NCBI RefSeq assembly: GCF_000145035.1 | Contig: NC_014387.1 | Location: 2,904,001-2,968,000 of the forward strand | Length of the DNA stretch: 64,000 bases | From: Butyrivibrio proteoclasticus B316 | Lineage (GTDB): Bacteria; Bacillota; Clostridia; Lachnospirales; Lachnospiraceae | Direction: 5' to 3' | In this document: positions 1 to 64,000 of the stretch, in pieces | Layout: each line of letters begins with the position of its first letter | How positions within the stretch are numbered: position 1 is the first letter of the stretch | Made by a program: the position numbers and the translations under genes | Notes under the pieces: generated by a model | What the model was told of the DNA's origin: nothing | The model's database searches: none | What the model saw: only the letters and a program-made list of their open reading frames with translations

Positions 1-226
1 TATCATAAACACTATATTGGATAGTAGAGGATTCCATCGGGCTGTTAACATTTACAAATAATCCCTTTTGATTTCCCGGGACAAACTCAGTTGGAATAGA
101 AAAAGAGCATTGAACTGCCGTTTCAAGATCATCAGCCGCCTTAACCTTAAGTGAGCCCAGGGCAGTTATTATGAAAACAACCGCCAATGCTGATGAAATA
201 AGCATGTATTTACTTTTAGTCTTCAA
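1..226 (-). CDS. Secreted protein of unknown function, N-terminal part (runs off window)
   Basis: The frame is open from a TTG at 226 to the window edge, giving 75 codons. A GGGAG site (235-239) lies 8 nt before that TTG; the first ATG in frame is at 205. The product begins with a short Lys-rich stretch, a hydrophobic segment and a VKAAD boundary that looks like a signal peptidase I site. The mature part starts acidic and then has a beta-rich sequence (FSIPTEFVPG). The family cannot be named from this fragment. It is probably an exported envelope protein. It lies downstream of thrS on the same strand with a strong hairpin between them, so it is probably transcribed separately. Confidence 0.55.
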   Translation of the reverse strand, partial: MKTKSKYMLISSALAVVFIITALGSLKVKAADDLETAVQCSFSIPTEFVPGNQKGLFVNVNSPMESSTIQYSVYD

Positions 227-261
227 AGACAAATCTCCCACCCAAACACCTCTATCTTTTA

Positions 262-292
262 ATAGGCACAATGCATATTGCATTGTGCCTAT
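262..292 (-). terminator. Hairpin downstream of thrS
   Basis: A perfect 14-bp stem (262-275 with 279-292) has a 3-nt loop. It lies 60 nt past the thrS stop. No clear U-run follows on the - strand, so it is a terminator candidate or an RNA 3'-end stabiliser, not a textbook intrinsic terminator. Confidence 0.5.
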
Positions 293-353
293 CATAAATA
301 AGTAATGCTAAATAATTATATCATAGAAAAATACAGTTCACAGACTATAACAA

Positions 354-2237
354 TCATGCCTCATAGCTGTCAATAAGCTCAAGGGAATGCTCTTCATTCA
401 TCTTCTTGCACATAGCAACAAGTGCATCGAGAGGAACATTCTGAACCTGCTTGTTGGAACCGCGAACATTGATAGATACTGTTCTCTCAGCAGCTTCTTT
501 ATCACCAACAACAAGAATGTATGGATCCTTGTAATTCTTAAATTTCTTGATTTTCTCCTTCATGTTGTTATCTGAGTAATCAGCCTCAACACGAATTCCG
601 GCATTCATAAGAGCCTGCTCAACTTCCTTGGCGTACTCATTATGCTCAAGTCTGATAGGAACGATACCTACCTGATATGGGCTCAGCCAGAATGGGAATA
701 CACCCTTGAAGTTCTCGATGATAATACCGATAAATCTCTCAAGTGATCCATAAATAGCTCTGTGAATAACAACAGGCATCTGCATTGTTCCATCCTGAGC
801 CTGATATGTAAGACCAAAGTTGTGAGGAAGCTGGAAGTCAAGCTGTACTGTACCACACTGCCATTCTCTTCCGAGAGCATCCTTGATCTGAAGGTCGATC
901 TTAGGGCCATAGAAAGCACCATCTCCTTCATTGATCTCATATCCGCCTTCGCCATACTTCTCATCAAGAATTTCCTTAAGTGCAGCCTCAGCTCTGTTCC
1001 AGACTTCGATGTCACCCATGAAGTCTTCAGGTCTAGTAGAAAGCTCTGCTCTGTAAGTTACACCAAATGTAGAATAAATCTCATCTGCAATAGCAATTAC
1101 ATCTGCAATTTCTTCCTTGATCTGTGATTCCATTACAAATGTATGATCATCATCCTGACGGAACTCCTGAACACGGAAAAGACCATTCATCTGTCCTGAT
1201 TTCTCCTTACGGTGAAGAACGTCATACTCACTGTAACGGATAGGAAGCTCTTTATAAGAATGATTTGTTCTCTTATATGTCATCATGGCATTAGGACAGT
1301 TCATAGGCTTAGCTGCCATTGTGTCGTTCTGCTCACGATTATAGATAACTGAACCAGCCTGGATCTTGATATTCTTAGGCTCTTCTGTAGGATCGTTATT
1401 GTTCTCTAAGATTCCGGGAATCTCAGCATCAGCCTTGAGCCATCCGGAAACTCCGGGTACCATGAACATGTTGTTCACATAGTGAGCCCAGTGTCCACTG
1501 ATAAGCCAAAGCTTCTTGTTGTTAACAAGAGGAGCAGCAATTTCTGTATAGCCATGTCTCTCCTGAATCTCTCTTGAATACTTGAGGAGTGCCTGATACA
1601 TCTTCCATCCTCTTGGAAGCCAGTAAGGCATACCTGGAGCTGTCTCATCAAACATGAAAAGATCAAGCTCTGCACCAATCTTCTTGTGGTCTCTCTCAAG
1701 TGCTTCCTGTATCATCTTGATGTGATGCTTGAGTTCATCCTTGCTTGGGAAAGCATAGAGATAAATTCTGGAAAGCTGATCTCTCTTCTCATCGCCTCTC
1801 CAATAAGCACCTGATACAGACTTGATCTGATATGAAACATTCATAAGTTCCTGAGAGTTGTCAACGTGAGGTCCACGGCAAAGATCAACATAATCATCGC
1901 CAGTGTAGTATACTGTGATAACCTCATCCTCTGGAAGGTCGTTAATAAGCTCTGTCTTAAACTTCTGGTCTTTGAACATTTCAAGTGCTTCCGACTTTGA
2001 AACCTCTTTGCGTGTCCAATCCTCTCTTCTCTTGATGATCTCGCGCATCTTATCCTCGATGGTCTTGAAATCATCCTGTGTTACAGCCTTAGGAAGAACA
2101 AAATCATAGTAGCAACCATCATCAATCTGTGGTCCGATCGCATACTGTACTTCCTTGCCGTAAAGCTCAATAACAGCCTTAGCCAGCACATGTGCCATTG
2201 AATGGCGGTAAACCTCTAGAAACTCTTCTTTATTCAT
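354..2237 (-). CDS. thrS: Threonyl-tRNA synthetase lacking the TGS domain
   Basis: Charges tRNA-Thr with threonine in the cytoplasm (627 aa). The ATG at 2237 has AAAGGA 7 nt upstream and fits better than a TTG seven codons earlier. The protein starts directly at the editing domain: H12/H16 and C120/H124 match the HxxxH and CxxxH editing residues. The usual N-terminal TGS domain of about 60 residues is absent. The zinc ligands are present as C314 in MNCPNA, H365 in QDDDH and H492 in VIHRA. The usual motif 2 text is MNCPGH, so Gly-His is replaced by Asn-Ala. About 45 extra residues (roughly 258-308) lie before this motif compared with the E. coli enzyme. The C-terminal anticodon-binding domain (ILVVGDKE) is intact. 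No T-box leader was seen. Confidence 0.95.
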   Translation of the reverse strand: MNKEEFLEVYRHSMAHVLAKAVIELYGKEVQYAIGPQIDDGCYYDFVLPKAVTQDDFKTIEDKMREIIKRREDWTRKEVSKSEALEMFKDQKFKTELINDLPEDEVITVYYTGDDYVDLCRGPHVDNSQELMNVSYQIKSVSGAYWRGDEKRDQLSRIYLYAFPSKDELKHHIKMIQEALERDHKKIGAELDLFMFDETAPGMPYWLPRGWKMYQALLKYSREIQERHGYTEIAAPLVNNKKLWLISGHWAHYVNNMFMVPGVSGWLKADAEIPGILENNNDPTEEPKNIKIQAGSVIYNREQNDTMAAKPMNCPNAMMTYKRTNHSYKELPIRYSEYDVLHRKEKSGQMNGLFRVQEFRQDDDHTFVMESQIKEEIADVIAIADEIYSTFGVTYRAELSTRPEDFMGDIEVWNRAEAALKEILDEKYGEGGYEINEGDGAFYGPKIDLQIKDALGREWQCGTVQLDFQLPHNFGLTYQAQDGTMQMPVVIHRAIYGSLERFIGIIIENFKGVFPFWLSPYQVGIVPIRLEHNEYAKEVEQALMNAGIRVEADYSDNNMKEKIKKFKNYKDPYILVVGDKEAAERTVSINVRGSNKQVQNVPLDALVAMCKKMNEEHSLELIDSYEA

Positions 2238-2305
2238 TTCTTTGTCCTTTCTCTGCAATACCTACCGGGTAATGCATCTTATAAAATAATAGTTATCATA
2301 ACAAA

Positions 2306-2330
2306 TGGCATCACAGAATTCATGATGCCA
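2306..2330 (-). terminator. Weak terminator between the SEC-C gene and thrS
   Basis: An 8-bp stem (2306-2313 with 2323-2330) has a 9-nt loop and is followed on the - strand by TTTGTT. It would end the SEC-C transcript ahead of thrS, or attenuate read-through into it. Confidence 0.5.
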
Positions 2331-2351
2331 CTTAGTTACCTAATTAATTGA

Positions 2352-2858
2352 TTATGCGTTTCTTCCGTGGCACTTTTTGTACTTCTTGCCGCTTCCGCAT
2401 GGGCATGGATCATTAGGATAAACCTTGTTCTCTTTTCTAACAGTATGTGAAGACTTCTCCTCTTTGTAAAGAGCCTTAAGCTTGTCCTCATCAAAGATTG
2501 CCTTCCACTCCTCAAGACCATAGAGCCAATCAGCACCGGCTGCAACCATGTTCTTGTAAAGGAGTTCCTTGTCAAATCCAAGGTTAACCTCTGTATCCTC
2601 GGTCATATCGTCAATTGGATTCTGCTCCTTGAGGGAATCGTTGATACCATCAAGAAATCCAACCATATACATAAGATCAATGCCAAACTTCTCAGCAAGT
2701 CCCTTAACAGTACCTGTAACTACTTCATCAGGATTCTTGAGAAGCTGTGCGTAAATATCGCGCTCTTTCTGAAAATAATCTGTCCATAATCTCTGAAGAT
2801 CGCCCTTATTAGCTGTCTCAGAATAGGCTTTGTCACGCCACTCTTGTAATAATGCCAT
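2352..2858 (-). CDS. SEC-C motif protein
   Basis: This 168-residue soluble protein ends in a SEC-C zinc motif ([14 protein letters not shown]), the same metal-binding tail found at the end of SecA and in many small proteins. The ATG at 2858 is preceded by GGAG at 8 nt; a TTG two codons upstream is too close to that site. The region before the motif is helical and acidic and matches no enzyme that I recognise. The SEC-C tail usually mediates binding to SecB, ribosomes or other partners; the partner here is unknown. It lies upstream of thrS on the same strand, separated by a weak terminator. Confidence 0.85.
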
Positions 2859-2960
2859 AACCAATACTCCATTTCTTGTATAAAAAAATTTATTTCTTAC
2901 ATTTTTTGTAAATGCACGTAGTCATTATTTTAATATATTTGATTATTTCTGTAAACACAA

Positions 2961-3767
2961 TTACGCTTTAGGGAGCTCAACATAAAAACAACTACCTTTT
3001 CCAAGTTTACTTTCGCACCAGATTCTTCCCCCGTGCTGCGTAACGATTCCTTTGACAATAGATAGCCCAAGGCCGCTGCTGCTCTCTCCATCAGGAGTCC
3101 TTGCCCCGCTTACTCTATAAGTTCTCTCAAATATATGGTCCAATGCCTCTTCAGGAATCCCTTTTCCGGTATCCTTTACATAAAATGTGGACAACTGCCC
3201 CTCATCCAATACTCCAAGAACTATATCAGCCCCATTCTCCGAGTACTTACGCGCATTGGTAAAAAGATTATCCAAAACTCTGCTCATCTTACCAACATCT
3301 ACATTTACTTCCGCATCATAATCATCCGGTATTTCGCATATTAGATTTCTCGCCGAATACTTATCATCTATCTGAGCAGCAAAAAAATATTCCTCAAGAA
3401 ACTGGGACAATGGCACTTTCTGAAGCTTAAGCTCATCGCTGCCATTTTCTATACATGTCAGATAGTACAAATCACTGATCAGAACTTCAAGTGTCCTTGT
3501 CCTGTTGTCTATCAGATGCAGCATCTGCGTCATCTCATCTCCGGAACTTTGAAGACCACAATCTGTATTTTTCTGATTAAGATAGTCTATAGCACTTCTG
3601 ATTGCAGTAAGTGGAGCCCTCAGATCATGGGAAATATTCTCAAGCATAAGCTTTCTCTCCCGTTCAGCCTGCTGCAATCTGGCATTCGCCTCCAATAATT
3701 TTTGGGACAACTCTGCCACTGTATTACTATCAACCTCAGGTTGCCTAAACTTTTTCTTTTCAGCCAT
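2961..3767 (-). CDS. Soluble sensor histidine kinase
   Basis: A 268-residue kinase of a two-component pair. The H-box is ISHDLRAPL, the N-box is DNLFTNARKYS, and the G1 (DTGKGIP), F (FERTYR) and G2 (SGLGLS) boxes are all present, so it should bind ATP and autophosphorylate. There is no membrane segment or recognisable sensor domain, only a short coiled coil ahead of the H-box, so the signal is probably cytoplasmic or comes through a partner. The ATG at 3767 has AAGGA at 6 nt; an earlier in-frame start would overlap the regulator gene. It is the last gene of the exporter and two-component operon. Confidence 0.9.
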   Translation of the reverse strand: MAEKKKFRQPEVDSNTVAELSQKLLEANARLQQAERERKLMLENISHDLRAPLTAIRSAIDYLNQKNTDCGLQSSGDEMTQMLHLIDNRTRTLEVLISDLYYLTCIENGSDELKLQKVPLSQFLEEYFFAAQIDDKYSARNLICEIPDDYDAEVNVDVGKMSRVLDNLFTNARKYSENGADIVLGVLDEGQLSTFYVKDTGKGIPEEALDHIFERTYRVSGARTPDGESSSGLGLSIVKGIVTQHGGRIWCESKLGKGSCFYVELPKA

Positions 3768-3787
3768 TGAAATTCCTTTCAGCCTGA

Positions 3788-4483
3788 TCATCTGCCGGGA
3801 TTAACAAGCTTGTATCCTTTAGACCACACTGTCTCGATCAGATTATCTACTCCTGTCTGATCCTGTATCTTTTTGCGCAATCTGGACACATTGACCATTA
3901 CGCTTCGTCTGTCTGTTTCTATGTATGTTCCCCAGAGTTTGAGCCCTATTTCCTCAAAAGTGATTTCTTTTCCGGGATTCTGAGCCAGAAATAATATAAG
4001 ATCATACTCTTTATTAGAAATAGGAATTTCAGTTTCTCTGTAGAACAATTTATGTTTCTCTCTATCAACAAAAAATGGATCAAGGTCAATGATCATATCG
4101 TCACGTTTCTGCACCTGTTTCTGAGAGTTTCTCTTAATATGCGCCATAATTCTGACATAAACTTCTCTGAGGCTGTACGGTTTTTCGATATAATCGTCTC
4201 CTCCAACTTCAAAACCTTCTATCTTATCATCCTCAGACACCTTGCCTGAAAGGAATAAAACAGGAACGTTTGTAACGCCTCTGATCTGCTTACAAAGGGC
4301 GTATCCATCAAGTTCCGGCATCATCACATCCAGCAAAATACAATCAGGCTTAAAGTTCCTGACAAGATCCATCGCCTGCGTTGATTTTGAACAAATTTCC
4401 ACCTTGCAATTCTTTTCCTCAAAGAATTTCTTGTTAATCTCTAAAACTTCAATATCATCATCCACCATAAGAATCTTGTACAT
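3788..4483 (-). CDS. OmpR-family response regulator
   Basis: 231 residues: a receiver domain (acidic pocket VDDD near residue 8, phospho-acceptor Asp in LLDVMMP, Lys in EKPYS) followed by a winged-helix DNA-binding domain with the SRLRKKI recognition helix. It is 5 nt downstream of the ABC exporter gene and 20 nt upstream of its kinase gene, so the three are co-transcribed. By context it is the best candidate to control the lasso-peptide genes. Its binding sites could not be identified. Confidence 0.93.
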   Translation of the reverse strand: MYKILMVDDDIEVLEINKKFFEEKNCKVEICSKSTQAMDLVRNFKPDCILLDVMMPELDGYALCKQIRGVTNVPVLFLSGKVSEDDKIEGFEVGGDDYIEKPYSLREVYVRIMAHIKRNSQKQVQKRDDMIIDLDPFFVDREKHKLFYRETEIPISNKEYDLILFLAQNPGKEITFEEIGLKLWGTYIETDRRSVMVNVSRLRKKIQDQTGVDNLIETVWSKGYKLVNPGR

Positions 4484-4488
4484 AACGC

Positions 4489-6186
4489 TTACCCCGCAAT
4501 TGAAGCCATCTTCTTATCAACTATCTGGATTTCTCTGTCACAATACTGTAATACTGACCTTCTATGTGTTATCAAAAGACATGTAGGTGAAGGATTCCAT
4601 TTCCTGATTCCCTCAAGTACGCTAAGTTCAGTACTCTCATCAAGAGAAGACGTGGCTTCGTCCAATATAAGGAAAGGAGCCTTTTTGACAAGTGCTCTGG
4701 CTATTGCAATTCTCTGAGCCTGACCTTCAGATATACCTACACCTTTTTCCCCAATAACCGTATCTATTCCACGCGGGAAATCCATAACAAAATCATAAGC
4801 CGCAGCACCCTTGAGAGCCTCTATGACTTCCTCGTCAGTGGCATCTTTTTTACCCATAAGTACGTTATCTTTAATGCTACCGCTAAACAAAGTATTTCCC
4901 TGAGGAACGTAAGCTATAAAGTTCCTGGCATCAGGACTTGCCTGCATTGTCTCACCTGCATCGTTGTAAAATTCAATATTGCCCTTCATCTTATTGGTAA
5001 AGGCCATGATAAGGCGGACTAATGTAGTCTTTCCAATTCCGGATTTACCTACGATTGCAGTGAATTCCCCGGGCTTAAAATCTATGCTGGCATCATCAAA
5101 TACCAGTTCATCTGTATAGCCAAAAGAAATTTTGTCTACTTTAACTCCAATGTTCTTCTGCTTAATTGATGCCCCGCTATACTCTTCCCTTGGAAGGTTC
5201 TGAAGTTCAATAATACGGCCTGCAGAAGCGAGCATTGAAATAAGCCTTGGTACCAACTGGGCAAGACTCACGATAGGAGCCTGTATTCTGTTAACCAGCT
5301 GCAGGAAAACAGTCATTGTACCATATGTGATAGTCCTGTTGGCTATGCAGATTGCTCCCCAGGCAAACGCAACTATATATCCAAGTTGGAATGATAGTCC
5401 CATAGCCGCTGATGCAAACATATTTGTTCTGTTCTTCTTAAACACCCAGTAAATACGCTCATCACGCAGCTGTGTAAGCCTCTCTTCTGAATAGTCCTCA
5501 AGACAAAATGACTTCTCTATGAGTATGTTGGCAAGACTTTCCTGCATAAATGAACGATATTTGGACTCTGTTTCCTGCACCTTAACAGTAAGATATTTCA
5601 GTTTTCTGCCCAGTACAACACTCGCAAACAAAGCAATTGGTGCTACAAGAAGTGCAAAAAGAGCAAGTTTTAGATCATAATATGCTAGTGTGCAAAATGT
5701 AACTAAAAGTTCAACTACCAACCTTATAATAGTAGGAATAGTAGATGAAATACCATCTGAAACAGCTCCAACATCACTGGTAAGTCTCGTCATCAGATCT
5801 CCAGTATGATATTTGGACACATCAATCCAGCAGGTATCAAGAATTCTTCTATAAACTTTCTTTCTGATTCCAAAACCAAATTTCTCATAAACAATGACAG
5901 AGAACAAGGAACTGACGATTCCCAAAAACTGTGAACCCAAAATTACGACAACATATATAGCTATTATTTTCCATAAATCTGACAGATTACCCTCAGAAGC
6001 CCTATCAATCATCTTTTTACCGATAATAGCCATCCCGACAGACATAAGTGTTGCTGCCAGATCAAATAGCATCAGTAAAAGAAGCTGCGGAATATATGGC
6101 TTACTGTAGCTGAGACACCATTTTAAATATTCCTTAGCATCATCTCTTTTATTCCAGTATTTTTTCAGCTTATCAAATTTCCCCAT
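4489..6186 (-). CDS. ABC exporter, fused membrane and ATPase domains (lasso-peptide exporter)
   Basis: A 565-residue half transporter that should act as a dimer. Residues about 30-320 form a six-helix exporter domain. The ATPase domain has Walker A at 380-388, Walker B plus Glu at 505-510 and the H-loop His at 541. The signature reads ISEGQ instead of LSGGQ, so its second Gly/Ser positions are changed although the glutamine is kept. There is no N-terminal C39 peptidase domain, which fits a pathway where a separate B2 protease removes the leader. It is 4 nt downstream of the B2 gene. Likely role: export of, and immunity to, the lasso peptide. Confidence 0.9.
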   Translation of the reverse strand: MGKFDKLKKYWNKRDDAKEYLKWCLSYSKPYIPQLLLLMLFDLAATLMSVGMAIIGKKMIDRASEGNLSDLWKIIAIYVVVILGSQFLGIVSSLFSVIVYEKFGFGIRKKVYRRILDTCWIDVSKYHTGDLMTRLTSDVGAVSDGISSTIPTIIRLVVELLVTFCTLAYYDLKLALFALLVAPIALFASVVLGRKLKYLTVKVQETESKYRSFMQESLANILIEKSFCLEDYSEERLTQLRDERIYWVFKKNRTNMFASAAMGLSFQLGYIVAFAWGAICIANRTITYGTMTVFLQLVNRIQAPIVSLAQLVPRLISMLASAGRIIELQNLPREEYSGASIKQKNIGVKVDKISFGYTDELVFDDASIDFKPGEFTAIVGKSGIGKTTLVRLIMAFTNKMKGNIEFYNDAGETMQASPDARNFIAYVPQGNTLFSGSIKDNVLMGKKDATDEEVIEALKGAAAYDFVMDFPRGIDTVIGEKGVGISEGQAQRIAIARALVKKAPFLILDEATSSLDESTELSVLEGIRKWNPSPTCLLITHRRSVLQYCDREIQIVDKKMASIAG

Positions 6187-6190
6187 TTTA

Positions 6191-6643
6191 TCACTTCATC
6201 CTTGATTTAAATTTGGCCACAACTCCATAACCTTCAGCTGTGCCATTCCCGCCGGTTACATACATCCTCCCAACACGTATCCATGCATGAGCAACCATCT
6301 TACCATCCAACTCTTTGCATCCAAGATACATAGTCGATTCAATTCCCTTTTCTGCCATAAGTCTCTGTGCCGTAAGGGCTCTGACCAGGCATTTACTCTC
6401 CCACTTAGTCTTATTGCATACCTGATTGACCGCATAGGCAACTCTTTTACAGAAGCGGTATTCATCCAGAGTAGCCTCCTCTGGAGTCTCTTCTCCTTCA
6501 ATTCCCCATTTCTTGTTCAATTTAGCAGTATCTTCATATAACATCTGAAATCTGAAACGGGCAGACAATACCCAGGCCTTTAAGGTCAATGCCTTATGCT
6601 CGTTATATCTGATAAATCTATATCCTCTTGCAATTATACCCAT
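6191..6643 (-). CDS. Lasso peptide B2 protein (transglutaminase-like leader protease)
   Basis: 150 residues, the length of split lasso B2 proteases. The family motifs are a Cys in SKCLVRALTAQRLM (C85) and a His in AHAWIRVG (H119), the nucleophile and base of the transglutaminase-like fold. It should cut the leader off the precursor after delivery by the PqqD-like B1 protein encoded at 12197-12460. ATG at 6643 with AAGGTGA upstream. First gene of the - strand operon with the exporter and two-component pair, and divergent from the precursor gene, which starts 125 nt away. Confidence 0.85.
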   Translation of the reverse strand: MGIIARGYRFIRYNEHKALTLKAWVLSARFRFQMLYEDTAKLNKKWGIEGEETPEEATLDEYRFCKRVAYAVNQVCNKTKWESKCLVRALTAQRLMAEKGIESTMYLGCKELDGKMVAHAWIRVGRMYVTGGNGTAEGYGVVAKFKSRMK

Positions 6644-6660
6644 AAATCACCTTATATAGT

Positions 6661-6688
6661 TTGAATTGTTTCAAAAAATAGTTACAAT
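6661..6688 (+). promoter_or_regulatory. Candidate promoter of the lasso precursor gene
   Basis: TTGAAT (6661-6666) and TACAAT (6683-6688) are separated by 16 nt, about 80 nt before the precursor start, in the 124-nt divergent spacer. The match is moderate, and the spacer must also hold the promoter of the leftward B2 operon. Confidence 0.4.
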
Positions 6689-6767
6689 TTTGTTAGAAAT
6701 CTTTACATTGACGTTTTCCCGCGATATTCTTGAGCAAACAAGTAATTTTAATAGGAGGAAAACTTGT

Positions 6768-6956
6768 ATGAAAAACTGGAACGCACCTGAAATCAAGGAG
6801 CTTTGTCTCAGCGGTACACAGCAGCATGGTACCCCAAATCCATACGTTGATGGAAAAATCTATGATGCTCAGAGAAACGAGAACTGGTTCACATTCAGCG
6901 GTAACAATGTAGACGATACTGCTACTCCAGGTGAAGTAATCATTGGCAATCCTTGA
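6768..6956 (+). CDS. Lasso peptide precursor (paeninodin-like leader, atypical core)
   Basis: A 62-residue peptide with an excellent AGGAGG site 9 nt before the ATG. An upstream in-frame ATG at 6666 has no site and is rejected. The leader W4-N-A-P7-E-I9-K-E-L12 through T17 lines up residue for residue with the Y-x-x-P-x-L...T leader of paeninodin-class precursors, with T17 at the usual -2 position. That places the core at Q19, about 44 residues, twice the usual 15-24. No Asp/Glu falls at core positions 7-9 (D28 is position 10). Starting at G21 would give a Gly1-Asp8 ring. S44 is the only Ser in the core and a candidate target of the nearby HPr-kinase-like enzyme. The + strand gene lies between two - strand operons that encode all maturation functions. 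Confidence 0.8.
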   Translation: MKNWNAPEIKELCLSGTQQHGTPNPYVDGKIYDAQRNENWFTFSGNNVDDTATPGEVIIGNP

Positions 6957-6984
6957 TACATAAGCCTGAGCTATCAAAGCATAG

Positions 6985-7011
6985 AAGGAGTCATTTATGA
7001 CTCCTTTTTTT
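6985..7011 (+). terminator. Intrinsic terminator of the precursor gene
   Basis: A 9-bp stem (6985-6993 with 6998-7006), TTTA loop and an uninterrupted T-run to 7011. It lies 28 nt past the precursor stop, so the precursor transcript is monocistronic. Confidence 0.92.
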
Positions 7012-7038
7012 GCGTTTCATCGAATCCCGCCGAGCTTA

Positions 7039-9003
7039 CTATATATTTATTACTTCGGAAAACTCGTCAAAAAATCTGCCAAGAGCTAAAATTCTGACGA
7101 CATTCAGGGCATTTTTCTCATTAATATCCTCTTTCATCAAGGCCTCTACACCATCCCGATTCATAAAGCCATAAACGGCTTCATTTATCTTGCTTTGGCG
7201 CTTATCTTCGCCGAAACTACTTAGTCTTTTTACCTTATCAGCCGCCTGTCTTCCCTTATACTTGTACTGCAGCCTTTCACGGTCAGGAAGATAGTCATCA
7301 AGGTATTCCCTGACTAATCGACGCTCCAATCCATTGAAAACATACTGATCCGGAGAAAATGATGCGCATAACTCAAGAAGTCTCTTATCCTTGGTAGGAT
7401 CCCTAAAGAGAACTCCAAAGTACAGACTATACTTGGTATCATATAATCCCTGAGTCTGAAGAATATTTATATCCCCCAAGTTCCTATACATTTTCTTCGG
7501 GCTCAAAACACTTGTAAAGCCATAGAAATTGAAACGTTTTATTAGCACTTTATTGATTCTATATTTACTCAGCATAGCTGGTTTTATAAGCTCATCGTCT
7601 ATAATCTTTTTATACGCATTATTGATTCCGAGCTTAAAAGTAACTTCTGATACTATTTCATCTAACATTCCCTGAAAAAGTGCCTTCCTAGGAATGCCAC
7701 ATTTGCCGCCATATATTCCCAGCTGTTTCTTAGCTTCCAGTACATGGCCGGATAAGAACTTCTGGAAGAAGTATTCCCTTATTTCTCCCCTTGAAATAGT
7801 AAAATTGCCAAATTCTCCAGTAAGCAGCACCTTACATCCTTTTTGAGATGCTGTTTTTATAATGTATTTCATCCATACCTGATTAACAAACGCTTTTCCG
7901 GGTATTTCAAACATATGGACAAGTTCATCCATTTCAGTAAAGGGACTCATGCCGTAACAATCACAAAATTCCTGTTCTATATTCGGATATCCGGCAATTA
8001 TATTCTTTACACCACTACTCTCATCCGTTATTTCCCATTTAGAAGTACTTTTATCAAATCCCTTTATCGGAACAGATGTAAAACCATAAAGTTTTCTGCC
8101 TTTTTTTTGCAATGACTTTGCGGCAACAGTCGCAACAGATGATGAATCAAGTCCACTGCTGATTGTTGCAGCAACTTCACCATCTGTATCCATAGCATCC
8201 TCTACACATTTGAAAAAGACGTCTCGAAAAGCCTCTCTATATGCGCTGTCTTTGGGATTCTTTGGCCATACTCTATCCAATTTACGGGTTATTCCAGGGG
8301 TATAATATACTACAGAGCGGTATTTCCATTTGTCTTTTCCTGGTTCTGCCTTAACATAATTACCGCGAACAGAATGATATACATTTCTAAATGGAGTACG
8401 ATCCGGAAATACATACATATATGGCGTGAGTGAAGCTTCACAACCAACTATAAACTGCTCGTCTATTCCCTTATACTCCTGTGGCATAACATTCAAAATA
8501 GGTTTTGAAAGAGTTGAGAAAAATAGCTCATTACCGCAAATACTATAATCCACGCATCTACTACCTGTATGATCTGTAAAGAGATAAAAGCTATTATCTT
8601 TTTTGTCATAAACAGCTATGGCAAATAAGCCTATAATATGATCAGTAAATTCATGTCCCCACTTTTTCCATGCATAAAAAGAAAGCTCCCCATCAGGAGT
8701 CTCTTCATTTAAACCGCCAACTCCAGCAACAGTTAGTTCTTCGATAAGTTTTTTCCTGTCATTTAATACCACATCAGCAGTGAAAACTATCTGACTTTCG
8801 CTGTCATAAATAGGTAGCCTTTCATTATGAGACCGCTTATTAAAGCATTGTAGCCCACATGCAAAAAAACCGTTTTCAAATTGTTCAATACCTATGCGTT
8901 CTATAACACACTCGTCATAAGGTTTTTTCATAAGCTCACTGAGCTTAGTATAGTCCTCTGAAGTATTATTCTTAAGATTGATATATCCCCATATTGCTGA
9001 CAT
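7039..9003 (-). CDS. Asparagine-synthase-like lasso cyclase
   Basis: 654 residues in two domains: an N-terminal glutaminase-like fold (1 to about 210) and a synthetase domain with the PPi loop SSGLDSS at 282-288. Asn synthetase B needs Cys at position 2 to release ammonia from glutamine. Here residue 2 is Ser, so the amidotransferase half should be inactive, as in lasso cyclases. Those enzymes adenylate an Asp/Glu side chain and join it to the peptide's own N-terminus. ATG at 9003 with GGGAA upstream. Last gene of the eight-gene - strand operon, ending 28 nt from the precursor terminator. Role assigned from neighbours plus the missing Cys2. Confidence 0.85.
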   Translation of the reverse strand: MSAIWGYINLKNNTSEDYTKLSELMKKPYDECVIERIGIEQFENGFFACGLQCFNKRSHNERLPIYDSESQIVFTADVVLNDRKKLIEELTVAGVGGLNEETPDGELSFYAWKKWGHEFTDHIIGLFAIAVYDKKDNSFYLFTDHTGSRCVDYSICGNELFFSTLSKPILNVMPQEYKGIDEQFIVGCEASLTPYMYVFPDRTPFRNVYHSVRGNYVKAEPGKDKWKYRSVVYYTPGITRKLDRVWPKNPKDSAYREAFRDVFFKCVEDAMDTDGEVAATISSGLDSSSVATVAAKSLQKKGRKLYGFTSVPIKGFDKSTSKWEITDESSGVKNIIAGYPNIEQEFCDCYGMSPFTEMDELVHMFEIPGKAFVNQVWMKYIIKTASQKGCKVLLTGEFGNFTISRGEIREYFFQKFLSGHVLEAKKQLGIYGGKCGIPRKALFQGMLDEIVSEVTFKLGINNAYKKIIDDELIKPAMLSKYRINKVLIKRFNFYGFTSVLSPKKMYRNLGDINILQTQGLYDTKYSLYFGVLFRDPTKDKRLLELCASFSPDQYVFNGLERRLVREYLDDYLPDRERLQYKYKGRQAADKVKRLSSFGEDKRQSKINEAVYGFMNRDGVEALMKEDINEKNALNVVRILALGRFFDEFSEVINI

Positions 9004-9017
9004 CTGATCATTCCCGC

Positions 9018-9953
9018 CTATATATTTTCAAGTATTCGATCAACAACCTCTTTTTTCGTCTCAACGCCTCTTACTCTTGTCACATCAATAATATTAATCT
9101 GACCGGCCAGATAAACACATTTGAGCATTTCATCAGGTTCAAGGCCAATTCCGTATCCATAGAGCCATTCAAGAAAAAATCTTGAAGTAATAGCATTTAC
9201 CTTCTCTGCTCCATCGATAAATCTGAGCTTAACGCCATTTACATACTCCTCGTCATTGACAGCCCGTGGAATAATATGGAGGGATACCATAGCATCAACC
9301 TTTCGTTTTTCATTCACGAAAATATCACGTCTGTCCACCGAGAACTTGTCTCTGTCTTCGTCAATATATCTGAGTTTTTCAAGATCATATCCATTAGACT
9401 CAGCTGCATCCCTGCATAGCTTCTGTTCAGGGAAGCCTGGATATGAATAGACTAAACCATCTTTTCCAACATCAAGAACTGAAATGTCATCTGCAAGCAG
9501 CTTGCCACCTTCATCTATCAATGCCATTGAAGTCGTAGACTTACCGGTACCGCTGTCTCCACATACAAGTACTGTCTTATCCCCAATAGACACAGTACTT
9601 CCATGAAGCACTATTTTTTTTCTCTGTGTCATGGCAAGAGCAATACCGTTTCCCATCAAAAATGATCTTGCAATACCTACATCTGTATTTTCATTTTTTT
9701 CGCAGATCATTCTGGTCTTCTCATTTATTGTCTCAACCAGAAAATCTCCTGCCTGATTATGAAACCACACTCCATGTTCAGTAAAAAAATGAATATGCCC
9801 TTTTTCCAGAAGCGATCTGTACTTCTCTTTAAGTGTTTTTTCTTTAGAAATATCTATCGTTATATCAGCTTCGCCCTGCTTATTACATTCAAGAAGCTGC
9901 GGAAATTCTGTATTTGACTCTGCGATTAGTCCATATAAGCTATATCTGTACAT
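9018..9953 (-). CDS. HPr-kinase-like P-loop kinase (lasso tailoring kinase)
   Basis: 311 residues with a P-loop (GDSGTGKST, about 132-140), an HGS motif before it (118-120) and an acidic pair DD at 155-156, the arrangement of the HPr kinase/phosphorylase C-terminal domain. Homologues in paeninodin-type lasso clusters (PadeK family) phosphorylate a Ser of the precursor. By that precedent S44 of the 6768-6956 peptide is the most likely target. The HPr-recognition loop typical of true HprK was not apparent and no ptsH is nearby. It lies 14 nt upstream of the cyclase gene and 9 nt after the nucleotidyltransferase gene. Confidence 0.82.
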   Translation of the reverse strand: MYRYSLYGLIAESNTEFPQLLECNKQGEADITIDISKEKTLKEKYRSLLEKGHIHFFTEHGVWFHNQAGDFLVETINEKTRMICEKNENTDVGIARSFLMGNGIALAMTQRKKIVLHGSTVSIGDKTVLVCGDSGTGKSTTSMALIDEGGKLLADDISVLDVGKDGLVYSYPGFPEQKLCRDAAESNGYDLEKLRYIDEDRDKFSVDRRDIFVNEKRKVDAMVSLHIIPRAVNDEEYVNGVKLRFIDGAEKVNAITSRFFLEWLYGYGIGLEPDEMLKCVYLAGQINIIDVTRVRGVETKKEVVDRILENI

Positions 9954-9962
9954 GAAAATATC

Positions 9963-11156
9963 TTACCTTCTAAAATTAAGATTGAGTCTGTGATACATTT
10001 CTATCATCATAGCTGCATCTTTTTCTTCAGTATTTTCAAACAACTGCTTATGCTTTTTGGCCTCGTCGCTACAAGCAGCAGTACATCCTCTGACTACCCA
10101 TGCTATAGGTAACAAAAAAGCCTTGTTCTCAAGCCATTTATACTTCTCAACCATAAATTTATATGAAGGAAAGTAATAATGGAGTCTTGCGTGATTCCCT
10201 TTTGGTGTTTCTTTGGCAAGCTGGCCCCAAATTCCGTTCTCACTCTTGCCATAGATTCCGCTATCTAACATATAAGTAAAAAGATTCTCATAGAATTCCG
10301 AACACTCAGTATTATCTAGCCAAATAAAGGCCAGCTCTCTCATGTTTATTTCAAAGTCTCTTATTCCACACTTGATAAGCTCTTTGTCCAGATATGCCCG
10401 ATTCATACTACCAGCATACTTATTCCAGAAAATATAGATATCCATAAGATTTCTGATTCCACATCCGGTCTCAAAGAAATGCTTACTCATATGTGCGATC
10501 ATATATACATAAAAGTCCTCATGAGAAAACTCGTACGTATACTTCTTTCCATCAGCAAGTTTCGCCCTAAAGTCTTTGAAATAAACGTGCTGATTATGAT
10601 CCACCTTTTCATCAAAGAGGCACCAATGAATCTCAACATGAAGGTTCCCGCCTTTACTAAAGATCATATGGTGCTTGATAAGGCCATGGTTTGTATATCC
10701 CATTGCCTCCATAACTTTAGCAGCTTTATCAAGAGACTCATCATAGACAACCAGATCAATATCGCTCATCTCACGCATTTCCGGAGAGGGATAATCATTT
10801 TTAATAATTGCTCCCTTTAATAGCTGATGCCTGATTCCTTCTCTTTCAAAGGCTTCTGTAATTTCTCTGCTGCCAACTGTCTGCATCAAAGTCATAAACG
10901 TACTGACTTTTAAGTCATTTCGCATAATTTCAGCATGCTTCTCATCAATATCAAGTTTAATTAATGAACTGGCAATTGGATAATAGATATGTCCTTTCGC
11001 TGCGTAATTTATCAATTCCCCGATATCTATGCCATCCGGAATATCATCCGGTTTTCTTTTTTCAAAACAGGCCTTTACAAGCTCGCTGTAATATATTCTG
11101 ATGTTGGCCTTACTAGCATCCATTTTCTGTTTTCCCCTAATACTTTTTTTCATCAT
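9963..11156 (-). CDS. Lasso-cluster nucleotidyltransferase (NTP_transf_5 type)
   Basis: 397 residues. The motif MSDIDLVVYDE gives the two metal-binding Asp of the polymerase-beta nucleotidyltransferase fold, preceded by LLKGA; a third acidic residue is in VEIHWCLFDE. This family (PF14907-like) recurs in lasso and HPrK-containing clusters, including paeninodin, where its reaction is not settled; transfer of a nucleotide to the kinase product has been considered. The ATG at 11156 overlaps the TGA of the upstream glycosyltransferase gene, with AAGGTGA just before it, so translation is coupled. A start at residue 13 (with AGGGG upstream) is possible. Confidence 0.75.
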   Translation of the reverse strand: MMKKSIRGKQKMDASKANIRIYYSELVKACFEKRKPDDIPDGIDIGELINYAAKGHIYYPIASSLIKLDIDEKHAEIMRNDLKVSTFMTLMQTVGSREITEAFEREGIRHQLLKGAIIKNDYPSPEMREMSDIDLVVYDESLDKAAKVMEAMGYTNHGLIKHHMIFSKGGNLHVEIHWCLFDEKVDHNQHVYFKDFRAKLADGKKYTYEFSHEDFYVYMIAHMSKHFFETGCGIRNLMDIYIFWNKYAGSMNRAYLDKELIKCGIRDFEINMRELAFIWLDNTECSEFYENLFTYMLDSGIYGKSENGIWGQLAKETPKGNHARLHYYFPSYKFMVEKYKWLENKAFLLPIAWVVRGCTAACSDEAKKHKQLFENTEEKDAAMMIEMYHRLNLNFRR

Positions 11157-12160
11157 CCAATCATCACCTTGGACAGGACATATGCATAAGGCGCACAATT
11201 CCATCTGGCGACTGATTTGATATACAGTCCAATCTTCCCTCTGAAATACTTGTTTTTATGATAATCCGGAAAAAATTTATTCACATAATCAAATGTTTTG
11301 TTAAATAACTCTTTTCTCAAATATCTGTTTGGGACTCTGCCTATTCTGCTAAAATTACTGCAAAAGGCTATCTTAACGCAGAAATACTCAAGTTCATCCT
11401 TGTATTTACTATAAATACCCTTTCTGTGATAAAAATCTGTTATGTCATAAAGTACCTTGAAAATGTCGCCGACTTTAGCTCCCAGATTCCTTGTCATAGT
11501 AGAACTCTGTCTGACACTGTAATATACAAGTTTCTCATCAAGATAAGCATGTTTTTTTATAAAAGGAAGTGCTTTTAGATAAAATGATGTATCCTCATAG
11601 ATCATCCCTTCTGGGAAAAAAACATCATTATCTATCAAAATGCTCTTTTTATATAACTTATTCCACGGTGAAACCTGCGGATTCAAAAACAATTCTCTCA
11701 CATCTTCATGCGCAGATATCGTTCCCCTGGTACCAATCTCTTTGTATGTCGGAAAAGAGCCATCTTCTGAAGCTATTTCAAACATGCTATGATAATGGCA
11801 CTCTACAAGATCTGCCCCATCAGACCTTGCCAGATTCAATAATTTCTCATACATTGTGACATCAACGTAATCGTCAGAATCTGCAAATCCTATATACTCC
11901 CCCCTTGCCTTTTGGATTCCCATATTCCTGGCAGTAGCCTGTCCGCCATTTGTCTTATGGAACACTCTTATAAGCTCAGGGTATTTTTCCTCATACTCCT
12001 GCAATATATCAGGTGAACTGTCTGTAGATCCGTCATCGACCACAACAATCTCCAATTCCGAATGAGGAATTGTCTGTCCGACAAGGGCATCAAGACATCG
12101 CTTTAAATATTTCTCGGTATTATAAACCGGTACAACTACACTTACCATATTCCCCGCCAT
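11153..12160 (-). CDS. Family 2 glycosyltransferase
   Basis: 335 residues. The N-terminal GT-A domain has SVVVPVYNTEKYL, VVDDGSTD and the DxD-type ADSDDYV that binds the nucleotide-sugar metal. A hydrophilic C-terminal half follows, with no membrane span. Start choice is weak: the ATG at 12160 is used, but the ATG at 12148 has GGGG close upstream and both keep the whole domain. It sits between the PqqD gene (36 nt) and the nucleotidyltransferase gene (4-nt overlap). Its acceptor is unknown: a lipid-linked sugar begun by the phosphosugar transferase of the same operon, or possibly the peptide. Confidence 0.85.
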   Translation of the reverse strand: MAGNMVSVVVPVYNTEKYLKRCLDALVGQTIPHSELEIVVVDDGSTDSSPDILQEYEEKYPELIRVFHKTNGGQATARNMGIQKARGEYIGFADSDDYVDVTMYEKLLNLARSDGADLVECHYHSMFEIASEDGSFPTYKEIGTRGTISAHEDVRELFLNPQVSPWNKLYKKSILIDNDVFFPEGMIYEDTSFYLKALPFIKKHAYLDEKLVYYSVRQSSTMTRNLGAKVGDIFKVLYDITDFYHRKGIYSKYKDELEYFCVKIAFCSNFSRIGRVPNRYLRKELFNKTFDYVNKFFPDYHKNKYFRGKIGLYIKSVARWNCAPYAYVLSKVMIG

Positions 12161-12196
12161 CACTTTATTCAAAGACTATAAGCAAGATTCCTCTGC

Positions 12197-12460
12197 TCAA
12201 ATAAAGTCAAGCTCTTTAAGTTTGCCCAGAAATTCCTGTACTGATGCTGTACATTCTTCCCTTGAAACATCATACTCACCAAGAAGTCTGTTGATAATAT
12301 CCTCTACAGTAATTTCCTCCTGAATAAGATCCCATATATCATTTCCGGCTCCTTTTATCATAAAATATTTGCCGGATTCAAAATCTATCATTACCTTCTC
12401 CCCTGACAGATCTGTTACATTGAGCTGTTTTTTCAGCTTGACTGACTCCTTCATATCCAT
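12197..12460 (-). CDS. PqqD family protein (lasso B1, leader recognition element)
   Basis: 87 residues with the PqqD/RRE fold signature: beta strands LSGEKVMIDFESGKYFMI, then GNDIWDLI and a C-terminal helix-turn-helix with VQEFLGKLKELDFI. In lasso systems this small protein grips the precursor leader and presents it to the B2 protease and cyclase. ATG at 12460 with GGAGGAA upstream. The B1 gene is separated from the B2 gene (6191-6643) by more than 5 kb and lies between sugar genes, an unusual layout. Confidence 0.9.
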   Translation of the reverse strand: MDMKESVKLKKQLNVTDLSGEKVMIDFESGKYFMIKGAGNDIWDLIQEEITVEDIINRLLGEYDVSREECTASVQEFLGKLKELDFI

Positions 12461-12480
12461 TTTTTACATTCCTCCCTAAA

Positions 12481-13884
12481 TTAATATGCCCCTTTTCTCG
12501 TAAGCAGTACCCCAACTGTCTTGATGAGAATTGCAATATCCGCACTTAAGGACCAGTTGTCTATATACCTTAAATCCAGTTCTACAACCTCATCAAAATC
12601 CGTTATACTATTTCTGCCACTTATCTGCCACAATCCGGTTACTCCAGGCTTAATACTGATCCTTCTCCACTGCCCACGCTCATACTTTGATACTTCATCA
12701 ACTGTAGGAGGTCTTGTCCCCACAAGACTCATGTCTCCCTTGATAACGTTAAATAGCTGTGGAAGCTCATCAATACTTGTCTTCCTGATAAATTTACCCA
12801 CTTTTGTGACACGGGGATCATCCTTGATCTTAAACATGAAGCCGTCCATTTCATTTTTCTGGAGCAGCTCCTCTTTTCTAGCCTCTGCATCCACACACAT
12901 ACTACGGAACTTGTACATATTGAAGGTGCGACCGTTCTGCCCTACTCTCTTCTGTTTAAAAATAACAGGTCCTTCTGAGTCAAACTTTATTGCAATAGCA
13001 GTTACAAGCATGACAGGTGACAGAACAACCGTCGCAAATACACTTAACATAATATCCAGAATTCTCTTAATTGCCTGTTCATAACTGTTAAGAGCTATAG
13101 TGTGATATGTAATAAGTGGAAATGTTCCGACAGAACTTACATAGCTGTTAGATCTAAGCATTCTATGAGAATAAGAGACATCCAGAACAACTCTGACTGT
13201 TACTCCCATCTCAAGACATATATCTATGTATTTCTGTATCTGAGCTATATTATCATCGCTATGCTGGATAAAATAGACCTGATCAATCTCCTTGTTTCTG
13301 ATAATCTGCTCCAGATCTTCTATTTTCCCCAATGTGTTAAACACCTTTTTTTCAGGCATTTCACCGTCTAGGATATAACCAACTTCTTCAACCTTCATGC
13401 TGGTCTTATTAAGAAAATAATTAAACTTCTCATATTCCTCAAACATACCAACAAAAGCTGCTCTCGGAGCCTGAATGTTTGTAAACATCATCTGCAATAA
13501 TCTGCTGAGAACCATATTTATGCATATAGCAACATAAGTCCAGGCAATATAATACAAATGAAATCTCCTGATATTATAATGCGGATTGTATACATACATG
13601 AGAACCATGGTTATACCTGCTGCCAGTATCCAGGACTTGGTAATAATCTTCCAAAATCTGTCCAGATAGAAAAATAGTGTGACGTTGTATATTCTTGCTT
13701 CCTTATTAGCCAAAATGTAAATCACTATAAAAGCAACAACAAGCGCAAGACATTTGAGATTGGAAGATGGTAAAATAACATTCTCAAACGCCTTGCGCTC
13801 AATTAAATATACTAATAAAAGGACTAAAATGTCCTCGATCATCTGTATAGTATTTGTATTGGCTCCTTTATTACTACGATTCAT
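12481..13884 (-). CDS. Polyprenyl sugar-phosphate transferase (WbaP/EpsL-like)
   Basis: 467 residues. The first 140 or so include several membrane helices; a CoA-binding-like central domain follows (VGMFEEYEKF, YILDGEMPEK). The C-terminal phosphosugar transferase domain has KRILDIMLSV, FKQKRVGQNG, MYKFRSM, a DELPQ loop, GTRPP and KPGVTGLWQISGR. It should move a sugar-1-phosphate from UDP or GDP to undecaprenyl phosphate, the first step of exopolysaccharide or glycan assembly. It lies 20 nt upstream of the PqqD gene and 16 nt after the PssE-like gene, so it is co-transcribed with the lasso genes. Confidence 0.93.
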   Translation of the reverse strand: MNRSNKGANTNTIQMIEDILVLLLVYLIERKAFENVILPSSNLKCLALVVAFIVIYILANKEARIYNVTLFFYLDRFWKIITKSWILAAGITMVLMYVYNPHYNIRRFHLYYIAWTYVAICINMVLSRLLQMMFTNIQAPRAAFVGMFEEYEKFNYFLNKTSMKVEEVGYILDGEMPEKKVFNTLGKIEDLEQIIRNKEIDQVYFIQHSDDNIAQIQKYIDICLEMGVTVRVVLDVSYSHRMLRSNSYVSSVGTFPLITYHTIALNSYEQAIKRILDIMLSVFATVVLSPVMLVTAIAIKFDSEGPVIFKQKRVGQNGRTFNMYKFRSMCVDAEARKEELLQKNEMDGFMFKIKDDPRVTKVGKFIRKTSIDELPQLFNVIKGDMSLVGTRPPTVDEVSKYERGQWRRISIKPGVTGLWQISGRNSITDFDEVVELDLRYIDNWSLSADIAILIKTVGVLLTRKGAY

Positions 13885-13900
13885 TTATCTGTCCTAATTC

Positions 13901-14377
13901 TCAGTCAAAAATATTGATAAATCGCATGATAGTCTCCTCAATGTTGCCGCCCTTAAGTTCGTATGGTTTAAAATCAAACGTCCTTGCCTTATCAATATAA
14001 TCCTTTAATTCTGTTACTTCTTCACATTTTAAAACGCATCCCTTTGATGAGAATGCTTCTGCTATCTGACACTGGTGATCATCTACATGTTCCAGATATT
14101 TATTCTTACGTGGTACTACGATTATTGGTTTCTTGGAATTGATGCCTGATATGATGGTACCCACCCCCGCGTGGGTGATAAGCACGCTGCACTCAGCTAT
14201 TTTCTTGTTATAATCCGCCACATCCATAAAATCTGTATATTGGCAATTCTTGGGGACATAATCCGACCACCCCTTTTGCACAAATATCCCCTCAGATATT
14301 TGCGTGGCCAATTCATCCGCAGCCTTTACCAGCCTATTCATCTGAAATTTCTGTGTCCCCAAAGTGACAAAAATCAA
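13901..14377 (-). CDS. Alg13/PssE-like glycosyltransferase subunit
   Basis: 158 residues starting MIFVTLGTQKFQMNR with the donor-binding end THAGVGTIISGI...KPIIVVPRK...HQ, typical of the Alg13-like C-terminal GT-B half (PssE, Cps14G, EpsF). These act as heterodimers with an Alg14-like membrane partner, encoded just upstream with a 4-nt overlap. Together they usually add the second sugar to an undecaprenyl-diphospho-sugar, which fits the next gene, the initiating transferase. Confidence 0.9.
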   Translation of the reverse strand: MIFVTLGTQKFQMNRLVKAADELATQISEGIFVQKGWSDYVPKNCQYTDFMDVADYNKKIAECSVLITHAGVGTIISGINSKKPIIVVPRKNKYLEHVDDHQCQIAEAFSSKGCVLKCEEVTELKDYIDKARTFDFKPYELKGGNIEETIMRFINIFD

Positions 14378-14847
14378 AATATTCCGCCTCCAAGCATCGA
14401 TTTCGGATATTTCTCAAGCATATCTTCCCATTGCACCATAAAAAGATCTGACATGTTGTAAACAAGTTTTCCTGTAAGAGATGGCTCGTTGACTCTTGCA
14501 AAAGACTCAACGTAAACAACCTTAATTCCAAGAAGCTTACCGACAACGCAAAACGGATATGCTACCAAAGCACCTGTAGTTATTATAAAATCAGGCCTCT
14601 CTTTGAGAAGAATGCGTAAGGTTCTATAAAACAACCAAATAAATTTAGGCAAAAAATTAAGTTGCCTTCTATTCATCATTGGCACAATATATCTCTTGTC
14701 ACAGAAATTCTTGATTTCAAAATCACTTTTCTCTGTAACCAGAAAACAGTCATATGCCTTCTCTATTCCCTTGAGTCTGGATATCTCTTCCAGGTGACCA
14801 CCTGAAGATGCGACAAAACAAATCTTTTTAACCCCCTCTTTATTCAT
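14374..14847 (-). CDS. Alg14/PssD-like glycosyltransferase subunit
   Basis: 157 residues with ICFVASSGGHLEEISRLKG, the glycine/His loop of Alg14-like N-terminal GT-B halves, and a hydrophobic surface segment (FIWLFYRTLRILL) for membrane attachment. It recruits the PssE-like partner to the membrane. ATG at 14847 with GGAGG 5 nt upstream; an in-frame codon four residues earlier lacks a site. First gene of the operon that runs leftward to the cyclase gene. Confidence 0.88.
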   Translation of the reverse strand: MNKEGVKKICFVASSGGHLEEISRLKGIEKAYDCFLVTEKSDFEIKNFCDKRYIVPMMNRRQLNFLPKFIWLFYRTLRILLKERPDFIITTGALVAYPFCVVGKLLGIKVVYVESFARVNEPSLTGKLVYNMSDLFMVQWEDMLEKYPKSMLGGGIF

Positions 14848-15126
14848 ACAAACCTCCACTTACAAATACACGGGTTCCCCCAGTTAACAGCGTATATTCG
14901 TCCCCTTAAATGCAGACAAGTATAAAATATATCTTTTCACTAAATACTTTAAACTGTACTCAATCATAAAATCTATCATATTTGTTAGATTTTTTGAATA
15001 GGGATTTAATATAAATAATATTATTTTTATAATTTTTATTTATTTTTTTACTAATATCGTTGAATTTGATATGTAAAGGCCTTAAAATTAACTAACTTTA
15101 CAACAATTGCAAAGGAGTACAGAATT
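14848..15126. other. AT-rich divergent spacer between the lasso operon and dapF
   Basis: 279 nt without a gene. The right end holds the dapF promoter and ribosome site (AAAGGAG at 15111-15117). The left part must carry the promoter of the leftward eight-gene operon: a TATACT-like element is present on the - strand near 14920, but no convincing -35 was found, which would fit an activator-dependent promoter. A long A/T tract spans about 14995-15055. Confidence 0.6.
15060..15088 (+). promoter_or_regulatory. Promoter of dapF
   Basis: TTGAAT (15060-15065), 17-nt spacer, TAAAAT (15083-15088), about 40 nt before the dapF start. Confidence 0.65.
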
Positions 15127-16050
15127 ATGTTTTTTACTAAAATGCATGGCTGTGGAAATGATTATGTCTACGTTGACGGTTCAAAAGAAATTATTGAGCA
15201 GTCTAAGAAATCTGAGATTGCCAGAATAGTTTCTGACAGACACTTTGGAATTGGTTCAGACGGACTTATATTTATAAATCCTGTGGATGATGATTCTATT
15301 GATTTTGAAATGGAAATGTATAATGCCGACGGCTCTCGCTCAGAAATGTGCGGAAACGGAATCAGATGCGTTGCAAAATATGTATACGACAACAGACTGA
15401 CAGACAAGACTGATTTAGTCATAGTTAGCGCCGGCAAAAAGAAATACATAAATCTGGAAATCGGAACAGATAATCTTGTATTTTCAGTAAAAGTTGATAT
15501 GGGAGCTCCGATACTGGCAGCTTCAGAAGTTCCTGTAGCAGTTAAATCTGATATATCCACAGATAGAAGCTCTTTGCCTTCTGCTACTCGTGAATTATTA
15601 AGCTCCATGCCGGATATTGTAATTGATACTCCTGTTATCATAGATGGAAAAGAGTGGAAGATCACCTGTGTTTCCATGGGGAACCCACACGCAGTTGTTT
15701 TTCTTCCCGAAGATGTAAACCTTGATTCATTTGAAATAGAAAAGATTGGTCCAAGGTTTGAGAATAACTCTATTTTCCCTAACCGCACCAATACAGAATT
15801 TGTCAAAGTTGATGACAGAGGCAACGTACATATGCGTGTATGGGAACGCGGAACAGGCGAGACTCTTGCCTGTGGCACCGGATGCTGCGCCACAACTGTT
15901 GCCTGTGTTTTAAACGGGCTGACAGACAATAGAGTAGCTGTTCATGTCCTAGGCGGAATCGTAACCTGCACATGGGACGGAAATGCAGAATCCTCAGTGA
16001 TCATGGAAGGCCCTGCAACTACCGTTTTTACCGGTGAAATAGATCTTTAA
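15127..16050 (+). CDS. dapF: Diaminopimelate epimerase
   Basis: Converts LL- to meso-diaminopimelate for lysine and peptidoglycan synthesis in the cytoplasm. 307 residues. Both catalytic Cys are present: C75 in EMCGNGIRC and the second in LACGTGCCATT. The opening KMHGCGNDY and the substrate loop NADGSRSEM are intact. ATG with a strong AAAGGAG upstream. It is monocistronic on the + strand; its last codons overlap by 4 nt the end of the convergent methyltransferase gene. Confidence 0.97.
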   Translation: MFFTKMHGCGNDYVYVDGSKEIIEQSKKSEIARIVSDRHFGIGSDGLIFINPVDDDSIDFEMEMYNADGSRSEMCGNGIRCVAKYVYDNRLTDKTDLVIVSAGKKKYINLEIGTDNLVFSVKVDMGAPILAASEVPVAVKSDISTDRSSLPSATRELLSSMPDIVIDTPVIIDGKEWKITCVSMGNPHAVVFLPEDVNLDSFEIEKIGPRFENNSIFPNRTNTEFVKVDDRGNVHMRVWERGTGETLACGTGCCATTVACVLNGLTDNRVAVHVLGGIVTCTWDGNAESSVIMEGPATTVFTGEIDL

Positions 16051-16931
16051 GATTTTCCATGTTCTCTGGCAATGATGTATATTCTTTCGCTATCGTCTGT
16101 TGGCTCCTCATGGCTGTCAACATCGATAGCGGTAATATACTCAAGTCCTGCTGCCTCAACAAATCCTCTCATCTCATCAAGAGTATATCCCCTCTGATAA
16201 TGTGTTTCAGAAAATCGCCTGAACAGCTCATCCTCTGCATTATCAGAAGTCTTAACAAAAATAGTCAGATCATATTCATTAATGTGCTCATCTTCATGAT
16301 AGTAATTATCCCAGATAAAGCTGCATTCATCACGATTCTCCGCAATAGTCGCATCTCCTATCACATCTCTGTACTTATGAAGAGTATTAAAATCAAAGAT
16401 AAAAACTCCTCCCGGAAACAGAAAATTATTAACCAGTTTGAAGGTTTCTATAACATCTTCATCCTCAAGAAGGTAGTTGACGCTATCGCACACGCTGATG
16501 ATCGTTCCGGCAGTACAATACAGATCAAGTTCCCGCATATCCTGTTCCAGATACATAATATCAAACCCTGCGTCTGTAGCCTTATTCCTTGCAATATTCA
16601 ACATTTCCGGAGACATATCTATCCCCATTATGTCGTAACCTTTTTGCTTCATGACCTGGGTAAAAGATCCTGTCCCACATCCAAGTTCTACGACAAGATT
16701 GCGTTCCTCATCAATAGCTTCTTCATAATCATGATTGCTACTATCTGTAGAGCCATCATCAATATTAGTCTTATCAGACAGAGTATCCTTTGTTTCATTG
16801 TTATCAATGTCATAAGCTTTGGATACCCCATATTTTCTGATAAGCTCATCAATAAAATCACCCCATACATCGTATGGGGTTTCATCCATGAAGGTATCAT
16901 ATACAGTTGCAAAATCAGAGTATGCTTCCAT
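16047..16931 (-). CDS. Class I SAM-dependent methyltransferase
   Basis: 294 residues. SAM-binding motif I is LVVELGCGTGSFTQV (79-93), with a motif II acidic end at GIDMSPEM and later CDSVNYLL and FIFDFNT, like small-molecule methyltransferases found in many Firmicutes. About 35 polar, Asp/Ser-rich residues (42-77) are inserted between the first helix and motif I, probably a disordered loop. ATG at 16931 with GAGAGGT 7 nt upstream. The substrate is unknown. The next gene upstream, 57 nt away, encodes a COG2426 membrane protein. Confidence 0.88.
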   Translation of the reverse strand: MEAYSDFATVYDTFMDETPYDVWGDFIDELIRKYGVSKAYDIDNNETKDTLSDKTNIDDGSTDSSNHDYEEAIDEERNLVVELGCGTGSFTQVMKQKGYDIMGIDMSPEMLNIARNKATDAGFDIMYLEQDMRELDLYCTAGTIISVCDSVNYLLEDEDVIETFKLVNNFLFPGGVFIFDFNTLHKYRDVIGDATIAENRDECSFIWDNYYHEDEHINEYDLTIFVKTSDNAEDELFRRFSETHYQRGYTLDEMRGFVEAAGLEYITAIDVDSHEEPTDDSERIYIIAREHGKS

Positions 16932-16988
16932 CCTGATCACCTCTCAAAAAACAATATTATCAGCTCTATTATGCGGCCAAAAAGATTC

Positions 16989-17471
16989 TCATACTACAAC
17001 GCCAACAATAACAAAACTTACTATGCTCATTATAATCCCGGCTAAAGCAACACCACAAATTACAGCAAGAACACTCTGTTTAAAATCCATATCCAAAATG
17101 CTTGCAGCCAATGTTCCAGTCCAGGCACCTGTACCAGGAACAGGGATACCAACAAAAAGAAGAAGTGCTACAAACAAGCCTCTTCCTGCAGTTGCTTGAA
17201 GCTTTTTGCCTCCCTTTTCACCTTTTTCCAAGCAAAATGTAAAAAATTTACCTATTACAGGCTTATCTTTTCCCCACTCAAGAACCTTTCTGGCAAAGAA
17301 AAAAATAAATGGAACAGGAATCATATTTCCTAATGCTATAAGTACATAAGCAAGCTTAAGATTAAAACTCGGATCAACTGCATGTATTGTGTGTGCGATA
17401 GGAATAGCGCCTCTAAGCTCAACAAGTGGAACCATCGCCCACAAAAATACTGACAGATATTTTACTAACAT
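16989..17471 (-). CDS. COG2426 small multi-drug export family membrane protein
   Basis: 160 residues with about four hydrophobic helices and the two family motifs: VELRGAIPIAH near the N-terminus and GIPVPGTGAWTGTLAA near the middle, which resemble the re-entrant loops of the DedA/VTT superfamily. The family name (PF06695) is historical; a lipid or small-molecule transport role is plausible but unproven. ATG with GGAGG 10 nt upstream. Confidence 0.88.
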   Translation of the reverse strand: MLVKYLSVFLWAMVPLVELRGAIPIAHTIHAVDPSFNLKLAYVLIALGNMIPVPFIFFFARKVLEWGKDKPVIGKFFTFCLEKGEKGGKKLQATAGRGLFVALLLFVGIPVPGTGAWTGTLAASILDMDFKQSVLAVICGVALAGIIMSIVSFVIVGVVV

Positions 17472-17540
17472 GTATAACTTTCCTCCTATTATTCTAATTG
17501 CAACACGTAAAACGTATCATATCGGAATAACGAAGTCTAG

Positions 17541-18644
17541 TCAACATTTCTTTAATTCTTCTTTCAATGCTTTGATCAGCTGATCCATTTCCTCATCAGT
17601 TCCAATTGAAATTCTGAGGTACTCACTAATTCTCTCAATATCCCAGCGCCTGACAATAATATTGCGCTGTCTGAGAGCATCAAATATCTCTTTTCCGGAC
17701 CTTTGTGGGTGCTTTACAAAAATAAAGTTTGTCTTGGAATCAGCAAATTCAAATCCGAGCTCTTTTAACTTAACCTTTGTCCTTTCTCTAGTTGCAATAA
17801 TCTTGTTTCTGGTTTCCTCAAAGTATTCCTTATCGGCAATTGCAAGGGCGCCAAGTTCCAAAGATGGCATGTTCATGGTATAGGAGTTAAAAGAAAATTT
17901 TACATCGGACAGGTATTTAATGAGCTTTTCTGATCCGAATGCATATCCAATTCTCATGCCAGCCATTGATCTTGATTTGGAGAAAGTCTGTACAACGAGA
18001 AGATTATCATATTTATTGATAAGTGGAAGAGCACTCTCAGCTCCAAAGTCAACATATGCTTCGTCCACAATCACAACAACATCCCGGTTATCCGCGACAA
18101 TTTTCTCAATAGCTGATAAACCAAGAAAGACACCTGTAGGTGCATTGGGATTTGCTATTACTATTCCGCCGCACCCTTCTTTCTTCTGTTCATCAGATGC
18201 TTTGCTGCCACCTGCGCCATATCCTGTATAGTCGTCTACGTCAATTGTGAAATCATCTTTAAGTGGAACCTGCCTGTAAGGAATCCTATAAAGCTGAGCC
18301 CATACATCATAAAAAGAGTATGTTATATCAGGGAAAAGAACCGGCTTCTCTGAATTAAAAAACGCCAGAAATGCCATGGCAAGTACATCATCAGATCCTA
18401 CTCCCACAAAGACATTCTTTTTATCCACATTATAATAATCTGCAATTGCATCTACCAAAACAGAGCACGTAGGATCCGGATACTTCCTGTAATCAGAAAC
18501 ATCTGTCTCCTTAATCCTCTCAGCAACTGCCGGTGCAGGCGGATAAGGGTTTTCATTTGTATTAAGTTTAATTATATTCTTAATCTTTGGTTGTTCTCCC
18601 GGTGTATATGGAACAACCTTTCTAACGTTAGCTTCCCAATTCAT
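17541..18644 (-). CDS. hisC: Histidinol-phosphate aminotransferase
   Basis: PLP-dependent, fold-type I aminotransferase for histidinol phosphate in histidine synthesis. 367 residues. The PLP lysine is in TFSKSRSMAGMRIGY, with NPNAPTG, DEAYVDF and C-terminal RRW...LRISIGT as in HisC. ATG at 18644 with AAGGAG 9 nt upstream; an upstream in-frame ATG lacks a site. No other his gene is in the window, so broader aromatic aminotransferase activity cannot be excluded. It begins with NWEANVRKVVPYTPGEQP, a standard HisC opening. Confidence 0.93.
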   Translation of the reverse strand: MNWEANVRKVVPYTPGEQPKIKNIIKLNTNENPYPPAPAVAERIKETDVSDYRKYPDPTCSVLVDAIADYYNVDKKNVFVGVGSDDVLAMAFLAFFNSEKPVLFPDITYSFYDVWAQLYRIPYRQVPLKDDFTIDVDDYTGYGAGGSKASDEQKKEGCGGIVIANPNAPTGVFLGLSAIEKIVADNRDVVVIVDEAYVDFGAESALPLINKYDNLLVVQTFSKSRSMAGMRIGYAFGSEKLIKYLSDVKFSFNSYTMNMPSLELGALAIADKEYFEETRNKIIATRERTKVKLKELGFEFADSKTNFIFVKHPQRSGKEIFDALRQRNIIVRRWDIERISEYLRISIGTDEEMDQLIKALKEELKKC

Positions 18645-18946
18645 TAGCGGTACTCCTTTATATTCAAATATCATGCGTCGTTTTGCGCACTTTTTATAAG
18701 CTTATGTAAGGCATGTTTTTACTTTATCACGCTACCATAGCATAGCATGTATAATAAATTCTTTCAACACATCTATTTTCCCCTTAATCTATGAGCAAAA
18801 AGAGCTTTGCCGGATCCAATTATCCACGCAAAGCTCTTATAACCATCAACCTATCTTAATTCTATCAATGAATAAACATTTCTCACACAAAGTCCAAATC
18901 ATGTTCTTGCTAAAAAAGCAGCAAGTGCAGATTTTTGTTTACTATC
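18645..18946. other. Spacer between hisC and the coiled-coil protein gene
   Basis: 302 nt. It contains the terminator at 18797-18838 and, upstream of hisC, an AT-rich stretch that should hold the hisC promoter. A short repeated GCATAG is seen near 18739. Nothing coding was found. Confidence 0.5.
18797..18838 (-). terminator. Terminator of the exopolysaccharide control operon
   Basis: An 11-bp perfect stem (18800-18810 with 18828-18838) encloses a 4-bp inner stem (GGAT/ATCC). On the - strand it is followed by TTT. It lies about 110 nt past the last operon gene. Confidence 0.8.
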
Positions 18947-19939
18947 TTAATATGATACAGATGCGAGCACCGGAACCCTGATAAATGCCAATGTTCCATA
19001 TCTTGTCATATTAACAATGACATGATCCTGTCTGATCTCCGGAGTTGGAAGCTGTACCCACTTACCATTCTGCAATTGGTAAACAGCGATATTGTCAGCA
19101 GCAGTAACTCCTGAAACATAGAAGTTTACTCGTGCGTTTCTAAATGCAACTGTTGAAGTTACTGTTACGCAGTTTATCAATGATCCCTTAACATTTGCAG
19201 CCAAGCTTGCAGCCGATGTCATAGTCCCACCATCCGGAACGCCAACGATAAAAGTAACATTACTTTTACCGCCATTTATCTCTACATGGCCGCCCTGAGC
19301 AACAACGTTTCCTCCATAAGAAACAGCGTTGTTATTGATCATCATCTGATTACGAGTAGTATTTCCAGAAGAACTTCCTCTTCCAGCCATATTCCTGGCA
19401 TCATTTGCAGCCATCTTAAGCTTGCTCTCGTAGTCACCAGCCTGCTTAGAAAGCTTTGCAATATCTGCGCTCTGTTTGGAAGCGAGAGCTGCATAATTAT
19501 TGACCTGTTTCTGCAGATCCTGATTCTTGTTCGTAGCCTCTTTGTAATCCTCAGCAGCTTTACTCAAAGCCTGTGTAGCGGCATCAAGACTATCCATAGC
19601 CTTACTGAGTTCTGCATTTGCCGCATCTGCCTTGGAATTTGCCTCTGCAGCTGCTTCACTTGCACTTGCTGCTTCAGATCTTGCGGCTGCAGCGTCGTTT
19701 CTTGCCGCTTCAGCTTCAGATTTGGCAGCACTTGCGGCAGTCTGAGCTGCATTACGATCATTTATAGCCTTGGCATATTCCTGCCAGAATGCTGCCCAGG
19801 CACTTTGTGAGCCAGGTGCTGGAGGAATGTCTCCATTGGAGCCGCCATTCGTTGCAAGAGCGCTTACGCTAAATGCTATTACCATAACGCAAGATAACAT
19901 GAGTGCCAGAATCTTCTTCATCTTTTTCGTCGCCTCCAT
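18947..19939 (-). CDS. Secreted Ala-rich coiled-coil protein
   Basis: 330 residues. Signal peptide at about 7-29 (KKILALMLSC...SALA). Residues about 48-190 are a long helical region rich in Ala, Glu, Lys and Asn with regular seven-residue spacing, a probable coiled coil. The C-terminal half is beta-like (GGKSNVTFIVGVP, NGKWVQLPTP), ends LASVSY, and has no LPXTG or other sorting signal. No known family recognised. Start: ATG at 19939 (AAGGA 4 nt upstream) or ATG at 19921 (GGAGG 11 nt upstream); both keep the signal peptide. Last gene of the operon and next to the sortase-like gene, so it may be a surface fibre or a partner of it. Confidence 0.65.
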   Translation of the reverse strand: MEATKKMKKILALMLSCVMVIAFSVSALATNGGSNGDIPPAPGSQSAWAAFWQEYAKAINDRNAAQTAASAAKSEAEAARNDAAAARSEAASASEAAAEANSKADAANAELSKAMDSLDAATQALSKAAEDYKEATNKNQDLQKQVNNYAALASKQSADIAKLSKQAGDYESKLKMAANDARNMAGRGSSSGNTTRNQMMINNNAVSYGGNVVAQGGHVEINGGKSNVTFIVGVPDGGTMTSAASLAANVKGSLINCVTVTSTVAFRNARVNFYVSGVTAADNIAVYQLQNGKWVQLPTPEIRQDHVIVNMTRYGTLAFIRVPVLASVSY

Positions 19940-19959
19940 ACTTTCCTTAACAACATCTA

Positions 19960-20712
19960 TTATTCAGGGTCTCCATAATCCACGTATCTGTCTATCGTCC
20001 CTGCCACGTCTCCTATTAAACTGCCAATCACTACTAGCTGTTTACCAGTCGCCGGATCAGTAGTAGTTAACGTAACCAAAAAGTTTTCCGGTACCACCTG
20101 ATCTTCCCAGCCATTTCTGATAATCTTGGACATACTCCTGGAATCATATATTTCATCCAGAAAAGCCTGGCAGCCTGAAGCATATGAAAAATCATATTGT
20201 TCTAAAAGCCTTGTATCATCTCTCAAATACGCAGCAAAAATGTAATACACAAGTGCGTTTCCATCAAGATAAATATAAATAAACTGATTTTCATCAAAAT
20301 AGGTTCTGTCTAAAAACTGGCTAAGCCCTGCAAACCTGCTGCCATCAGAAGGGGATGATCCGTGTATCACGGTATTAAAATCACACATATCATTCCCGTT
20401 AGCTGCTTCAATATAAAGTGCTCCATCAGGGTCATACCTCTTGACATAATCATGGCTTGCATAATAGCTGTCATCACCCTCAGAGCTTTGGAGAACCGGC
20501 GCTTCTATCGTCGTTCCAGGAATCTTTATCCAGGCAAATATATCGCTGTTGGCTTCATGTAGCTTTTGTACATCAATTACCTGTTCTTCTGCTTCTTCAC
20601 CATCTAAAGTGGCATTATCTGCGGCACTTTCTTTTCCGCACCCAAACAAAAAAGCTGTCAAAAGAAGCATGACAATCAGTCCATTTCGGGTTTTCACACC
20701 TCTACTTTTCAT
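19960..20712 (-). CDS. Sortase-B-like lipoprotein without catalytic Cys
   Basis: 250 residues. The N-terminus has a hydrophobic stretch ending FLFGC, a lipobox-like site (C25). The rest follows class B sortases: NSDIFAWIKIPGTTIEAPVLQ, SHDY, GALYIEA and the His segment VIHGSS (H117). The class B active site TLSTC is replaced by TLTTT (T218 for Cys), and the Arg expected about ten residues later appears as Gln225. With Cys and Arg both lost it should not be a transpeptidase. More likely it is a binding or scaffold protein, or an enzyme with a changed mechanism. It lies between the LCP gene and the coiled-coil gene. Confidence 0.75.
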   Translation of the reverse strand: MKSRGVKTRNGLIVMLLLTAFLFGCGKESAADNATLDGEEAEEQVIDVQKLHEANSDIFAWIKIPGTTIEAPVLQSSEGDDSYYASHDYVKRYDPDGALYIEAANGNDMCDFNTVIHGSSPSDGSRFAGLSQFLDRTYFDENQFIYIYLDGNALVYYIFAAYLRDDTRLLEQYDFSYASGCQAFLDEIYDSRSMSKIIRNGWEDQVVPENFLVTLTTTDPATGKQLVVIGSLIGDVAGTIDRYVDYGDPE

Positions 20713-20737
20713 TTATCGGCATCTTCTCCTCAAAACT

Positions 20738-21796
20738 TTAGTCCACATAATTAACTTTTTCATAAAAAACTTCAATTATAGTTTTAAACAGGTCATCCTC
20801 ATCAACATAAAACTCCTCGAAAAATTCTCCTCTTGTAGTCTCGCCGTTGATCATCATAAAGTCAGTCGGGTCAAAAGAATAATTGATCATGTCCGGAGCC
20901 AGATATGAAACTTCATCGGCAGTAATATTGGTTACCATTGCATCTCTGATTTCTGTAAAAATCTGAATAGCAGCGTTATTATTTTCAGAACTTGCATTTC
21001 TGGCAGCCTTAATAAAAGCATTCAGATATTGTCTCTGCCTCTCAAGTCTTCTGTCGCTCGATCCGAAAACGGAAGTATCTCTGCATTTAACATATCTAAA
21101 AGCAGTCGCCCCCTCAAGGTGAATCTTCTCGCCTTCCACAAGCTTTTTATCAAACTTGGTCAGGTCCTCCAGTACAGTAACATCAACTCCGCCTACCATA
21201 TCATTTATCTTTGGAATCGCACTCATATTAATAGCCGCATATCCATGAATCGGAAGCTGGTAAAATAGATTGGAAACAGCCTTGACCTGATATTCACAAG
21301 ACTCCTCCATCCCATTTCCAAAGCCATGTTGCACAGCAATCTGCGCGATCATTGTGGTCATATACCTTCCATATTCGTCGTATATATCCACATCTGTCAT
21401 AGTATTTCTGTTTATTCCGATTATCTTGATCGATTCATCATGTGGATTTAATACCAGGAGAAAAAGAGCATCCGCCTGCCCACCATCAGCTCCTTCTTTA
21501 ACCTCTTTGACAACTTCATCCTCCTTATCTATACCCATTATCAAAAAGGTTATTATATCCTCATTATAATCATAGACCTCTCCGTTATATCTGACCCAGT
21601 CGCTCTGCCATTTTTCTGCAGTGTCTACAGAATATGCACCATTCGCCTGATCAAGCATAGGGGTACTGGTCGCTGATTTAGAATCCAGATTCGTTTTTCC
21701 AAAAAATCTCATAGCTTCAAAGCCGGCAAGTCCTCCTGCAATGATTGTCATCAGGACCGCCCATACTATGAGAAATACTTTGCCCACTCTTCCCAT
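20738..21796 (-). CDS. LytR-CpsA-Psr (LCP) family protein
   Basis: 352 residues: one N-terminal membrane helix, then the LCP domain with FLIMGID, QADALFLLVLNP, IGINRNTMTDV, GGVDVTV, LEGATAFRYVKCRD and DRRLERQRQYL. These include the Arg/Asp residues that bind the polyprenyl pyrophosphate head. LCP enzymes transfer glycopolymers from undecaprenyl carriers to peptidoglycan outside the cell. In this operon it probably attaches the capsule or exopolysaccharide. The ATG at 21796 has GGAG at 8 nt; the ATG at 21802 is too close to it. Confidence 0.9.
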   Translation of the reverse strand: MGRVGKVFLIVWAVLMTIIAGGLAGFEAMRFFGKTNLDSKSATSTPMLDQANGAYSVDTAEKWQSDWVRYNGEVYDYNEDIITFLIMGIDKEDEVVKEVKEGADGGQADALFLLVLNPHDESIKIIGINRNTMTDVDIYDEYGRYMTTMIAQIAVQHGFGNGMEESCEYQVKAVSNLFYQLPIHGYAAINMSAIPKINDMVGGVDVTVLEDLTKFDKKLVEGEKIHLEGATAFRYVKCRDTSVFGSSDRRLERQRQYLNAFIKAARNASSENNNAAIQIFTEIRDAMVTNITADEVSYLAPDMINYSFDPTDFMMINGETTRGEFFEEFYVDEDDLFKTIIEVFYEKVNYVD

Positions 21797-21872
21797 AGGC
21801 ATATCTCCACTTATTCATTCTCACAAAACCGCGCTAGTGTGGTTATATATATGTTCATCAGGTAATTTATGT

Positions 21873-22331
21873 TTATTGTATAATCTCTTCTTCAGAACTA
21901 CCTTCAGCACTGCTAAACTCCTCAGCACCGTCACTCATAAATAAATTAGGATATAGCTCATCCTCAACTATTTCGTCCATTTCTCCATCATTTTCTATAT
22001 CTTTGATATCCGCCGGAAAAACTCTGGACTGCTTAGCCACATTTCCACTGTAATCAGCAACAGCATAATAAACTACGGCTGTCTCTGCTTCTCTATTTAG
22101 AACCACCTTTTCCACAACAATCCTGCTTGTAAGATCTCCATCCCGTGAATCATATGCATTTATGCCAGCTATCAGGTCAGAGTCCTCCGTTTTGGAATCA
22201 TATATCAGGTTCAGCGCAGAAAATCTAAATTCAGGCTCCTGCCTGTCGCTTCTTCCGTATGCAATAACAATAAAGGCTATCAATACTCCACTTAGTATAG
22301 TAAAAAAAATTCCTAGAATATTTCCTTTCAC
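21873..22331 (-). CDS. Membrane-anchored protein with DUF5011-like Ig domain
   Basis: 152 residues starting at GTG (GGGGG 6 nt upstream). An N-terminal membrane helix (ILGIFFTILSGVLIAFIVIAY) is followed by one Ig-like domain: GINAYDSRDGDLTSRIVVE and VVYYAVADYSGN are the hallmark strands of bacterial DUF5011/HYR-type domains. The C-terminal 40 residues are very acidic (DIENDGEMDEIVEDE...). It should face outside, between the LCP and tyrosine kinase genes. Function unknown; a role in polymer or protein binding at the membrane is inference. Confidence 0.7.
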   Translation of the reverse strand: MKGNILGIFFTILSGVLIAFIVIAYGRSDRQEPEFRFSALNLIYDSKTEDSDLIAGINAYDSRDGDLTSRIVVEKVVLNREAETAVVYYAVADYSGNVAKQSRVFPADIKDIENDGEMDEIVEDELYPNLFMSDGAEEFSSAEGSSEEEIIQ

Positions 22332-22373
22332 TATGTGCCCCCATAATCAATTCTTTCTAACCCTGCAATAACA

Positions 22374-23204
22374 TCAGTCTTTTCTCATTACTCCTGCAAG
22401 ATAATTAAGTTCATCAAGATCATCTTCATCAGGTTCAGGGTCAGTAACGGTAGCATTTGGCTTGGTAGGAACATCGATATTGTCCTCACCATACTTGCCA
22501 TAGTACTTTCCGTAGTACTTGCCGTAATACTTACCATAGTAGTTACCGTAGTGGCCATAATAGCCTTTTCCAGCTATATCAACCTTGTTAAGAACAACTC
22601 CAAGCATCTTGGCTCCCGCTTTATCAAGCTGATCTTTTACTCTCTGAGCAAATCTGTAACTGATAGCATTACTCTCAATCACCATAACTGTTCCGTCGCA
22701 CTGTTTGGCTACAACTGCTGCATCAATAACGCTTCCAAGAGGAGGCGTATCAACAATAATATAGTCAAAGACCTGTTTCATGTTCTCCAACGCCTTACTA
22801 AAAATACGTCCCCCAAGCAGCTCACTTGGGTTTGGTGGAACCGGTCCACTGAATATAACATACAGATTAGGAGTGTCTGTCTCACAGATCACACTTGAGA
22901 GCCTTTCTCTTCCAACTAGGCAGTGGGTAAGCCCGAGCCTTACAGATCCCGTTTTATATCGTCCCACAAGAACAGACTTACGCATATCAGCATCCACCAG
23001 AACAGTCTTTTTGCCCGCTTCTGCAAAGGCTCTTGCAAGCGCCATTGCGACTGTTGTTTTACCCTCACCCGGAGTACAACTCGTAACTGATACCACTTTT
23101 ACATTCTGTCCACTAAACTCTATATTACTTCGAAGAGTCTTGTAGGCCTCTTTTATCTGATAATTGTTCTCAGACTGGCTAAAATGTAGCTTCGCGTTTT
23201 GCAT
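22374..23204 (-). CDS. BY-type tyrosine kinase (CpsD/YwqD-like) with repeated Tyr tail
   Basis: 276 residues. Walker A CTPGEGKTT (43-51), Walker A' VLVDADMRK (68-76), Walker B YIIVDTPP (148-155). The tail holds 12 Tyr between residues 215 and 238, mostly in YYGK units, the autophosphorylation cluster of these kinases. It works with the transmembrane chain-length protein encoded directly upstream and is dephosphorylated by the CpsB-like phosphatase encoded first in the operon; the cycle sets polymer length and output. ATG with GGGGGATT upstream. Confidence 0.95.
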   Translation of the reverse strand: MQNAKLHFSQSENNYQIKEAYKTLRSNIEFSGQNVKVVSVTSCTPGEGKTTVAMALARAFAEAGKKTVLVDADMRKSVLVGRYKTGSVRLGLTHCLVGRERLSSVICETDTPNLYVIFSGPVPPNPSELLGGRIFSKALENMKQVFDYIIVDTPPLGSVIDAAVVAKQCDGTVMVIESNAISYRFAQRVKDQLDKAGAKMLGVVLNKVDIAGKGYYGHYGNYYGKYYGKYYGKYYGKYGEDNIDVPTKPNATVTDPEPDEDDLDELNYLAGVMRKD

Positions 23205-23252
23205 GAATCCCCCTGTAAAATACAGTCAAAATGTACGATTTATGGTTTATGA

Positions 23253-23984
23253 TCACTTAACCTTCTTAGGTTTTTGTTTTTTCTTTTTCTTGTCCATCTC
23301 ATCCGTCGTCAGAGGTATAAGTGCAAGTGTACTAAGCCCAAGATATCGCTCAACATCATCATTACTCTTGATCGAGTCATCAAGCAGATACCCAAGTATT
23401 GCAAAAAAGGCTACAACTACTGCACCTATAAAGCCTGCAATTATTGTCCATCTGGCTACTGAAGGACTTGCCTTGTCTGTCGGAACATTTGCAGTTTCAG
23501 CTATATTGATGGCGTCAATATCCATAACATTTGTGATATGTTCACTCGCAACCTCTCTGATACAGTTGGCAATCTTCATAGCCATCAGGGGATCTTTGTC
23601 CCTGACAGTAATTGCAACTATTCTCGTATCTGATGGTGTATCCACTTTGAGGACATCATAAAGGTCCTTATATTCCATATCTGTCAGATGGAGTCTTTGA
23701 ATAACTTCTTCCAGAACACGCCTTGACTTGATAAGCTCCGCATAGTCCTGAGTGAGCTGCGTTGATATCTGCACATCCGAATAGGTTACAGTCTGGTTTT
23801 CTTCCTTGTTCAGAATATATATCTTGGTTGTGGACTCGTATTCCGGGCGAATCACAAACTTACTGAGAAAAAGGCCTGCCAGCGCAAAGAAAATACCTGC
23901 ACTGATAATCAGGAATGCTCTTCCCATAAGTACCGCAAACAGTTCCCCAAGATTAATTTCCAGCACGTCATCTCTGTTATTCAT
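23253..23984 (-). CDS. Wzz/YveK-like chain-length and kinase-activating protein
   Basis: 243 residues with two membrane helices (about 25-50 and 175-200) flanking an extracellular domain, and a basic C-terminus (KKKKKQKPKK). The opening LEINLGELFAVLMGRAF and the second-helix region PTDKASPSVARWTIIAGF are typical of CapA/YveK activators. It docks the tyrosine kinase encoded 48 nt downstream and controls polysaccharide length. ATG with GGGAG upstream. Confidence 0.93.
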   Translation of the reverse strand: MNNRDDVLEINLGELFAVLMGRAFLIISAGIFFALAGLFLSKFVIRPEYESTTKIYILNKEENQTVTYSDVQISTQLTQDYAELIKSRRVLEEVIQRLHLTDMEYKDLYDVLKVDTPSDTRIVAITVRDKDPLMAMKIANCIREVASEHITNVMDIDAINIAETANVPTDKASPSVARWTIIAGFIGAVVVAFFAILGYLLDDSIKSNDDVERYLGLSTLALIPLTTDEMDKKKKKQKPKKVK

Positions 23985-23993
23985 TAATCTCCC

Positions 23994-24719
23994 TCACAAC
24001 ATTTCATTTCGAATAACCGACATAGGATTAGTGTAAAAAACCTTATCGCTATACCCTTGGCCATATTTCTTAGCCACGTAGTTCCTGCAGTCCAGAATTT
24101 CCGGAGCTCTTTTAAGGTTGTCGTGAGCATCCGTAGCTACAAAATGAACCAGTCTGTTCTTTAATAGTTTTTTAGTAAAATGGGAAATTCCGAAGCCATA
24201 TTTTCCCATTACGCTAGAAGCATTTACCTGAACCAGGCATCCCATGCTGATAAGATCTTCTACATAAGAAGCATGAGATACTATATCGCTATATCTTTCT
24301 ATATGAGCGATGATTGGGATGTATCCTGCTGCCTGAACCTGGTAGATTGCATTATGTATTGCTTTATATGGATTAGTCGGATGAAACTCCACAAGAACAT
24401 AGTCAGAGCCCGCCAGAGTACATATCTTGCCTTTTTCAAGTTCTCTCTGAGTCTCATCACTGTAGTATATTTCGTTTCCTGAATATAGATGTATATGAAT
24501 ACCAGCCTTATCAGCATTTTCCTGCAGTCTCTCACAATAAAGCCTATTGTGCTCCGGGCTGACATTGTGGTGCATTGGTTTATGATGGGGAGTCAGAATT
24601 ACCTGCTCAATTCCATTTCTTTCTGAAATCTGCAACATCCTGAGACTAGTCTCCATGTCAGGTGACCCGTCATCAACTCCCGGCATAATATGACAGTGAA
24701 TATCGATAGATGAAAGCAT
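23994..24719 (-). CDS. CpsB/YwqE-type tyrosine-protein phosphatase
   Basis: 241 residues of the PHP metal-dependent family: DIHCHIMPGVDDG (N-terminal metal ligands), ILTPHHKP, HIERY and FVATDAHD (C-terminal ligands). It removes phosphate from the Tyr tail of the cognate kinase. First gene of the operon; ATG with GGGGGAAC upstream and a promoter about 40-65 nt further up. Confidence 0.94.
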   Translation of the reverse strand: MLSSIDIHCHIMPGVDDGSPDMETSLRMLQISERNGIEQVILTPHHKPMHHNVSPEHNRLYCERLQENADKAGIHIHLYSGNEIYYSDETQRELEKGKICTLAGSDYVLVEFHPTNPYKAIHNAIYQVQAAGYIPIIAHIERYSDIVSHASYVEDLISMGCLVQVNASSVMGKYGFGISHFTKKLLKNRLVHFVATDAHDNLKRAPEILDCRNYVAKKYGQGYSDKVFYTNPMSVIRNEML

Positions 24720-24757
24720 CTCGTTCCCCCTGTCTGGTTATTATAATCAAACACACT

Positions 24758-24786
24758 ATTACATATAAATGTGTATGATATTACAA
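24758..24786 (-). promoter_or_regulatory. Candidate promoter of the exopolysaccharide control operon
   Basis: On the - strand, TTGTAA (24781-24786) and TGTAAT (24758-24763) with a 17-nt spacer, upstream of the phosphatase gene. Confidence 0.5.
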
Positions 24787-24800
24787 ATTTATTATACACC

Positions 24801-24845
24801 TAAAAAATGCACCGTTTCAACATGATGTGTTGAAACACGGTGCAT
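24801..24845 (-). terminator. Terminator of clpB and DUF4250
   Basis: Long stem: 24807-24822 pairs with 24828-24845 with a 2-nt bulge. It is followed on the - strand by TTTTTT (24801-24806 complement). About 70 nt past the DUF4250 stop. Confidence 0.9.
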
Positions 24846-24914
24846 TTCCAAGATGTAGAGTAACATATTTACAGATAATGATTCACAAAATATCATTATC
24901 TAGATTGTAATAGA

Positions 24915-25097
24915 TCATGCAAACTTGTTAAGCTCAGCGTTGTAAGTATATCCTACGTCTTTAAGTTTTTGAACTATTGTCTCCAGTTCGGATGTGCTGA
25001 TATCGAGTCCTTCTGCCAGGGCATCCAGATTTCCATATTCATCGCGAAGCTTCATATTTATAAAACTTAGTAGCATTATTGGATCATTTGGTATCAT
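24915..25097 (-). CDS. DUF4250 protein
   Basis: 60 residues: MIPNDPIMLLSFINMKLRDEYGNLD, then a helix-turn-helix-like part ending GYTYNAELNKF. This matches the small DUF4250 family, common in Clostridia and Bacteroidetes and of unknown function. Its start is one base past the clpB stop, so it is translated with ClpB. A role tied to protein quality control is inferred only from this linkage. Confidence 0.85.
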   Translation of the reverse strand: MIPNDPIMLLSFINMKLRDEYGNLDALAEGLDISTSELETIVQKLKDVGYTYNAELNKFA

Positions 25098-25098
25098 A

Positions 25099-27699
25099 TT
25101 ATCTCCTGTCCCTGACCGCCCTTGCTGTCAGTTCTCCGCTTTCGACATCAAATTCTATAGCATCATGTGGCTGTACCTGATCTTCAAGAATGAGCTTAGC
25201 AGATAAGGTTTCAACATACTTCTGAATGTATCTCTTAAGCGGGCGGGCACCATATATAGGATCATAAGCATTATCAATGACATAATCCTTGGCTGTATCG
25301 GTAAGTCTGACTGTTATCTCTCTGTCTGCAAGCCTCTTATTAAGGTCTGCAATTACAAGATCAACAATGCCACCAATATTATCCTTGGTCAGAGGCTTAA
25401 ACATGATTATTTCATCAAGTCTGTTGAGAAACTCAGGTCTGAAATGAGCCCTCAGATCTTCCATGGTCTCTTTTTCCGCCTCTTCACTAATCGTGCCATC
25501 ATCCCTAATACCATCAAGAAGATACTGAGCGCCGATGTTTGAAGTCATTATAAGGATCGTATTCTTGAAATCCACAGTTCTGCCCTGAGAATCTGTGATT
25601 CTTCCATCATCCAGTACCTGCAACAGGATATTGAAAACATCCGGGTGAGCCTTTTCCACCTCATCAAAAAGAACTACCGCATAAGGTTTTCTTCTGACAG
25701 CTTCTGTCAGCTGACCACCCTCATCATATCCTACATATCCTGGAGGTGCTCCAATGAGTCTTGATACACTATACTTCTCCATGTACTCACTCATGTCAAT
25801 CCTGACCATATTATTCTCATCATCAAAAAGTGCTTGTGCAAGACTCTTTGCAAGTTCAGTCTTTCCTACACCTGTAGGTCCAAGGAACAGGAATGAGCCG
25901 ATTGGTTTGGTAGGATCCTTGATTCCGGCCTTGGATCTCATGATTGCTTCTGAAACCTTAACTACAGCATCGTCCTGACCTATTACTCTCTGGTGGAGTT
26001 CATCAGGAAGGTGAAGTGTCTTATTTCTCTCACTCTCCGTAAGTTTGTTAACGGGAATACCTGTCCATCTGCTGATAATACCGGCAATTTCCTCATCTGA
26101 TACTCTTTCATGTACGAGTGTTGTGTCAGACTCTTTTTCTCTTACCAGTGCCTCTGCCTCTTCAAGTTCCTTCTTAAGAGCAGGGAGTTTACCATACTGA
26201 AGTTCTCCAGCCTTTTCATAATCCCCATCTCTCTGGGCAATCGCAATTTCAGAATTAATTGTATCTATCTGCTCACGCATAGCCGCAAGCTTATCCACAG
26301 CCTCTTTTTCATTGGACCACTGGGTCTTGCGAAGATCAAACTCCTCTTGAAGTTCAGCAAGCTCTTTCTGCAAGTTTGCAAGTCGCTCTTTGCTAAGAGA
26401 ATCATCCTCTTTCTTAAGAGCTGCCTCTTCAATCTGCATCTGCATGATCTTACGATTAAGCTCATCAAGTTCAGCAGGCATTGAATCCATTTCTGTCTTG
26501 ATAAGTGCGCAAGCTTCATCTACAAGGTCGATAGCCTTATCCGGCAGAAATCTGTCAGAAATATATCTGTTAGACAGAACTGCTGCACTCACCAGAGCAC
26601 TGTCCATGATCTTAACTCCGTGATATACCTCATATCTCTCCTTGAGTCCACGCAGAATACTGATAGTATCCTCTACTGTCGGCTCATCTACCATTACAGG
26701 CTGGAAACGTCTCTCAAGAGCGGCATCCTTCTCAATATACTGTCTGTACTCATTAAGTGTTGTGGCACCAATACAATGAAGTTCGCCTCTTGCAAGCATA
26801 GGCTTTAGCATATTACCTGCATCCATGGCTCCATCAGTCTTGCCTGCGCCAACGATAAGGTGCAGCTCGTCAATGAAAAGAATTATCTCTCCATCTGATC
26901 CTTTTACATCTTCCAAAACCGCCTTGAGTCTTTCCTCAAATTCTCCGCGATACTTGGCGCCTGCAACAAGGGCTCCCATATCAAGAGAGAAGATCTTCTT
27001 GTCCTTAAGAGCTGTCGGCACATCACCGCTTGCAATTCTCTGGGCAAGTGCCTCTACAACAGCAGTCTTACCTACACCGGGCTCGCCTATCAGAACAGGA
27101 TTGTTCTTGGTCTTTCTGGACAAAATCCTGATAACATTTCTGATCTCAGTATCTCGTCCAATTACAGGGTCAAGTTTCTGTCTCCTGGCCTTCTCAACAA
27201 GCTCTGTACCATATTTGCTGAGAGTATCATAAGTAGCCTCAGGATTGTCTGTAGTAACATTTCTGTTACCCCTTACCTCTGAGAGCACCTGAAGAAATCT
27301 GTTCCTGTCAATTCCAAATTCCCTGAGTATCTCTTTGACCTCTCTATTAGGCTTCTTTATAACGGCCATGAACAAATGCTCTACAGATACATATTCATCA
27401 CCAAGTGCTCTGGCCTCGTCCTCAGCAGATAAAAGAGCCTTATTAAGGTCTGATCCGATATAAGGATTACCTCCCTGTACCTTGGTCCTCTTACTCAGGG
27501 CCTGTTCAATCCTGTTAAGAAATGATGCAGTATCAATTCCCATTTTCTCAACAAGTCTGGCTATAAGGCTATCGTCTATTGTCATAAGCGCGTAGAGAAG
27601 ATGTTCCTGTTCTATCTCCTGGTTGCCATAATCCATAGCAACCTTCTCACAGCGATTAACCGCTTCTATTGATTTCTGCGTAAATTTCTGTATATTCAT
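25099..27699 (-). CDS. clpB: ATP-dependent disaggregase ClpB
   Basis: 866 residues, the full length. N-domain (1-145), first AAA module with GEPGVGKT, the long middle coiled coil (about 400-530, with [11 protein letters not shown] and [16 protein letters not shown]) that identifies ClpB rather than ClpC/ClpA, second AAA module with [12 protein letters not shown], and C-terminal [11 protein letters not shown]. No ClpP-binding IGF/IGL loop is evident. It rescues aggregated proteins with DnaK. The start has AAGGGAGGGAG upstream. No CIRCE or CtsR-like operator was found; the promoter lies in the preceding terminator. Confidence 0.97.
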
Positions 27700-27730
27700 A
27701 ACTCCCTCCCTTCCAGAAAACTATAGCATA

Positions 27731-27776
27731 AAAAGGATTGTTATTGTTGTTCTATTACAACTATAACAATCCTTTT
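27731..27776 (-). terminator. Terminator of the cob(I)alamin adenosyltransferase gene
   Basis: A 14-bp perfect stem (27731-27744 with 27763-27776) and an inner TTGT/ACAA stem. On the - strand it ends in a short T-run (TTTT, then ATGC). It lies 34 nt past the stop of the gene at 27810. Confidence 0.88.
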
Positions 27777-27788
27777 TTCATATGTCAA
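27760..27788 (-). promoter_or_regulatory. clpB promoter embedded in the upstream terminator
   Basis: On the - strand, consensus TTGACA (27783-27788), exactly 17 nt, TATAGT (27760-27765). The -10 lies inside the terminator hairpin, so the clpB transcript would begin inside or just past the loop. Confidence 0.72.
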
Positions 27789-27809
27789 CAATTTCCTTTT
27801 ATGTCCGGA

Positions 27810-28343
27810 TCAGAATTCAATTCCCTCTCTGGCATCAATCCCCTTATCATATGGGTGTTTTATCTTCTGCATATTGGTAATATAATCAGCACTCTCTGAC
27901 ATAAAATCAGGTGCATCGCGCCCTGTCAGAACGATCTCCATATCCTCAGGACCATCTTCAATTAGATTTTCCAGTCTTTCCTTGTCTATAATCCCGTAGT
28001 TATAAGGATATGTTACTTCATCCAGAATAAGCACGTCACACTGCCTGTTCATGATAAGTGTTTCTATTTCATCAAGAATCTCATTGTGAACCTTTGTGTA
28101 TTCTTTAGTCTGCTCGGAGTCATCTTTCTTGTACCAGCCAAGATCTGTATTATTCCTGACAATCGTAATTCCCTCTATACAGCTAAGGCTATTAAGCTCA
28201 GAAGTATCTCTTCCCTTCATAAACTGAGCAAATACAACCTTCATTCCGGCGCCTGCTGCCCTGACAGCAAGTCCTATCGCCGCTGTAGTCTTGCCCTTTC
28301 CGTCACCTGTATACAAGTGGATAAAACCAAGTTTTTCTGACAT
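27810..28343 (-). CDS. cobO: Cob(I)alamin adenosyltransferase (CobO/BtuR type)
   Basis: Adenosylates corrinoids to make coenzyme B12. 177 residues; P-loop YTGDGKGKTTAAIGLAVRAAG, FAQFMKG, VLILDEVTYPYNYG and LTGRDAP are the CobO/CobA/BtuR signatures. ATG at 28343 with AAGGAGAG just upstream; earlier in-frame codons lack a site. The upstream neighbour looks like a corrinoid-protein reactivation factor. No cobalamin riboswitch was recognised in the 105-nt spacer. Confidence 0.94.
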   Translation of the reverse strand: MSEKLGFIHLYTGDGKGKTTAAIGLAVRAAGAGMKVVFAQFMKGRDTSELNSLSCIEGITIVRNNTDLGWYKKDDSEQTKEYTKVHNEILDEIETLIMNRQCDVLILDEVTYPYNYGIIDKERLENLIEDGPEDMEIVLTGRDAPDFMSESADYITNMQKIKHPYDKGIDAREGIEF

Positions 28344-28448
28344 ATTCTCTCCTTCCTGTAATCTGCTGTCTACTACCTGCCATGCCAAGCCAGCAAAGTG
28401 TAAATCATTTTCTAAGATAATGCAGTAATAACTGCCCTTTTGCTTGCA

Positions 28449-29063
28449 TCAGGCGGTATCTCTCATATTACAGTTAACATTATTGCAGCATGAACATCTA
28501 TTAGATTTCTTTTGGCTCTCATCCAAAAGAGGCACTACAAACAAGACGCTCTTTTTAGGAATCATCGCATAAGCCTCATTGTAGGTTACAACTTTTTGTC
28601 CTAAAAAGCCCATAAGCCTTGGTACTTCCGACATAGGAAGAGTATTATCCCCTGTAAATATATAGTTTCCTGCATACTTACCTGTAATTTCATGGAGCTT
28701 TTTATCTATCTCGTCATAGGCGGCCCATAATAACTCAAGTCCAATACAATCTAGCATATAGCCCTTGTGGATATCACCCCTTGTCAAAAGGTTCTCCTGA
28801 TATTCATCAAACGCCTGCCCTAACGTGGCTATGACTACAGCCTGCTCCTCTGAGCAATCTTCTTTTTCGTCATACTTATCATCAAACTCCAAAACACTTC
28901 CCGAGCTCTTTATTACATAGTGAAACTCAGCATGAATTCTTGGCATCACCTGTTTGTACAACCGAAATATGTCATTTTTATCTTTTTCTTCAAAATGATA
29001 TCTCCTGATAAAATCTGATATGCAGCTTTCATCAAGTGATACGCTAAGCGGAATGAAATTCAT
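28449..29063 (-). CDS. Corrinoid (MetH-type) reactivation-like protein
   Basis: 204 residues. The central helix pair (GDIHKGYMLDCIGLELLWAAYDEIDKKL) and the PRLMGFLG...AYAMIPKKSVLFVVPL segment resemble the activation domain of B12-dependent methionine synthase and stand-alone homologues. The C-terminus adds a Cys cluster (RCSCCNNVNCNMRD), as seen in stand-alone corrinoid activators. It lies 105 nt upstream of the adenosyltransferase gene on the same strand. The assignment rests on pattern similarity by eye, so the family is likely but not certain. MetH itself is not in this window. Confidence 0.6.
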   Translation of the reverse strand: MNFIPLSVSLDESCISDFIRRYHFEEKDKNDIFRLYKQVMPRIHAEFHYVIKSSGSVLEFDDKYDEKEDCSEEQAVVIATLGQAFDEYQENLLTRGDIHKGYMLDCIGLELLWAAYDEIDKKLHEITGKYAGNYIFTGDNTLPMSEVPRLMGFLGQKVVTYNEAYAMIPKKSVLFVVPLLDESQKKSNRCSCCNNVNCNMRDTA

Positions 29064-29091
29064 GTTTAGATATCTTCCAATGTCTAATCTT

Positions 29092-30069
29092 TTATATTTC
29101 GTGTCGCTTTTTTATTATTAATCTCATAAGGCCCATCTTATAAAGAACCATGTGGATCACTGATTTAAAATAAATCTTTGAAGCGCACTCCTGCGTAAGA
29201 ATATATTTTTTTATCCAATTTTCTATTACGTCATGGCTAATATATCTTTTAACATAGTCAAACCAGTATTCGCCTTTATAAACATATGGTGTATGCCATG
29301 GCTTCACCGGCTGAGCATAATGAATAATGACAGGATTATCAATAGCCTCATGTATTTCATCTACTGAAAAATACTTAGTAATAAAACCAGCATATCGATC
29401 TTCTTTATAATTTAAAAACCTATATTTTACAAGCGCATTATATTTAAGTTCAAGGAAAAGAATCTTATCCTTGCAAGCAATATTTAATATATCCTGATCA
29501 GCAAAGATAAGCTTTTCCTTTGATAGCTCTAAGAAATCCCGAATAAGATTATCTTCTCTTATCTTTCTAAGATTCATTAGCAGAACTCCGGCATTAATAT
29601 ATCCTGTAGTGTCCGGTCTGCGTGATCTATAGTCAAATCCTGTTATATATTTGGCAGCTTCAATATCACGCACTGCGCCAATATAATTATTATCCATATC
29701 AACCGTAAAAAGATTTGATAAATCCCTGCAAACTATGGTATCTCCATCCACATAAATGCACCTGTCATATTCAGGCAAAAGTTCTGCCAGTAATAGTCTG
29801 TACATAGTAGGTATAGAAGTATGTTTAAGTACTATAGTAGATTCACTAAAAGCACTTCCCATATCTATAATTCTTATCTCAAGGTTATCAAATATTGATT
29901 CAAGTGACTTGATCAGATCAATCTGTTCGATTGGTAAATTTGAAGGAGTCAATAAATATATAATGTAGTCAAATCTCTTATCCGCAAAATGCATAAGTGA
30001 ATGCATTGCTACATATGTTGGAACAATAAAGTTTTCATCAGATGAAAACGCAAAACAAAGCCTATCCAA
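29092..30069 (-). CDS. Family 8 glycosyltransferase
   Basis: 325 residues from a TTG at 30069 with GGAG 7 nt upstream. GT8 marks: LCFAFSSDENFIVPTYVAMHSL, the DxD motif YVDGDTIVCRDL, INAGVLLMNL, QDILN and the C-terminal HYAQPVKPWH. These are retaining enzymes that use UDP-Glc or UDP-Gal to build surface glycans. The C-terminus is basic and hydrophobic, likely membrane attached. It stands alone between the corrinoid gene and a DUF308 gene. Confidence 0.88.
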   Translation of the reverse strand: MDRLCFAFSSDENFIVPTYVAMHSLMHFADKRFDYIIYLLTPSNLPIEQIDLIKSLESIFDNLEIRIIDMGSAFSESTIVLKHTSIPTMYRLLLAELLPEYDRCIYVDGDTIVCRDLSNLFTVDMDNNYIGAVRDIEAAKYITGFDYRSRRPDTTGYINAGVLLMNLRKIREDNLIRDFLELSKEKLIFADQDILNIACKDKILFLELKYNALVKYRFLNYKEDRYAGFITKYFSVDEIHEAIDNPVIIHYAQPVKPWHTPYVYKGEYWFDYVKRYISHDVIENWIKKYILTQECASKIYFKSVIHMVLYKMGLMRLIIKKRHEI

Positions 30070-30120
30070 GTTTTCTCTCCAAGTTTCAAACAATTATTAT
30101 GTCAAAAATAATATATTTTG

Positions 30121-30723
30121 CTATTTTTCCTGATGTTCTTCTACCACTACAGCTTCAACATCTATAGCCTCTTTTTCCTGCTGGACTCTCCCGGCTGCAG
30201 AGCCTACAAGTACCGCTGTTATCAGGTTAGTTACTCCGTCAATTATCAGAAAGACTCCAATCAGCGTAACTGCAATCTCCTTGGCATTGGTCGGATTAAA
30301 GAACAAAAATGCACCAAGGCCTACAGTTACAAATGCAATAATAAGCGAAATCCACCAGGTGGTTGATTTATACCTGATAAGTGATACAGTCTGGCCCAGA
30401 TTACTTAGACCACTGATCAAAATAAAAATACCAAAAAGCTTGGGAATAAAATCTGTAAACTTTCCTGGGTTAGCAAAAATCCATGCGCCTACTGCTGCAA
30501 TTATTATCCCTGCAACAAATCCTCCGGAAATCGTAAAACTCTTTTCCTTGTGAACAAGATAAGTAATTATAAGAACTGCACCAATGACAATAAGTAAAAC
30601 AGCAAGCACTCTGGCCATCACATCAAGACTTGCAGCCGTCCATACAGCTAAAATAATACCAACAACTATAAGTACGATAGCTCTGATCAAATAATCCGGT
30701 CTTATATTTTTTAGTGTTTTCAT
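30121..30723 (-). CDS. DUF308/HdeD-like membrane protein
   Basis: 200 residues with six short hydrophobic helices in pairs, each pair with a Gly-rich turn (IVVGIILAVWTA, IIIAAVGAWIFANPGKF, VGLGAFLFFNPTNAKE, LIGVFLIIDGVTNLI). This is the repeated DUF308 pattern related to HdeD. A charged tail (VEAVVVEEHQEK) ends it. Membrane located, function unknown in Firmicutes. ATG with AAGGGGA upstream. Confidence 0.85.
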   Translation of the reverse strand: MKTLKNIRPDYLIRAIVLIVVGIILAVWTAASLDVMARVLAVLLIVIGAVLIITYLVHKEKSFTISGGFVAGIIIAAVGAWIFANPGKFTDFIPKLFGIFILISGLSNLGQTVSLIRYKSTTWWISLIIAFVTVGLGAFLFFNPTNAKEIAVTLIGVFLIIDGVTNLITAVLVGSAAGRVQQEKEAIDVEAVVVEEHQEK

Positions 30724-30786
30724 ATAAAATCCCCTTTAGATGACGTAATACCTTTATCAGCAATTATAAGACACCTGTTCGCCCTT

Positions 30787-30815
30787 TTGCAATCCTTGTC
30801 CACATCAAATATAAT
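30787..30815 (+). promoter_or_regulatory. engB promoter
   Basis: TTGCAA (30787-30792), 17-nt spacer, perfect TATAAT (30810-30815), about 65 nt before the engB start. Confidence 0.8.
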
Positions 30816-30879
30816 AGGGTAGAAACAAATAAATATCTAACGATGAATTTGTAAATAATGAATAAGAAAGAGATTAAAA

Positions 30880-31482
30880 ATGGTAATTAAAAACGTAAAT
30901 CTTGAAACAGTATGTGGAATAACCAGTACACTTCCGGATAACATTCATCCTGAATTTGCTTTTGCCGGAAAGAGTAATGTTGGCAAGAGTTCACTTATAA
31001 ACGGTATTATGAATCGTAAGAATTACGCCAGAACATCCCAGGAACCCGGCAAAACTCAAACCATCAACTACTACAATATCAACGATGAGTTCTATCTTGT
31101 AGACCTTCCTGGATATGGTTTTGCGCGTGTCCCCGAGAAAGTCAAGGAGCAGTGGGGCAAGATGATTGAAAATTATCTTCATACATCAAGGCAGCTCCTT
31201 AGAGTATTCCTTCTTATAGATATCAGACACGAACCCTCAGCTAATGACGTTCAGATGTACAAGTGGATTGTTCATCAGGGTTTCCAGCCAGTCATCATTG
31301 CGACCAAGTCTGATAAGATCAAGAAATCCCAGCATGAGAAGCACCTCAATATGCTGCGCAACACACTAGGACTTCCGGATGAGATTAAGATATTCCCGTA
31401 TTCAGCCCTTTCCAAAGAAGGCCGTCAGGAAATTTATGATTTCATGGATGAGCTTCTGGCCGAGGCCAACACGCAGAAGTAA
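30880..31482 (+). CDS. engB: Ribosome biogenesis GTPase YsxC/YihA
   Basis: Essential GTPase for late 50S subunit assembly. 200 residues. G1 GKSNVGKSSLIN, G2 PGKTQTINYY, G3 DLPGYGFARV, G4 TKSDKI, G5 YSALSKEG. The ribosome site is weak (AAGAAAGAG). In Bacillus this gene follows tig-clpP-clpX-lon in the same direction; here it is convergent with clpX, with a large repeat element between, and lon is absent. Confidence 0.96.
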   Translation: MVIKNVNLETVCGITSTLPDNIHPEFAFAGKSNVGKSSLINGIMNRKNYARTSQEPGKTQTINYYNINDEFYLVDLPGYGFARVPEKVKEQWGKMIENYLHTSRQLLRVFLLIDIRHEPSANDVQMYKWIVHQGFQPVIIATKSDKIKKSQHEKHLNMLRNTLGLPDEIKIFPYSALSKEGRQEIYDFMDELLAEANTQK

Positions 31483-31490
31483 AAAAGATA

Positions 31491-31654
31491 TTGCCTATTC
31501 GCAGAAATACGCTGTTCTTGGGCGAAAATTATTGCCTATTCGCAAAAATACGCAGTTCTTGGACGAAAAATATTGCATATTCACAAAAATACGCAGTTCT
31601 CGGACGAAAAATATTGCAAATTCGTAGAAATACGCAGTTCTCGGACGAGGAGAT
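31491..31654. repeat. Four tandem 41-bp repeats
   Basis: Units begin with TTGC at 31491, 31532, 31573 and 31614, exactly 41 bp apart. The core (ATTCGCARAAATACGCAGTT then CTYGGACGAAAAATA) is well conserved; the last unit diverges in its final 7 bases. 41 is not a multiple of 3, so the open frames through it are accidental. It begins 9 nt after the engB stop, and its last unit forms the left arm of the palindrome at 31620-31775. Confidence 0.93.
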
Positions 31655-31775
31655 AATTACCCAAATGAAAAAACAGATAAATGTCGATTTCTCTGAATAA
31701 CATGAAATGAGACATTTATCTGTTTTTGAATTTAGGGTAATTACGACGCAGACGAAAACAAGTATTTCTACGAAT
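31620..31775. repeat. 156-bp imperfect palindrome between engB and clpX
   Basis: Nested matching arms share one centre at about 31698: ATTCGTAGAAATAC (31620-31633 with 31762-31775), TAATTACCC (31654-31662 with 31735-31743) and a 16-nt AT-rich inner arm ending in ATGTC (31670-31685 with 31711-31726). The RNA would form a long hairpin in either direction. It could serve as a bidirectional terminator for the convergent genes or be a non-autonomous mobile palindromic element. Confidence 0.85.
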
Positions 31776-31782
31776 CCCCTAG

Positions 31783-33051
31783 TTATTTAGCCTGCTTAAG
31801 CTTCTTTTGATCCTTGTGAACAATGAGTGGCTGGCTTGTTCCATCAACAGATGCGTCAGTGATAACACATTCGCTGATAGTATCATCTGATGGAATTTCA
31901 TACATAACATCCATCATTGTCTTCTCCATGATAGAGCGAAGGCCTCTTGCTCCAGTCTCTCTCTCGTATGCCATCTGAGCTATCTTGTGTACAGCCTCAT
32001 CCTCGAATGTAAGCTTAACATCATCAAAGTCAAAGAGCTTCTGATACTGCTTAACAAGAGCATTCTTGGGCTCTGTGAGGATTCTCATAAGAGCTTCCTT
32101 GGATAATCCCTCAAGAGTTACTGTAATAGGCACACGTCCTACAAACTCAGGGATAAGACCAAATTTAACAAGGTCCTGAGGTGTAACTTCCTTGAGCACT
32201 TCACCGATTTCTCTCTCAGACTTATCTGCTATCTCAGCATTAAATCCGATTGAGTTGCGGTCAAGTCTTGCCTCGACAATCTTATCAAGGCCATCAAATG
32301 CGCCACCACAGATAAAGAGAATGTTGCTGGTATCAATCTGTATAAGCTCCTGATGAGGATGCTTACGTCCACCTTGAGGTGGAACACTTGCAACAGTACC
32401 CTCTACAATCTTAAGAAGTGCCTGCTGAACACCTTCGCCTGAAACATCACGAGTAATTGAAACATTCTCACTCTTCTTGGTAATCTTGTCTATTTCATCG
32501 ATATAAACGATACCATACTGGGCACGCTCAATATCATAATCTGCATTCTGGATGAGTTTGAGGAGGATGTTTTCTACGTCCTCACCTACATATCCAGCCT
32601 CTGTAAGAGTAGTTGCATCTGCTATAGCAAAAGGAACATTGATGATCTTGGCCAAGGTCTGAGCAAGATATGTCTTACCTGAACCTGTAGGTCCTATCAT
32701 GATAATGTTACTCTTCTGAAGTTCTACATCGTTCTTGTCATCATTCTTGGGAGCAAGAACTCTCTTGTAATGATTGTAAACTGAAACAGCAAGTACCTTC
32801 TTGGCCTCATCCTGTCCGATTACGTACTCGTCAAGAAAGTTTCTGATTTCAGCAGGCTTCAAAAGATTGATCTGCTGTGTTTTACCTGATACAGGTTCAT
32901 CCTCAAATTCTTCCTCAATGATATCTGCGCAGATATCTACGCATTCATCACAAATATATACTCCTGCAGGTCCTGCTATTAACTTTTTAACCTGATCCTG
33001 TGTCTTGTTACAAAAAGAGCACCTGATCTCTCCGGAATTCTTTCCTGCCAT
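31783..33051 (-). CDS. clpX: ClpX unfoldase subunit
   Basis: 422 residues. N-terminal zinc domain ([11 protein letters not shown]...CDECVDIC), Walker [13 protein letters not shown], Walker [10 protein letters not shown], the pore loop GYVGEDV and the RKHPHQE segment. It unfolds tagged proteins and feeds them to ClpP, encoded immediately upstream. ATG at 33051 with AAGGAG 4 nt upstream; an earlier in-frame codon is rejected. Confidence 0.97.
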
Positions 33052-33119
33052 ATTTCTCCTTAAATCGTGTCTAGGTAATAACCTCTCCGACACATAAAAT
33101 ATAATACTATATTACTCTA

Positions 33120-33725
33120 TTACTTCTTGTCTTCCTTTTCTGAAGGACGATTCTCAATAATAGAATCAATAAGGCCATAATCAAGAGCTTCCTGGGCTGA
33201 GAGCCAGTTATCTCTCTCTGTATCAGCAGCTACCTGTTCATAGCTCTTGCCTGTATTAGCAGCAAGCATTCTGTTCATCTTCTCTTTAGTCTTCAGGATA
33301 TGCTTAGCAGCGATTTCAATTTCTGTAGCCTGTCCCTGTGTTCCACCAAGTGGCTGATGGATCATAACTTCTGCATTAGGAAGAGCCATTCTCTTGCCCT
33401 TAGCACCGCCTGCAAGAAGGAATGCTCCCATGCTGGCTGCCATACCAATACAGATTGTGCTGACATCGCACTTGATATAGTTCATTGTGTCATAAATAGC
33501 CATACCGGAAGAAATCTCTCCTCCTGGGCTGTTGATGTACATATGGATATCCTTGTTTGGATCTTCTGCCTCGAGGAACAGGAGCTGTGCAACTATAGTA
33601 CTAGCTGAAGCTGCATTAACCTCTTCTCCAAGGAATACAATTCTCTCTTTTAAAAGTCTGGAATAGATATCGTAAGATCTCTCTCCACGGCTTGTCTGTT
33701 CAATGACATAAGGTATTAAACTCAT
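33120..33725 (-). CDS. clpP: ClpP protease subunit
   Basis: 201 residues, serine protease of the ClpXP complex. The triad is visible: Ser in [11 protein letters not shown], His in VMIHQPLGG and Asp in [11 protein letters not shown]. The N-terminal axial loop [22 protein letters not shown] is standard. It is transcribed with clpX, 68 nt away. Confidence 0.97.
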
Positions 33726-33819
33726 ATTCTATCTTCCTTTCCAAGCATAAAAGCACATATCAAGAATATTATAATGCTTATTTCTTCTTTTTAAAAGCAT
33801 TTTGCAATCAAAGGCATTA

Positions 33820-35331
33820 TCAGTGGTTTCTCTTATATAAAACCAATTTGCCTTCGTTCTTATCTCTCACTATATTCTCATTTGCTATTACTCTATAACT
33901 CTCATTTATGATTTTTTCAATTATCATACCCTCAGAATAATTGCACACTATATATTCGGGCTTTTTATCTTCAACCTCTTCTACTACTTTTCCTGCAAAA
34001 TCATTTGTAAATTTGCCCATCCACTCCTGAAGTACAAAATATTTACATGGCGGATCTATATTCAGATCAAAATATACACCAGGCATAAGGCCATAGCATA
34101 ATACTGATGTTCTTTCTTCTTCCGGGATCTGCGAGGTAAAGCTGATCTCTTGGGCATATTGCTGAGCCTCAATACTGGATGGATATTCATCATACAATTT
34201 ATTTATCTCCAATACTTCCTTGCCGGTTCTTGCTACAGTAATAAGAGAAAGTCCTATTAACACGACAAGAGCAAGCTTTCTTATAACATTACCAGCCTTA
34301 TTTATAGATATATCTTTATCATCCATGATCTTCTTAAGTTCATAGAAAGCCACCGGAAGATAAGGGAATATTATCATGTAATAGTGCTTATAGTTTTTGA
34401 TATTCAGCATCAATAGTTCTGTAACTATACCAATTGAGGAAAATAAAACGCCATCAAAGTATTTTTTCCTTGCTATATGCATTATCCCAATAGCCATAAG
34501 AGCATAACTGCCAATCTGGCCAATAGCACTTTTCAATAGCATGACAAGCCCTGTTTTCCCCTGAGTTGCATAATGCAAGTTAAATAGGATCGTGCCATAC
34601 CAAAAATCATAGGTTGCACCCTTAACTGCAAAATATAGAGCAAATGGAGTGACTATGCAGAGTGCACCAAGTATGAAAGCTACAGCATTGTGAAATATGT
34701 TGATAAAACGTTTATTATATATTAAATATATTAAGATCAATAGAATTGCCATGCATACGCCTATGGCATTTGTAACCCTGGACATCAGGCAAAATCCGAA
34801 AGTAATGCCATAAACAAATGCATACCAGGGATTATGATCTATTTTGTCATTGTCTTTTTCATCAAGCCATTTAGTCAGACATAAAAAACTGGCTATTAAA
34901 AATGGATTGGCGTACTCTTCATTCATATTTCCATTTTCATAGTTCCATAGAAAAGTAAATATACCAAGAGAAGCCATAGCAAGTGCTATTTTGTCAGAGT
35001 ATACCCTTCTAAACATGAAGTAAATCAAACATTCAGAAGCAAACATAAATAGAATCTGAAGTAAAAACACACCGTATTTATTCCCCGTTAACCAAAAACC
35101 TAGCATATTTATAAAAAATATAGCAGGTCCCTTTTGATCAAAAAGATCTACATAAGGAATGAGCCCTTTACTCCAACCTCTTCCCATGATCAAAAACATA
35201 TATGAATCTATTCTTTTAAAATCGATAAAGGGGCTTGTGGTAGCTGATGCATAAAACACAAATATAAATGCCGTCAAAAGCATAATGCCATATTTGATCA
35301 CAAATTTTATCGTGCTCTTTTGGGTATTCAT
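33820..35331 (-). CDS. Membrane glycosyltransferase-like protein (PMT/ArnT type)
   Basis: 503 residues with about ten to twelve membrane helices. An early loop reads DSYMFLIMGRGWSKGLIPYVDLFDQKGPAIFF, where the acidic residues match the first-loop active site of GT-C enzymes that use polyprenyl-phosphate sugars (family 39-like). The C-terminal part is extracytoplasmic. The family assignment is by topology and this loop, so substrate is unknown. ATG at 35331 with GGAGG 9 nt upstream. It is inserted between tig and clpP, which are adjacent in most Firmicutes, behind the tig terminator. Confidence 0.7.
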   Translation of the reverse strand: MNTQKSTIKFVIKYGIMLLTAFIFVFYASATTSPFIDFKRIDSYMFLIMGRGWSKGLIPYVDLFDQKGPAIFFINMLGFWLTGNKYGVFLLQILFMFASECLIYFMFRRVYSDKIALAMASLGIFTFLWNYENGNMNEEYANPFLIASFLCLTKWLDEKDNDKIDHNPWYAFVYGITFGFCLMSRVTNAIGVCMAILLILIYLIYNKRFINIFHNAVAFILGALCIVTPFALYFAVKGATYDFWYGTILFNLHYATQGKTGLVMLLKSAIGQIGSYALMAIGIMHIARKKYFDGVLFSSIGIVTELLMLNIKNYKHYYMIIFPYLPVAFYELKKIMDDKDISINKAGNVIRKLALVVLIGLSLITVARTGKEVLEINKLYDEYPSSIEAQQYAQEISFTSQIPEEERTSVLCYGLMPGVYFDLNIDPPCKYFVLQEWMGKFTNDFAGKVVEEVEDKKPEYIVCNYSEGMIIEKIINESYRVIANENIVRDKNEGKLVLYKRNH

Positions 35332-35353
35332 TTTCACTCTCCTCCATCGTAAA

Positions 35354-35381
35354 ACAGGGCCGGCATATGCCGACCCTGTTA
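35354..35381 (-). terminator. Trigger factor terminator
   Basis: A near-perfect 28-nt palindrome (AACAGGG...CCCTGTT arms), GC-rich, followed on the - strand by TT. It lies 9 nt past the tig stop and upstream of the PMT-like gene. Confidence 0.82.
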
Positions 35382-35389
35382 ATTATATA

Positions 35390-36847
35390 TTAAGCCTCTT
35401 CTTCTGTCTTCTTCTTTCTTGTTGTTCTCTTAGGCTTCTCTTCAGCTGTTTCATCAGCTGCCTTCTTAGCTGTTGTCTTTCTTGTTGTTGTCTTCTTAGC
35501 TGGCTTCTCTTCAGCGTCATCAGCTGCCTTCTTAGTTGTCTTCTTGGCTGCTGCCTTCTTAGCGCCTTCCTTAACGTTCTCTACAAGGAAATCTGCTGCC
35601 TTCTGAACTGTGAGATCCTCACGCATTGTCTTAAGCTCAGCATCTCCCATAAGTCCCTTAAGCTTGTCAGCTTCCATCTTGTACTGCTCAGCCATCTTGT
35701 TGAGCTCAGCATCGAAATCTTCATCAGAAACTGTGATCTTCTCAGCCTCTGCAACTGCCTCAAGAACGAGTCTAGCCTGAATTCTCTCGATAGCCTGTGG
35801 TCTAACCTGCTCAAGCATCTTGTCAACAGTGTTGCCTGTGTACTGCATGTACTGATCAAAGTTCATGCCCTGCATCTGAAGTCTCTGAGCGAAATCGTTA
35901 ACGATCTGTCTCTGCTGAGTCTCGATCATAGCCTCAGGAAGCTCCATCTCAGAATCCTCGATAACGGCCTTAACTACGAGATCTTCTCTCTTAGCCTTCT
36001 CATCAGCTGTCTTACGTTCTACGAGCTTATTCTTAACATCTTCCTTGTACTCAGCAAGTGTATCGAAATCAGATACATCGCTAGCGAACTCATCGTTGAG
36101 TTCAGGAAGCTCTTTAGCCTTGATAGCCTTAACTGTGCACTTGAATGTTGCAGCCTTACCTGCAAGATCCTCAGCCTGGTAATCCTCAGGGAATGTTACG
36201 TTAACATCGCCTTCCTTACCAATCTCAAATCCAACGAGCTGCTCTTCGAATCCAGGAATGAATGCACCTGAACCAATTGTAAGAGGATAATCTGTTCCCT
36301 TACCGCCCTGGAAAGCAACTCCATCAACAAATCCTTCGAAATCAAGAGTTACGATATCGCCATCCTTAACAGCTCTGTCTGTAACATCTACTGTTCTGGC
36401 GTTTGTGTTGCGCTGCTTGTCGATCTCAGCATCAACGTCCTCATCTGTAACTTCTACGTCCATCTTAGGAACTTCTACGCCCTTATATTTACCAAGCTTA
36501 ACCGGTGGCTTAAGAGCAACTTCAGCTGTGAAGATGAAGTCCTTACCTGCCTCGATCTGCTCTACATCAATCTTAGGTGAAGATACAACGCTCTCGCCGC
36601 ACTCTTCAACTGCCTTAGGATACTCTTCCTCGATGAGCTCGTTAGCTGCATCTTCGTAGAATACTCCCTTACCATACATCTGCTCGATCATCTTACGAGG
36701 AGCCTTACCCTTACGGAATCCAGGAAGCTGGATCTTATTCTTATTCTTCTCATATGCCTTCTGCATAGCCTTCTCAAGCTGATCTGCAGAAACTGTGATT
36801 TTAAGCTTAGCCATGCTCTTCTCGAGCTTTTCTACTGTTACGCTCAT
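35390..36847 (-). CDS. tig: Trigger factor with basic/acidic C-terminal tail
   Basis: 485 residues. N-terminal ribosome-binding domain with GFRKGKAPRKMIEQMYG, FKBP-like prolyl isomerase domain (DGDIVTLDFEGFVDGVAFQGGKG), and helical chaperone domain. Residues about 427-485 are a low-complexity Lys/Ala/Thr/Glu tail with repeated KKTT and RKTT units, resembling histone H1-like tails and not part of the normal fold. ATG at 36847 begins MSVTVEKLEKSMAKL, the usual start; the GGAGG site is 13 nt away, further than normal. Located upstream of clpP-clpX as in most Firmicutes, but with an inserted gene. Confidence 0.95.
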   Translation of the reverse strand: MSVTVEKLEKSMAKLKITVSADQLEKAMQKAYEKNKNKIQLPGFRKGKAPRKMIEQMYGKGVFYEDAANELIEEEYPKAVEECGESVVSSPKIDVEQIEAGKDFIFTAEVALKPPVKLGKYKGVEVPKMDVEVTDEDVDAEIDKQRNTNARTVDVTDRAVKDGDIVTLDFEGFVDGVAFQGGKGTDYPLTIGSGAFIPGFEEQLVGFEIGKEGDVNVTFPEDYQAEDLAGKAATFKCTVKAIKAKELPELNDEFASDVSDFDTLAEYKEDVKNKLVERKTADEKAKREDLVVKAVIEDSEMELPEAMIETQQRQIVNDFAQRLQMQGMNFDQYMQYTGNTVDKMLEQVRPQAIERIQARLVLEAVAEAEKITVSDEDFDAELNKMAEQYKMEADKLKGLMGDAELKTMREDLTVQKAADFLVENVKEGAKKAAAKKTTKKAADDAEEKPAKKTTTRKTTAKKAADETAEEKPKRTTRKKKTEEEA

Positions 36848-36960
36848 GTTACTATTGTTTCCTCCTAAAAAAGTCTTAGCCCCATCTGGGCACAATCGTT
36901 TAACATTTTAACATAGAGTTTTATAAATTTCCACACTTTTTTGTTATAAATACGCACAAA

Positions 36961-36996
36961 AAATCCATGCACTTATTCCTGTAAGTACATGGATTT
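36961..36996 (-). terminator. Terminator of the CYTH gene
   Basis: Stem 36961-36975 with 36982-36996, one mismatched pair, 6-nt loop; followed on the - strand by a T-run (TTTTTTG). About 20 nt past the CYTH stop. Confidence 0.9.
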
Positions 36997-37015
36997 ACAC
37001 GCTTAACAGTTATTT

Positions 37016-37621
37016 CTAAATTATTTTTTCTGTACTCATCTGTGAATTGGAATATCTTCTGTCTCCCGTCACATCTTCATAGAACCAATCAGCAGGTTTA
37101 TAGTTTCTGGCCGCTTCCTCTGACGGAAATTCGACCTCAGCAAGAATCCTTCCATCAAAAGGAGCCTTGAACACATCAAGCTCGATCTTCATGTTACCGG
37201 ATTCTAATGCCCTCTTAGTTGATGGATCTTTTTCGAGATAATCACTGGAATAAGCATCCTCATTGAGTGGAATAAGATATCTCCTCTTCCTGATCACATT
37301 CCCGTCAGCTTTCTTTGCAAGATTCTCATAGCTCTCTTTATCAAGTGGCATGTTGTACTCCGTCTGACCTATTCTATCATTCGCAGAATGAGCATCTGCA
37401 TATCTGTTATTATTCCCGCTTGTATCTCCTGCCTCGAAACAATCAATGCCTTTTGGCGAAACATTCCCCTTATATGTCATATAGTAGATATCGTCCTCTC
37501 TTCTGACTCTAATTGCAGGATGCACATTTAGATAGCCCTGTTCTATATCATGAAACGGATATTTTTCCAAATCAAATGGTATTTCTTTTACTGTAAATTT
37601 CTTCTCGATTTCTACTCCCAT
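37016..37621 (-). CDS. CYTH domain protein (triphosphate-processing family)
   Basis: 201 residues. The N-terminal EIEKKFTV is the hallmark CYTH ExExK motif; then EQGYLNV, AIRVRR, YMTYKG, RKRRYLIP, KIELDVF and AEVEFPSEE provide the tunnel's acidic and basic residues. Relatives hydrolyse inorganic triphosphate or thiamine triphosphate. Two extra stretches (about 60-86 and 119-140) make it longer than the minimal bacterial form. ATG with AGGAG 9 nt upstream. Single gene with its own terminator. Confidence 0.9.
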   Translation of the reverse strand: MGVEIEKKFTVKEIPFDLEKYPFHDIEQGYLNVHPAIRVRREDDIYYMTYKGNVSPKGIDCFEAGDTSGNNNRYADAHSANDRIGQTEYNMPLDKESYENLAKKADGNVIRKRRYLIPLNEDAYSSDYLEKDPSTKRALESGNMKIELDVFKAPFDGRILAEVEFPSEEAARNYKPADWFYEDVTGDRRYSNSQMSTEKII

Positions 37622-37787
37622 TGTCTTAAACTCCTATTGGTCTGAGATAGTATTTTTTTTTGATAATAATATGATTTCAGTATATATAAATTATCCACTA
37701 ATAATAAGATATTACAACTCATTAGGAGAAAAACTATGATACAATGTTTCCAACTATAAATTACTATGCTTTGGGAGGTTGGTTATC

Positions 37788-38339
37788 ATGGCAAAAACAG
37801 CTATTTTTCTCGCAGACGGGTTTGAAGAAATCGAAGCTCTTACAGTAGTTGATCTGTTAAGGCGCGCAGGAATAGAAATAATTACATCATCAATCATGGG
37901 AAGAAAAGAGGTTACAGGATCTCACAACATCACTGTTATCGCAGATGAATTATTTGAAAATATCGACTTTAATGCGCTTGATATGCTGATTCTTCCAGGG
38001 GGACAGCCCGGAACAACTAATCTGTATAACTTCGAGCCACTTAAAGACAGAATTCTGGAATTTGATAAAGAAGGCAAAATGCTCTGTGCTATCTGCGCAG
38101 CTCCAACTGTCTATGGAAAAATGGGACTCCTTAATGGTAAAAAAGCCTGCTGCTATCCGGGATGTGAAATTGACCTCACAGGAGCTGATGTTCAGACAAC
38201 ACCAGTTACAGTTGATGGCCACTTTATAACAAGCCGTGGTATGGGAACTGCTATTGATTTTGGTCTTGCGATCATCTGCCATTTTATGGATGGTAATGCA
38301 GCAGAAAACATGGCATCAAAAATTGTATATAAGTGCTGA
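37788..38339 (+). CDS. DJ-1/PfpI family protein
   Basis: 183 residues. Class I glutamine-amidotransferase-like fold: FLADGFEEIEALT (conserved Glu), LILPGGQPGTTNL, and the nucleophile elbow AICAAPTVYG with the reactive Cys. The DJ-1/YajL/ThiJ group is linked to redox sensing or repair of glycated molecules. ATG at 37788 with GGGAGG 9 nt upstream. Single gene on the + strand. Confidence 0.9.
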   Translation: MAKTAIFLADGFEEIEALTVVDLLRRAGIEIITSSIMGRKEVTGSHNITVIADELFENIDFNALDMLILPGGQPGTTNLYNFEPLKDRILEFDKEGKMLCAICAAPTVYGKMGLLNGKKACCYPGCEIDLTGADVQTTPVTVDGHFITSRGMGTAIDFGLAIICHFMDGNAAENMASKIVYKC

Positions 38340-38372
38340 TTCCTCTATTAACAAAAGACTTACTAAAGCAGC

Positions 38373-38414
38373 CATTTATTATGATAGGTTCTATTTGCCC
38401 TATCATAATAAATG
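38373..38414 (+). terminator. Hairpin after the DJ-1 gene
   Basis: A 16-bp perfect stem (38373-38388 with 38399-38414) with a 10-nt loop. No U-run follows. It overlaps the next promoter. Confidence 0.6.
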
Positions 38415-38423
38415 ACTTATAAT
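38395..38423 (+). promoter_or_regulatory. Candidate promoter of the flippase gene
   Basis: TTGCCC (38395-38400), 17 nt, perfect TATAAT (38418-38423), about 45 nt before the flippase start. The -35 and spacer lie in the loop and right arm of the hairpin. Confidence 0.6.
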
Positions 38424-38466
38424 TTAAACTTATATTCAAAATCATATTTTTTGTTAAGGGGATTTT

Positions 38467-40017
38467 ATGAAATTAAACAGAACAAAAAATGCGGTAAGAA
38501 ATTCTTTTTTTGGGGGAATAAATTTCGCATACACTACTATCGCACCTTTTATCATGCGAACTCTCATGCTCTATTATCTTGGTGTAGAGTACACAGGTCT
38601 TAATGGTCTATTTGCATCCATTTTACAAGTACTGAATCTGACAGAACTCGGCGTCGGAAGCGCCATGAACTACAGTATGTACAGAGCCATAGCAAATGAT
38701 GACGAGGCACAGATTTGCGCTCTTATGAAGTTATACAGGAAATACTATAGGATCATCGGCTCTGTTATTGCAGTAATAGGTCTTATTATTCTTCCCTTCG
38801 TTCCAAAGCTTATAAAAGGAAGTGTTCCTGAAGATCTTAATGTATTTGTCCTTTATATTCTTAATCTTGCAACTACAGTATTTAGTTACTTTCTCTTTGC
38901 TTACAGAAATTGTCTGGTAGCCTCTTTTCAAAGAAATGATATAACCAGCAAGGTTACAATCAGCGTACATACAGTTACATATATTTTGCAGGCAATAGCG
39001 CTTGTTTTATTTAGAAACTATTATATTTACCTGATATTATCACTGGCTTCTCAGCTTCTGATAAATGTATGTACTGCATATATCACGACCAAAATGTTTC
39101 CTAAATATCATCCTGAAGGCGAATTATCAAAAGACACTATCACAGCTATCAATCGCAGAGTTAAGGATATCTTTACTGCCAAGTTTTCCACAGTAGTAAT
39201 GAATTCTTCTGATCCAATTATCATTTCTTCGTTTTTAGGTCTTACCGCACTGGCTATGTACCAGAATTACTACTACATAGTACATGCTCTTGCTACACTT
39301 TTATCAGTTCTCCTCTCTTCAGTCATGGCTGGATTTGGAAATAGCCTTCTTACCGAAACTTCTGAGAAGAACATTAGAGACCTCAAGAAATTCACAATGA
39401 TAATTATGTGGCTCTCATCTGTCTTTGTTGTTGGAATAATATCTTGTATTCAGCCTGTTATGGATATATGGGTAGGCCCTGATCTAAAGTTTAGTTTTGG
39501 CATCGTTATCTGTTTTTGCATTTATTATTTCACAAGTGCGACGCTTCGTCTTTTTAACATGTACAAAGATGCTGCTGGTATCTGGACTTATGATAAATAC
39601 AGACCTATGGTGGCTGCAGGAGCAAATCTCACTCTTAATCTTTTAACCGTGCGCTTTTTAGGCATTTACGGTATTATCCTTTCAACTGTAGTAGCCCAGC
39701 TTGTTATATCTATCCCATGGATACTTAGAAACCTTTTCAAATATGTATTTGATCAGAAAGCTTTTTTCTCATATGTAAAGAGAATAATATTCTATTTTGT
39801 TGATGCCATTATAATATGTGTTATTTCACTTATTGTATGTAACCAGATAGTTCTATCTCCTTGGCTTACCTTTATAACAAGAGGCATTGTATGCGTTATC
39901 ATATCAAACGTACTTATACTGGTAACATTCAAAATGCTGCCTGAATTTGATGATTGTAAAGAATTGCTCATCAAATTAATTAGTAAAGGCAGGAAGCGTC
40001 TTAGTAAAAAGTCATAA
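38467..40017 (+). CDS. Polysaccharide flippase (Wzx/MATE-like)
   Basis: 516 residues with about 12 to 14 membrane helices. The opening FFGGINFAYTTIAPFIMRTLMLYYLGVEYTGLNGLFASILQVLNLTELGVGSA matches the polysaccharide-transporter branch of the MOP superfamily. It moves undecaprenyl-linked repeat units to the outer face of the membrane. ATG with AAGGGGA upstream. It faces away from the - strand glycan genes that start at 40785, separated by a bidirectional terminator, and is probably the flippase of that locus. Confidence 0.9.
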   Translation: MKLNRTKNAVRNSFFGGINFAYTTIAPFIMRTLMLYYLGVEYTGLNGLFASILQVLNLTELGVGSAMNYSMYRAIANDDEAQICALMKLYRKYYRIIGSVIAVIGLIILPFVPKLIKGSVPEDLNVFVLYILNLATTVFSYFLFAYRNCLVASFQRNDITSKVTISVHTVTYILQAIALVLFRNYYIYLILSLASQLLINVCTAYITTKMFPKYHPEGELSKDTITAINRRVKDIFTAKFSTVVMNSSDPIIISSFLGLTALAMYQNYYYIVHALATLLSVLLSSVMAGFGNSLLTETSEKNIRDLKKFTMIIMWLSSVFVVGIISCIQPVMDIWVGPDLKFSFGIVICFCIYYFTSATLRLFNMYKDAAGIWTYDKYRPMVAAGANLTLNLLTVRFLGIYGIILSTVVAQLVISIPWILRNLFKYVFDQKAFFSYVKRIIFYFVDAIIICVISLIVCNQIVLSPWLTFITRGIVCVIISNVLILVTFKMLPEFDDCKELLIKLISKGRKRLSKKS

Positions 40018-40021
40018 AAAT

Positions 40022-40059
40022 AAAACTCATTAGTCAAAACTACCTGACTAATGAGTTTT
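40022..40059. terminator. Bidirectional terminator
   Basis: A 15-bp perfect stem (40022-40036 with 40045-40059), T-rich on both sides; it serves the flippase gene (+) and the nucleotidyltransferase gene (-). Confidence 0.92.
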
Positions 40060-40062
40060 TTA

Positions 40063-40785
40063 TTATTTCTGAAAAATAGCTTTTACTCTTTCGTAGCTCT
40101 CTACGTCTCCGATGTCATATCTCTTCCCCGGCATAACAAAAGCATGCATTGTCTTCTGAGTGCTGAGCCATGCTGCGAAACTTCCCGGAGCGTCGTATCC
40201 GCAGCCCGCATCAAGAGCTGTCTGTATGAGCTGTAGATCCTCTGCCTTATAGAAATAAAATGGCGGAACAGCATGATTTCCCTTTGGATTAACAGGCTTT
40301 TCTTCATAAGAAGTAATCTTACAATTATCATCCATTGTAATAACTGCTGTTTTCCTAAGTGCCTCCAGTCTGTCTTCCGGATGACACATTACACAAGCTG
40401 TGCCCTTATCCCTTGCGAACTCCACGAACTTGCCAAGAGAGAAATCGAGAAGGTTGTCTCCCGCCATTACAATGCAATCATCCTTGATATCTGCTTTATT
40501 TACTGCAAGCTGTATATCCTTAACTGCTCCAAGTCTTGTTTCGTTGCTAGTAGTACCATCATCTATGATAGTGATATTCCCACTTCTACCTTTTGCCCAA
40601 TCCTCGAAAATCTGAGCAAATTTATGATTGGATACTACAATAAATTCATCTATCACAGGCTCAATATCATCAATAAGCCAGTCCAGTATCGCCTTGTCTC
40701 CAACCTTTAACAAAGGTTTAGGAAAATTCTCTGTAAGAGGATATAGTCTTGTAGCATATCCCGCCGCTAAAATAATACACTTCAT
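40063..40785 (-). CDS. Sugar-1-phosphate nucleotidyltransferase
   Basis: 240 residues, GT-A-like nucleotidyltransferase. The signature is ILAAGYATRLYPLTENFPKPLLKVGDKAILDW (G-x-G loop altered to AAGYATRL), with VMAGDNLLDFS for the metal and EEKPVNPKG. It activates a sugar phosphate to an NDP-sugar. Its ATG overlaps the stop of the GHMP kinase gene (ATGA), so the two act in series: kinase makes sugar-1-phosphate, this enzyme adds the nucleotide. The sugar is unknown. Confidence 0.9.
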   Translation of the reverse strand: MKCIILAAGYATRLYPLTENFPKPLLKVGDKAILDWLIDDIEPVIDEFIVVSNHKFAQIFEDWAKGRSGNITIIDDGTTSNETRLGAVKDIQLAVNKADIKDDCIVMAGDNLLDFSLGKFVEFARDKGTACVMCHPEDRLEALRKTAVITMDDNCKITSYEEKPVNPKGNHAVPPFYFYKAEDLQLIQTALDAGCGYDAPGSFAAWLSTQKTMHAFVMPGKRYDIGDVESYERVKAIFQK

Positions 40786-41954
40786 AAATTAACTCCATCT
40801 GAAATATTACAAATATATGATGAATACTTGCCTTCAAGGTTTGGATATTCCTTGAGGTACAACTCACCTACATGTCTTGTGATCTCTTCTGCCTTGTCCG
40901 GCTCAATAATAGCCATACAGCAACCCTTGAATCCGGCCCCGCTAAATCTTCCGCCATATATTCCGTCAGTACCTGTCATGATATTGTATAGAGAAATAAG
41001 CTCAGGACATCCGCATTCGTAGTTAACAACTGAGCTCTTTCCACTAGCAAATACAAGATTTCCATATTCATCAAGATTGCCATTTTTCCACGCCTTGGCA
41101 CCTGCTTCTGCTCTCTCTATTTCGGTAAAGAAATGCTCTGCTCTCCTTGCAAATTTCTCAGGAAGCCTGTCCTTATATGCATCAAATACTTCTCTTGGAA
41201 CATCTCTGAGCCTGGTATCAGCAAACTTTCCGTATGGAAGTCCTGCATAGGATAAAAGGCTATATGCTGCTGCCTTACATTCATCCTGACGAAGATTATA
41301 ATCGCTGTTAGCAAGTGATCTCTCAAGACCACTAAAGAATATTGCTATCTTGAAAGGCTTCATGTTTTCACTCTTTGGAATGAGTTCATAGCTGTCATCT
41401 GCACAGTCAAGATACAAAAGATTATTCTTTTTGCAGAGTACTTCACATGACTGATCAAGCTTACCACAGTTTACTCCAACATATTTATTCTCAGCAGCTT
41501 TTGCCATCATGATGGCTTCCCACTGATCAAGGACAATATTATTAACCTTGGCAAGAGCTGACAAAAAGGCAATAATAACTGCTGCAGAAGAGCTAAGTCC
41601 ACCTATTGGAAGTGATCCTTCAATTACAGCTGAAAGGCCAATTCTGAGAGGGTATTTCTCAGACAGCTCTTTGGCCGCTCCTCTAAGATGATCAGCCCAG
41701 TCGCCGACCTTTTCATCCGGTATGGACATTACATGAAACTGAGCTCTTTTCGGAAAATCCACAGACTGAACCTCAATAACGCCATTCATCTTTGCAGAGT
41801 AAGCAATATGAATCCCTTTATCTATAGCGAATCCATTGATCTTGCCATACTGGTGATCAATATGCGCTCCAAGCGGTGATATTCTGTAAGGGCAAAAAGA
41901 AATTCCTTCAGGCTCCTTGTGATAAAACTGATTATAAACTTCAATACATTTCAT
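40782..41954 (-). CDS. Galactokinase-like GHMP kinase
   Basis: 390 residues. GalK-type opening RISPLGAHIDHQYGKI (27-38) corresponds to the galactokinase signature, GHMP ATP loop PIGGLSSSAAV (116-126), catalytic Asp in GKLDQSCEVL, and C-terminal GGRFSGAGFKGCC. It phosphorylates the C1 of a hexose. Sequence differences from true GalK in the sugar-binding signature leave the sugar open. Translationally coupled with the nucleotidyltransferase. ATG with GGGGAA 8 nt or more upstream. Confidence 0.88.
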   Translation of the reverse strand: MKCIEVYNQFYHKEPEGISFCPYRISPLGAHIDHQYGKINGFAIDKGIHIAYSAKMNGVIEVQSVDFPKRAQFHVMSIPDEKVGDWADHLRGAAKELSEKYPLRIGLSAVIEGSLPIGGLSSSAAVIIAFLSALAKVNNIVLDQWEAIMMAKAAENKYVGVNCGKLDQSCEVLCKKNNLLYLDCADDSYELIPKSENMKPFKIAIFFSGLERSLANSDYNLRQDECKAAAYSLLSYAGLPYGKFADTRLRDVPREVFDAYKDRLPEKFARRAEHFFTEIERAEAGAKAWKNGNLDEYGNLVFASGKSSVVNYECGCPELISLYNIMTGTDGIYGGRFSGAGFKGCCMAIIEPDKAEEITRHVGELYLKEYPNLEGKYSSYICNISDGVNL

Positions 41955-41978
41955 ATTCTAATGTTCCCCATAATATTC

Positions 41979-43154
41979 TTATATTTTTCCTTTAACTATC
42001 CGTTTAATAGTCCCAAGGAATATTGAGAGTTTTCTCTTAAGGGGTACTCCTTCTGCCGCTCCTGACACTCTCATTAAAGAAGATATTTTGTATGCAGGCG
42101 CGGTTCTAAACATAACTTTAAGCGCCAGGCATTTCTGCATCATTGTAGCTTTTCTCTCATACTGAAATTTCTGTATTTTCTTAAAATCCACTAGTTCACT
42201 TCTGTAATCACTTGCAGTAATATAGCCGGCTTCAACTGCCTCTTCAAACAATTTCTCACCGATATCTGACCTGGTGAAAATGATATTTCTGCCATCACCC
42301 TCTGTAAAATCCGGAGTTCCATCCGCCTTGGAATACCAGGCATCTCCACAGGAAATATCAGCTGGTTCACCTGTTCCATTCATACAGAACTTGCAAGACT
42401 TCCTGATATCTCTGCCCAGGATCTTGCCCCATGAATCATTATAGGTCATTTGTGTTTTAATGCCGCTACGGTTAACAGCAGTAGCGTAGCCCGGCCATCC
42501 ATCTCCTCTATACCTTAGCTCAATGCACTCCTCCGGTTTGCAATCTAGCTCTTTAAGAAGCCTCATCTGTGCATTTTCGCTAGGTGCTCCTGCACAGAAA
42601 AAAGATATTGTACATATGAACCTTGAAGCAAACTCCTTGTCCAATTTGAAATAATTGGTAAGGGCAAGGACATCACAAGGCTTCCCGATATAAATATATT
42701 TCTTGCCATATTCTGTCAGATTAAAAATATCTGCCAGTGGCATAGACTGAGTATATCTGGAGCCACATCTATCCACAACTTCTTTTGGCGTTGTACTGCA
42801 ATAAGTCTTGGTTCTCCAGGGCTTATCTGTATCTTTTCCTGTATGGATAACTCCATCTATAAGCTTCTTATCAAGTAAATATGATGCAAGTGATGTGATA
42901 ACGCCACCACTTGAAGCCATATGCCTGATATCCGGATCATTTGAGTAGCCCACATATACTTTCTCGAACTCTCCCCATTCAGGCTGTATTTCGTACACAG
43001 AACCTGTGATCGGACATACTGATTCGAAAAAATCGGTATTGTCCACATTCATATTTGGTTTAAGAAGTCCGTCGTTAAATTTAAGCTCAGCATATCCCTT
43101 TCCTTGGCAAAGACCACATGCTGAGCAATACTCACTAATTCTTTTATTATTCAT
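41979..43154 (-). CDS. FrhB/FdhB-like Fe-S protein of glycan loci
   Basis: 391 residues. N-terminal 4Fe-4S ligands CSACGLCQGKG and a later SVCP; the rest matches the F420 hydrogenase beta-subunit family (SSGGVITSLASYLL, YIGKPCDVLALTNYF, CKFCMNGTGEPADISCGDAW). In bacteria that lack F420 these proteins commonly sit beside polysaccharide pyruvyl transferases, as here (gap 3 nt). A redox step on a glycan or its precursor is the likely job, inferred from context. Confidence 0.85.
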   Translation of the reverse strand: MNNKRISEYCSACGLCQGKGYAELKFNDGLLKPNMNVDNTDFFESVCPITGSVYEIQPEWGEFEKVYVGYSNDPDIRHMASSGGVITSLASYLLDKKLIDGVIHTGKDTDKPWRTKTYCSTTPKEVVDRCGSRYTQSMPLADIFNLTEYGKKYIYIGKPCDVLALTNYFKLDKEFASRFICTISFFCAGAPSENAQMRLLKELDCKPEECIELRYRGDGWPGYATAVNRSGIKTQMTYNDSWGKILGRDIRKSCKFCMNGTGEPADISCGDAWYSKADGTPDFTEGDGRNIIFTRSDIGEKLFEEAVEAGYITASDYRSELVDFKKIQKFQYERKATMMQKCLALKVMFRTAPAYKISSLMRVSGAAEGVPLKRKLSIFLGTIKRIVKGKI

Positions 43155-43157
43155 AAA

Positions 43158-44321
43158 TTAAATCGCCTTAAATATATCTAGCAGATTTCCTGAAAAATCA
43201 TTTAATTTATCCTGAACACTAGCTCTGGAGCTTTCTGCCGCCATCTGAAGCTCTTTATAACCAGATATCCATTCCATCGTCTGTCTTACTGCCTTTTCTG
43301 TATCCAATTTCCTGGCATCAAGAACATATCCGTAGCCAATATTATCATACAATCCCATAAACTTTCTACTATAAGCCACGGGTATAGTTGCAACACCAGC
43401 AGATACGCCAGCCACAGTTGCATGCATCCTGGCAGCAATAAGAATATCCATAGCAGCAATATAACTCTTAATCTCTATTGGACTATTACTCTTTGCCACT
43501 ACATGAGTATTTGGAAATAATTCATGTAGTTTTTGACATATCTCATAATCATTCTCTCCTCCATGATTACCGCCTCCAACGTGAGGTATGAGATATACAT
43601 CATAATTAGCATTACTTGTAACTTCCGATAATATTTTTTTGCAATACTCCTGATAATCAATACTCAGATTAAACTGATTATTGCTGGTATAGCCGCCTTT
43701 CCACAGTAGTCCTGACGGATTTAATGCTACTTTTATCTTTCCGCTTTGCTCCAGCTCTTTGGCAGTATATGTAAGTCCAAACGCCACATCAGTAACTACC
43801 GTAGCCTCTCTGTCACACATCTGCTTAATAACATCAGCCGACTGTTTGTCCCTCGAATAAACTTTATATGCTTTTTTAATTATACGCTTAGCCCATCGCC
43901 TAGACCATGCACTATTATATGGTCCATATGTTTGTGGTCCAAGAATAAATCTGACATTATATTTTTCTGCAAAGTCTTTGAGCAGATTTGTCTTAATATA
44001 TCTATCCGCTCCATAAATATCAGAAAAACTATCTCCCAAAGTAAAATCAAATACAAGATCCGCTTCTTTGAAGTTATGTTTGAGCTGACTCCAAAACGAA
44101 AAACTCTTTGGATGCACCCTTATTACATCAAATTTACGAATAATATCATTGCACTCATACTGTTTATCTGAATAACTGATAGCAGTAATATTTATACTTG
44201 CTCCTAATTCTTTGCCAATCTGCTCGAGAATATTTATAAAAGATAGCGTGAGAGCAACACAGCCCAAATTATCATTTTCTATCTCTAAACCAATGATTGA
44301 CACATTGTATTCCTTTTTCAT
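43158..44321 (-). CDS. Polysaccharide pyruvyl transferase family protein
   Basis: 387 residues of GT-B-like fold. Marks: GLEIENDNLGCVAL near the N-terminus, LGDSFSDIYG, ILGPQTYGPY, and a C-terminal donor region IAARMHATVAGVSAGVATIPVAYSRKFMG (the RMHA motif of CsaB-like enzymes). It transfers pyruvate from PEP as a ketal on cell-wall sugars. ATG with GAGGTAA upstream. It is paired with the FrhB-like gene. Confidence 0.9.
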   Translation of the reverse strand: MKKEYNVSIIGLEIENDNLGCVALTLSFINILEQIGKELGASINITAISYSDKQYECNDIIRKFDVIRVHPKSFSFWSQLKHNFKEADLVFDFTLGDSFSDIYGADRYIKTNLLKDFAEKYNVRFILGPQTYGPYNSAWSRRWAKRIIKKAYKVYSRDKQSADVIKQMCDREATVVTDVAFGLTYTAKELEQSGKIKVALNPSGLLWKGGYTSNNQFNLSIDYQEYCKKILSEVTSNANYDVYLIPHVGGGNHGGENDYEICQKLHELFPNTHVVAKSNSPIEIKSYIAAMDILIAARMHATVAGVSAGVATIPVAYSRKFMGLYDNIGYGYVLDARKLDTEKAVRQTMEWISGYKELQMAAESSRASVQDKLNDFSGNLLDIFKAI

Positions 44322-44329
44322 GAATTACC

Positions 44330-45346
44330 TCACTCCCCCAGTGATGCTTTAATTCTGTCCGAATAAATCAACATGCGCTCATCATGTACTTCGTTTCTGT
44401 CATATAGCACAAACTGATCCCATTTCCTCTTTTTATAATCAGGCCGGCTCACATTTCCCCTCTCAAATTTGGCCCTGCAATCTTCTTCAGATTTACCATA
44501 GTAGTGATTAACCCTGATGTAATCATAAGTATTATTAGGATAATCATTCCATGGCGAATCAATTTCTATGCCCTTTTCATTCAGCTGCTTAAGTTTATCA
44601 TTTCTAAGATATGCAAAATGAGGACTTGTAAGGCAGCCCTTTATAAGCCTTGGATTACATATAAACTTAAGTAACCTGTTTGTTGAAGAGTTGTATTCTG
44701 CCCTGTTTGTATAATTATCTATAACTAGCCCCTCCGGTCTGTTTTTATGTCCGGAAGAACCAAACACAAGCCAGTTCATAGATAAAACTGCCATATTCGG
44801 AAAATGCTTAAATCTCTCATCAAGAACCTGAACCAGATTTTTGCTGCTGTCAGTAGGTACTACAAATTCATCAAGATCGATAAAGCCTACATATTTGGAA
44901 GTTCTTTTACTTTTGCGTAGGCCCGCATAATACATATCAAGCTGCTTACCCTTGCCAGGGAATAATTCGTACTCAACAATTCCCTTATCTATATATTTTT
45001 GCAATAACTGCCTTGTATTATCAGTACTTCCATTATCAAAAATATAGAATTTATCAACTCCAACAAGCCTGTGATACTCTATCCATTCCTCAATATACCT
45101 TGCCTCATTGTAAACACACGCCACAAAAGACAAGTTGTTTATATAATGCCTGTCATGAAAATTTGCCAGTTCTCTCTTAACCAAAAGCCTGTCAATGGTT
45201 TTCTCAAATATGAAATTATATACTCCGCATAATAACAAAAGTGGAGACAGTACTACATACAATACTTTCCTTGAACCTCGATCATCCACTTTTCTGAGTA
45301 GTCCAAAGTAAAGCCTATAGTCGTACTTTCTGATTAGCTCTGTCAT
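44330..45346 (-). CDS. Glycosyltransferase, GT92/GT2-like
   Basis: 338 residues. FVACVYNEARYIEEWIEYHRLVGVDKFYIFDNGSTDNT and YVGFIDLDEFVVP (DxD) fit the DUF23/GT92 group of inverting transferases. A single hydrophobic segment near 30-45 may anchor it in the membrane. Lies in the glycan locus between the pyruvyl transferase and CotH genes. Confidence 0.85.
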   Translation of the reverse strand: MTELIRKYDYRLYFGLLRKVDDRGSRKVLYVVLSPLLLLCGVYNFIFEKTIDRLLVKRELANFHDRHYINNLSFVACVYNEARYIEEWIEYHRLVGVDKFYIFDNGSTDNTRQLLQKYIDKGIVEYELFPGKGKQLDMYYAGLRKSKRTSKYVGFIDLDEFVVPTDSSKNLVQVLDERFKHFPNMAVLSMNWLVFGSSGHKNRPEGLVIDNYTNRAEYNSSTNRLLKFICNPRLIKGCLTSPHFAYLRNDKLKQLNEKGIEIDSPWNDYPNNTYDYIRVNHYYGKSEEDCRAKFERGNVSRPDYKKRKWDQFVLYDRNEVHDERMLIYSDRIKASLGE

Positions 45347-45366
45347 TCCAACTAGTTTCCCCGTAA

Positions 45367-47586
45367 TTAGTTTTCCTCTACCTGACTATTATCAGTTACC
45401 TGATTTTCACCTGGTATCATCTCCTCAAATTCAGAAGAAGCCCCTTCTGTTCCTTCATCAGTAGCATCTACTTTCCCGGAGACATTACCTTTTTGTCCAA
45501 TATACTCTTTAGTATATATATCCAGATATCTCTCACGCGCTGAGAAAAAGCTCTTAATCTTTTTCTCAGCACTCTCATAATAGTTAATCTCATTAGAATA
45601 GAATCTTAGGTTAGTTGCATAAACAGCTCGTCCTATTGTCTGATTCAATTCTTCCAACACCACATCTGCATGCTCACGTGTAAATGCATTTTCAACCAAC
45701 TCATTCATCGTCTGCTCAAATTCCTTTGCAAATGAATCATTTTGCAAAATAGAATTAAAGAAAGCATTATCCCTGATTCCTGGCGAAAGATATGTGTTCA
45801 TCATAGGTGTAGAAAAATCACCTTTTTTATATGGAGTCAAAAAGCTTGATGTATTTCCCAAAGTATTATCTACACTATTTATAGCCCATCTCCATCTGCC
45901 ATCATTAAAGCCTGAACCTGTATCTCCTTCAGTCCTGAAAACACAGGCACTAAAGCCCCTGTCCATAATGGTATTGCCGATAAATATATTGGCGCACATA
46001 AACTCAATATAATTACTGATATCCATCATGGATTTAAGGTTCTCATAGTTCTCAGGAACAGAAAAGTCTGTATTTACAACATAGTTATAGAATTCTCTGT
46101 ACTCAGATGATCCTATATAGTCTGTTTCTACTTTTATGACCTTGTCTGTAACGCCATACTTTTCTCCAAGGTACTTTTCATCATAGTTGGTTGCAAGTGA
46201 ATACATTCCCCAGAACTCACCATCTATAAATACCATGCACGGCTGAAAATCTCTTGTGATCACATTAGTTCCTTCAGTAATGCCTTTTACGAAATAATTC
46301 CTTATCTTGGAATTTACATCACCGCCGCCTGACAACAGCTGTAAATAGTTTGATGAACTATTAAGGAACTCATCAAGGCCTGTTCCTGATGGATAATCAC
46401 TCTCAGCCTTGATAACCATAGACCTCTGTTCTGCTCCTCTTCTTTCATCTCTCATGATGGTAATAGAAACATCACCGGAATATGTCTTATCCTTGCACGG
46501 CTCAAAGTATTCTATCTTAGCTTTGGCAGAGTTACCATTTAGATAGTTTGCCAGAGACATATTTCCCTGAATATATCCGTCATAGTAGCTCTTTCCGGGT
46601 ACATATATGCCTTTCTCAAATCCAAACATTTCATCAGGATCAACTTCAATAGAAAGAACCGGAAGTCCAACATAATCCGCATCATTATTATAACCAACAT
46701 AATATGACGCTGTTTTCTGGCTCACTATTTCATTCTTATCATTGACCGCTATTACATTAATTACCGTTCCTCTGTTAACCTTCTTGGGAACAATTGAAGT
46801 ATGTGTGTATCCCTTTCCATCGCTTACTGCATACACGTAACTTGTACTACTTGGCCTTGAAATAGATATCTTGGATTCGTAAACTTCAGAATCCGTGGTT
46901 GGAATCGTACCATCAGTAGTATAAAAAAGTTTGCAATCCTTAGGAGCAATGATTTCCAGATCAAAAGGCTCCTCATAGAATCCACTTGGAACAGAAAGCA
47001 GAATCTCATCAGACTCAGCTAAAGTGCTTCCTTCATTACTCTCACCAACAGATGAATTGATATACCCCACTTCGTAGCTGCCATCAGTTAAACATCCGTA
47101 GCTTGTTCCTGAAGATAACTTTCCAAAACTTATTGCTCTGACAAGTTCTTTTTTATCATTGAATATCTGAATAACATTACTGTCACTATCGGCATCAATA
47201 CCGACTACCTGAACAACACACAGACCCTTAGCATCTATGGAAGTTCCTTCATCAATAATTGTCTCCTTTCCATTAGCAGAGACAATGTATCCCCCTATAG
47301 AGATTGGTTTAAAATCTCCATTTAATAATTCTATATTGCCCTTACCATCAACTTCATTTATTGTTATTTTGGCTGTATTACTGCCTGCTAATAATTCGCT
47401 TTCGGAATCCTCTGTATCATTTGAAGTTTCTGAAGCACCTGCACTATCCAATAATTCCTGCTGCGCCATACGGTCTCTGTTTCTTGTCATCCTTATTACC
47501 AAAAACAGAAGAACAATTGCAACGATAGTAATAACAACTACCACTACATCCCTTTTCCTAAAATTACTAAAAAAACTTTTTTTCAT
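45367..47586 (-). CDS. CotH-family kinase-like surface protein
   Basis: 739 residues. N-terminal membrane helix (DVVVVVITIVAIVLLFLVI). The first outer part (about 70-175) resembles a lamin-tail domain (ITINEVDGKGNIELLN), next a chitobiase C-terminal-type domain (FYEEPFDLEIIAPKDCKLFYTTDGTIPTTDS), then the CotH domain with VFIDGEFWGMYSLATNYDEKYLGEKYG and AINSVDNTLGNTSSF. CotH proteins are atypical secreted kinases known from spore coats. An acidic Ser/Glu tail ends it. Its ATG overlaps the VanZ stop, so it is part of the glycan operon. Its substrate on the cell surface is unknown. Confidence 0.85.
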   Translation of the reverse strand: MKKSFFSNFRKRDVVVVVITIVAIVLLFLVIRMTRNRDRMAQQELLDSAGASETSNDTEDSESELLAGSNTAKITINEVDGKGNIELLNGDFKPISIGGYIVSANGKETIIDEGTSIDAKGLCVVQVVGIDADSDSNVIQIFNDKKELVRAISFGKLSSGTSYGCLTDGSYEVGYINSSVGESNEGSTLAESDEILLSVPSGFYEEPFDLEIIAPKDCKLFYTTDGTIPTTDSEVYESKISISRPSSTSYVYAVSDGKGYTHTSIVPKKVNRGTVINVIAVNDKNEIVSQKTASYYVGYNNDADYVGLPVLSIEVDPDEMFGFEKGIYVPGKSYYDGYIQGNMSLANYLNGNSAKAKIEYFEPCKDKTYSGDVSITIMRDERRGAEQRSMVIKAESDYPSGTGLDEFLNSSSNYLQLLSGGGDVNSKIRNYFVKGITEGTNVITRDFQPCMVFIDGEFWGMYSLATNYDEKYLGEKYGVTDKVIKVETDYIGSSEYREFYNYVVNTDFSVPENYENLKSMMDISNYIEFMCANIFIGNTIMDRGFSACVFRTEGDTGSGFNDGRWRWAINSVDNTLGNTSSFLTPYKKGDFSTPMMNTYLSPGIRDNAFFNSILQNDSFAKEFEQTMNELVENAFTREHADVVLEELNQTIGRAVYATNLRFYSNEINYYESAEKKIKSFFSARERYLDIYTKEYIGQKGNVSGKVDATDEGTEGASSEFEEMIPGENQVTDNSQVEEN

Positions 47587-48179
47587 ACATTACCCTCTTT
47601 CAAAATGTTTATTTTTGTATAAACACTTTTTATAACAATATATATAAGGCAGCCAATAAAGCCGCCGCAGGCATTTGTTACTAAATCAGTAGCTTCTGAA
47701 GCACCTGTCCTGGTGAAATACTGTGCAACCTCTATGATCAGACTTGTGATAAGACTATAAAAAACAGTCATGACAATTCTTCTATAGTTATTATCAAGTG
47801 CACTTGCTATGAGAAATCCCCAGGGAATAAAAAACACTACGTTCAAAAAGCTGTATACCACCTGCTTTTCATCCACAGTCCCATCCCATTTTCTAAATCC
47901 GAAATATATTCTCGTATGAATAGCCGACTTTTCCATCCCAAGTCTTCTATAAAAAGCTATCTGAAATATAAAACATGCATAGATTGCCATGAGCCAAAGG
48001 GCTCTTTTTTTGTTCGAGTTAATTATCCTGCCAGTTACTTTTTCATATACAAAAAACAATCCATAAAGTAGCAGAACAGATAAAACACTCGTTTCAATAA
48101 ATAGCAATATAGATGCACCATCCATCTGCTGACTTGTTAAATATATAAAATAATCAAAATATATTTTTAACTGTCCCAT
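47583..48179 (-). CDS. VanZ-like family membrane protein
   Basis: 198 residues with five to six membrane helices and the VanZ pattern: VFFIPWGFLIASALD, SLITSLIIEVAQYFT, ATDLVTNACGGFIGCLIY. VanZ proteins occur in glycan and teicoplanin-resistance loci; the biochemical role is not defined. Overlaps the CotH gene by 4 nt. Confidence 0.88.
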   Translation of the reverse strand: MGQLKIYFDYFIYLTSQQMDGASILLFIETSVLSVLLLYGLFFVYEKVTGRIINSNKKRALWLMAIYACFIFQIAFYRRLGMEKSAIHTRIYFGFRKWDGTVDEKQVVYSFLNVVFFIPWGFLIASALDNNYRRIVMTVFYSLITSLIIEVAQYFTRTGASEATDLVTNACGGFIGCLIYIVIKSVYTKINILKEGNV

Positions 48180-48197
48180 ATAAATTGCCTATCTAAC

Positions 48198-49547
48198 TCA
48201 TATCGTTAGTTTCATATACTTACTTGTCTTATTTTTAATCCTGGTCACAAACTGTTCTGGCGCATAACTAATAAATAAAGCAAAGAACAAATACAAATAC
48301 TTAAGTGTTCCCAGTGAATCAACATAATACAAGGCGATCATGTAGGAAAGCGATCCTAAGAAAAAAGCCTTAGTATAAGCATCCCTATCCTTTATTATCT
48401 TTTTGAGCATCATAAAGAGCATTACAACAAAAAATAATAATATGGAAAACATTCCCGGATAAGCATATCTCACATATTCACCAATATAATGATTATCCAG
48501 AGACTTGAGTGTAACACCATTGATCACAGTAGAAAATGGCCTTGATCTGCCCAAACCAAGCAAAGGATTGAGCCAATTAACTTTAAAGACATACCACAAA
48601 TAATCTCTGTAGTCAGAGCTTGTCTTTGTACCCAGCGTAGCACCATACTTTACAGATAAACTCGTATCAAACAGTTCGTCAATTACACCGGTGATCTGGA
48701 GCATAAAATAGCCTCCTACGCTTGTACCCGATAAAGCAATCAATAATACGCCAATAACAACAATCGCAATGGTACCTGTTATCAGTGTACGCTTTTTTTC
48801 CATTTTGGCAGAAAAAAGGAATATTCCTATAATTTCAACTCCCATAACCGCAAAAGATGAACGCGATCCTGTAAAAACGATATTGATGATCAGCATAAAA
48901 AACAGAAGCGGTCTTTGGAACATATAAAACTTATTGTTCTTAAGATCCAGGCATGTTAATGGTAATGCAACATTTAACATAAGCCCATATCCCAAAGCAT
49001 GAGCCGCCGGACCTACTATTCGATAATGACCATTCCTGACAAATATTCCACTCGACAATGCTCCGTCTAGTGTTTTTAAATAATAGAATAAGGAATAGCC
49101 CAAAAAGTATTCTATAATACCTTCTATAGCGAGCAGGTAATAACATCCAAGTATAATTCTTACTGTTGTATCTACTCCAAGAGAACGCCTTATCACATAT
49201 ATAGCCAAAAACAATATCAAGAATTCAATAAACGGATTTAGAAAAGCTTTTAAGTCTGTTCTGAGGACCATTGTATATGTGATAACAAATATGTATGGTG
49301 CCGTAGCCAAAAAGACTCCATTATATTTGATCATCGGAAGAAAATCATATAATCTCTCACGTTTAGCGCATATCATAATCATCAGTGCTATTATCAGCAT
49401 CCTGACTGCTGTCAGATCAAATCCCGGAGCCGGTATTCCAAAATATGGAGGCATGACTATAGCTGATATGATAAAAATGACAGAAACAGCCTTGAATACC
49501 TTTTCTTCTATATTATTGATATATTTGCTATCTGATAAACCACTCAT
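48198..49547 (-). CDS. O-antigen ligase/polymerase-like membrane protein (Wzy)
   Basis: 449 residues with 10 to 12 membrane helices and a Wzy_C-type outer loop holding GLGRSRPFSTVINGVTLKSLDNHYI and GSRSSFAVMGVEI. It would join undecaprenyl-linked repeat units after flipping. ATG at 49547 with GAAGG upstream; a longer in-frame version starting at 49619 overlaps the upstream glycosyltransferase gene and is rejected. Confidence 0.85.
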   Translation of the reverse strand: MSGLSDSKYINNIEEKVFKAVSVIFIISAIVMPPYFGIPAPGFDLTAVRMLIIALMIMICAKRERLYDFLPMIKYNGVFLATAPYIFVITYTMVLRTDLKAFLNPFIEFLILFLAIYVIRRSLGVDTTVRIILGCYYLLAIEGIIEYFLGYSLFYYLKTLDGALSSGIFVRNGHYRIVGPAAHALGYGLMLNVALPLTCLDLKNNKFYMFQRPLLFFMLIINIVFTGSRSSFAVMGVEIIGIFLFSAKMEKKRTLITGTIAIVVIGVLLIALSGTSVGGYFMLQITGVIDELFDTSLSVKYGATLGTKTSSDYRDYLWYVFKVNWLNPLLGLGRSRPFSTVINGVTLKSLDNHYIGEYVRYAYPGMFSILLFFVVMLFMMLKKIIKDRDAYTKAFFLGSLSYMIALYYVDSLGTLKYLYLFFALFISYAPEQFVTRIKNKTSKYMKLTI

Positions 49548-49557
49548 TTTATAACCT

Positions 49558-50484
49558 TCACTGCCTAATTGCCATATATAGCTCAACAGGAATTGCTCTC
49601 TTTTTGTGATAGCAATCACTGTATTTTATGATGAGAGGAAAGACATTAAAGAGCTTCCTCTTTTCCATTAAATCAATCCTGAGCTTTGTAGCTCTTATAT
49701 TCTTATCCAGTATTTTTTTCTGTATTATTGGTCTGTTGTTATCCTCTGAAAACTTCAGTGTTGATTCGTGACTAGCCAATAACTTTTTAAAAAAGAGAAT
49801 TCTTTTTTGAAGATCTCTCATCTTGCCCAGTGAAACATTGCCTTCATGCACTCTTCTCTTAAGTGATGTGTAGTGGTAAAAATATAATCCGTCATTAACA
49901 AGCGCAAGCTTCCACACAAATTCATCATGTGCCCAGTCTTTAAACCAATAGGGCTTGATAATATCCCAAAAAGCCCTTCTGACACACATTGTACATCCCT
50001 GGCATCCAATAAAAATATTCTTATTGTTAAACTCCAAGTGCTCTAAAGATTCATCATTTTTGAAAGTTGCCAGTTCCCACGAAGGAACGGACAAAGCATT
50101 TTCAGATACAGTAAATGGTTCAAATTCAGATCCAAGCAGTAATATGCTTGGATTATTCTCCATTTGAAAAAGCATCTTTTCTACTCTGTCACTCACCCAT
50201 ATATCGTCCTGATCACAGAAAAAGATATAATCTCCAGAAGCCTTACATGCTCCATAAAAAAAGTTAGAAGCATATCCCAGATTATGTTCATTAACATAGA
50301 CTTTCCATTGTGAGAGCTTTTCTCTGTCTATATAATCTGAGACTACACTGACAGTATTATCCTGAGACCTGTCATCGCAGATAATAACCTCATCAACACT
50401 TCTTGTCTGGTTCTTTATTGAGTCAAGCTGTTCAATTATTGTTTCTGCACCGTTATATGTGCATACCACTACCGATGTTTTCAC
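49558..50484 (-). CDS. Family 2 glycosyltransferase
   Basis: 308 residues starting at GTG (AAAGG upstream). TSVVVCTYNGAETIIEQLDSIKNQT, EVIICDDRSQDNT and FFCDQDDIWV are the GT2 nucleotide and DxD motifs, of the rhamnosyltransferase-like branch. Middle residues KDWAHDEFVWKLAL hold the usual catalytic acidic pair. Cytoplasmic face of the glycan pathway. Confidence 0.92.
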   Translation of the reverse strand: MKTSVVVCTYNGAETIIEQLDSIKNQTRSVDEVIICDDRSQDNTVSVVSDYIDREKLSQWKVYVNEHNLGYASNFFYGACKASGDYIFFCDQDDIWVSDRVEKMLFQMENNPSILLLGSEFEPFTVSENALSVPSWELATFKNDESLEHLEFNNKNIFIGCQGCTMCVRRAFWDIIKPYWFKDWAHDEFVWKLALVNDGLYFYHYTSLKRRVHEGNVSLGKMRDLQKRILFFKKLLASHESTLKFSEDNNRPIIQKKILDKNIRATKLRIDLMEKRKLFNVFPLIIKYSDCYHKKRAIPVELYMAIRQ

Positions 50485-50487
50485 TGT

Positions 50488-51879
50488 TTAAGCCTTTTGC
50501 TGTTCCTCTTTGTAATTTCTAAATGCATAATCTTTGGACTTGGTTGAAATTCCATTGTAAATAATGCCAAATATATCGGCATTCAAACTCTCAAGCTTCT
50601 TAACTATAAGCTTGGTTCTGACAAACTTGGTCATTCCCTCTCTTATAACAATCAGATAGTATGCATCTGTTCTGGCAAGAGAAAGCGCATCGGCATATAC
50701 TCTAAGAGGTGGCATGTCTATAACTATCTCATCGTACTTTTCCTTCATCTCATCGATCAATTCATACCATTTATCAGCAGCAAGAAGTTCGCTCTTATTC
50801 TTCATATTTTCACTGGAATAAATAATATCAAGAAGGTCACCTTTATTTACGATAACTGGTTTACCAATTTTACCAGCCAGATAATCAGCCAGGCCATTCT
50901 TGTCTTTATTGGGAATTATTTCGCGAAGTTTGCTGTTTCTCATATCTGCATCAATAAGAAGAACCTTCTTACCTGCTGCGGAAAGAGCTTTTGCGATATT
51001 ATATGCATTTATTGTTCGTCCCTCAGAAGCATCTGCACTGGCAACAACAAATACAGAGCATTTCTTTTCTTCTCTGCTCCATAACATATTTGCACGGATG
51101 TCATTATATGCTTCATTGAGTATGAACTTGCTGTCTTCTTTGAGTGTAATGTTGGAATATGGATTGTCATCATTTTTATCTCCGGAAATACTTGGCACCT
51201 TACCAATTATCGGAATATTAAAGATGTCCTCTACCTCATAAACACGTCTGATCGTCGTATCTAAAAGAGCCTTGATCACAAAGAAAACAATGGTCAGAAA
51301 AACGCCAACTGCAAAGGCTAAAGCCACGATCATTGTAAGGCTAAGTGAAGCTGAAGGAGCTGTAGGCAGCTCTGCTGCATCAAATACTCTAAAACCTCCG
51401 GCTTTAACTACGGAAGGAATGATAACCGGTGCAAGGTCACTGATAGCATTAGCAATAGTCAGCGCATTTGCCGGATTAGGATCACTTACATAAACAATGA
51501 ACATAGCTGTATCATTGACAGTTCTTGTTGAAATGCTTCTGTGAAGTTTCTCAACTGTATAACCATCCATATTGACTTCATCTGCCAGGGCTGAAAGGAA
51601 AGTTGAACTTCTCAAAACCTGTACATAAGATGTAATAAGTCTGTTGGCCTGTGATATTTCTGCTGTTGTCTGATTAACCCCCATATCATCCACGTTGTCA
51701 GGATTAGAATATACATAAAACGAAACATCCGCAGTGTATGTCCTGTAAGTAAATGACCTTCCTACTACTGCAGCTATGATTGCAGCTGCTACACCGACGA
51801 TCACCATATAAACAATACTGTTTTTAAGGGTTGTCAGTATTTTTTCGATATGAAAATTCTCCAAAATTGTGTTAAACAT
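50488..51879 (-). CDS. Wzz-kinase fusion with degenerate P-loop
   Basis: 463 residues. Residues 1-215 form a chain-length (Wzz) domain with helices at about 21-40 and 180-203; residues about 255-450 form a BY-kinase-like domain. Walker A' VLLIDADMRN and Walker B EIVIDMPP are good, but Walker A reads ASEGRTI (284-290) with Arg288 in place of the essential Lys. No C-terminal Tyr cluster is present (the end is YAFRNYKEEQQKA). It probably acts as a length regulator that cannot autophosphorylate. ATG at 51879 with AAGGGAG 6 nt upstream. Confidence 0.9.
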   Translation of the reverse strand: MFNTILENFHIEKILTTLKNSIVYMVIVGVAAAIIAAVVGRSFTYRTYTADVSFYVYSNPDNVDDMGVNQTTAEISQANRLITSYVQVLRSSTFLSALADEVNMDGYTVEKLHRSISTRTVNDTAMFIVYVSDPNPANALTIANAISDLAPVIIPSVVKAGGFRVFDAAELPTAPSASLSLTMIVALAFAVGVFLTIVFFVIKALLDTTIRRVYEVEDIFNIPIIGKVPSISGDKNDDNPYSNITLKEDSKFILNEAYNDIRANMLWSREEKKCSVFVVASADASEGRTINAYNIAKALSAAGKKVLLIDADMRNSKLREIIPNKDKNGLADYLAGKIGKPVIVNKGDLLDIIYSSENMKNKSELLAADKWYELIDEMKEKYDEIVIDMPPLRVYADALSLARTDAYYLIVIREGMTKFVRTKLIVKKLESLNADIFGIIYNGISTKSKDYAFRNYKEEQQKA

Positions 51880-51893
51880 ATGAAACTCCCTTT

Positions 51894-52967
51894 TCAATAC
51901 TTATTATTATATTTAAACCTGTTGCATACTTTCGTACGCAGGAGGTATTCAAGTGAACATATGCAAAGTGCAACCAGATCATAAAAAAGAAAATCAAATC
52001 CATTAGTACCTCGCAGTACCGGAAGTTCTGATAATCTCTCAATCTCCAGATGCCTTGTCATGATCAAAATAAAAGACACTAGTTTAAAGGCCAAAAAATG
52101 TAGACACATTATGTCAAGAGAAGCATTTCCCAGAAATTGAAGCATTTTACTATTAGCCACAAGCGGAACCATACTAAGAGCAAAGATGCCTACAATACCG
52201 CATATCTGCCCCGGAACATCTATAAGATGCTTTTCCTGACCTATAGCAGATTTCGAAACAATGGAAGTAATAAAAAGCATTACCATTCCAAGGATAAATA
52301 CAACACTTTTATACTTATCTATCAGCTTATCCAGATCAAATTCCCTAATAACAACTCCTGCATAGAAAAAAATCATGTTAGAAAAAACTTTTCTCATGTT
52401 CATGACTGTTGGAACGATTTTTACTGAATACGCAATATACATAAGGATTACCACTATGGTAAGCACCACATACCGCGTCCTCTTATTATCGATTTTAAGA
52501 GCCAGGTAATCAATGCATATATACATACATGCCATTATCAGCAGTACTCTCAAAAACCACATAGGCCCATTTAATTCTGACTCAAGGTGAAGAGCAAATA
52601 TTACAAAAAAATGCTTTATGTAATCTTTGATGTCATAGAGCGATTCTGTTGTCATGTGCAAAGAAACAAAAGCATTGTGAAAAAGCCAAAAAAACAAATT
52701 AAATCCGACAAACGGAATGTAATAAACTTTAAATTTTTTAATTATAGACTTAATGGGTGTTAATGAATGATTGTGATTATATAGGTATCCATTTATAAAG
52801 AAAAAAGATGGAACAGCAACGAAAGCATTAAAATTTATGATCGCTGCGTAATTAGAATCGATATTCTTATCCGCATTCATCAACGAATGCGTAACAACAA
52901 CCAATAGAATAGCTATCCCCTTCATAGCATCTATGTATGTCATTCTTCCCCTAGAATTGTTCCCCAT
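51894..52967 (-). CDS. Membrane acyltransferase (acyltransferase 3 family)
   Basis: 357 residues, about ten membrane helices. The opening TYIDAMKGIAILLVVVTHSLMNADKN and the loop PSFFFINGYLYNH fit acyltransferase-3 proteins (the usual conserved His is in VTHS). They acetylate sugars of surface polymers. First gene of the - strand glycan operon. Start: ATG at 52967 or at 52943 (AGGGG upstream); the second still keeps the first motif. Confidence 0.88.
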   Translation of the reverse strand: MGNNSRGRMTYIDAMKGIAILLVVVTHSLMNADKNIDSNYAAIINFNAFVAVPSFFFINGYLYNHNHSLTPIKSIIKKFKVYYIPFVGFNLFFWLFHNAFVSLHMTTESLYDIKDYIKHFFVIFALHLESELNGPMWFLRVLLIMACMYICIDYLALKIDNKRTRYVVLTIVVILMYIAYSVKIVPTVMNMRKVFSNMIFFYAGVVIREFDLDKLIDKYKSVVFILGMVMLFITSIVSKSAIGQEKHLIDVPGQICGIVGIFALSMVPLVANSKMLQFLGNASLDIMCLHFLAFKLVSFILIMTRHLEIERLSELPVLRGTNGFDFLFYDLVALCICSLEYLLRTKVCNRFKYNNKY

Positions 52968-53059
52968 AAAAAAATACCCGCCCATATAATTTTACAGTTT
53001 TATACTATATCACATTCTCAATCATAAAAACAATCATATAATGGCAAACATAGTGTATA

Positions 53060-53088
53060 TTTACCTTTTCCATTATTATGACTATAAT
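53060..53088 (+). promoter_or_regulatory. Candidate promoter for the TupA-like gene
   Basis: TTTACC (53060-53065), 17 nt, perfect TATAAT (53083-53088), in the divergent spacer, about 35 nt before the ATG. Confidence 0.55.
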
Positions 53089-53124
53089 AATATGGTTATA
53101 TTTTCTTATGTGGAGGTTCTAATA

Positions 53125-54048
53125 ATGCTTTCCTTTCAAGACTTTTGTAAACTGATTTACGATAAAGATTTTAGATGGATTTACCTTGGACGAAGAGAAT
53201 TTTTTAATTATCTTTCAGATGAAGAGTTTATTCGCCGTAAATTCTGGCATCATCGCCATAGAAAATTGGATTTAGAAAACCCTCGTTCTTTTAGTGAGAA
53301 GCTACAATGGCTCAAGCTCTATAACCAGAAACCCGAATATGGTCAGATGGTAGATAAAGCTTCTGTCAAGGACTACGTTTCCTCTATTGTTCCTGATCTT
53401 AACATCATTCCTACATTAGGAATATATGAACGCTATGAGGATATAGACTTTAGTAAACTTCCGGATAAATTCGTTATGAAATGCACGCATGACAGTGCCA
53501 GCATCTTTATATGCACTGATAAAAAAACTTTTGATTTCAAGAATGCTCAAAAGAAAATCAATAAAAGTCTCAAAAAACACTATTATATGATAGGTAGGGA
53601 ATGGCCATACAAATATGTTAAGCCGAGAATCATAATAGAGCAGTTTATGGTGGATGAAAGCGGCAAGGAACTCAAAGACTATAAATTTTTCTGCTTCAAT
53701 GGTCAGGTAAAATGTTTCAGCGTAGACTTTAATCGTTTCACCAATCACAGAGCTAATTACTATACACCTGAATTTGAGCTGCTTACTCTTGGTAAAAAGA
53801 CCTGCCCTCCTGATCCAAGTCAGAAGTTGGACAAGCCACAGCATCTTGACGAAATGATCGATATAGCAATGAAGCTGTCCAAAGATATACCTTTTGTAAG
53901 AGTTGATCTATACAATATTAATGGCTTGATATATTTTGGAGAATTAACATTTTTCCCGGCATCAGGTTTTAACGAATTTACGACCGAAGACTGGGATAAT
54001 ACCTTAGGAGATTGGATTACTCTTCCTCCTAAGACCACAGAACAATAA
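53125..54048 (+). CDS. TupA-like ATP-grasp protein
   Basis: 307 residues; ATG at 53125 with GGAGG 8 nt upstream; an in-frame ATG 28 codons earlier lacks a site. LENPRSFSEKLQWLKLYN, DKASVKDYV, PDKFVMKCTHDSASIFIC, PRIIIEQFM, LKDYKFFCFNGQVK and FVRVDLYNINGLIYFGELTFFPASG match TupA-like ATP-grasp enzymes of teichuronopeptide and capsule loci. They form amide bonds between amino acids and uronic acids. This predicts a uronic acid or an aminoacylated sugar in the polymer. Confidence 0.9.
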   Translation: MLSFQDFCKLIYDKDFRWIYLGRREFFNYLSDEEFIRRKFWHHRHRKLDLENPRSFSEKLQWLKLYNQKPEYGQMVDKASVKDYVSSIVPDLNIIPTLGIYERYEDIDFSKLPDKFVMKCTHDSASIFICTDKKTFDFKNAQKKINKSLKKHYYMIGREWPYKYVKPRIIIEQFMVDESGKELKDYKFFCFNGQVKCFSVDFNRFTNHRANYYTPEFELLTLGKKTCPPDPSQKLDKPQHLDEMIDIAMKLSKDIPFVRVDLYNINGLIYFGELTFFPASGFNEFTTEDWDNTLGDWITLPPKTTEQ

Positions 54049-54079
54049 CTTATTAATATGTACATGGGAGTACTACGAC

Positions 54080-55084
54080 ATGCAAAGAGCCAAGCTTATT
54101 TCATACAGCAAAGGTATAGCGATACTGGGGATCATGCTATATCACTTGATTTCATGTTATTTGGCACGGCATCCTATAATTGCAAAAGGCGTTTCTTTTG
54201 GTGGTGCAGGTGTACATGTCTTTATCCTCTGCTCAGGTTTTGGGCTGATGTATTCCAACATACGTAGACCTCTTAATTTTATTCCATTCATCAGGAAACG
54301 TTTTTTAAAGGTCTATGTTCCTTATATTGTCGTTGTTATTATTGCTTTTCTGCTTCCAAATGTATACTCGGGCTTTAACAAAACGATGGCTTTACTAAGT
54401 CACATATTCCTTTTTAAAATGTTTATTCCTGCCTATACAGCCACCTTTGGCTTCCAGTTTTGGTACATTTCAACCATTATACAGTTCTATTTATTCTTTA
54501 CTGTTCTTGTTATGCTTTTTCAGAAAATTGGAGCCAGAAATTTTTTTATAATGTCATGTCTTATCAGCTTTAGCTGGGCAGTTCTCATTTCACTTCTTGG
54601 TCTTACCGAAGTTCGTGTATGGAACAGTTTCTTTTTACAATATCTGTGGGAATTTGCCTTAGGCATGGTACTCGCCGCTGAATATGCCAGAGAAGGAAAA
54701 CTTCGATTAGAATCAATGTCTATGCCCAAGCTGATAATGGTTACATTGATTTCATTTGTCATTTATTCTGTTCTTAGCTTGATTGGCGGATTTCTAAAAG
54801 CCTTTAATGATCCTTTTAGTCTTATAGCTTTTGGCGGAATATGTCTTATTCTATACAGATGTAACTTTTTACCTGGATTTGTTCATTTCACATCTGGTAT
54901 TTCGTATGAAATATACCTATTACATGTTTTGATTTTTAAATTGTATTTTGAAGTATTCAGTTTGCCGTTTCCTCTGCTTTTAACTGCACTTATCTCTGTA
55001 TCAACTACCTATCTGTTATCCTGGTTATATCATCTTTTTATTTTAAAGATTTCCAGCGCAAAAAAAGCTCCTGAAAAAACTTGA
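54080..55084 (+). CDS. Membrane acyltransferase (acyltransferase 3 family)
   Basis: 334 residues, ten membrane helices. ISYSKGIAILGIMLYHLISCYLA, VHVFILCSGFGLMYS and FLYHLFIL are typical. Same family as the gene at 51894-52967 but clearly different in sequence. It is 31 nt after the TupA-like gene with GGGAG 9 nt upstream, so the two are co-transcribed. Likely O-acetylation of the same polymer. Confidence 0.87.
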   Translation: MQRAKLISYSKGIAILGIMLYHLISCYLARHPIIAKGVSFGGAGVHVFILCSGFGLMYSNIRRPLNFIPFIRKRFLKVYVPYIVVVIIAFLLPNVYSGFNKTMALLSHIFLFKMFIPAYTATFGFQFWYISTIIQFYLFFTVLVMLFQKIGARNFFIMSCLISFSWAVLISLLGLTEVRVWNSFFLQYLWEFALGMVLAAEYAREGKLRLESMSMPKLIMVTLISFVIYSVLSLIGGFLKAFNDPFSLIAFGGICLILYRCNFLPGFVHFTSGISYEIYLLHVLIFKLYFEVFSLPFPLLLTALISVSTTYLLSWLYHLFILKISSAKKAPEKT

Positions 55085-55097
55085 TTTTCAGGAGCTT
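55065..55097. terminator. Bidirectional terminator at the convergent gene ends
   Basis: A 13-bp stem (55065-55077 with 55085-55097) that includes the last codons of the acyltransferase gene. On the - strand it is followed by a T-run, serving the papain-like protease gene; on the + strand the T-run is short. Confidence 0.85.
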
Positions 55098-55105
55098 TAT
55101 ATTAT

Positions 55106-58100
55106 TTAATCTGTATTCTTTTTCCACTGTGCATAAAGCACATATTTTACACCTTTAGCCTCAGGCTTGAAAACCACTGTCGCATTATCTGCATAGTTTA
55201 TTCCCGGATCATCCTCAGTAGGAACCTTGACCAAATTCCAGCCCGCAAAGCTATATCCCTTCTTTACAAAAGAATTACTATTCAAGACAATAGGTGTCCC
55301 ATATTCTCCAGCCTGTGAAGCCATCTTTCCACTTGTACTTCCATTCCCATTATAGCTTATCGTGTAAGTAAATATTTCCCACTTAGCCACAAGATCAAAG
55401 TCCCCATAAGTTCTGGATTTTATAGAATATACCCTTGTCTGGTAAGTATCATCTGTATACCAACCAACAAATCTATAGCCCTCTTTCTCTGGTATTGGAA
55501 GCTCCTTGATAACTGCAAATTTATAGGTTTCATGATCACTTACTCCATCCGGAAGTTTTCCTCCCTTAGTGTCATAAGTAATATTAAACTCTGACCGCCA
55601 TATAGCATACAGTGTTATTTCTGAATCTTTATTTTTTCGATACAAAGTTTCAAAATCTAAAATTTCCTTATCTTCATAAGTCGTATTATAAGCATCTGCA
55701 TCCTCTTTACTAGCTGCCCATCCCATAAATACATAACCGGATCTTATATACTTATTTGTGCTAAGAGCTTTAGCCTCTTCTTCTCTATAATAAATCTGAT
55801 TTGCCATTGTTCCTGCCTTGGCACCATTTGCGTCAAAAGAAACTGTTAATTCTGATGGCCTGCTATCTACCTTTGGTAGTATGTAGAAATATACACTAAA
55901 GGAACGAATGAAATTACCTTTACCGGTGATAGTTATCCTTGGAAGAACGCTGGTATCATCGCTTTCACATGGTTCAATGTTATTGTAGTATTTAACTATA
56001 TAGTCCTTATCCTTTTCAAGGACCATGCTGGATGAACCACTATTAAATGTCAGTATTGGCTCCGGATAAACTCCGTCTTCATTATAATCAAATGAATATC
56101 TCCCATCAGCGCCTGGTTGTTTTACATTATCAAAAGAGACAGAAATACATGGATTATTTTTTTCTGCATCCTTCATCATATTAAAAGCCAATACTCTGTA
56201 TGTTTTTTCTATTACACCTGTATAGTCACCAATTCCAGTGTATGTTACAGTTTTTGTTCCACCATTAATAAGATCTTCCGGTGAGTATTCCACCAGATAA
56301 TCTATTCCTTCCTCCAAATACACCTTTTTCGAATCTTCAACCTTATATATCCTTGCCTTATCCTGTCTGCATTCCTGCCCTGAATATTCATAGGAGTTAA
56401 CAAATCTTTCCAATGTCAGCTCACTTATATCTGTTTTTCTGGGTTCCTGATCAATTATTCCGGGAGTATATGCCTGATTTAGGGTATACGCCTTAATAGC
56501 AAAATTTCCTTTGGAATAAACACTTGAAAGATCTATCCAGTTATCACCCGAACAAATAAAACTCTGTCCCGGAGAATTAGTTGCAGTTCCATATTTTAAG
56601 CTATCTTCCAGTCCTATTGCACTATATGATCCATTTTTTTCCATTGTGACAACAACAGAAAACAACGTATCAGCCGCCATAGATACTGATTCTGCAAGCT
56701 CTATTGTATAGAATCCTGCATAGCTTGTAGTTCCCTTCGTAGTAGCTTCTGCAACGTGGGTTCCGCTTACAGGATCATTGGCATCAGTAAGGTCGGTGTA
56801 AATATCTATTGTATAATCAATATTTGACGATAATAAATATAGAGATACAGCTTTCAAAAGTTCTCCACTTTCTCCACCCTCTGCATGTGTGCAAAAGACA
56901 TTTGCTGCTCTATTAAGACTTAATCCTCCATACGTAAGTCCCCCATCGTACTGATAATTATTGTCGTAATCGCCCGCCATCGCAAATTCCGCAGCATATG
57001 CGTAACTTCCAAGGCTTGCCTCATAATAGGACATCCAGAAATAACCTGAATAAGAATAATCCCCACTCGTTCCGGTTCCTACTCTCCAGGAATTTCTTAC
57101 CAGAAAAGCCCCATCTCCGGGAGCTTCAGTCGCAAAGTTTGTCTTTGAAAAACTATCATCCCATCCCACAACTACAACTGCATGATTAGTCTTTTGGGGA
57201 TTGCTGGGATTATAATATGCGTTAGTTTTTACATTGTATATCTCGTCAGTAGTTGCTGCACTCATCGAATTGTACGCATAATAGTTTATTCCTATAGCGC
57301 CATGATCCATTATCAATTGCTTTAAGCTTGCATGTTTATTTGTTTTGATACGAGTTGCGCTTTTTTCCACAGGCTCTTCGTATGAATTGACGATATGTAC
57401 ACTTCCTTCATAGGCAAGACTGTCATCAAGCCCTTCACTTTCTGCCTGTTCCCCCATCGAATACGGAACTAAGGTCTCATCAGCAACCCCGATCCATTTC
57501 CAAAAAGTACTAAGTCCCCACTCAATTCTGCCGCCAAAATCCAATATATTTGATGTATTAACATTCATTGAATCGCCTTCAGTTCCACCTAGCGGATCAG
57601 TAACTTTATTATAAGTAAAATAAGCTAGATGAAGCTCTGATAAATCAGGGTCAGACATATATCCCTTCTTCATAAGATTAATTTCAGCCAGTGCCACATC
57701 AGCAAAGGCCCAGCATGTCCCATAGGGGGTCTGGCGACGCAGCGGCGGCAAGTCAGGCGTAATATATTCTGAAGGAAGGATTGCTTGAGTTCTGAACACC
57801 TTTTTTTGTCCATCATAAACACTCTCACGTTCATCTATCGGTTCTTCGTCAATAATGCCGCCTACCGGATACTCAGTATAAAAATCATCCGGAAGACTCT
57901 CTTCATCTATATCCGGTATAATTTCTTTTATATCCGATGTGTTCTCGTTTATATCTGATTTATTTTCTTTTTTATCCGATATATCCTCATTTATATCTGA
58001 TATATCTCCATCATCAGTTATTTCATCAATTGATTCGAAGTTTTCACCACCTGATGATATTTCTTCTTCATCCATAAAAAAAATCAGGTCATCTTCTACT

Positions 58101-58225
58101 GTATCAGTAGAATAGCAGCTTGATGATTCTGATGAATCATTCTCTGCGCTGACCTGAATGTTAAATGTTCCAACACATAAAGCAACAATCAACAAAAAAA
58201 TAAATGTTCTCTCCGGCAGTTTCAT
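55106..58225 (-). CDS. Large secreted papain-like (C1) protease with InlB-type repeats
   Basis: 1039 residues. Signal peptide (1 to about 27), an acidic region with repeated SDI(N/K)E units (74-106), then the C1 catalytic domain: Gln165, Cys171 (GTCWAFA), His348 (NHAVVVVGWDD), Asn378 (VRNSW), so all four catalytic positions are intact. After two middle beta regions, three InlB/Listeria-Bacteroides repeats follow, each ending in GW and Y..W (near 780-1035). There is no LPXTG; attachment may rely on the repeats or on charge. ATG with GGGGG upstream; monocistronic. Confidence 0.88.
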   Translation of the reverse strand: MKLPERTFIFLLIVALCVGTFNIQVSAENDSSESSSCYSTDTVEDDLIFFMDEEEISSGGENFESIDEITDDGDISDINEDISDKKENKSDINENTSDIKEIIPDIDEESLPDDFYTEYPVGGIIDEEPIDERESVYDGQKKVFRTQAILPSEYITPDLPPLRRQTPYGTCWAFADVALAEINLMKKGYMSDPDLSELHLAYFTYNKVTDPLGGTEGDSMNVNTSNILDFGGRIEWGLSTFWKWIGVADETLVPYSMGEQAESEGLDDSLAYEGSVHIVNSYEEPVEKSATRIKTNKHASLKQLIMDHGAIGINYYAYNSMSAATTDEIYNVKTNAYYNPSNPQKTNHAVVVVGWDDSFSKTNFATEAPGDGAFLVRNSWRVGTGTSGDYSYSGYFWMSYYEASLGSYAYAAEFAMAGDYDNNYQYDGGLTYGGLSLNRAANVFCTHAEGGESGELLKAVSLYLLSSNIDYTIDIYTDLTDANDPVSGTHVAEATTKGTTSYAGFYTIELAESVSMAADTLFSVVVTMEKNGSYSAIGLEDSLKYGTATNSPGQSFICSGDNWIDLSSVYSKGNFAIKAYTLNQAYTPGIIDQEPRKTDISELTLERFVNSYEYSGQECRQDKARIYKVEDSKKVYLEEGIDYLVEYSPEDLINGGTKTVTYTGIGDYTGVIEKTYRVLAFNMMKDAEKNNPCISVSFDNVKQPGADGRYSFDYNEDGVYPEPILTFNSGSSSMVLEKDKDYIVKYYNNIEPCESDDTSVLPRITITGKGNFIRSFSVYFYILPKVDSRPSELTVSFDANGAKAGTMANQIYYREEEAKALSTNKYIRSGYVFMGWAASKEDADAYNTTYEDKEILDFETLYRKNKDSEITLYAIWRSEFNITYDTKGGKLPDGVSDHETYKFAVIKELPIPEKEGYRFVGWYTDDTYQTRVYSIKSRTYGDFDLVAKWEIFTYTISYNGNGSTSGKMASQAGEYGTPIVLNSNSFVKKGYSFAGWNLVKVPTEDDPGINYADNATVVFKPEAKGVKYVLYAQWKKNTD

Positions 58226-58259
58226 CTGGTTATAGCCCCCTATTCAAAATAATAAGCTA

Positions 58260-58289
58260 ATTATACATTTATTTTTTTGCTTAATTCAA
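58260..58289 (-). promoter_or_regulatory. Promoter of the papain-like protease gene
   Basis: On the - strand, TTGAAT (58284-58289), 18 nt, perfect TATAAT (58260-58265), 35 nt before the start codon. Confidence 0.72.
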
Positions 58290-58352
58290 TTAAATTGTTA
58301 TTAAATTTCAGTTAGTTCTTAGCATAATAAAGTATTTGTTTGAAAATTCTGT

Positions 58353-59129
58353 TTATTTACAAAACCATCCTGTAACCTTATAGCTGTACCTGGTACTTAC
58401 AATTTTTGCTGCTCGCTTAAAGAAACGATATCTCTTCTGGCCTGACTCAGGGATAAGCCATTCCATATTTGCCTCCATTTTCTGCTGGCACGGACGACAA
58501 TAACCACATGGCTTACCATCAATTGGTGTGTGACAAAACCAGATGTTTGTCATCAAATCATCACAATGCCATTCGTGTATAAGCTCTATCATTCTGTCTT
58601 CTGTTATCATCTTAATAGGAAATGAAAGATTACCCAGAACAAGGTTAACGTCATCTGTTGAGTTTTCCTTGTCTACGTAATAGCTATTGTCTCTAAACAC
58701 AAGCTTTCCATACTTGGAAAGTGCGGTACTACATCCGCCATATTGGCCGGTAGGCATTTCAATACCAACCTCAATCCCAGGATACTGAACAGCGAGCCTT
58801 GCAATCCAGTCGTACTGAGAGCCAAGTCTGACAAGCTTATTGAGTCTGCCATAAGCTTCAGATATCTGCTCATTCTCAGGAATCTCAGATTTCTTAATTA
58901 TCATCAGATCAAGAAAATCATTAGGCCCTATTTCCCTCAGCATAGGAAGCATCTTCTGCATTCTCTCGATTTCTATGTTCTCACTCTTACGGCCATTTTC
59001 AGAAATGTATACAGGTTGAACTACTATTGGCTTCTCCCCTGGTTCTTTCTGTATCTGTACCATCCTAAATGTTGAATCCCATCCACCTGTCCAAAGAACA
59101 TAAATATCAGGTTTTCTGTTATCACTCAT
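58353..59129 (-). CDS. QueC-like PP-loop ATPase
   Basis: 258 residues. The PP-loop is LWTGGWDSTFR (12-22), a variant of SGGxDS. The C-terminal zinc-type cluster CHTPIDGKPCGYCRPCQQKM has the C-x8-C-x2-C-x2-C spacing of 7-cyano-7-deazaguanine synthase. No other queuosine gene (queD, queE, queF) is nearby. It may be a relative that adenylates another substrate. It lies between the protease and LacI-regulator genes. ATG with GGGGGAG upstream. Confidence 0.75.
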   Translation of the reverse strand: MSDNRKPDIYVLWTGGWDSTFRMVQIQKEPGEKPIVVQPVYISENGRKSENIEIERMQKMLPMLREIGPNDFLDLMIIKKSEIPENEQISEAYGRLNKLVRLGSQYDWIARLAVQYPGIEVGIEMPTGQYGGCSTALSKYGKLVFRDNSYYVDKENSTDDVNLVLGNLSFPIKMITEDRMIELIHEWHCDDLMTNIWFCHTPIDGKPCGYCRPCQQKMEANMEWLIPESGQKRYRFFKRAAKIVSTRYSYKVTGWFCK

Positions 59130-59187
59130 TATTAAATCTCCCCCTATTAACTATTTAACGAAAACATCCTAATTATATCAAAGCCGA

Positions 59188-60216
59188 TCATATCTTTCTA
59201 GTAGACTCACCTTCGACAAGTTCCCCTGGAAAAATAAGATGTTTGTGTCCTCTTTTTTCCTCAATCAGGTCAAAAATAAGTCTCATGGTCTCTTCTGAAA
59301 TATCAGCAAGTGGCTGGCGAATTGTTGTAAGTCTCGGAACACAGAACTGGGCAATTTCCTGGCCGTCAAAGCCTGCGACAGAAACGTCTTCAGGAACCCT
59401 GATACCTGCATCAGCAAGGGCTCTTAGCGCACCAACTGCAAGGACATCAGACACACAGAAAAGAGCTGTGAATTTAGCTCCGGACTCTATAAGAGCTTTA
59501 GTTGTCTCATATCCGTTCTGCATAGCATAGATACGACGATCAACGTATTTGACCAGTTTCTCGTCTAGCTTGATCCCATGCTTATTAAGAGCATCACAAT
59601 AACCTTCATAACGAAGACTTACTATAGATGGCTGATCATTTCCTTCTGTCAGAATAGCTATTTTCCTATGCCCAAGGCCAATCAGGTATTCTACCATCTT
59701 GCGGCTCTCAACAGCATCATCGACAGAAACAGTGGAATATGCATTTCTTCCAAGGTTATCAGATATATCAGAGCCTATAGTTGCAAAGATTACAGGCACA
59801 TTAAGCTGTCTTAGCTTATCCGCATCATGCTTGGAACTGCCGCCAAGGAAAATGATACCGCGAAGCCTTTTTTCTTTTTCCAGTTCCAGGGCAACGTTAA
59901 CCTCATTCTCATATGCTTCAACATGTCTGAGGACAAGCGCATATCCTTTTTTCTCGGTCTCCTGTTCAATCTTTTCTATAATAGGAGTAAAAAATGGGTT
60001 GGTAATACCCTTGACCAAAACTCCTATGCACTTAGCATCTGTTCTCTTAAGATTTCTTGCGCTGTTATTAGGAATGTAACCTGTCTCTTTGATCACATCC
60101 ATTATTCTCTGCTTGGTTTCAGGATTTATATCGGAATGATTATTGATTGCTCTTGAAACAGTACTAACGCCAACTCCGCAACGTTTTGCAATTTCTCTGA
60201 TCGTTATTTCAGCCAT
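59188..60216 (-). CDS. LacI-family transcription regulator
   Basis: 342 residues. N-terminal helix-turn-helix TIREIAKRCGVGVSTVSRAINNHSDINPETKQRI; hinge NNSARNL; periplasmic-binding-protein-like sugar domain (CIGVLVKGITNPFF, GVSVAGFDGQEIAQFCVPRLTTIRQP). Downstream of malQ on the same strand, with a terminator between them. It probably controls malQ or related sugar genes through an operator such as 61893-61906. ATG with AAGGAAA upstream. Confidence 0.93.
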   Translation of the reverse strand: MAEITIREIAKRCGVGVSTVSRAINNHSDINPETKQRIMDVIKETGYIPNNSARNLKRTDAKCIGVLVKGITNPFFTPIIEKIEQETEKKGYALVLRHVEAYENEVNVALELEKEKRLRGIIFLGGSSKHDADKLRQLNVPVIFATIGSDISDNLGRNAYSTVSVDDAVESRKMVEYLIGLGHRKIAILTEGNDQPSIVSLRYEGYCDALNKHGIKLDEKLVKYVDRRIYAMQNGYETTKALIESGAKFTALFCVSDVLAVGALRALADAGIRVPEDVSVAGFDGQEIAQFCVPRLTTIRQPLADISEETMRLIFDLIEEKRGHKHLIFPGELVEGESTRKI

Positions 60217-60242
60217 TTTACTATTTCCTTATTATCCAAAAT

Positions 60243-60281
60243 AAGTTCCCATGTATGCATATTAAACATACATGGAAACTT
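60243..60281 (-). terminator. Terminator between malQ and the LacI gene
   Basis: Stem of 14 pairs with one mismatch (60243-60257 with 60267-60281), loop about 9 nt, followed on the - strand by a weak T-run (TATTTT). Confidence 0.72.
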
Positions 60282-60298
60282 CTTTATCTTATCAAATA

Positions 60299-61819
60299 TT
60301 ATCTTAATCTGCCATAAATTCTGGCAAAATCATGCATCTTACCACACAATTCATCAGTAAGTGCATCCTTCTTCATTCTCCATACCCAGTTGCCGCCAAG
60401 GGTTGATGGAGTATTGACCCTTGCACTCATATCAAGCTCCAGATAATCCTGCATAGGAATAATTGCAGTATCTGAAACGCTTGCAAATGCAGCTCTTATA
60501 AGCTCCCAAACAGCATCCTTGGCATAGTGAATGCCAAGATACTCTTTACAGAACTTCTTATCAGCTCTTGGAAGATTGTCAAACCATCCTCTGGTAGTCT
60601 CATTATCATGTGTACCGGTATAAACGATGCAGTTCTTGGTATAGTTGTGAGGGAGATAATCACTCTCTTCTCTTGAATCAAAAGCAAACTGCAAAATCTT
60701 CATGCCCGGGAAGCCTGTCTTCTTAACAAGCTTTATTACTGAAGGTGTCAGGTATCCAAGGTCCTCAGCAATAACCTTCTTATCGCCAAGCTCTCTCTTC
60801 ATAGTCTCAAAGAGCTCATAGCCGGGGCCCTTTCTCCACTCACCAATCTCGGCAGTAGGATTGCCATATGGTATTGCGTAATACTCATCAAAGCCTCTGA
60901 AATGATCGATCCTGACTACATCATAGAGCTTGTAGCAGTGTCCGATTCTCTTCATCCACCACTTGTAGCCTGTCTTCTTGTGGTAATCCCATTTATAAAG
61001 AGGATTTCCCCAGAGCTGACCAGTCGCAGAAAAAGCATCAGGAGGACATCCTGCCACATCAATAGGCGTATTCTCCTTATCAAGCTGAAAGAGTTCAGGA
61101 TTAGCCCAGGTATCTGCACTGTCAAAAGCTACATAAATCGGGATATCTCCAATGATCTCAATTCCCTTACCGTTGGCATATGCCTTAAGCGCGCTCCACT
61201 GCTTGAGGAACAAGAACTGCAAAAATGAGTAAAACTCCACCTCATCAGCATATTTAACAAGCGCTTCCTTAATAGCCTCTTTCTTACGAAGTCTGATTCC
61301 CTCTTCCCAAGTATTCCAGGATCTTCCGCCATTAGCATTTTTAAGTGCCATGAAAAGAGAATAATCCTGTAACCAGTCATTATCAGAACTCTTCTTAAAA
61401 TCCTCAAACTCTTTTCTGATAGTCTTAGCATTTGTAGCCTTATCCAAATTTTCAAATGCACTCATAAGGAGTCTGAATCTGGATTTGTACATCTTCTCAT
61501 AGTCAATGTACTCATCGCTCTCGCCAAAATCATATTTGTCAGCCTCTTCCCTGGTCAAAAGACCTAATGAAATCAGCTCTGTTATATCTATAAAGTATGG
61601 ATTTCCGGCAAAAGTTGAAAAAGACTGATATGGAGAATCCCCATAGCTTGTAGGGCCAAGCGGAAGAATCTGCCAATAGCGCTGTCCCGCTTTCTCAAGA
61701 AAATCCACAAAATCATATGCTTCCTTGGAAAATGCGCCTATACCATATTCTGATGCTAATGAAAAAATAGGTAGCAGAACGCCGCAAGCTCTTGTCTGTT
61801 TCTTATTACTCTTTGCCAT
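60299..61819 (-). CDS. malQ: 4-alpha-glucanotransferase (amylomaltase)
   Basis: 506 residues, GH77. ACGVLLPIFSLASEYGIGAFS, YWQILPLGPTSYGDSPYQSFSTFAGNPYFID, IYVAFDSADTWANPELFQLD, VRIDHFRGFDEYYAIP (catalytic Asp), VIAEDLGYLTP (acid/base Glu) and YTGTHDNETTRGW (third carboxylate) are all intact. It disproportionates maltodextrins for glycogen or starch use. ATG at 61819 with AGGA 7 nt upstream (a GTG one codon earlier is possible). Confidence 0.96.
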   Translation of the reverse strand: MAKSNKKQTRACGVLLPIFSLASEYGIGAFSKEAYDFVDFLEKAGQRYWQILPLGPTSYGDSPYQSFSTFAGNPYFIDITELISLGLLTREEADKYDFGESDEYIDYEKMYKSRFRLLMSAFENLDKATNAKTIRKEFEDFKKSSDNDWLQDYSLFMALKNANGGRSWNTWEEGIRLRKKEAIKEALVKYADEVEFYSFLQFLFLKQWSALKAYANGKGIEIIGDIPIYVAFDSADTWANPELFQLDKENTPIDVAGCPPDAFSATGQLWGNPLYKWDYHKKTGYKWWMKRIGHCYKLYDVVRIDHFRGFDEYYAIPYGNPTAEIGEWRKGPGYELFETMKRELGDKKVIAEDLGYLTPSVIKLVKKTGFPGMKILQFAFDSREESDYLPHNYTKNCIVYTGTHDNETTRGWFDNLPRADKKFCKEYLGIHYAKDAVWELIRAAFASVSDTAIIPMQDYLELDMSARVNTPSTLGGNWVWRMKKDALTDELCGKMHDFARIYGRLR

Positions 61820-61861
61820 CACTTTATCCTCGCCTTCTGATAAACAAACTACATAAATACA

Positions 61862-61906
61862 ATTATAACTACCGGAAATGATCGTCCGTTCCCGGTAACG
61901 TTTCCA
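61862..61906 (-). promoter_or_regulatory. malQ promoter element and LacI/CcpA-type operator
   Basis: TATAAT on the - strand (61862-61867) and a pseudo-palindrome TGGAAACGTTACCG (61893-61906), which matches most cre/LacI-family operator positions, centred about 44 nt upstream of the expected start point. The -35 is not consensus. Likely target of the regulator at 59188 or of CcpA. Confidence 0.55.
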
Positions 61907-61983
61907 TAATCTTACTCTACCACTCTTATCGCATCATCGCAACCAGATTTTTTACAGTGGTAAAAAATACATCTTGTGCAAGC

Positions 61984-62020
61984 GAAAGGCTCTGCAGGAT
62001 TATCGACTGCAGGGCCTTTC
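61984..62020 (-). terminator. Hairpin after the PfkB-like gene
   Basis: A 14-bp stem with one mismatch (61984-61997 with 62007-62020), 9-nt loop; 20 nt past the stop. Weak T-run. Confidence 0.6.
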
Positions 62021-62039
62021 TGTGAATAGTCACTTTGTA

Positions 62040-62978
62040 TTATGAATTTGACTCAAACTCACTCTTTTTAATACCCCAGATCAGATTTCTCCACTGTTCA
62101 AGCTGATCTGTTGTCATGAAACCATTTGAGGTTCCCATATAACCTATCTTGTAGGAGGCAAACAAAAGTGCATTTTTTATTGCATTGACGCTGTCTCCTG
62201 TCTCCATGTAATAATGCAGGAAGCAGGCAAACAGGGCATTTCCTGCACCGATCGTGTTTACAACTTCATTAGTCTTAACTGTATTATAATGCACTCTGAG
62301 ATTATGAGTCTTATCGAATAGTATAAGGCCCTCACTACCTTGTCCCAGGATTATTATTTCAGTTCCATAAGTTCCTGATATTCTGTCGATGAAATCATAT
62401 GGATCTTCTGCAAGTGTGTCATCACTGAAATAAAGGACCTTGGCCGGTTCAAGGAAATCTGTATTATAAATCTCTTTTTCTGGCTTGTAGCTTCTGATAT
62501 TAACTGCAATAGGTTTATTTCTGGCCGCTGCCTCTTTTGCAAAAGGCCTGCAGAAATTGGCATTAGCAAGAACCATCATATCACACGCCTCTGCTATTGG
62601 TGCCACCATGGACATATCGTAAACATTTTCTCTCAGATCTTTGATATCCTCAAAGATCTGCTGTTTGCGGTTTTTATCGTACAGAACAACCTCTGTTGGA
62701 GTTTCCTTCATCTGCGGAATAATATATTCCGTAGAAAGAGTAATCTTTCTGTCAGGAGGATTGATCATGCCAAGATCCTGATTTCTTCCAACAATAGACA
62801 TGAAAGTCACATCATCTCCAAGCCATTCAAGAGCCAGGGATTCATTGTATGCATCGCCGCCCATTGCTGTAAAGATTGACTCATTAGCACTGGTAATCGG
62901 AGCATAGCTAACCGGGATTTTATCCACTCTGACTATAGTCTCAATCTGCGTAACTCCTGCTACTAAGAACTTGCTCAT
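62040..62978 (-). CDS. PfkB-family carbohydrate kinase with altered catalytic motif
   Basis: 312 residues of the ribokinase fold: N-terminal VAGVTQIETIVRVDKIP, AMGGDAYNESLALEWLG and VGRNQDLG (first signature). The second signature, normally DTxGAGDxF, reads NTIGAGNALF with Asn241 and Asn247; Asn247 stands where the catalytic Asp should be. Either it is inactive and binds sugar as a sensor, or another residue acts as base. ATG at 62978 with AGGAGG 7 nt upstream. It lies 42 nt after the TetR gene, so they are probably co-regulated. Confidence 0.85.
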   Translation of the reverse strand: MSKFLVAGVTQIETIVRVDKIPVSYAPITSANESIFTAMGGDAYNESLALEWLGDDVTFMSIVGRNQDLGMINPPDRKITLSTEYIIPQMKETPTEVVLYDKNRKQQIFEDIKDLRENVYDMSMVAPIAEACDMMVLANANFCRPFAKEAAARNKPIAVNIRSYKPEKEIYNTDFLEPAKVLYFSDDTLAEDPYDFIDRISGTYGTEIIILGQGSEGLILFDKTHNLRVHYNTVKTNEVVNTIGAGNALFACFLHYYMETGDSVNAIKNALLFASYKIGYMGTSNGFMTTDQLEQWRNLIWGIKKSEFESNS

Positions 62979-63020
62979 ATTTAAGCCTCCTTGTACTTCA
63001 TGCTTCAAAATATCCAAAAA

Positions 63021-63626
63021 CTACTCTTTTATAGACATCTCTCTTATCATATCTATGTACTCTAATGCTTCCTGCATAAATATATCGGCTCTAAAGTTGT
63101 CGCTCTTTACATCTTTATCTATAAGTCCCTGAACAGTAAAATCCATCACATCCCAGGTTTTTCTGTAATCAGCTTTATCTGTCAGCCTTGTGACATCCGC
63201 CCTTTCCCGAAGAGCCTCCATTATCCTATGATACTTATCTCTTCTTTCACTGATCTCGTCTACCGCCTCTAAGTAGTCTTCCTCATCAGCCTTATTCAGG
63301 AAAAGAAATATATAGGGATACTGGGCCATGGATGCTACTTTTGCGGACAGTATCTGCTCATACAGCTCAAAATAACCATTTTCATTTTTTTCCACATGCC
63401 CCGTAAGCTCAAGTGTGACGAACCTTGTGGCGTAGTCATACAAAAAAGCGTATACACCTATTTTACTGCCAAAATAATGAAACAGAAGGCCCTTGCTGAT
63501 TCCGGCAGTCTTTACAATCTCATCTGTGCTGGCATGGTAATAGCCATATTGTGAAAAGACTTTAAGTGCGGCATTTATCATCCTGTCCTGTTTTTCTTTT
63601 TTTAAGTCCCAAAATTTTTCATTCAT
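63021..63626 (-). CDS. TetR-family transcription regulator
   Basis: 201 residues. N-terminal helix-turn-helix DRMINAALKVFSQYGYYHASTDEIVKTAGISKGLLFHYFGSKIGVYAFLY is typical of TetR. The ligand domain has no match I can name. Immediately upstream of the PfkB-like gene, so its ligand may be a sugar or metabolite of that enzyme. ATG at 63626 with AGGG close upstream. Confidence 0.92.
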   Translation of the reverse strand: MNEKFWDLKKEKQDRMINAALKVFSQYGYYHASTDEIVKTAGISKGLLFHYFGSKIGVYAFLYDYATRFVTLELTGHVEKNENGYFELYEQILSAKVASMAQYPYIFLFLNKADEEDYLEAVDEISERRDKYHRIMEALRERADVTRLTDKADYRKTWDVMDFTVQGLIDKDVKSDNFRADIFMQEALEYIDMIREMSIKE

Positions 63627-63803
63627 CCCTGTGCCCGCCTATATTGATGCCAATTGACCATTTCAGTCTACATTTAATATAACATATAAGCCAAGGGGCA
63701 TACAAACGATTTACCGTTATTTATCAATTTTTAATCAATAGTGCTTTTATTTGTGATTAAATTGTATTAAAATTAGTTTATCGCTTGATAGGAGGGGCTT
63801 TTT

Positions 63804-64000
63804 ATGTCCAAAAATAACAGCTTTGGTAAATTTATTGTATTTTGTGCTGCTGTAGGTGCTGCTGCAGCTGGAGCATATTATTACTTATCCAAGAAAGACA
63901 AGGAACTTGCCGACAATCTTGACGATGACGATTATGAAGACTTCGATGATTTCGAGGAAGATGATGATTACTCTTCAGAGATCAAATTTGGTCGCAAGTA
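63804..64000 (+). CDS. Small membrane protein with acidic tail (cut by window edge)
   Basis: ATG at 63804 with a strong AGGAGGG 7 to 8 nt upstream. 65 codons fit: a short polar start, one membrane helix (FIVFCAAVGAAAAGAYYYL), then a run of acidic residues (DDDDYEDFDDFEEDDD) and IKFGRK. The last two bases (TA) may begin a stop codon or continue, so the true end is unseen. It resembles small YtxH-type single-pass proteins in layout, but family is not certain. Confidence 0.65.
   Translation, partial: MSKNNSFGKFIVFCAAVGAAAAGAYYYLSKKDKELADNLDDDDYEDFDDFEEDDDYSSEIKFGRK

What the first reader, a model, noticed from the sequence alone, without database searches (positions are those of the whole stretch)
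2961..14847. Lasso-peptide locus interleaved with lipid-linked sugar genes
The - strand unit 14847 to 7039 mixes lasso functions (PqqD/B1, nucleotidyltransferase, HPrK-like kinase, cyclase) with PssD/PssE-like, WbaP-like and GT2 enzymes. All gaps are 36 nt or less or overlapping, with no terminator between. The layout suggests that a peptide and an undecaprenyl-linked sugar are made together, for example a glycosylated lasso peptide or a peptide co-exported with a glycan. It could also be a lasso cassette that landed in a glycan operon. The shared unit is seen directly; the joint product is inference.
Basis: partly seen in the sequence, partly recalled or inferred. Interest (0 to 1): 0.78.

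Follow-up and report, generated by a model that had tools for sequence, protein, structure and literature searches.

The report
Lasso-peptide genes woven into exopolysaccharide locus
A rumen bacterium carries the genes for a knotted lasso peptide threaded through the genes that start a surface sugar polymer; related species keep the arrangement and show similar switch sequences in front of both, so peptide and polymer are probably made together but as separate products.

Summary
The window is Butyrivibrio proteoclasticus B316; its lasso cluster and precursor are already in print. On the - strand PssD-PssE-WbaP-B1-GT2-NTP_transf_5-HPrK-cyclase are packed with gaps of at most 24 nt. The precursor lies on the + strand (6768-6956) with its own promoter box and terminator.

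The layout is not a chance landing. In 12 of 12 Butyrivibrio loci with an orthologous PssE, the lasso RRE (B1) directly follows WbaP. In 10 of these a Wzz/BY-kinase gene, GTs and Wzy come next, so lasso genes are interleaved with a Wzx/Wzy exopolysaccharide locus. In B316 a homologous polymer block without an initiating transferase lies at 38-53 kb. One species lost most lasso genes and kept the sugar genes. So the sugar genes most likely start a polymer and do not decorate the peptide; hexosylation, if any, is likelier through HPrK and NTP_transf_5, as in pseudomycoidin.

Apparently new (seven library searches): a conserved box before lasA (10 of 10 loci aligned) and a divergent sister box before the sugar operon, which suggests co-regulation. 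Co-localisation with capsule loci is known in Bacilli. Verdict: new variant of a known kind; joint product unproven.

The parts
14374..14847 (-). PssD/Alg14-like glycosyltransferase subunit
   Evidence: Pfam Alg14; NCBIfam PssD 168 bits, cut-off 110; ATG at 14847 behind GGAGG
13901..14377 (-). PssE/Alg13-like glycosyltransferase subunit
   Evidence: Pfam Glyco_tran_28_C; NCBIfam PssE 137 bits, cut-off 120
12481..13884 (-). WbaP/EPS-type initiating phosphoglycosyl transferase
   Evidence: Pfam Bac_transf 239 bits; TIGR03025 399 bits, cut-off 296
12197..12460 (-). lasso RRE (B1, PqqD family), 4-28 nt behind WbaP in 12 of 12 orthologous loci
   Evidence: Pfam PqqD; NF033536 78 bits against cut-off 80; nearest solved chain 9x90_B, lasso PqqD-family chaperone; adjacency
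11153..12172 (-). GT2 glycosyltransferase
   Evidence: Pfam Glycos_transf_2; found in all 12 orthologous loci
9963..11204 (-). NTP_transf_5 (PsmN-type candidate); listed start overlaps GT2, a later start is likely
   Evidence: Pfam NTP_transf_5 195 bits
9018..9953 (-). HPrK-like kinase (PadeK/PsmK-type candidate)
   Evidence: Pfam Hpr_kinase_C 36.5 bits, cut-off 33.3
7039..9003 (-). lasso macrolactam cyclase candidate (C, AsnB-like)
   Evidence: Pfam Asn_synthase and GATase_7; NF033535 134 bits, below its cut-off 525
6983..7008 (+). intrinsic terminator behind lasA
6768..6956 (+). lasA, lasso precursor of 62 aa, antisense to the operon
   Evidence: RBS and leader motif WxxPxI; identical to the B316 precursor in Table 3 of PMC7533575
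6682..6697 (+). core of the box in the lasA promoter (TTACAATTTTGTTAGA)
14972..14987 (-). sister box upstream of the sugar operon (TAACAAATATGATAGA), identical in 7 species
6191..6643 (-). lasso leader peptidase B2
   Evidence: Pfam Transglut_core3; lasso_biosyn_B2 71 bits, cut-off 33; C85 and H119 invariant in 16 of 16 aligned
4489..6186 (-). ABC exporter (D)
   Evidence: Pfam ABC_membrane and ABC_tran
3788..4483 (-). OmpR/PhoB-type response regulator
   Evidence: Pfam Response_reg and Trans_reg_C
2961..3791 (-). histidine kinase
   Evidence: Pfam HisKA and HATPase_c
50488..51897 (-). Wzz/BY-kinase-like protein of the polymer block
   Evidence: Pfam AAA_31 above cut-off, Wzz 22.6 bits below its cut-off 25.5; 42-44% identity to the protein that follows B1 in five long-form loci
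49558..50484 (-). GT2 of the polymer block
48198..49619 (-). Wzy-like polymerase
   Evidence: 46% identity to the Wzy-like protein of a long-form locus; Pfam Wzy_C 27 bits, below cut-off 31.7
40063..48179 (-). VanZ, CotH, GT92, pyruvyl transferase, FrhB-like, GHMP kinase, sugar-1-P nucleotidyltransferase
   Evidence: syntenic in G080
38467..40017 (+). Wzx-like flippase
   Evidence: Pfam Polysacc_synt; 87% identity to the G080 copy, 26-29% to long-form Wzx

Best explanation
This is the head of a Wzx/Wzy exopolysaccharide (EPS) locus into which a paeninodin-type lasso-peptide pathway has been stably interleaved since before the sampled Butyrivibrio species split. WbaP loads the first sugar phosphate on undecaprenyl phosphate, PssD/PssE and the GT2 extend it, and the repeat unit is flipped and polymerised by Wzx/Wzy/Wzz, in B316 most likely those encoded at 38-53 kb. 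In parallel B1 binds the WxxP leader of LasA, HPrK probably phosphorylates a Ser, NTP_transf_5 probably adds hexose to that phosphate, B2 and C cut and cyclise, and D exports. lasA, transcribed antisense from its own promoter, and the sugar operon carry related promoter boxes; the OmpR-type regulator encoded in the locus is the likely common controller. Peptide and polymer are then made together and meet outside the cell as separate products. Shown: gene content, order, conservation, boxes, natural loss. Inferred: enzyme activities in this strain, use of this WbaP by the distant block, regulator identity, chemistry, co-release.
For: WbaP-B1 adjacency in 12 of 12 loci whose PssE is at least 60% identical to the window's. 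In 10 of these 12 B1 is followed by Wzz/BYK, GTs and Wzy. 24 of 79 Butyrivibrio genomes have a B2 match of 40 bits or more (one weaker match over the cut-off, G034, left out): PssE within 25 kb on the same contig in 17, on another contig in 5, no PssE in 2, and those 2 have Wzx 16 kb or WbaP 5 kb from B2. In 12 lasso-positive genomes of 11 other genera (13 of 396 sampled with the window's) EPS markers lie in the fetched stretch in 10 of 12; 0 of 13 control stretches. B316 polymer block without Bac_transf; the nearest copy is this WbaP. dN/dS against G080 0.03-0.06 for the four sugar genes. Matrix without the window's site scores its lasA promoter 30.8 (next 8.0) and the sugar promoter third; 29 pattern matches in 12 genomes, 8 before lasA and 7 before PssD, against 1 for the reversed control. 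G074 lost most lasso genes but kept sugar genes, regulator and kinase.
Against: The B316 polymer block is 24-38 kb away, and its Wzx is only 26-29% identical to long-form Wzx; another Wzx-like gene at C1:3,078,379 matches equally well (29 against 28%). B316 has 7 Bac_transf genes and 13 EPS loci (PMC2914790, passages), any of which could serve the block. The sugar-promoter box of B316 is divergent: matrix score 5.0, reached by 38 of 2000 shuffles of that region; in G098 and G088, and by this matrix in G080, the PssD promoter is not among the six best hits, and in G019 it scores only 1.8. The consensus was read by eye from sequences that include the window's, and G020 and G074 have no exact pattern match. 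14 of 29 pattern matches lie elsewhere; two of the four read in B316 lie inside genes. No expression, chemistry or binding data were available. Species are related, so counts are not independent.
Confidence: 0.6

Rival explanations
1. Glycosylated lasso peptide from the Und-linked pathway: PssD/E, WbaP and GT2 build a lipid-linked oligosaccharide that is transferred to the phosphorylated peptide.
For: Tight operon. In B316, and in G080 except for one GT, the genes that lie between B1 and NTP in long forms (other than the GT2) are missing, while initiation genes and GT2 stay under strong purifying selection. NTP_transf_5 sits among polysaccharide genes in long forms. Hexose on a phospho-Ser lasso peptide is reported for pseudomycoidin (PMC9266682, passages).
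Against: The same genes head EPS loci elsewhere; a homologous polymer block is in the window; sugar genes persist without a working lasso set in G074. No oligosaccharyltransferase family among the proteins scanned in the unit.
Confidence: 0.12
2. Genomic hitch-hiking: EPS loci are diversification hot spots, and the lasso genes sit there only because such loci are shuffled and transferred as blocks; no functional link.
For: HPrK-C behaves as an exchangeable cassette (mean identity 38 and 36% in 10 species against 78% for B1 in 12; C-HPrK distance correlation 0.78). Popov et al. 2026 report patchy, transfer-rich histories in Bacilli (PMC13381572, Discussion read).
Against: B1 keeps its place behind WbaP in 12 of 12 loci and its distances follow those of WbaP (r 0.71); related promoter boxes; EPS markers near B2 in 10 of 12 genomes of other genera.
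Confidence: 0.21
3. The lasso peptide controls or times EPS synthesis, for example as a signal read by the encoded two-component system or an inhibitor of an EPS enzyme.
For: The two-component genes sit at the end of the locus; related boxes in both promoters; a Wzz/BY-kinase gene follows B1 in long forms.
Against: G074 keeps regulator, kinase, box and EPS genes without a working lasso set. Precursor cores differ greatly between species although the regulator genes are conserved.
Confidence: 0.07

Closest known systems
Paeninodin-type lasso clusters embedded in capsular polysaccharide loci of Bacilli (Popov et al. 2026, PMC13381572; Introduction, first Results section, Discussion and passages read)
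   Same: W-type leader, discrete RRE, B2, cyclase, HPrK, NTP transferase, ABC exporter; location among polysaccharide genes; role stated to be unknown
   Different: Here the Butyrivibrio group; no SipW-like peptidase family among the proteins scanned in the unit; B1 fixed behind WbaP; NTP_transf_5 among GTs; related promoter boxes for peptide and sugar operon; polymer block split off in B316
Lasso clusters of rumen bacteria including B. proteoclasticus B316 (PMC7533575; abstract and passages read)
   Same: The very precursor of this window; kinases in 85% and glycosyltransferases in 36% of complete clusters
   Different: The passages seen do not describe a Wzx/Wzy locus, the WbaP-B1 adjacency or the promoter box; its figures and supplements were not seen
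Pseudomycoidin (psm cluster, Bacillus pseudomycoides; known here through the review PMC9266682, passages)
   Same: HPrK-like kinase plus nucleotidyltransferase-family protein beside lasso genes; phosphate then hexose on Ser
   Different: B316 precursor ends in Pro, not Ser; no initiating transferase or PssD/E is mentioned in the passage seen

Membership tests
Paeninodin-type lasso peptide cluster | Precursor with WxxPx(hydrophobic) leader and a Gly-to-Asp/Glu ring of 7-9 residues (ring rule recalled) | tested here: met
   WNAPEI, and Gly21 to Asp28 as split in PMC7533575; Thr is then at -4 and not the usual -2 (PMC10368454, passages), so the true cut is uncertain
Paeninodin-type lasso peptide cluster | Discrete RRE of the paeninodin group | tested here: met
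   Butyrivibrio B1 profile: 72 bits to 9x90_B (lasso PqqD chaperone), 23 bits to 9x8z_B (PqqD family protein); taking 9x90 as the paeninodin and 9x8z as the LPP RRE is inference; NF033536 78.2 bits against cut-off 80
Paeninodin-type lasso peptide cluster | B2 leader peptidase with Cys/His | tested here: met
   NF033537 71 bits, cut-off 33; C85 and H119 invariant in 16 aligned
Paeninodin-type lasso peptide cluster | Macrolactam cyclase C | tested here: inconclusive
   Pfam Asn_synthase over cut-off; best NCBIfam match is the lasso cyclase but 134 bits against 525
Paeninodin-type lasso peptide cluster | C-terminal Ser as phosphorylation site | tested here: not met
   B316 LasA ends in Pro, well behind the Ser of its FSG motif; C-terminal Ser occurs in some relatives such as G098 and G020
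Glycosylated lasso peptide (pseudomycoidin type) | Kinase plus NTP_transf_5 in the cluster | tested here: met
Glycosylated lasso peptide (pseudomycoidin type) | Hexose on the mature peptide | not testable with these tools
   needs mass spectrometry
Wzx/Wzy exopolysaccharide locus | Initiating phosphoglycosyl transferase and repeat-unit glycosyltransferases | tested here: met
Wzx/Wzy exopolysaccharide locus | Flippase, polymerase and chain-length protein in the same locus | tested here: inconclusive
   on one fetched contig stretch with WbaP in G019, G098, G088, G068, G020 and G074; in B316 24-38 kb away in another transcription unit
Linear polyphosphorylated peptide (LPP) cluster | SipW-like signal peptidase | tested here: not met
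   none among the genes of 2961-14859 that were scanned with Pfam

The most novel reading that the evidence does not exclude
The lasso peptide is a structural part of the exopolysaccharide: its (phospho)Ser is joined through NTP_transf_5 chemistry to the polymer or to an Und-linked precursor, giving a knotted-peptide-tagged capsule. The long Pro/Thr-rich tails ending in or beside Ser in G098, G020, G088 and G528 would be spacers for such an anchor (against it: G528 has no EPS gene in its stretch).
Probability: 0.08. Interest if true: 0.92.

Novelty: new variant of a known kind. Interest (0 to 1): 0.57.

Why it matters
The role of paeninodin-type lasso peptides is stated to be unknown (PMC13381572). 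A genus-wide interleaving with EPS genes, related promoter boxes in front of peptide and polymer genes, and a species that lost most of the lasso genes but kept the sugar genes make a link between the peptide and the extracellular matrix directly testable, in a rumen bacterium that makes copious ropy EPS (PMC2914790, passages).

Tried and rejected
Recent landing of a lasso cassette: rejected, because PssD-PssE-WbaP-B1 is conserved in 12 species. Deletion-derived short form without polymer genes: my first reading, dropped when searches showed a homologous polymer block at 38-53 kb; its Wzx is too divergent to call the block simply moved. NTP_transf_5 as a marker of lasso loci: rejected; 103 of 343 genomes of the order have it over cut-off, and of 40 such stretches that I picked outside the genus, about one per genus, 5 carried a B2 match (L126, L127, L139, L147, and L158 with 52 bits). 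lasA always opposite to the cyclase: rejected on recount, opposite in 10 of 18 loci, same strand in 8. Homologues of the precursor: only itself found. Mirror-tree rows for Wzz and Wzy are unsafe (paralogues mixed, one species missing) and are not used. The hexamer promoter scan (54 against 41.2 expected) was not used. The PDB search for NTP_transf_5 gave nothing usable. No structure prediction or fold search was run.
Full report
WHAT THE WINDOW IS. The genome is 4,404,886 bases in 4 contigs, contig 1 of 3,554,804; these are the sizes of Butyrivibrio proteoclasticus B316 and its chromosome in PMC2914790 (passages), and the precursor equals the B316 entry in Table 3 of PMC7533575. The lasso cluster is therefore already in print as a prediction, and that paper reports reads of B316 lasA in a beef-cattle rumen metatranscriptome.

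OBSERVATION. Pfam and NCBIfam show, on the - strand: PssD 14374-14847, PssE 13901-14377, WbaP/EPS-type sugar-phosphate transferase 12481-13884, PqqD-type RRE (B1) 12197-12460, GT2 11153-12172, NTP_transf_5 9963-11204, HPrK-like kinase 9018-9953, AsnB-like cyclase 7039-9003; then after 395 nt B2 6191-6643, ABC exporter 4489-6186, response regulator and histidine kinase to 2961. Gaps between the first eight genes are at most 24 nt. The precursor lasA is on the + strand in the 395-nt gap (6768-6956), with a terminator of its own; the same hairpin is listed on the - strand behind the cyclase. Across the 18 Butyrivibrio loci in which I have both lasA and C, lasA is opposite to C in 10 and on the same strand in 8.

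GENUS-WIDE ARCHITECTURE. I searched 79 Butyrivibrio genomes for B2 (PF13471) and for PssE, fetched surroundings and mapped them. In 12 species whose PssE is at least 60% identical (G000, G080, G067, G014, G084, G019, G098, G088, G068, G020, G074, G065) the order PssD-PssE-WbaP-B1 is invariant, B1 lying 4-28 nt behind WbaP. In 10 of them (all but G000 and G080) B1 is followed by a Wzz/BY-kinase gene, GT2, usually a further GT2, and a Wzy-like gene; where the contig can be read on, GT32-type genes, VanZ and CotH mostly follow and then NTP_transf_5 (Pfam names). Wzx lies close behind NTP_transf_5 in G019, G098, G068, G020 and G065 and beyond the regulator genes in G088, G067 and G014; G074 has Wzx but no NTP_transf_5. 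HPrK-C sits beside B2-D in G000, G080, G014, G019, G065 and G068, and 7-14 kb beyond B2-D in G098, G088 and G020. G067 shows no HPrK or C (contig ends), and G084's B2, HPrK and C lie on another contig. Lasso genes are thus split into several pieces inside an EPS locus. A second set of species (G062, G061, G066, G101, G005, G008, G090, G025) mixes the same functions in other orders and on both strands.

HOW OFTEN. 25 of 79 genomes have a PF13471 match over the family's cut-off; leaving out G034 (27.6 bits in a 487-aa frame) 24 have 40 bits or more (G074 is a remnant). PssE lies within 25 kb on the same contig in 17; on a different contig in 5 (G067, G084, G014, G065, G077; not decidable); no PssE match in 2 (G079, G099), which have Wzx 16 kb and WbaP 5 kb from B2. 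Outside the genus a B2 profile found 13 of 396 sampled genomes of the family including the window's own (two of the hits, G514 and G433, hold one stop). Of the 12 others, in 11 genera, 10 carry WbaP, PssD/E, Wzy, Wzx or a Wzz-like gene at 40 bits or more in the fetched stretch (G697 by a Wzz-like gene only; in G433, G640 and G616 some markers lie near the edge); G664 has only a 9-kb contig and G528 has none. Of 13 control stretches of 20 kb 0 carry any of these (lasso stretches were mostly 40 kb, so the comparison is not length-matched). WbaP-B1 adjacency was not seen in these 12. G321 encodes a precursor identical to one listed for Lachnospira multipara.

WHERE THE POLYMER GENES ARE IN B316. 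A long-form Wzy protein finds a 46% homologue at window 48222-49532. A long-form Wzx finds two equally distant genes, 29% at C1:3,078,379 and 28% at window 38476-39969. Annotation of 38-53 kb gives Wzz/BYK, GT2, Wzy, VanZ, CotH in the long-form order (without the two GT32-type genes), then GT92, pyruvyl transferase, FrhB-like, GHMP kinase, sugar-1-phosphate nucleotidyltransferase and Wzx. The block is syntenic in G080. No Bac_transf is in it; of 7 in the genome the nearest is the WbaP of this finding, about 24 kb from Wzx. Hence the inference, not proof, that the sugar genes of the finding start the repeat unit for that block.

SELECTION AND LOSS. Between B316 and G080 dN/dS is 0.05 (PssD), 0.03 (PssE), 0.03 (WbaP), 0.06 (GT2), 0.09 (NTP), 0.10 (HPrK), 0.15 (C), with synonymous sites near saturation. 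HPrK and C behave as an exchangeable cassette (mean identity 38 and 36% in 10 species; B1 78% and WbaP 70% in 12; B1-WbaP distance correlation 0.71, C-HPrK 0.78; species are related, so these are descriptive). G074 has PssD, PssE, WbaP, B1 and EPS genes but only a B2 remnant with stops, no NTP_transf_5 and no lasso cyclase (a distant AsnB-like match at C2:2,703,313 lies elsewhere); G068 has truncated B2 and C. So the sugar genes can persist without the peptide.

SHARED SWITCH. Upstream of lasA in 10 of 10 loci aligned is a box close to TTACAATTTTGTTAGATTTCTTTA (20-24 of 24 letters), starting 79-102 nt before the start codon. The consensus was read by eye from these sequences. A matrix built without the window's site ranks the window's lasA promoter first of all positions (30.8, next 8.0) and the promoter of the sugar operon third (5.0; 38 of 2000 shuffles of that region reach this). 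In G020, G074 and G068 the PssD promoter is the best hit of the stretch (in G074 by 13.9 against 13.7); in G014 and G065 it is second, in G084 and G019 fourth, in G067 fifth, and in G080, G098 and G088 not among the six best. The pattern TWACARWTWTGWTAGA gives 29 matches in 10 of 12 whole genomes against 1 for the reversed control; 8 are in front of lasA, 7, all with the core TAACAAATATGATAGA, in front of PssD (G000, G080, G067, G014, G084, G019, G065; in G065 it overlaps the longest reading of the PssD frame), and 14 lie elsewhere. In the window, with TTT added and 2 mismatches, only these two promoters are hit (3 matches, 0.15 expected). Of the four other B316 sites, which I read, one precedes a 55-aa peptide with a WxxP leader and C-terminal Ser beside an HPrK-like gene (293 bits to the HPrK profile; Pfam 24.3 bits, below cut-off); one precedes proteins without a Pfam match; two lie inside genes. 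That the regulator encoded at 3788-4483 binds the box is inference.

MECHANISM AND RIVALS. The best reading is two products under one switch: an EPS started by WbaP/PssDE/GT2 and a phosphorylated, perhaps hexosylated, lasso peptide made by B1/HPrK/NTP_transf_5/B2/C/D. The hexosylation rests on the pseudomycoidin work as reported in a review. Popov et al. cite a 2025 paper on iterative glycosylation of a mature lasso peptide, which I saw only as a title in their reference list (not held); a GT of the EPS locus acting on the peptide is therefore not excluded.

NOVELTY. Popov et al. [quoted passage not shown] Searches of the held library: lasso peptide with exopolysaccharide and Butyrivibrio 0 papers; with capsular polysaccharide 22, 20 listed; with glycosyltransferase, gene cluster and polysaccharide 24, 20 listed; with nucleotidyltransferase, kinase and hexose 2; with glycosylat and undecaprenyl 12, 10 listed; pseudomycoidin 11; B. 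proteoclasticus with exopolysaccharide 12. From these listings and the passages read I saw no description of the WbaP-B1 arrangement or the box. Most subscription papers are outside that library. I file it as a new variant of a known kind.

Noticed in passing
L208 (G000:C1:2052500-2054200), box at 154, ORF 239-406 +, HPrK-like 520-1503 -: A second peptide locus in B316 found through the promoter box: 55-aa WxxP precursor ending in Ser, next to an HPrK-like kinase on the other strand.
   Followed up: partly
L070 16813-17043 (G098), L072 14342-14539 (G088), L205 3908-4144 (G020), L187 17777-17980 (G528): Lasso precursors with long Pro/Thr-rich tails ending in or next to Ser; in the three Butyrivibrio species they go with a different HPrK-C cassette.
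   Followed up: partly
L077 8885-9154 and L078 3461-3900 (G074): B1 is intact although the other lasso genes are lost and B2 is a remnant with stops; what keeps B1 is unknown.
   Followed up: partly
order-level NTP_transf_5 loci, e.g. L132, L137, L138, L143, L155: NTP_transf_5 with an ABC exporter and PqqD-like genes, in some with Wzz-like or HPrK-like genes, but without B2 or cyclase; these may be LPP-like peptides outside Bacilli. The signal peptidase was not looked for.
   Followed up: no
L082 447 + (G008) and L087 12512 + (G090): A second, stronger box precedes extra Pro-containing precursors ending in Ser, upstream of and opposite to C.
   Followed up: partly
window 20738-23984: Conserved LCP, BY-kinase and Wzz genes, 87-97% identical in G080 and G067, a second chain-length pair in the window.
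   Followed up: no
window 55106-58225: 1039-aa protein with papain-like, lectin-like and List_Bact repeat domains next to the polymer block.
   Followed up: no
window 6768-6956: With the published cut, Thr lies at -4 of the LasA leader instead of the usual -2; by eye 10 residues separate Thr and the ring Asp in B316, G080, G019, G008 and G062 (9 in G065), so the cut site or ring size may be unusual.
   Followed up: no
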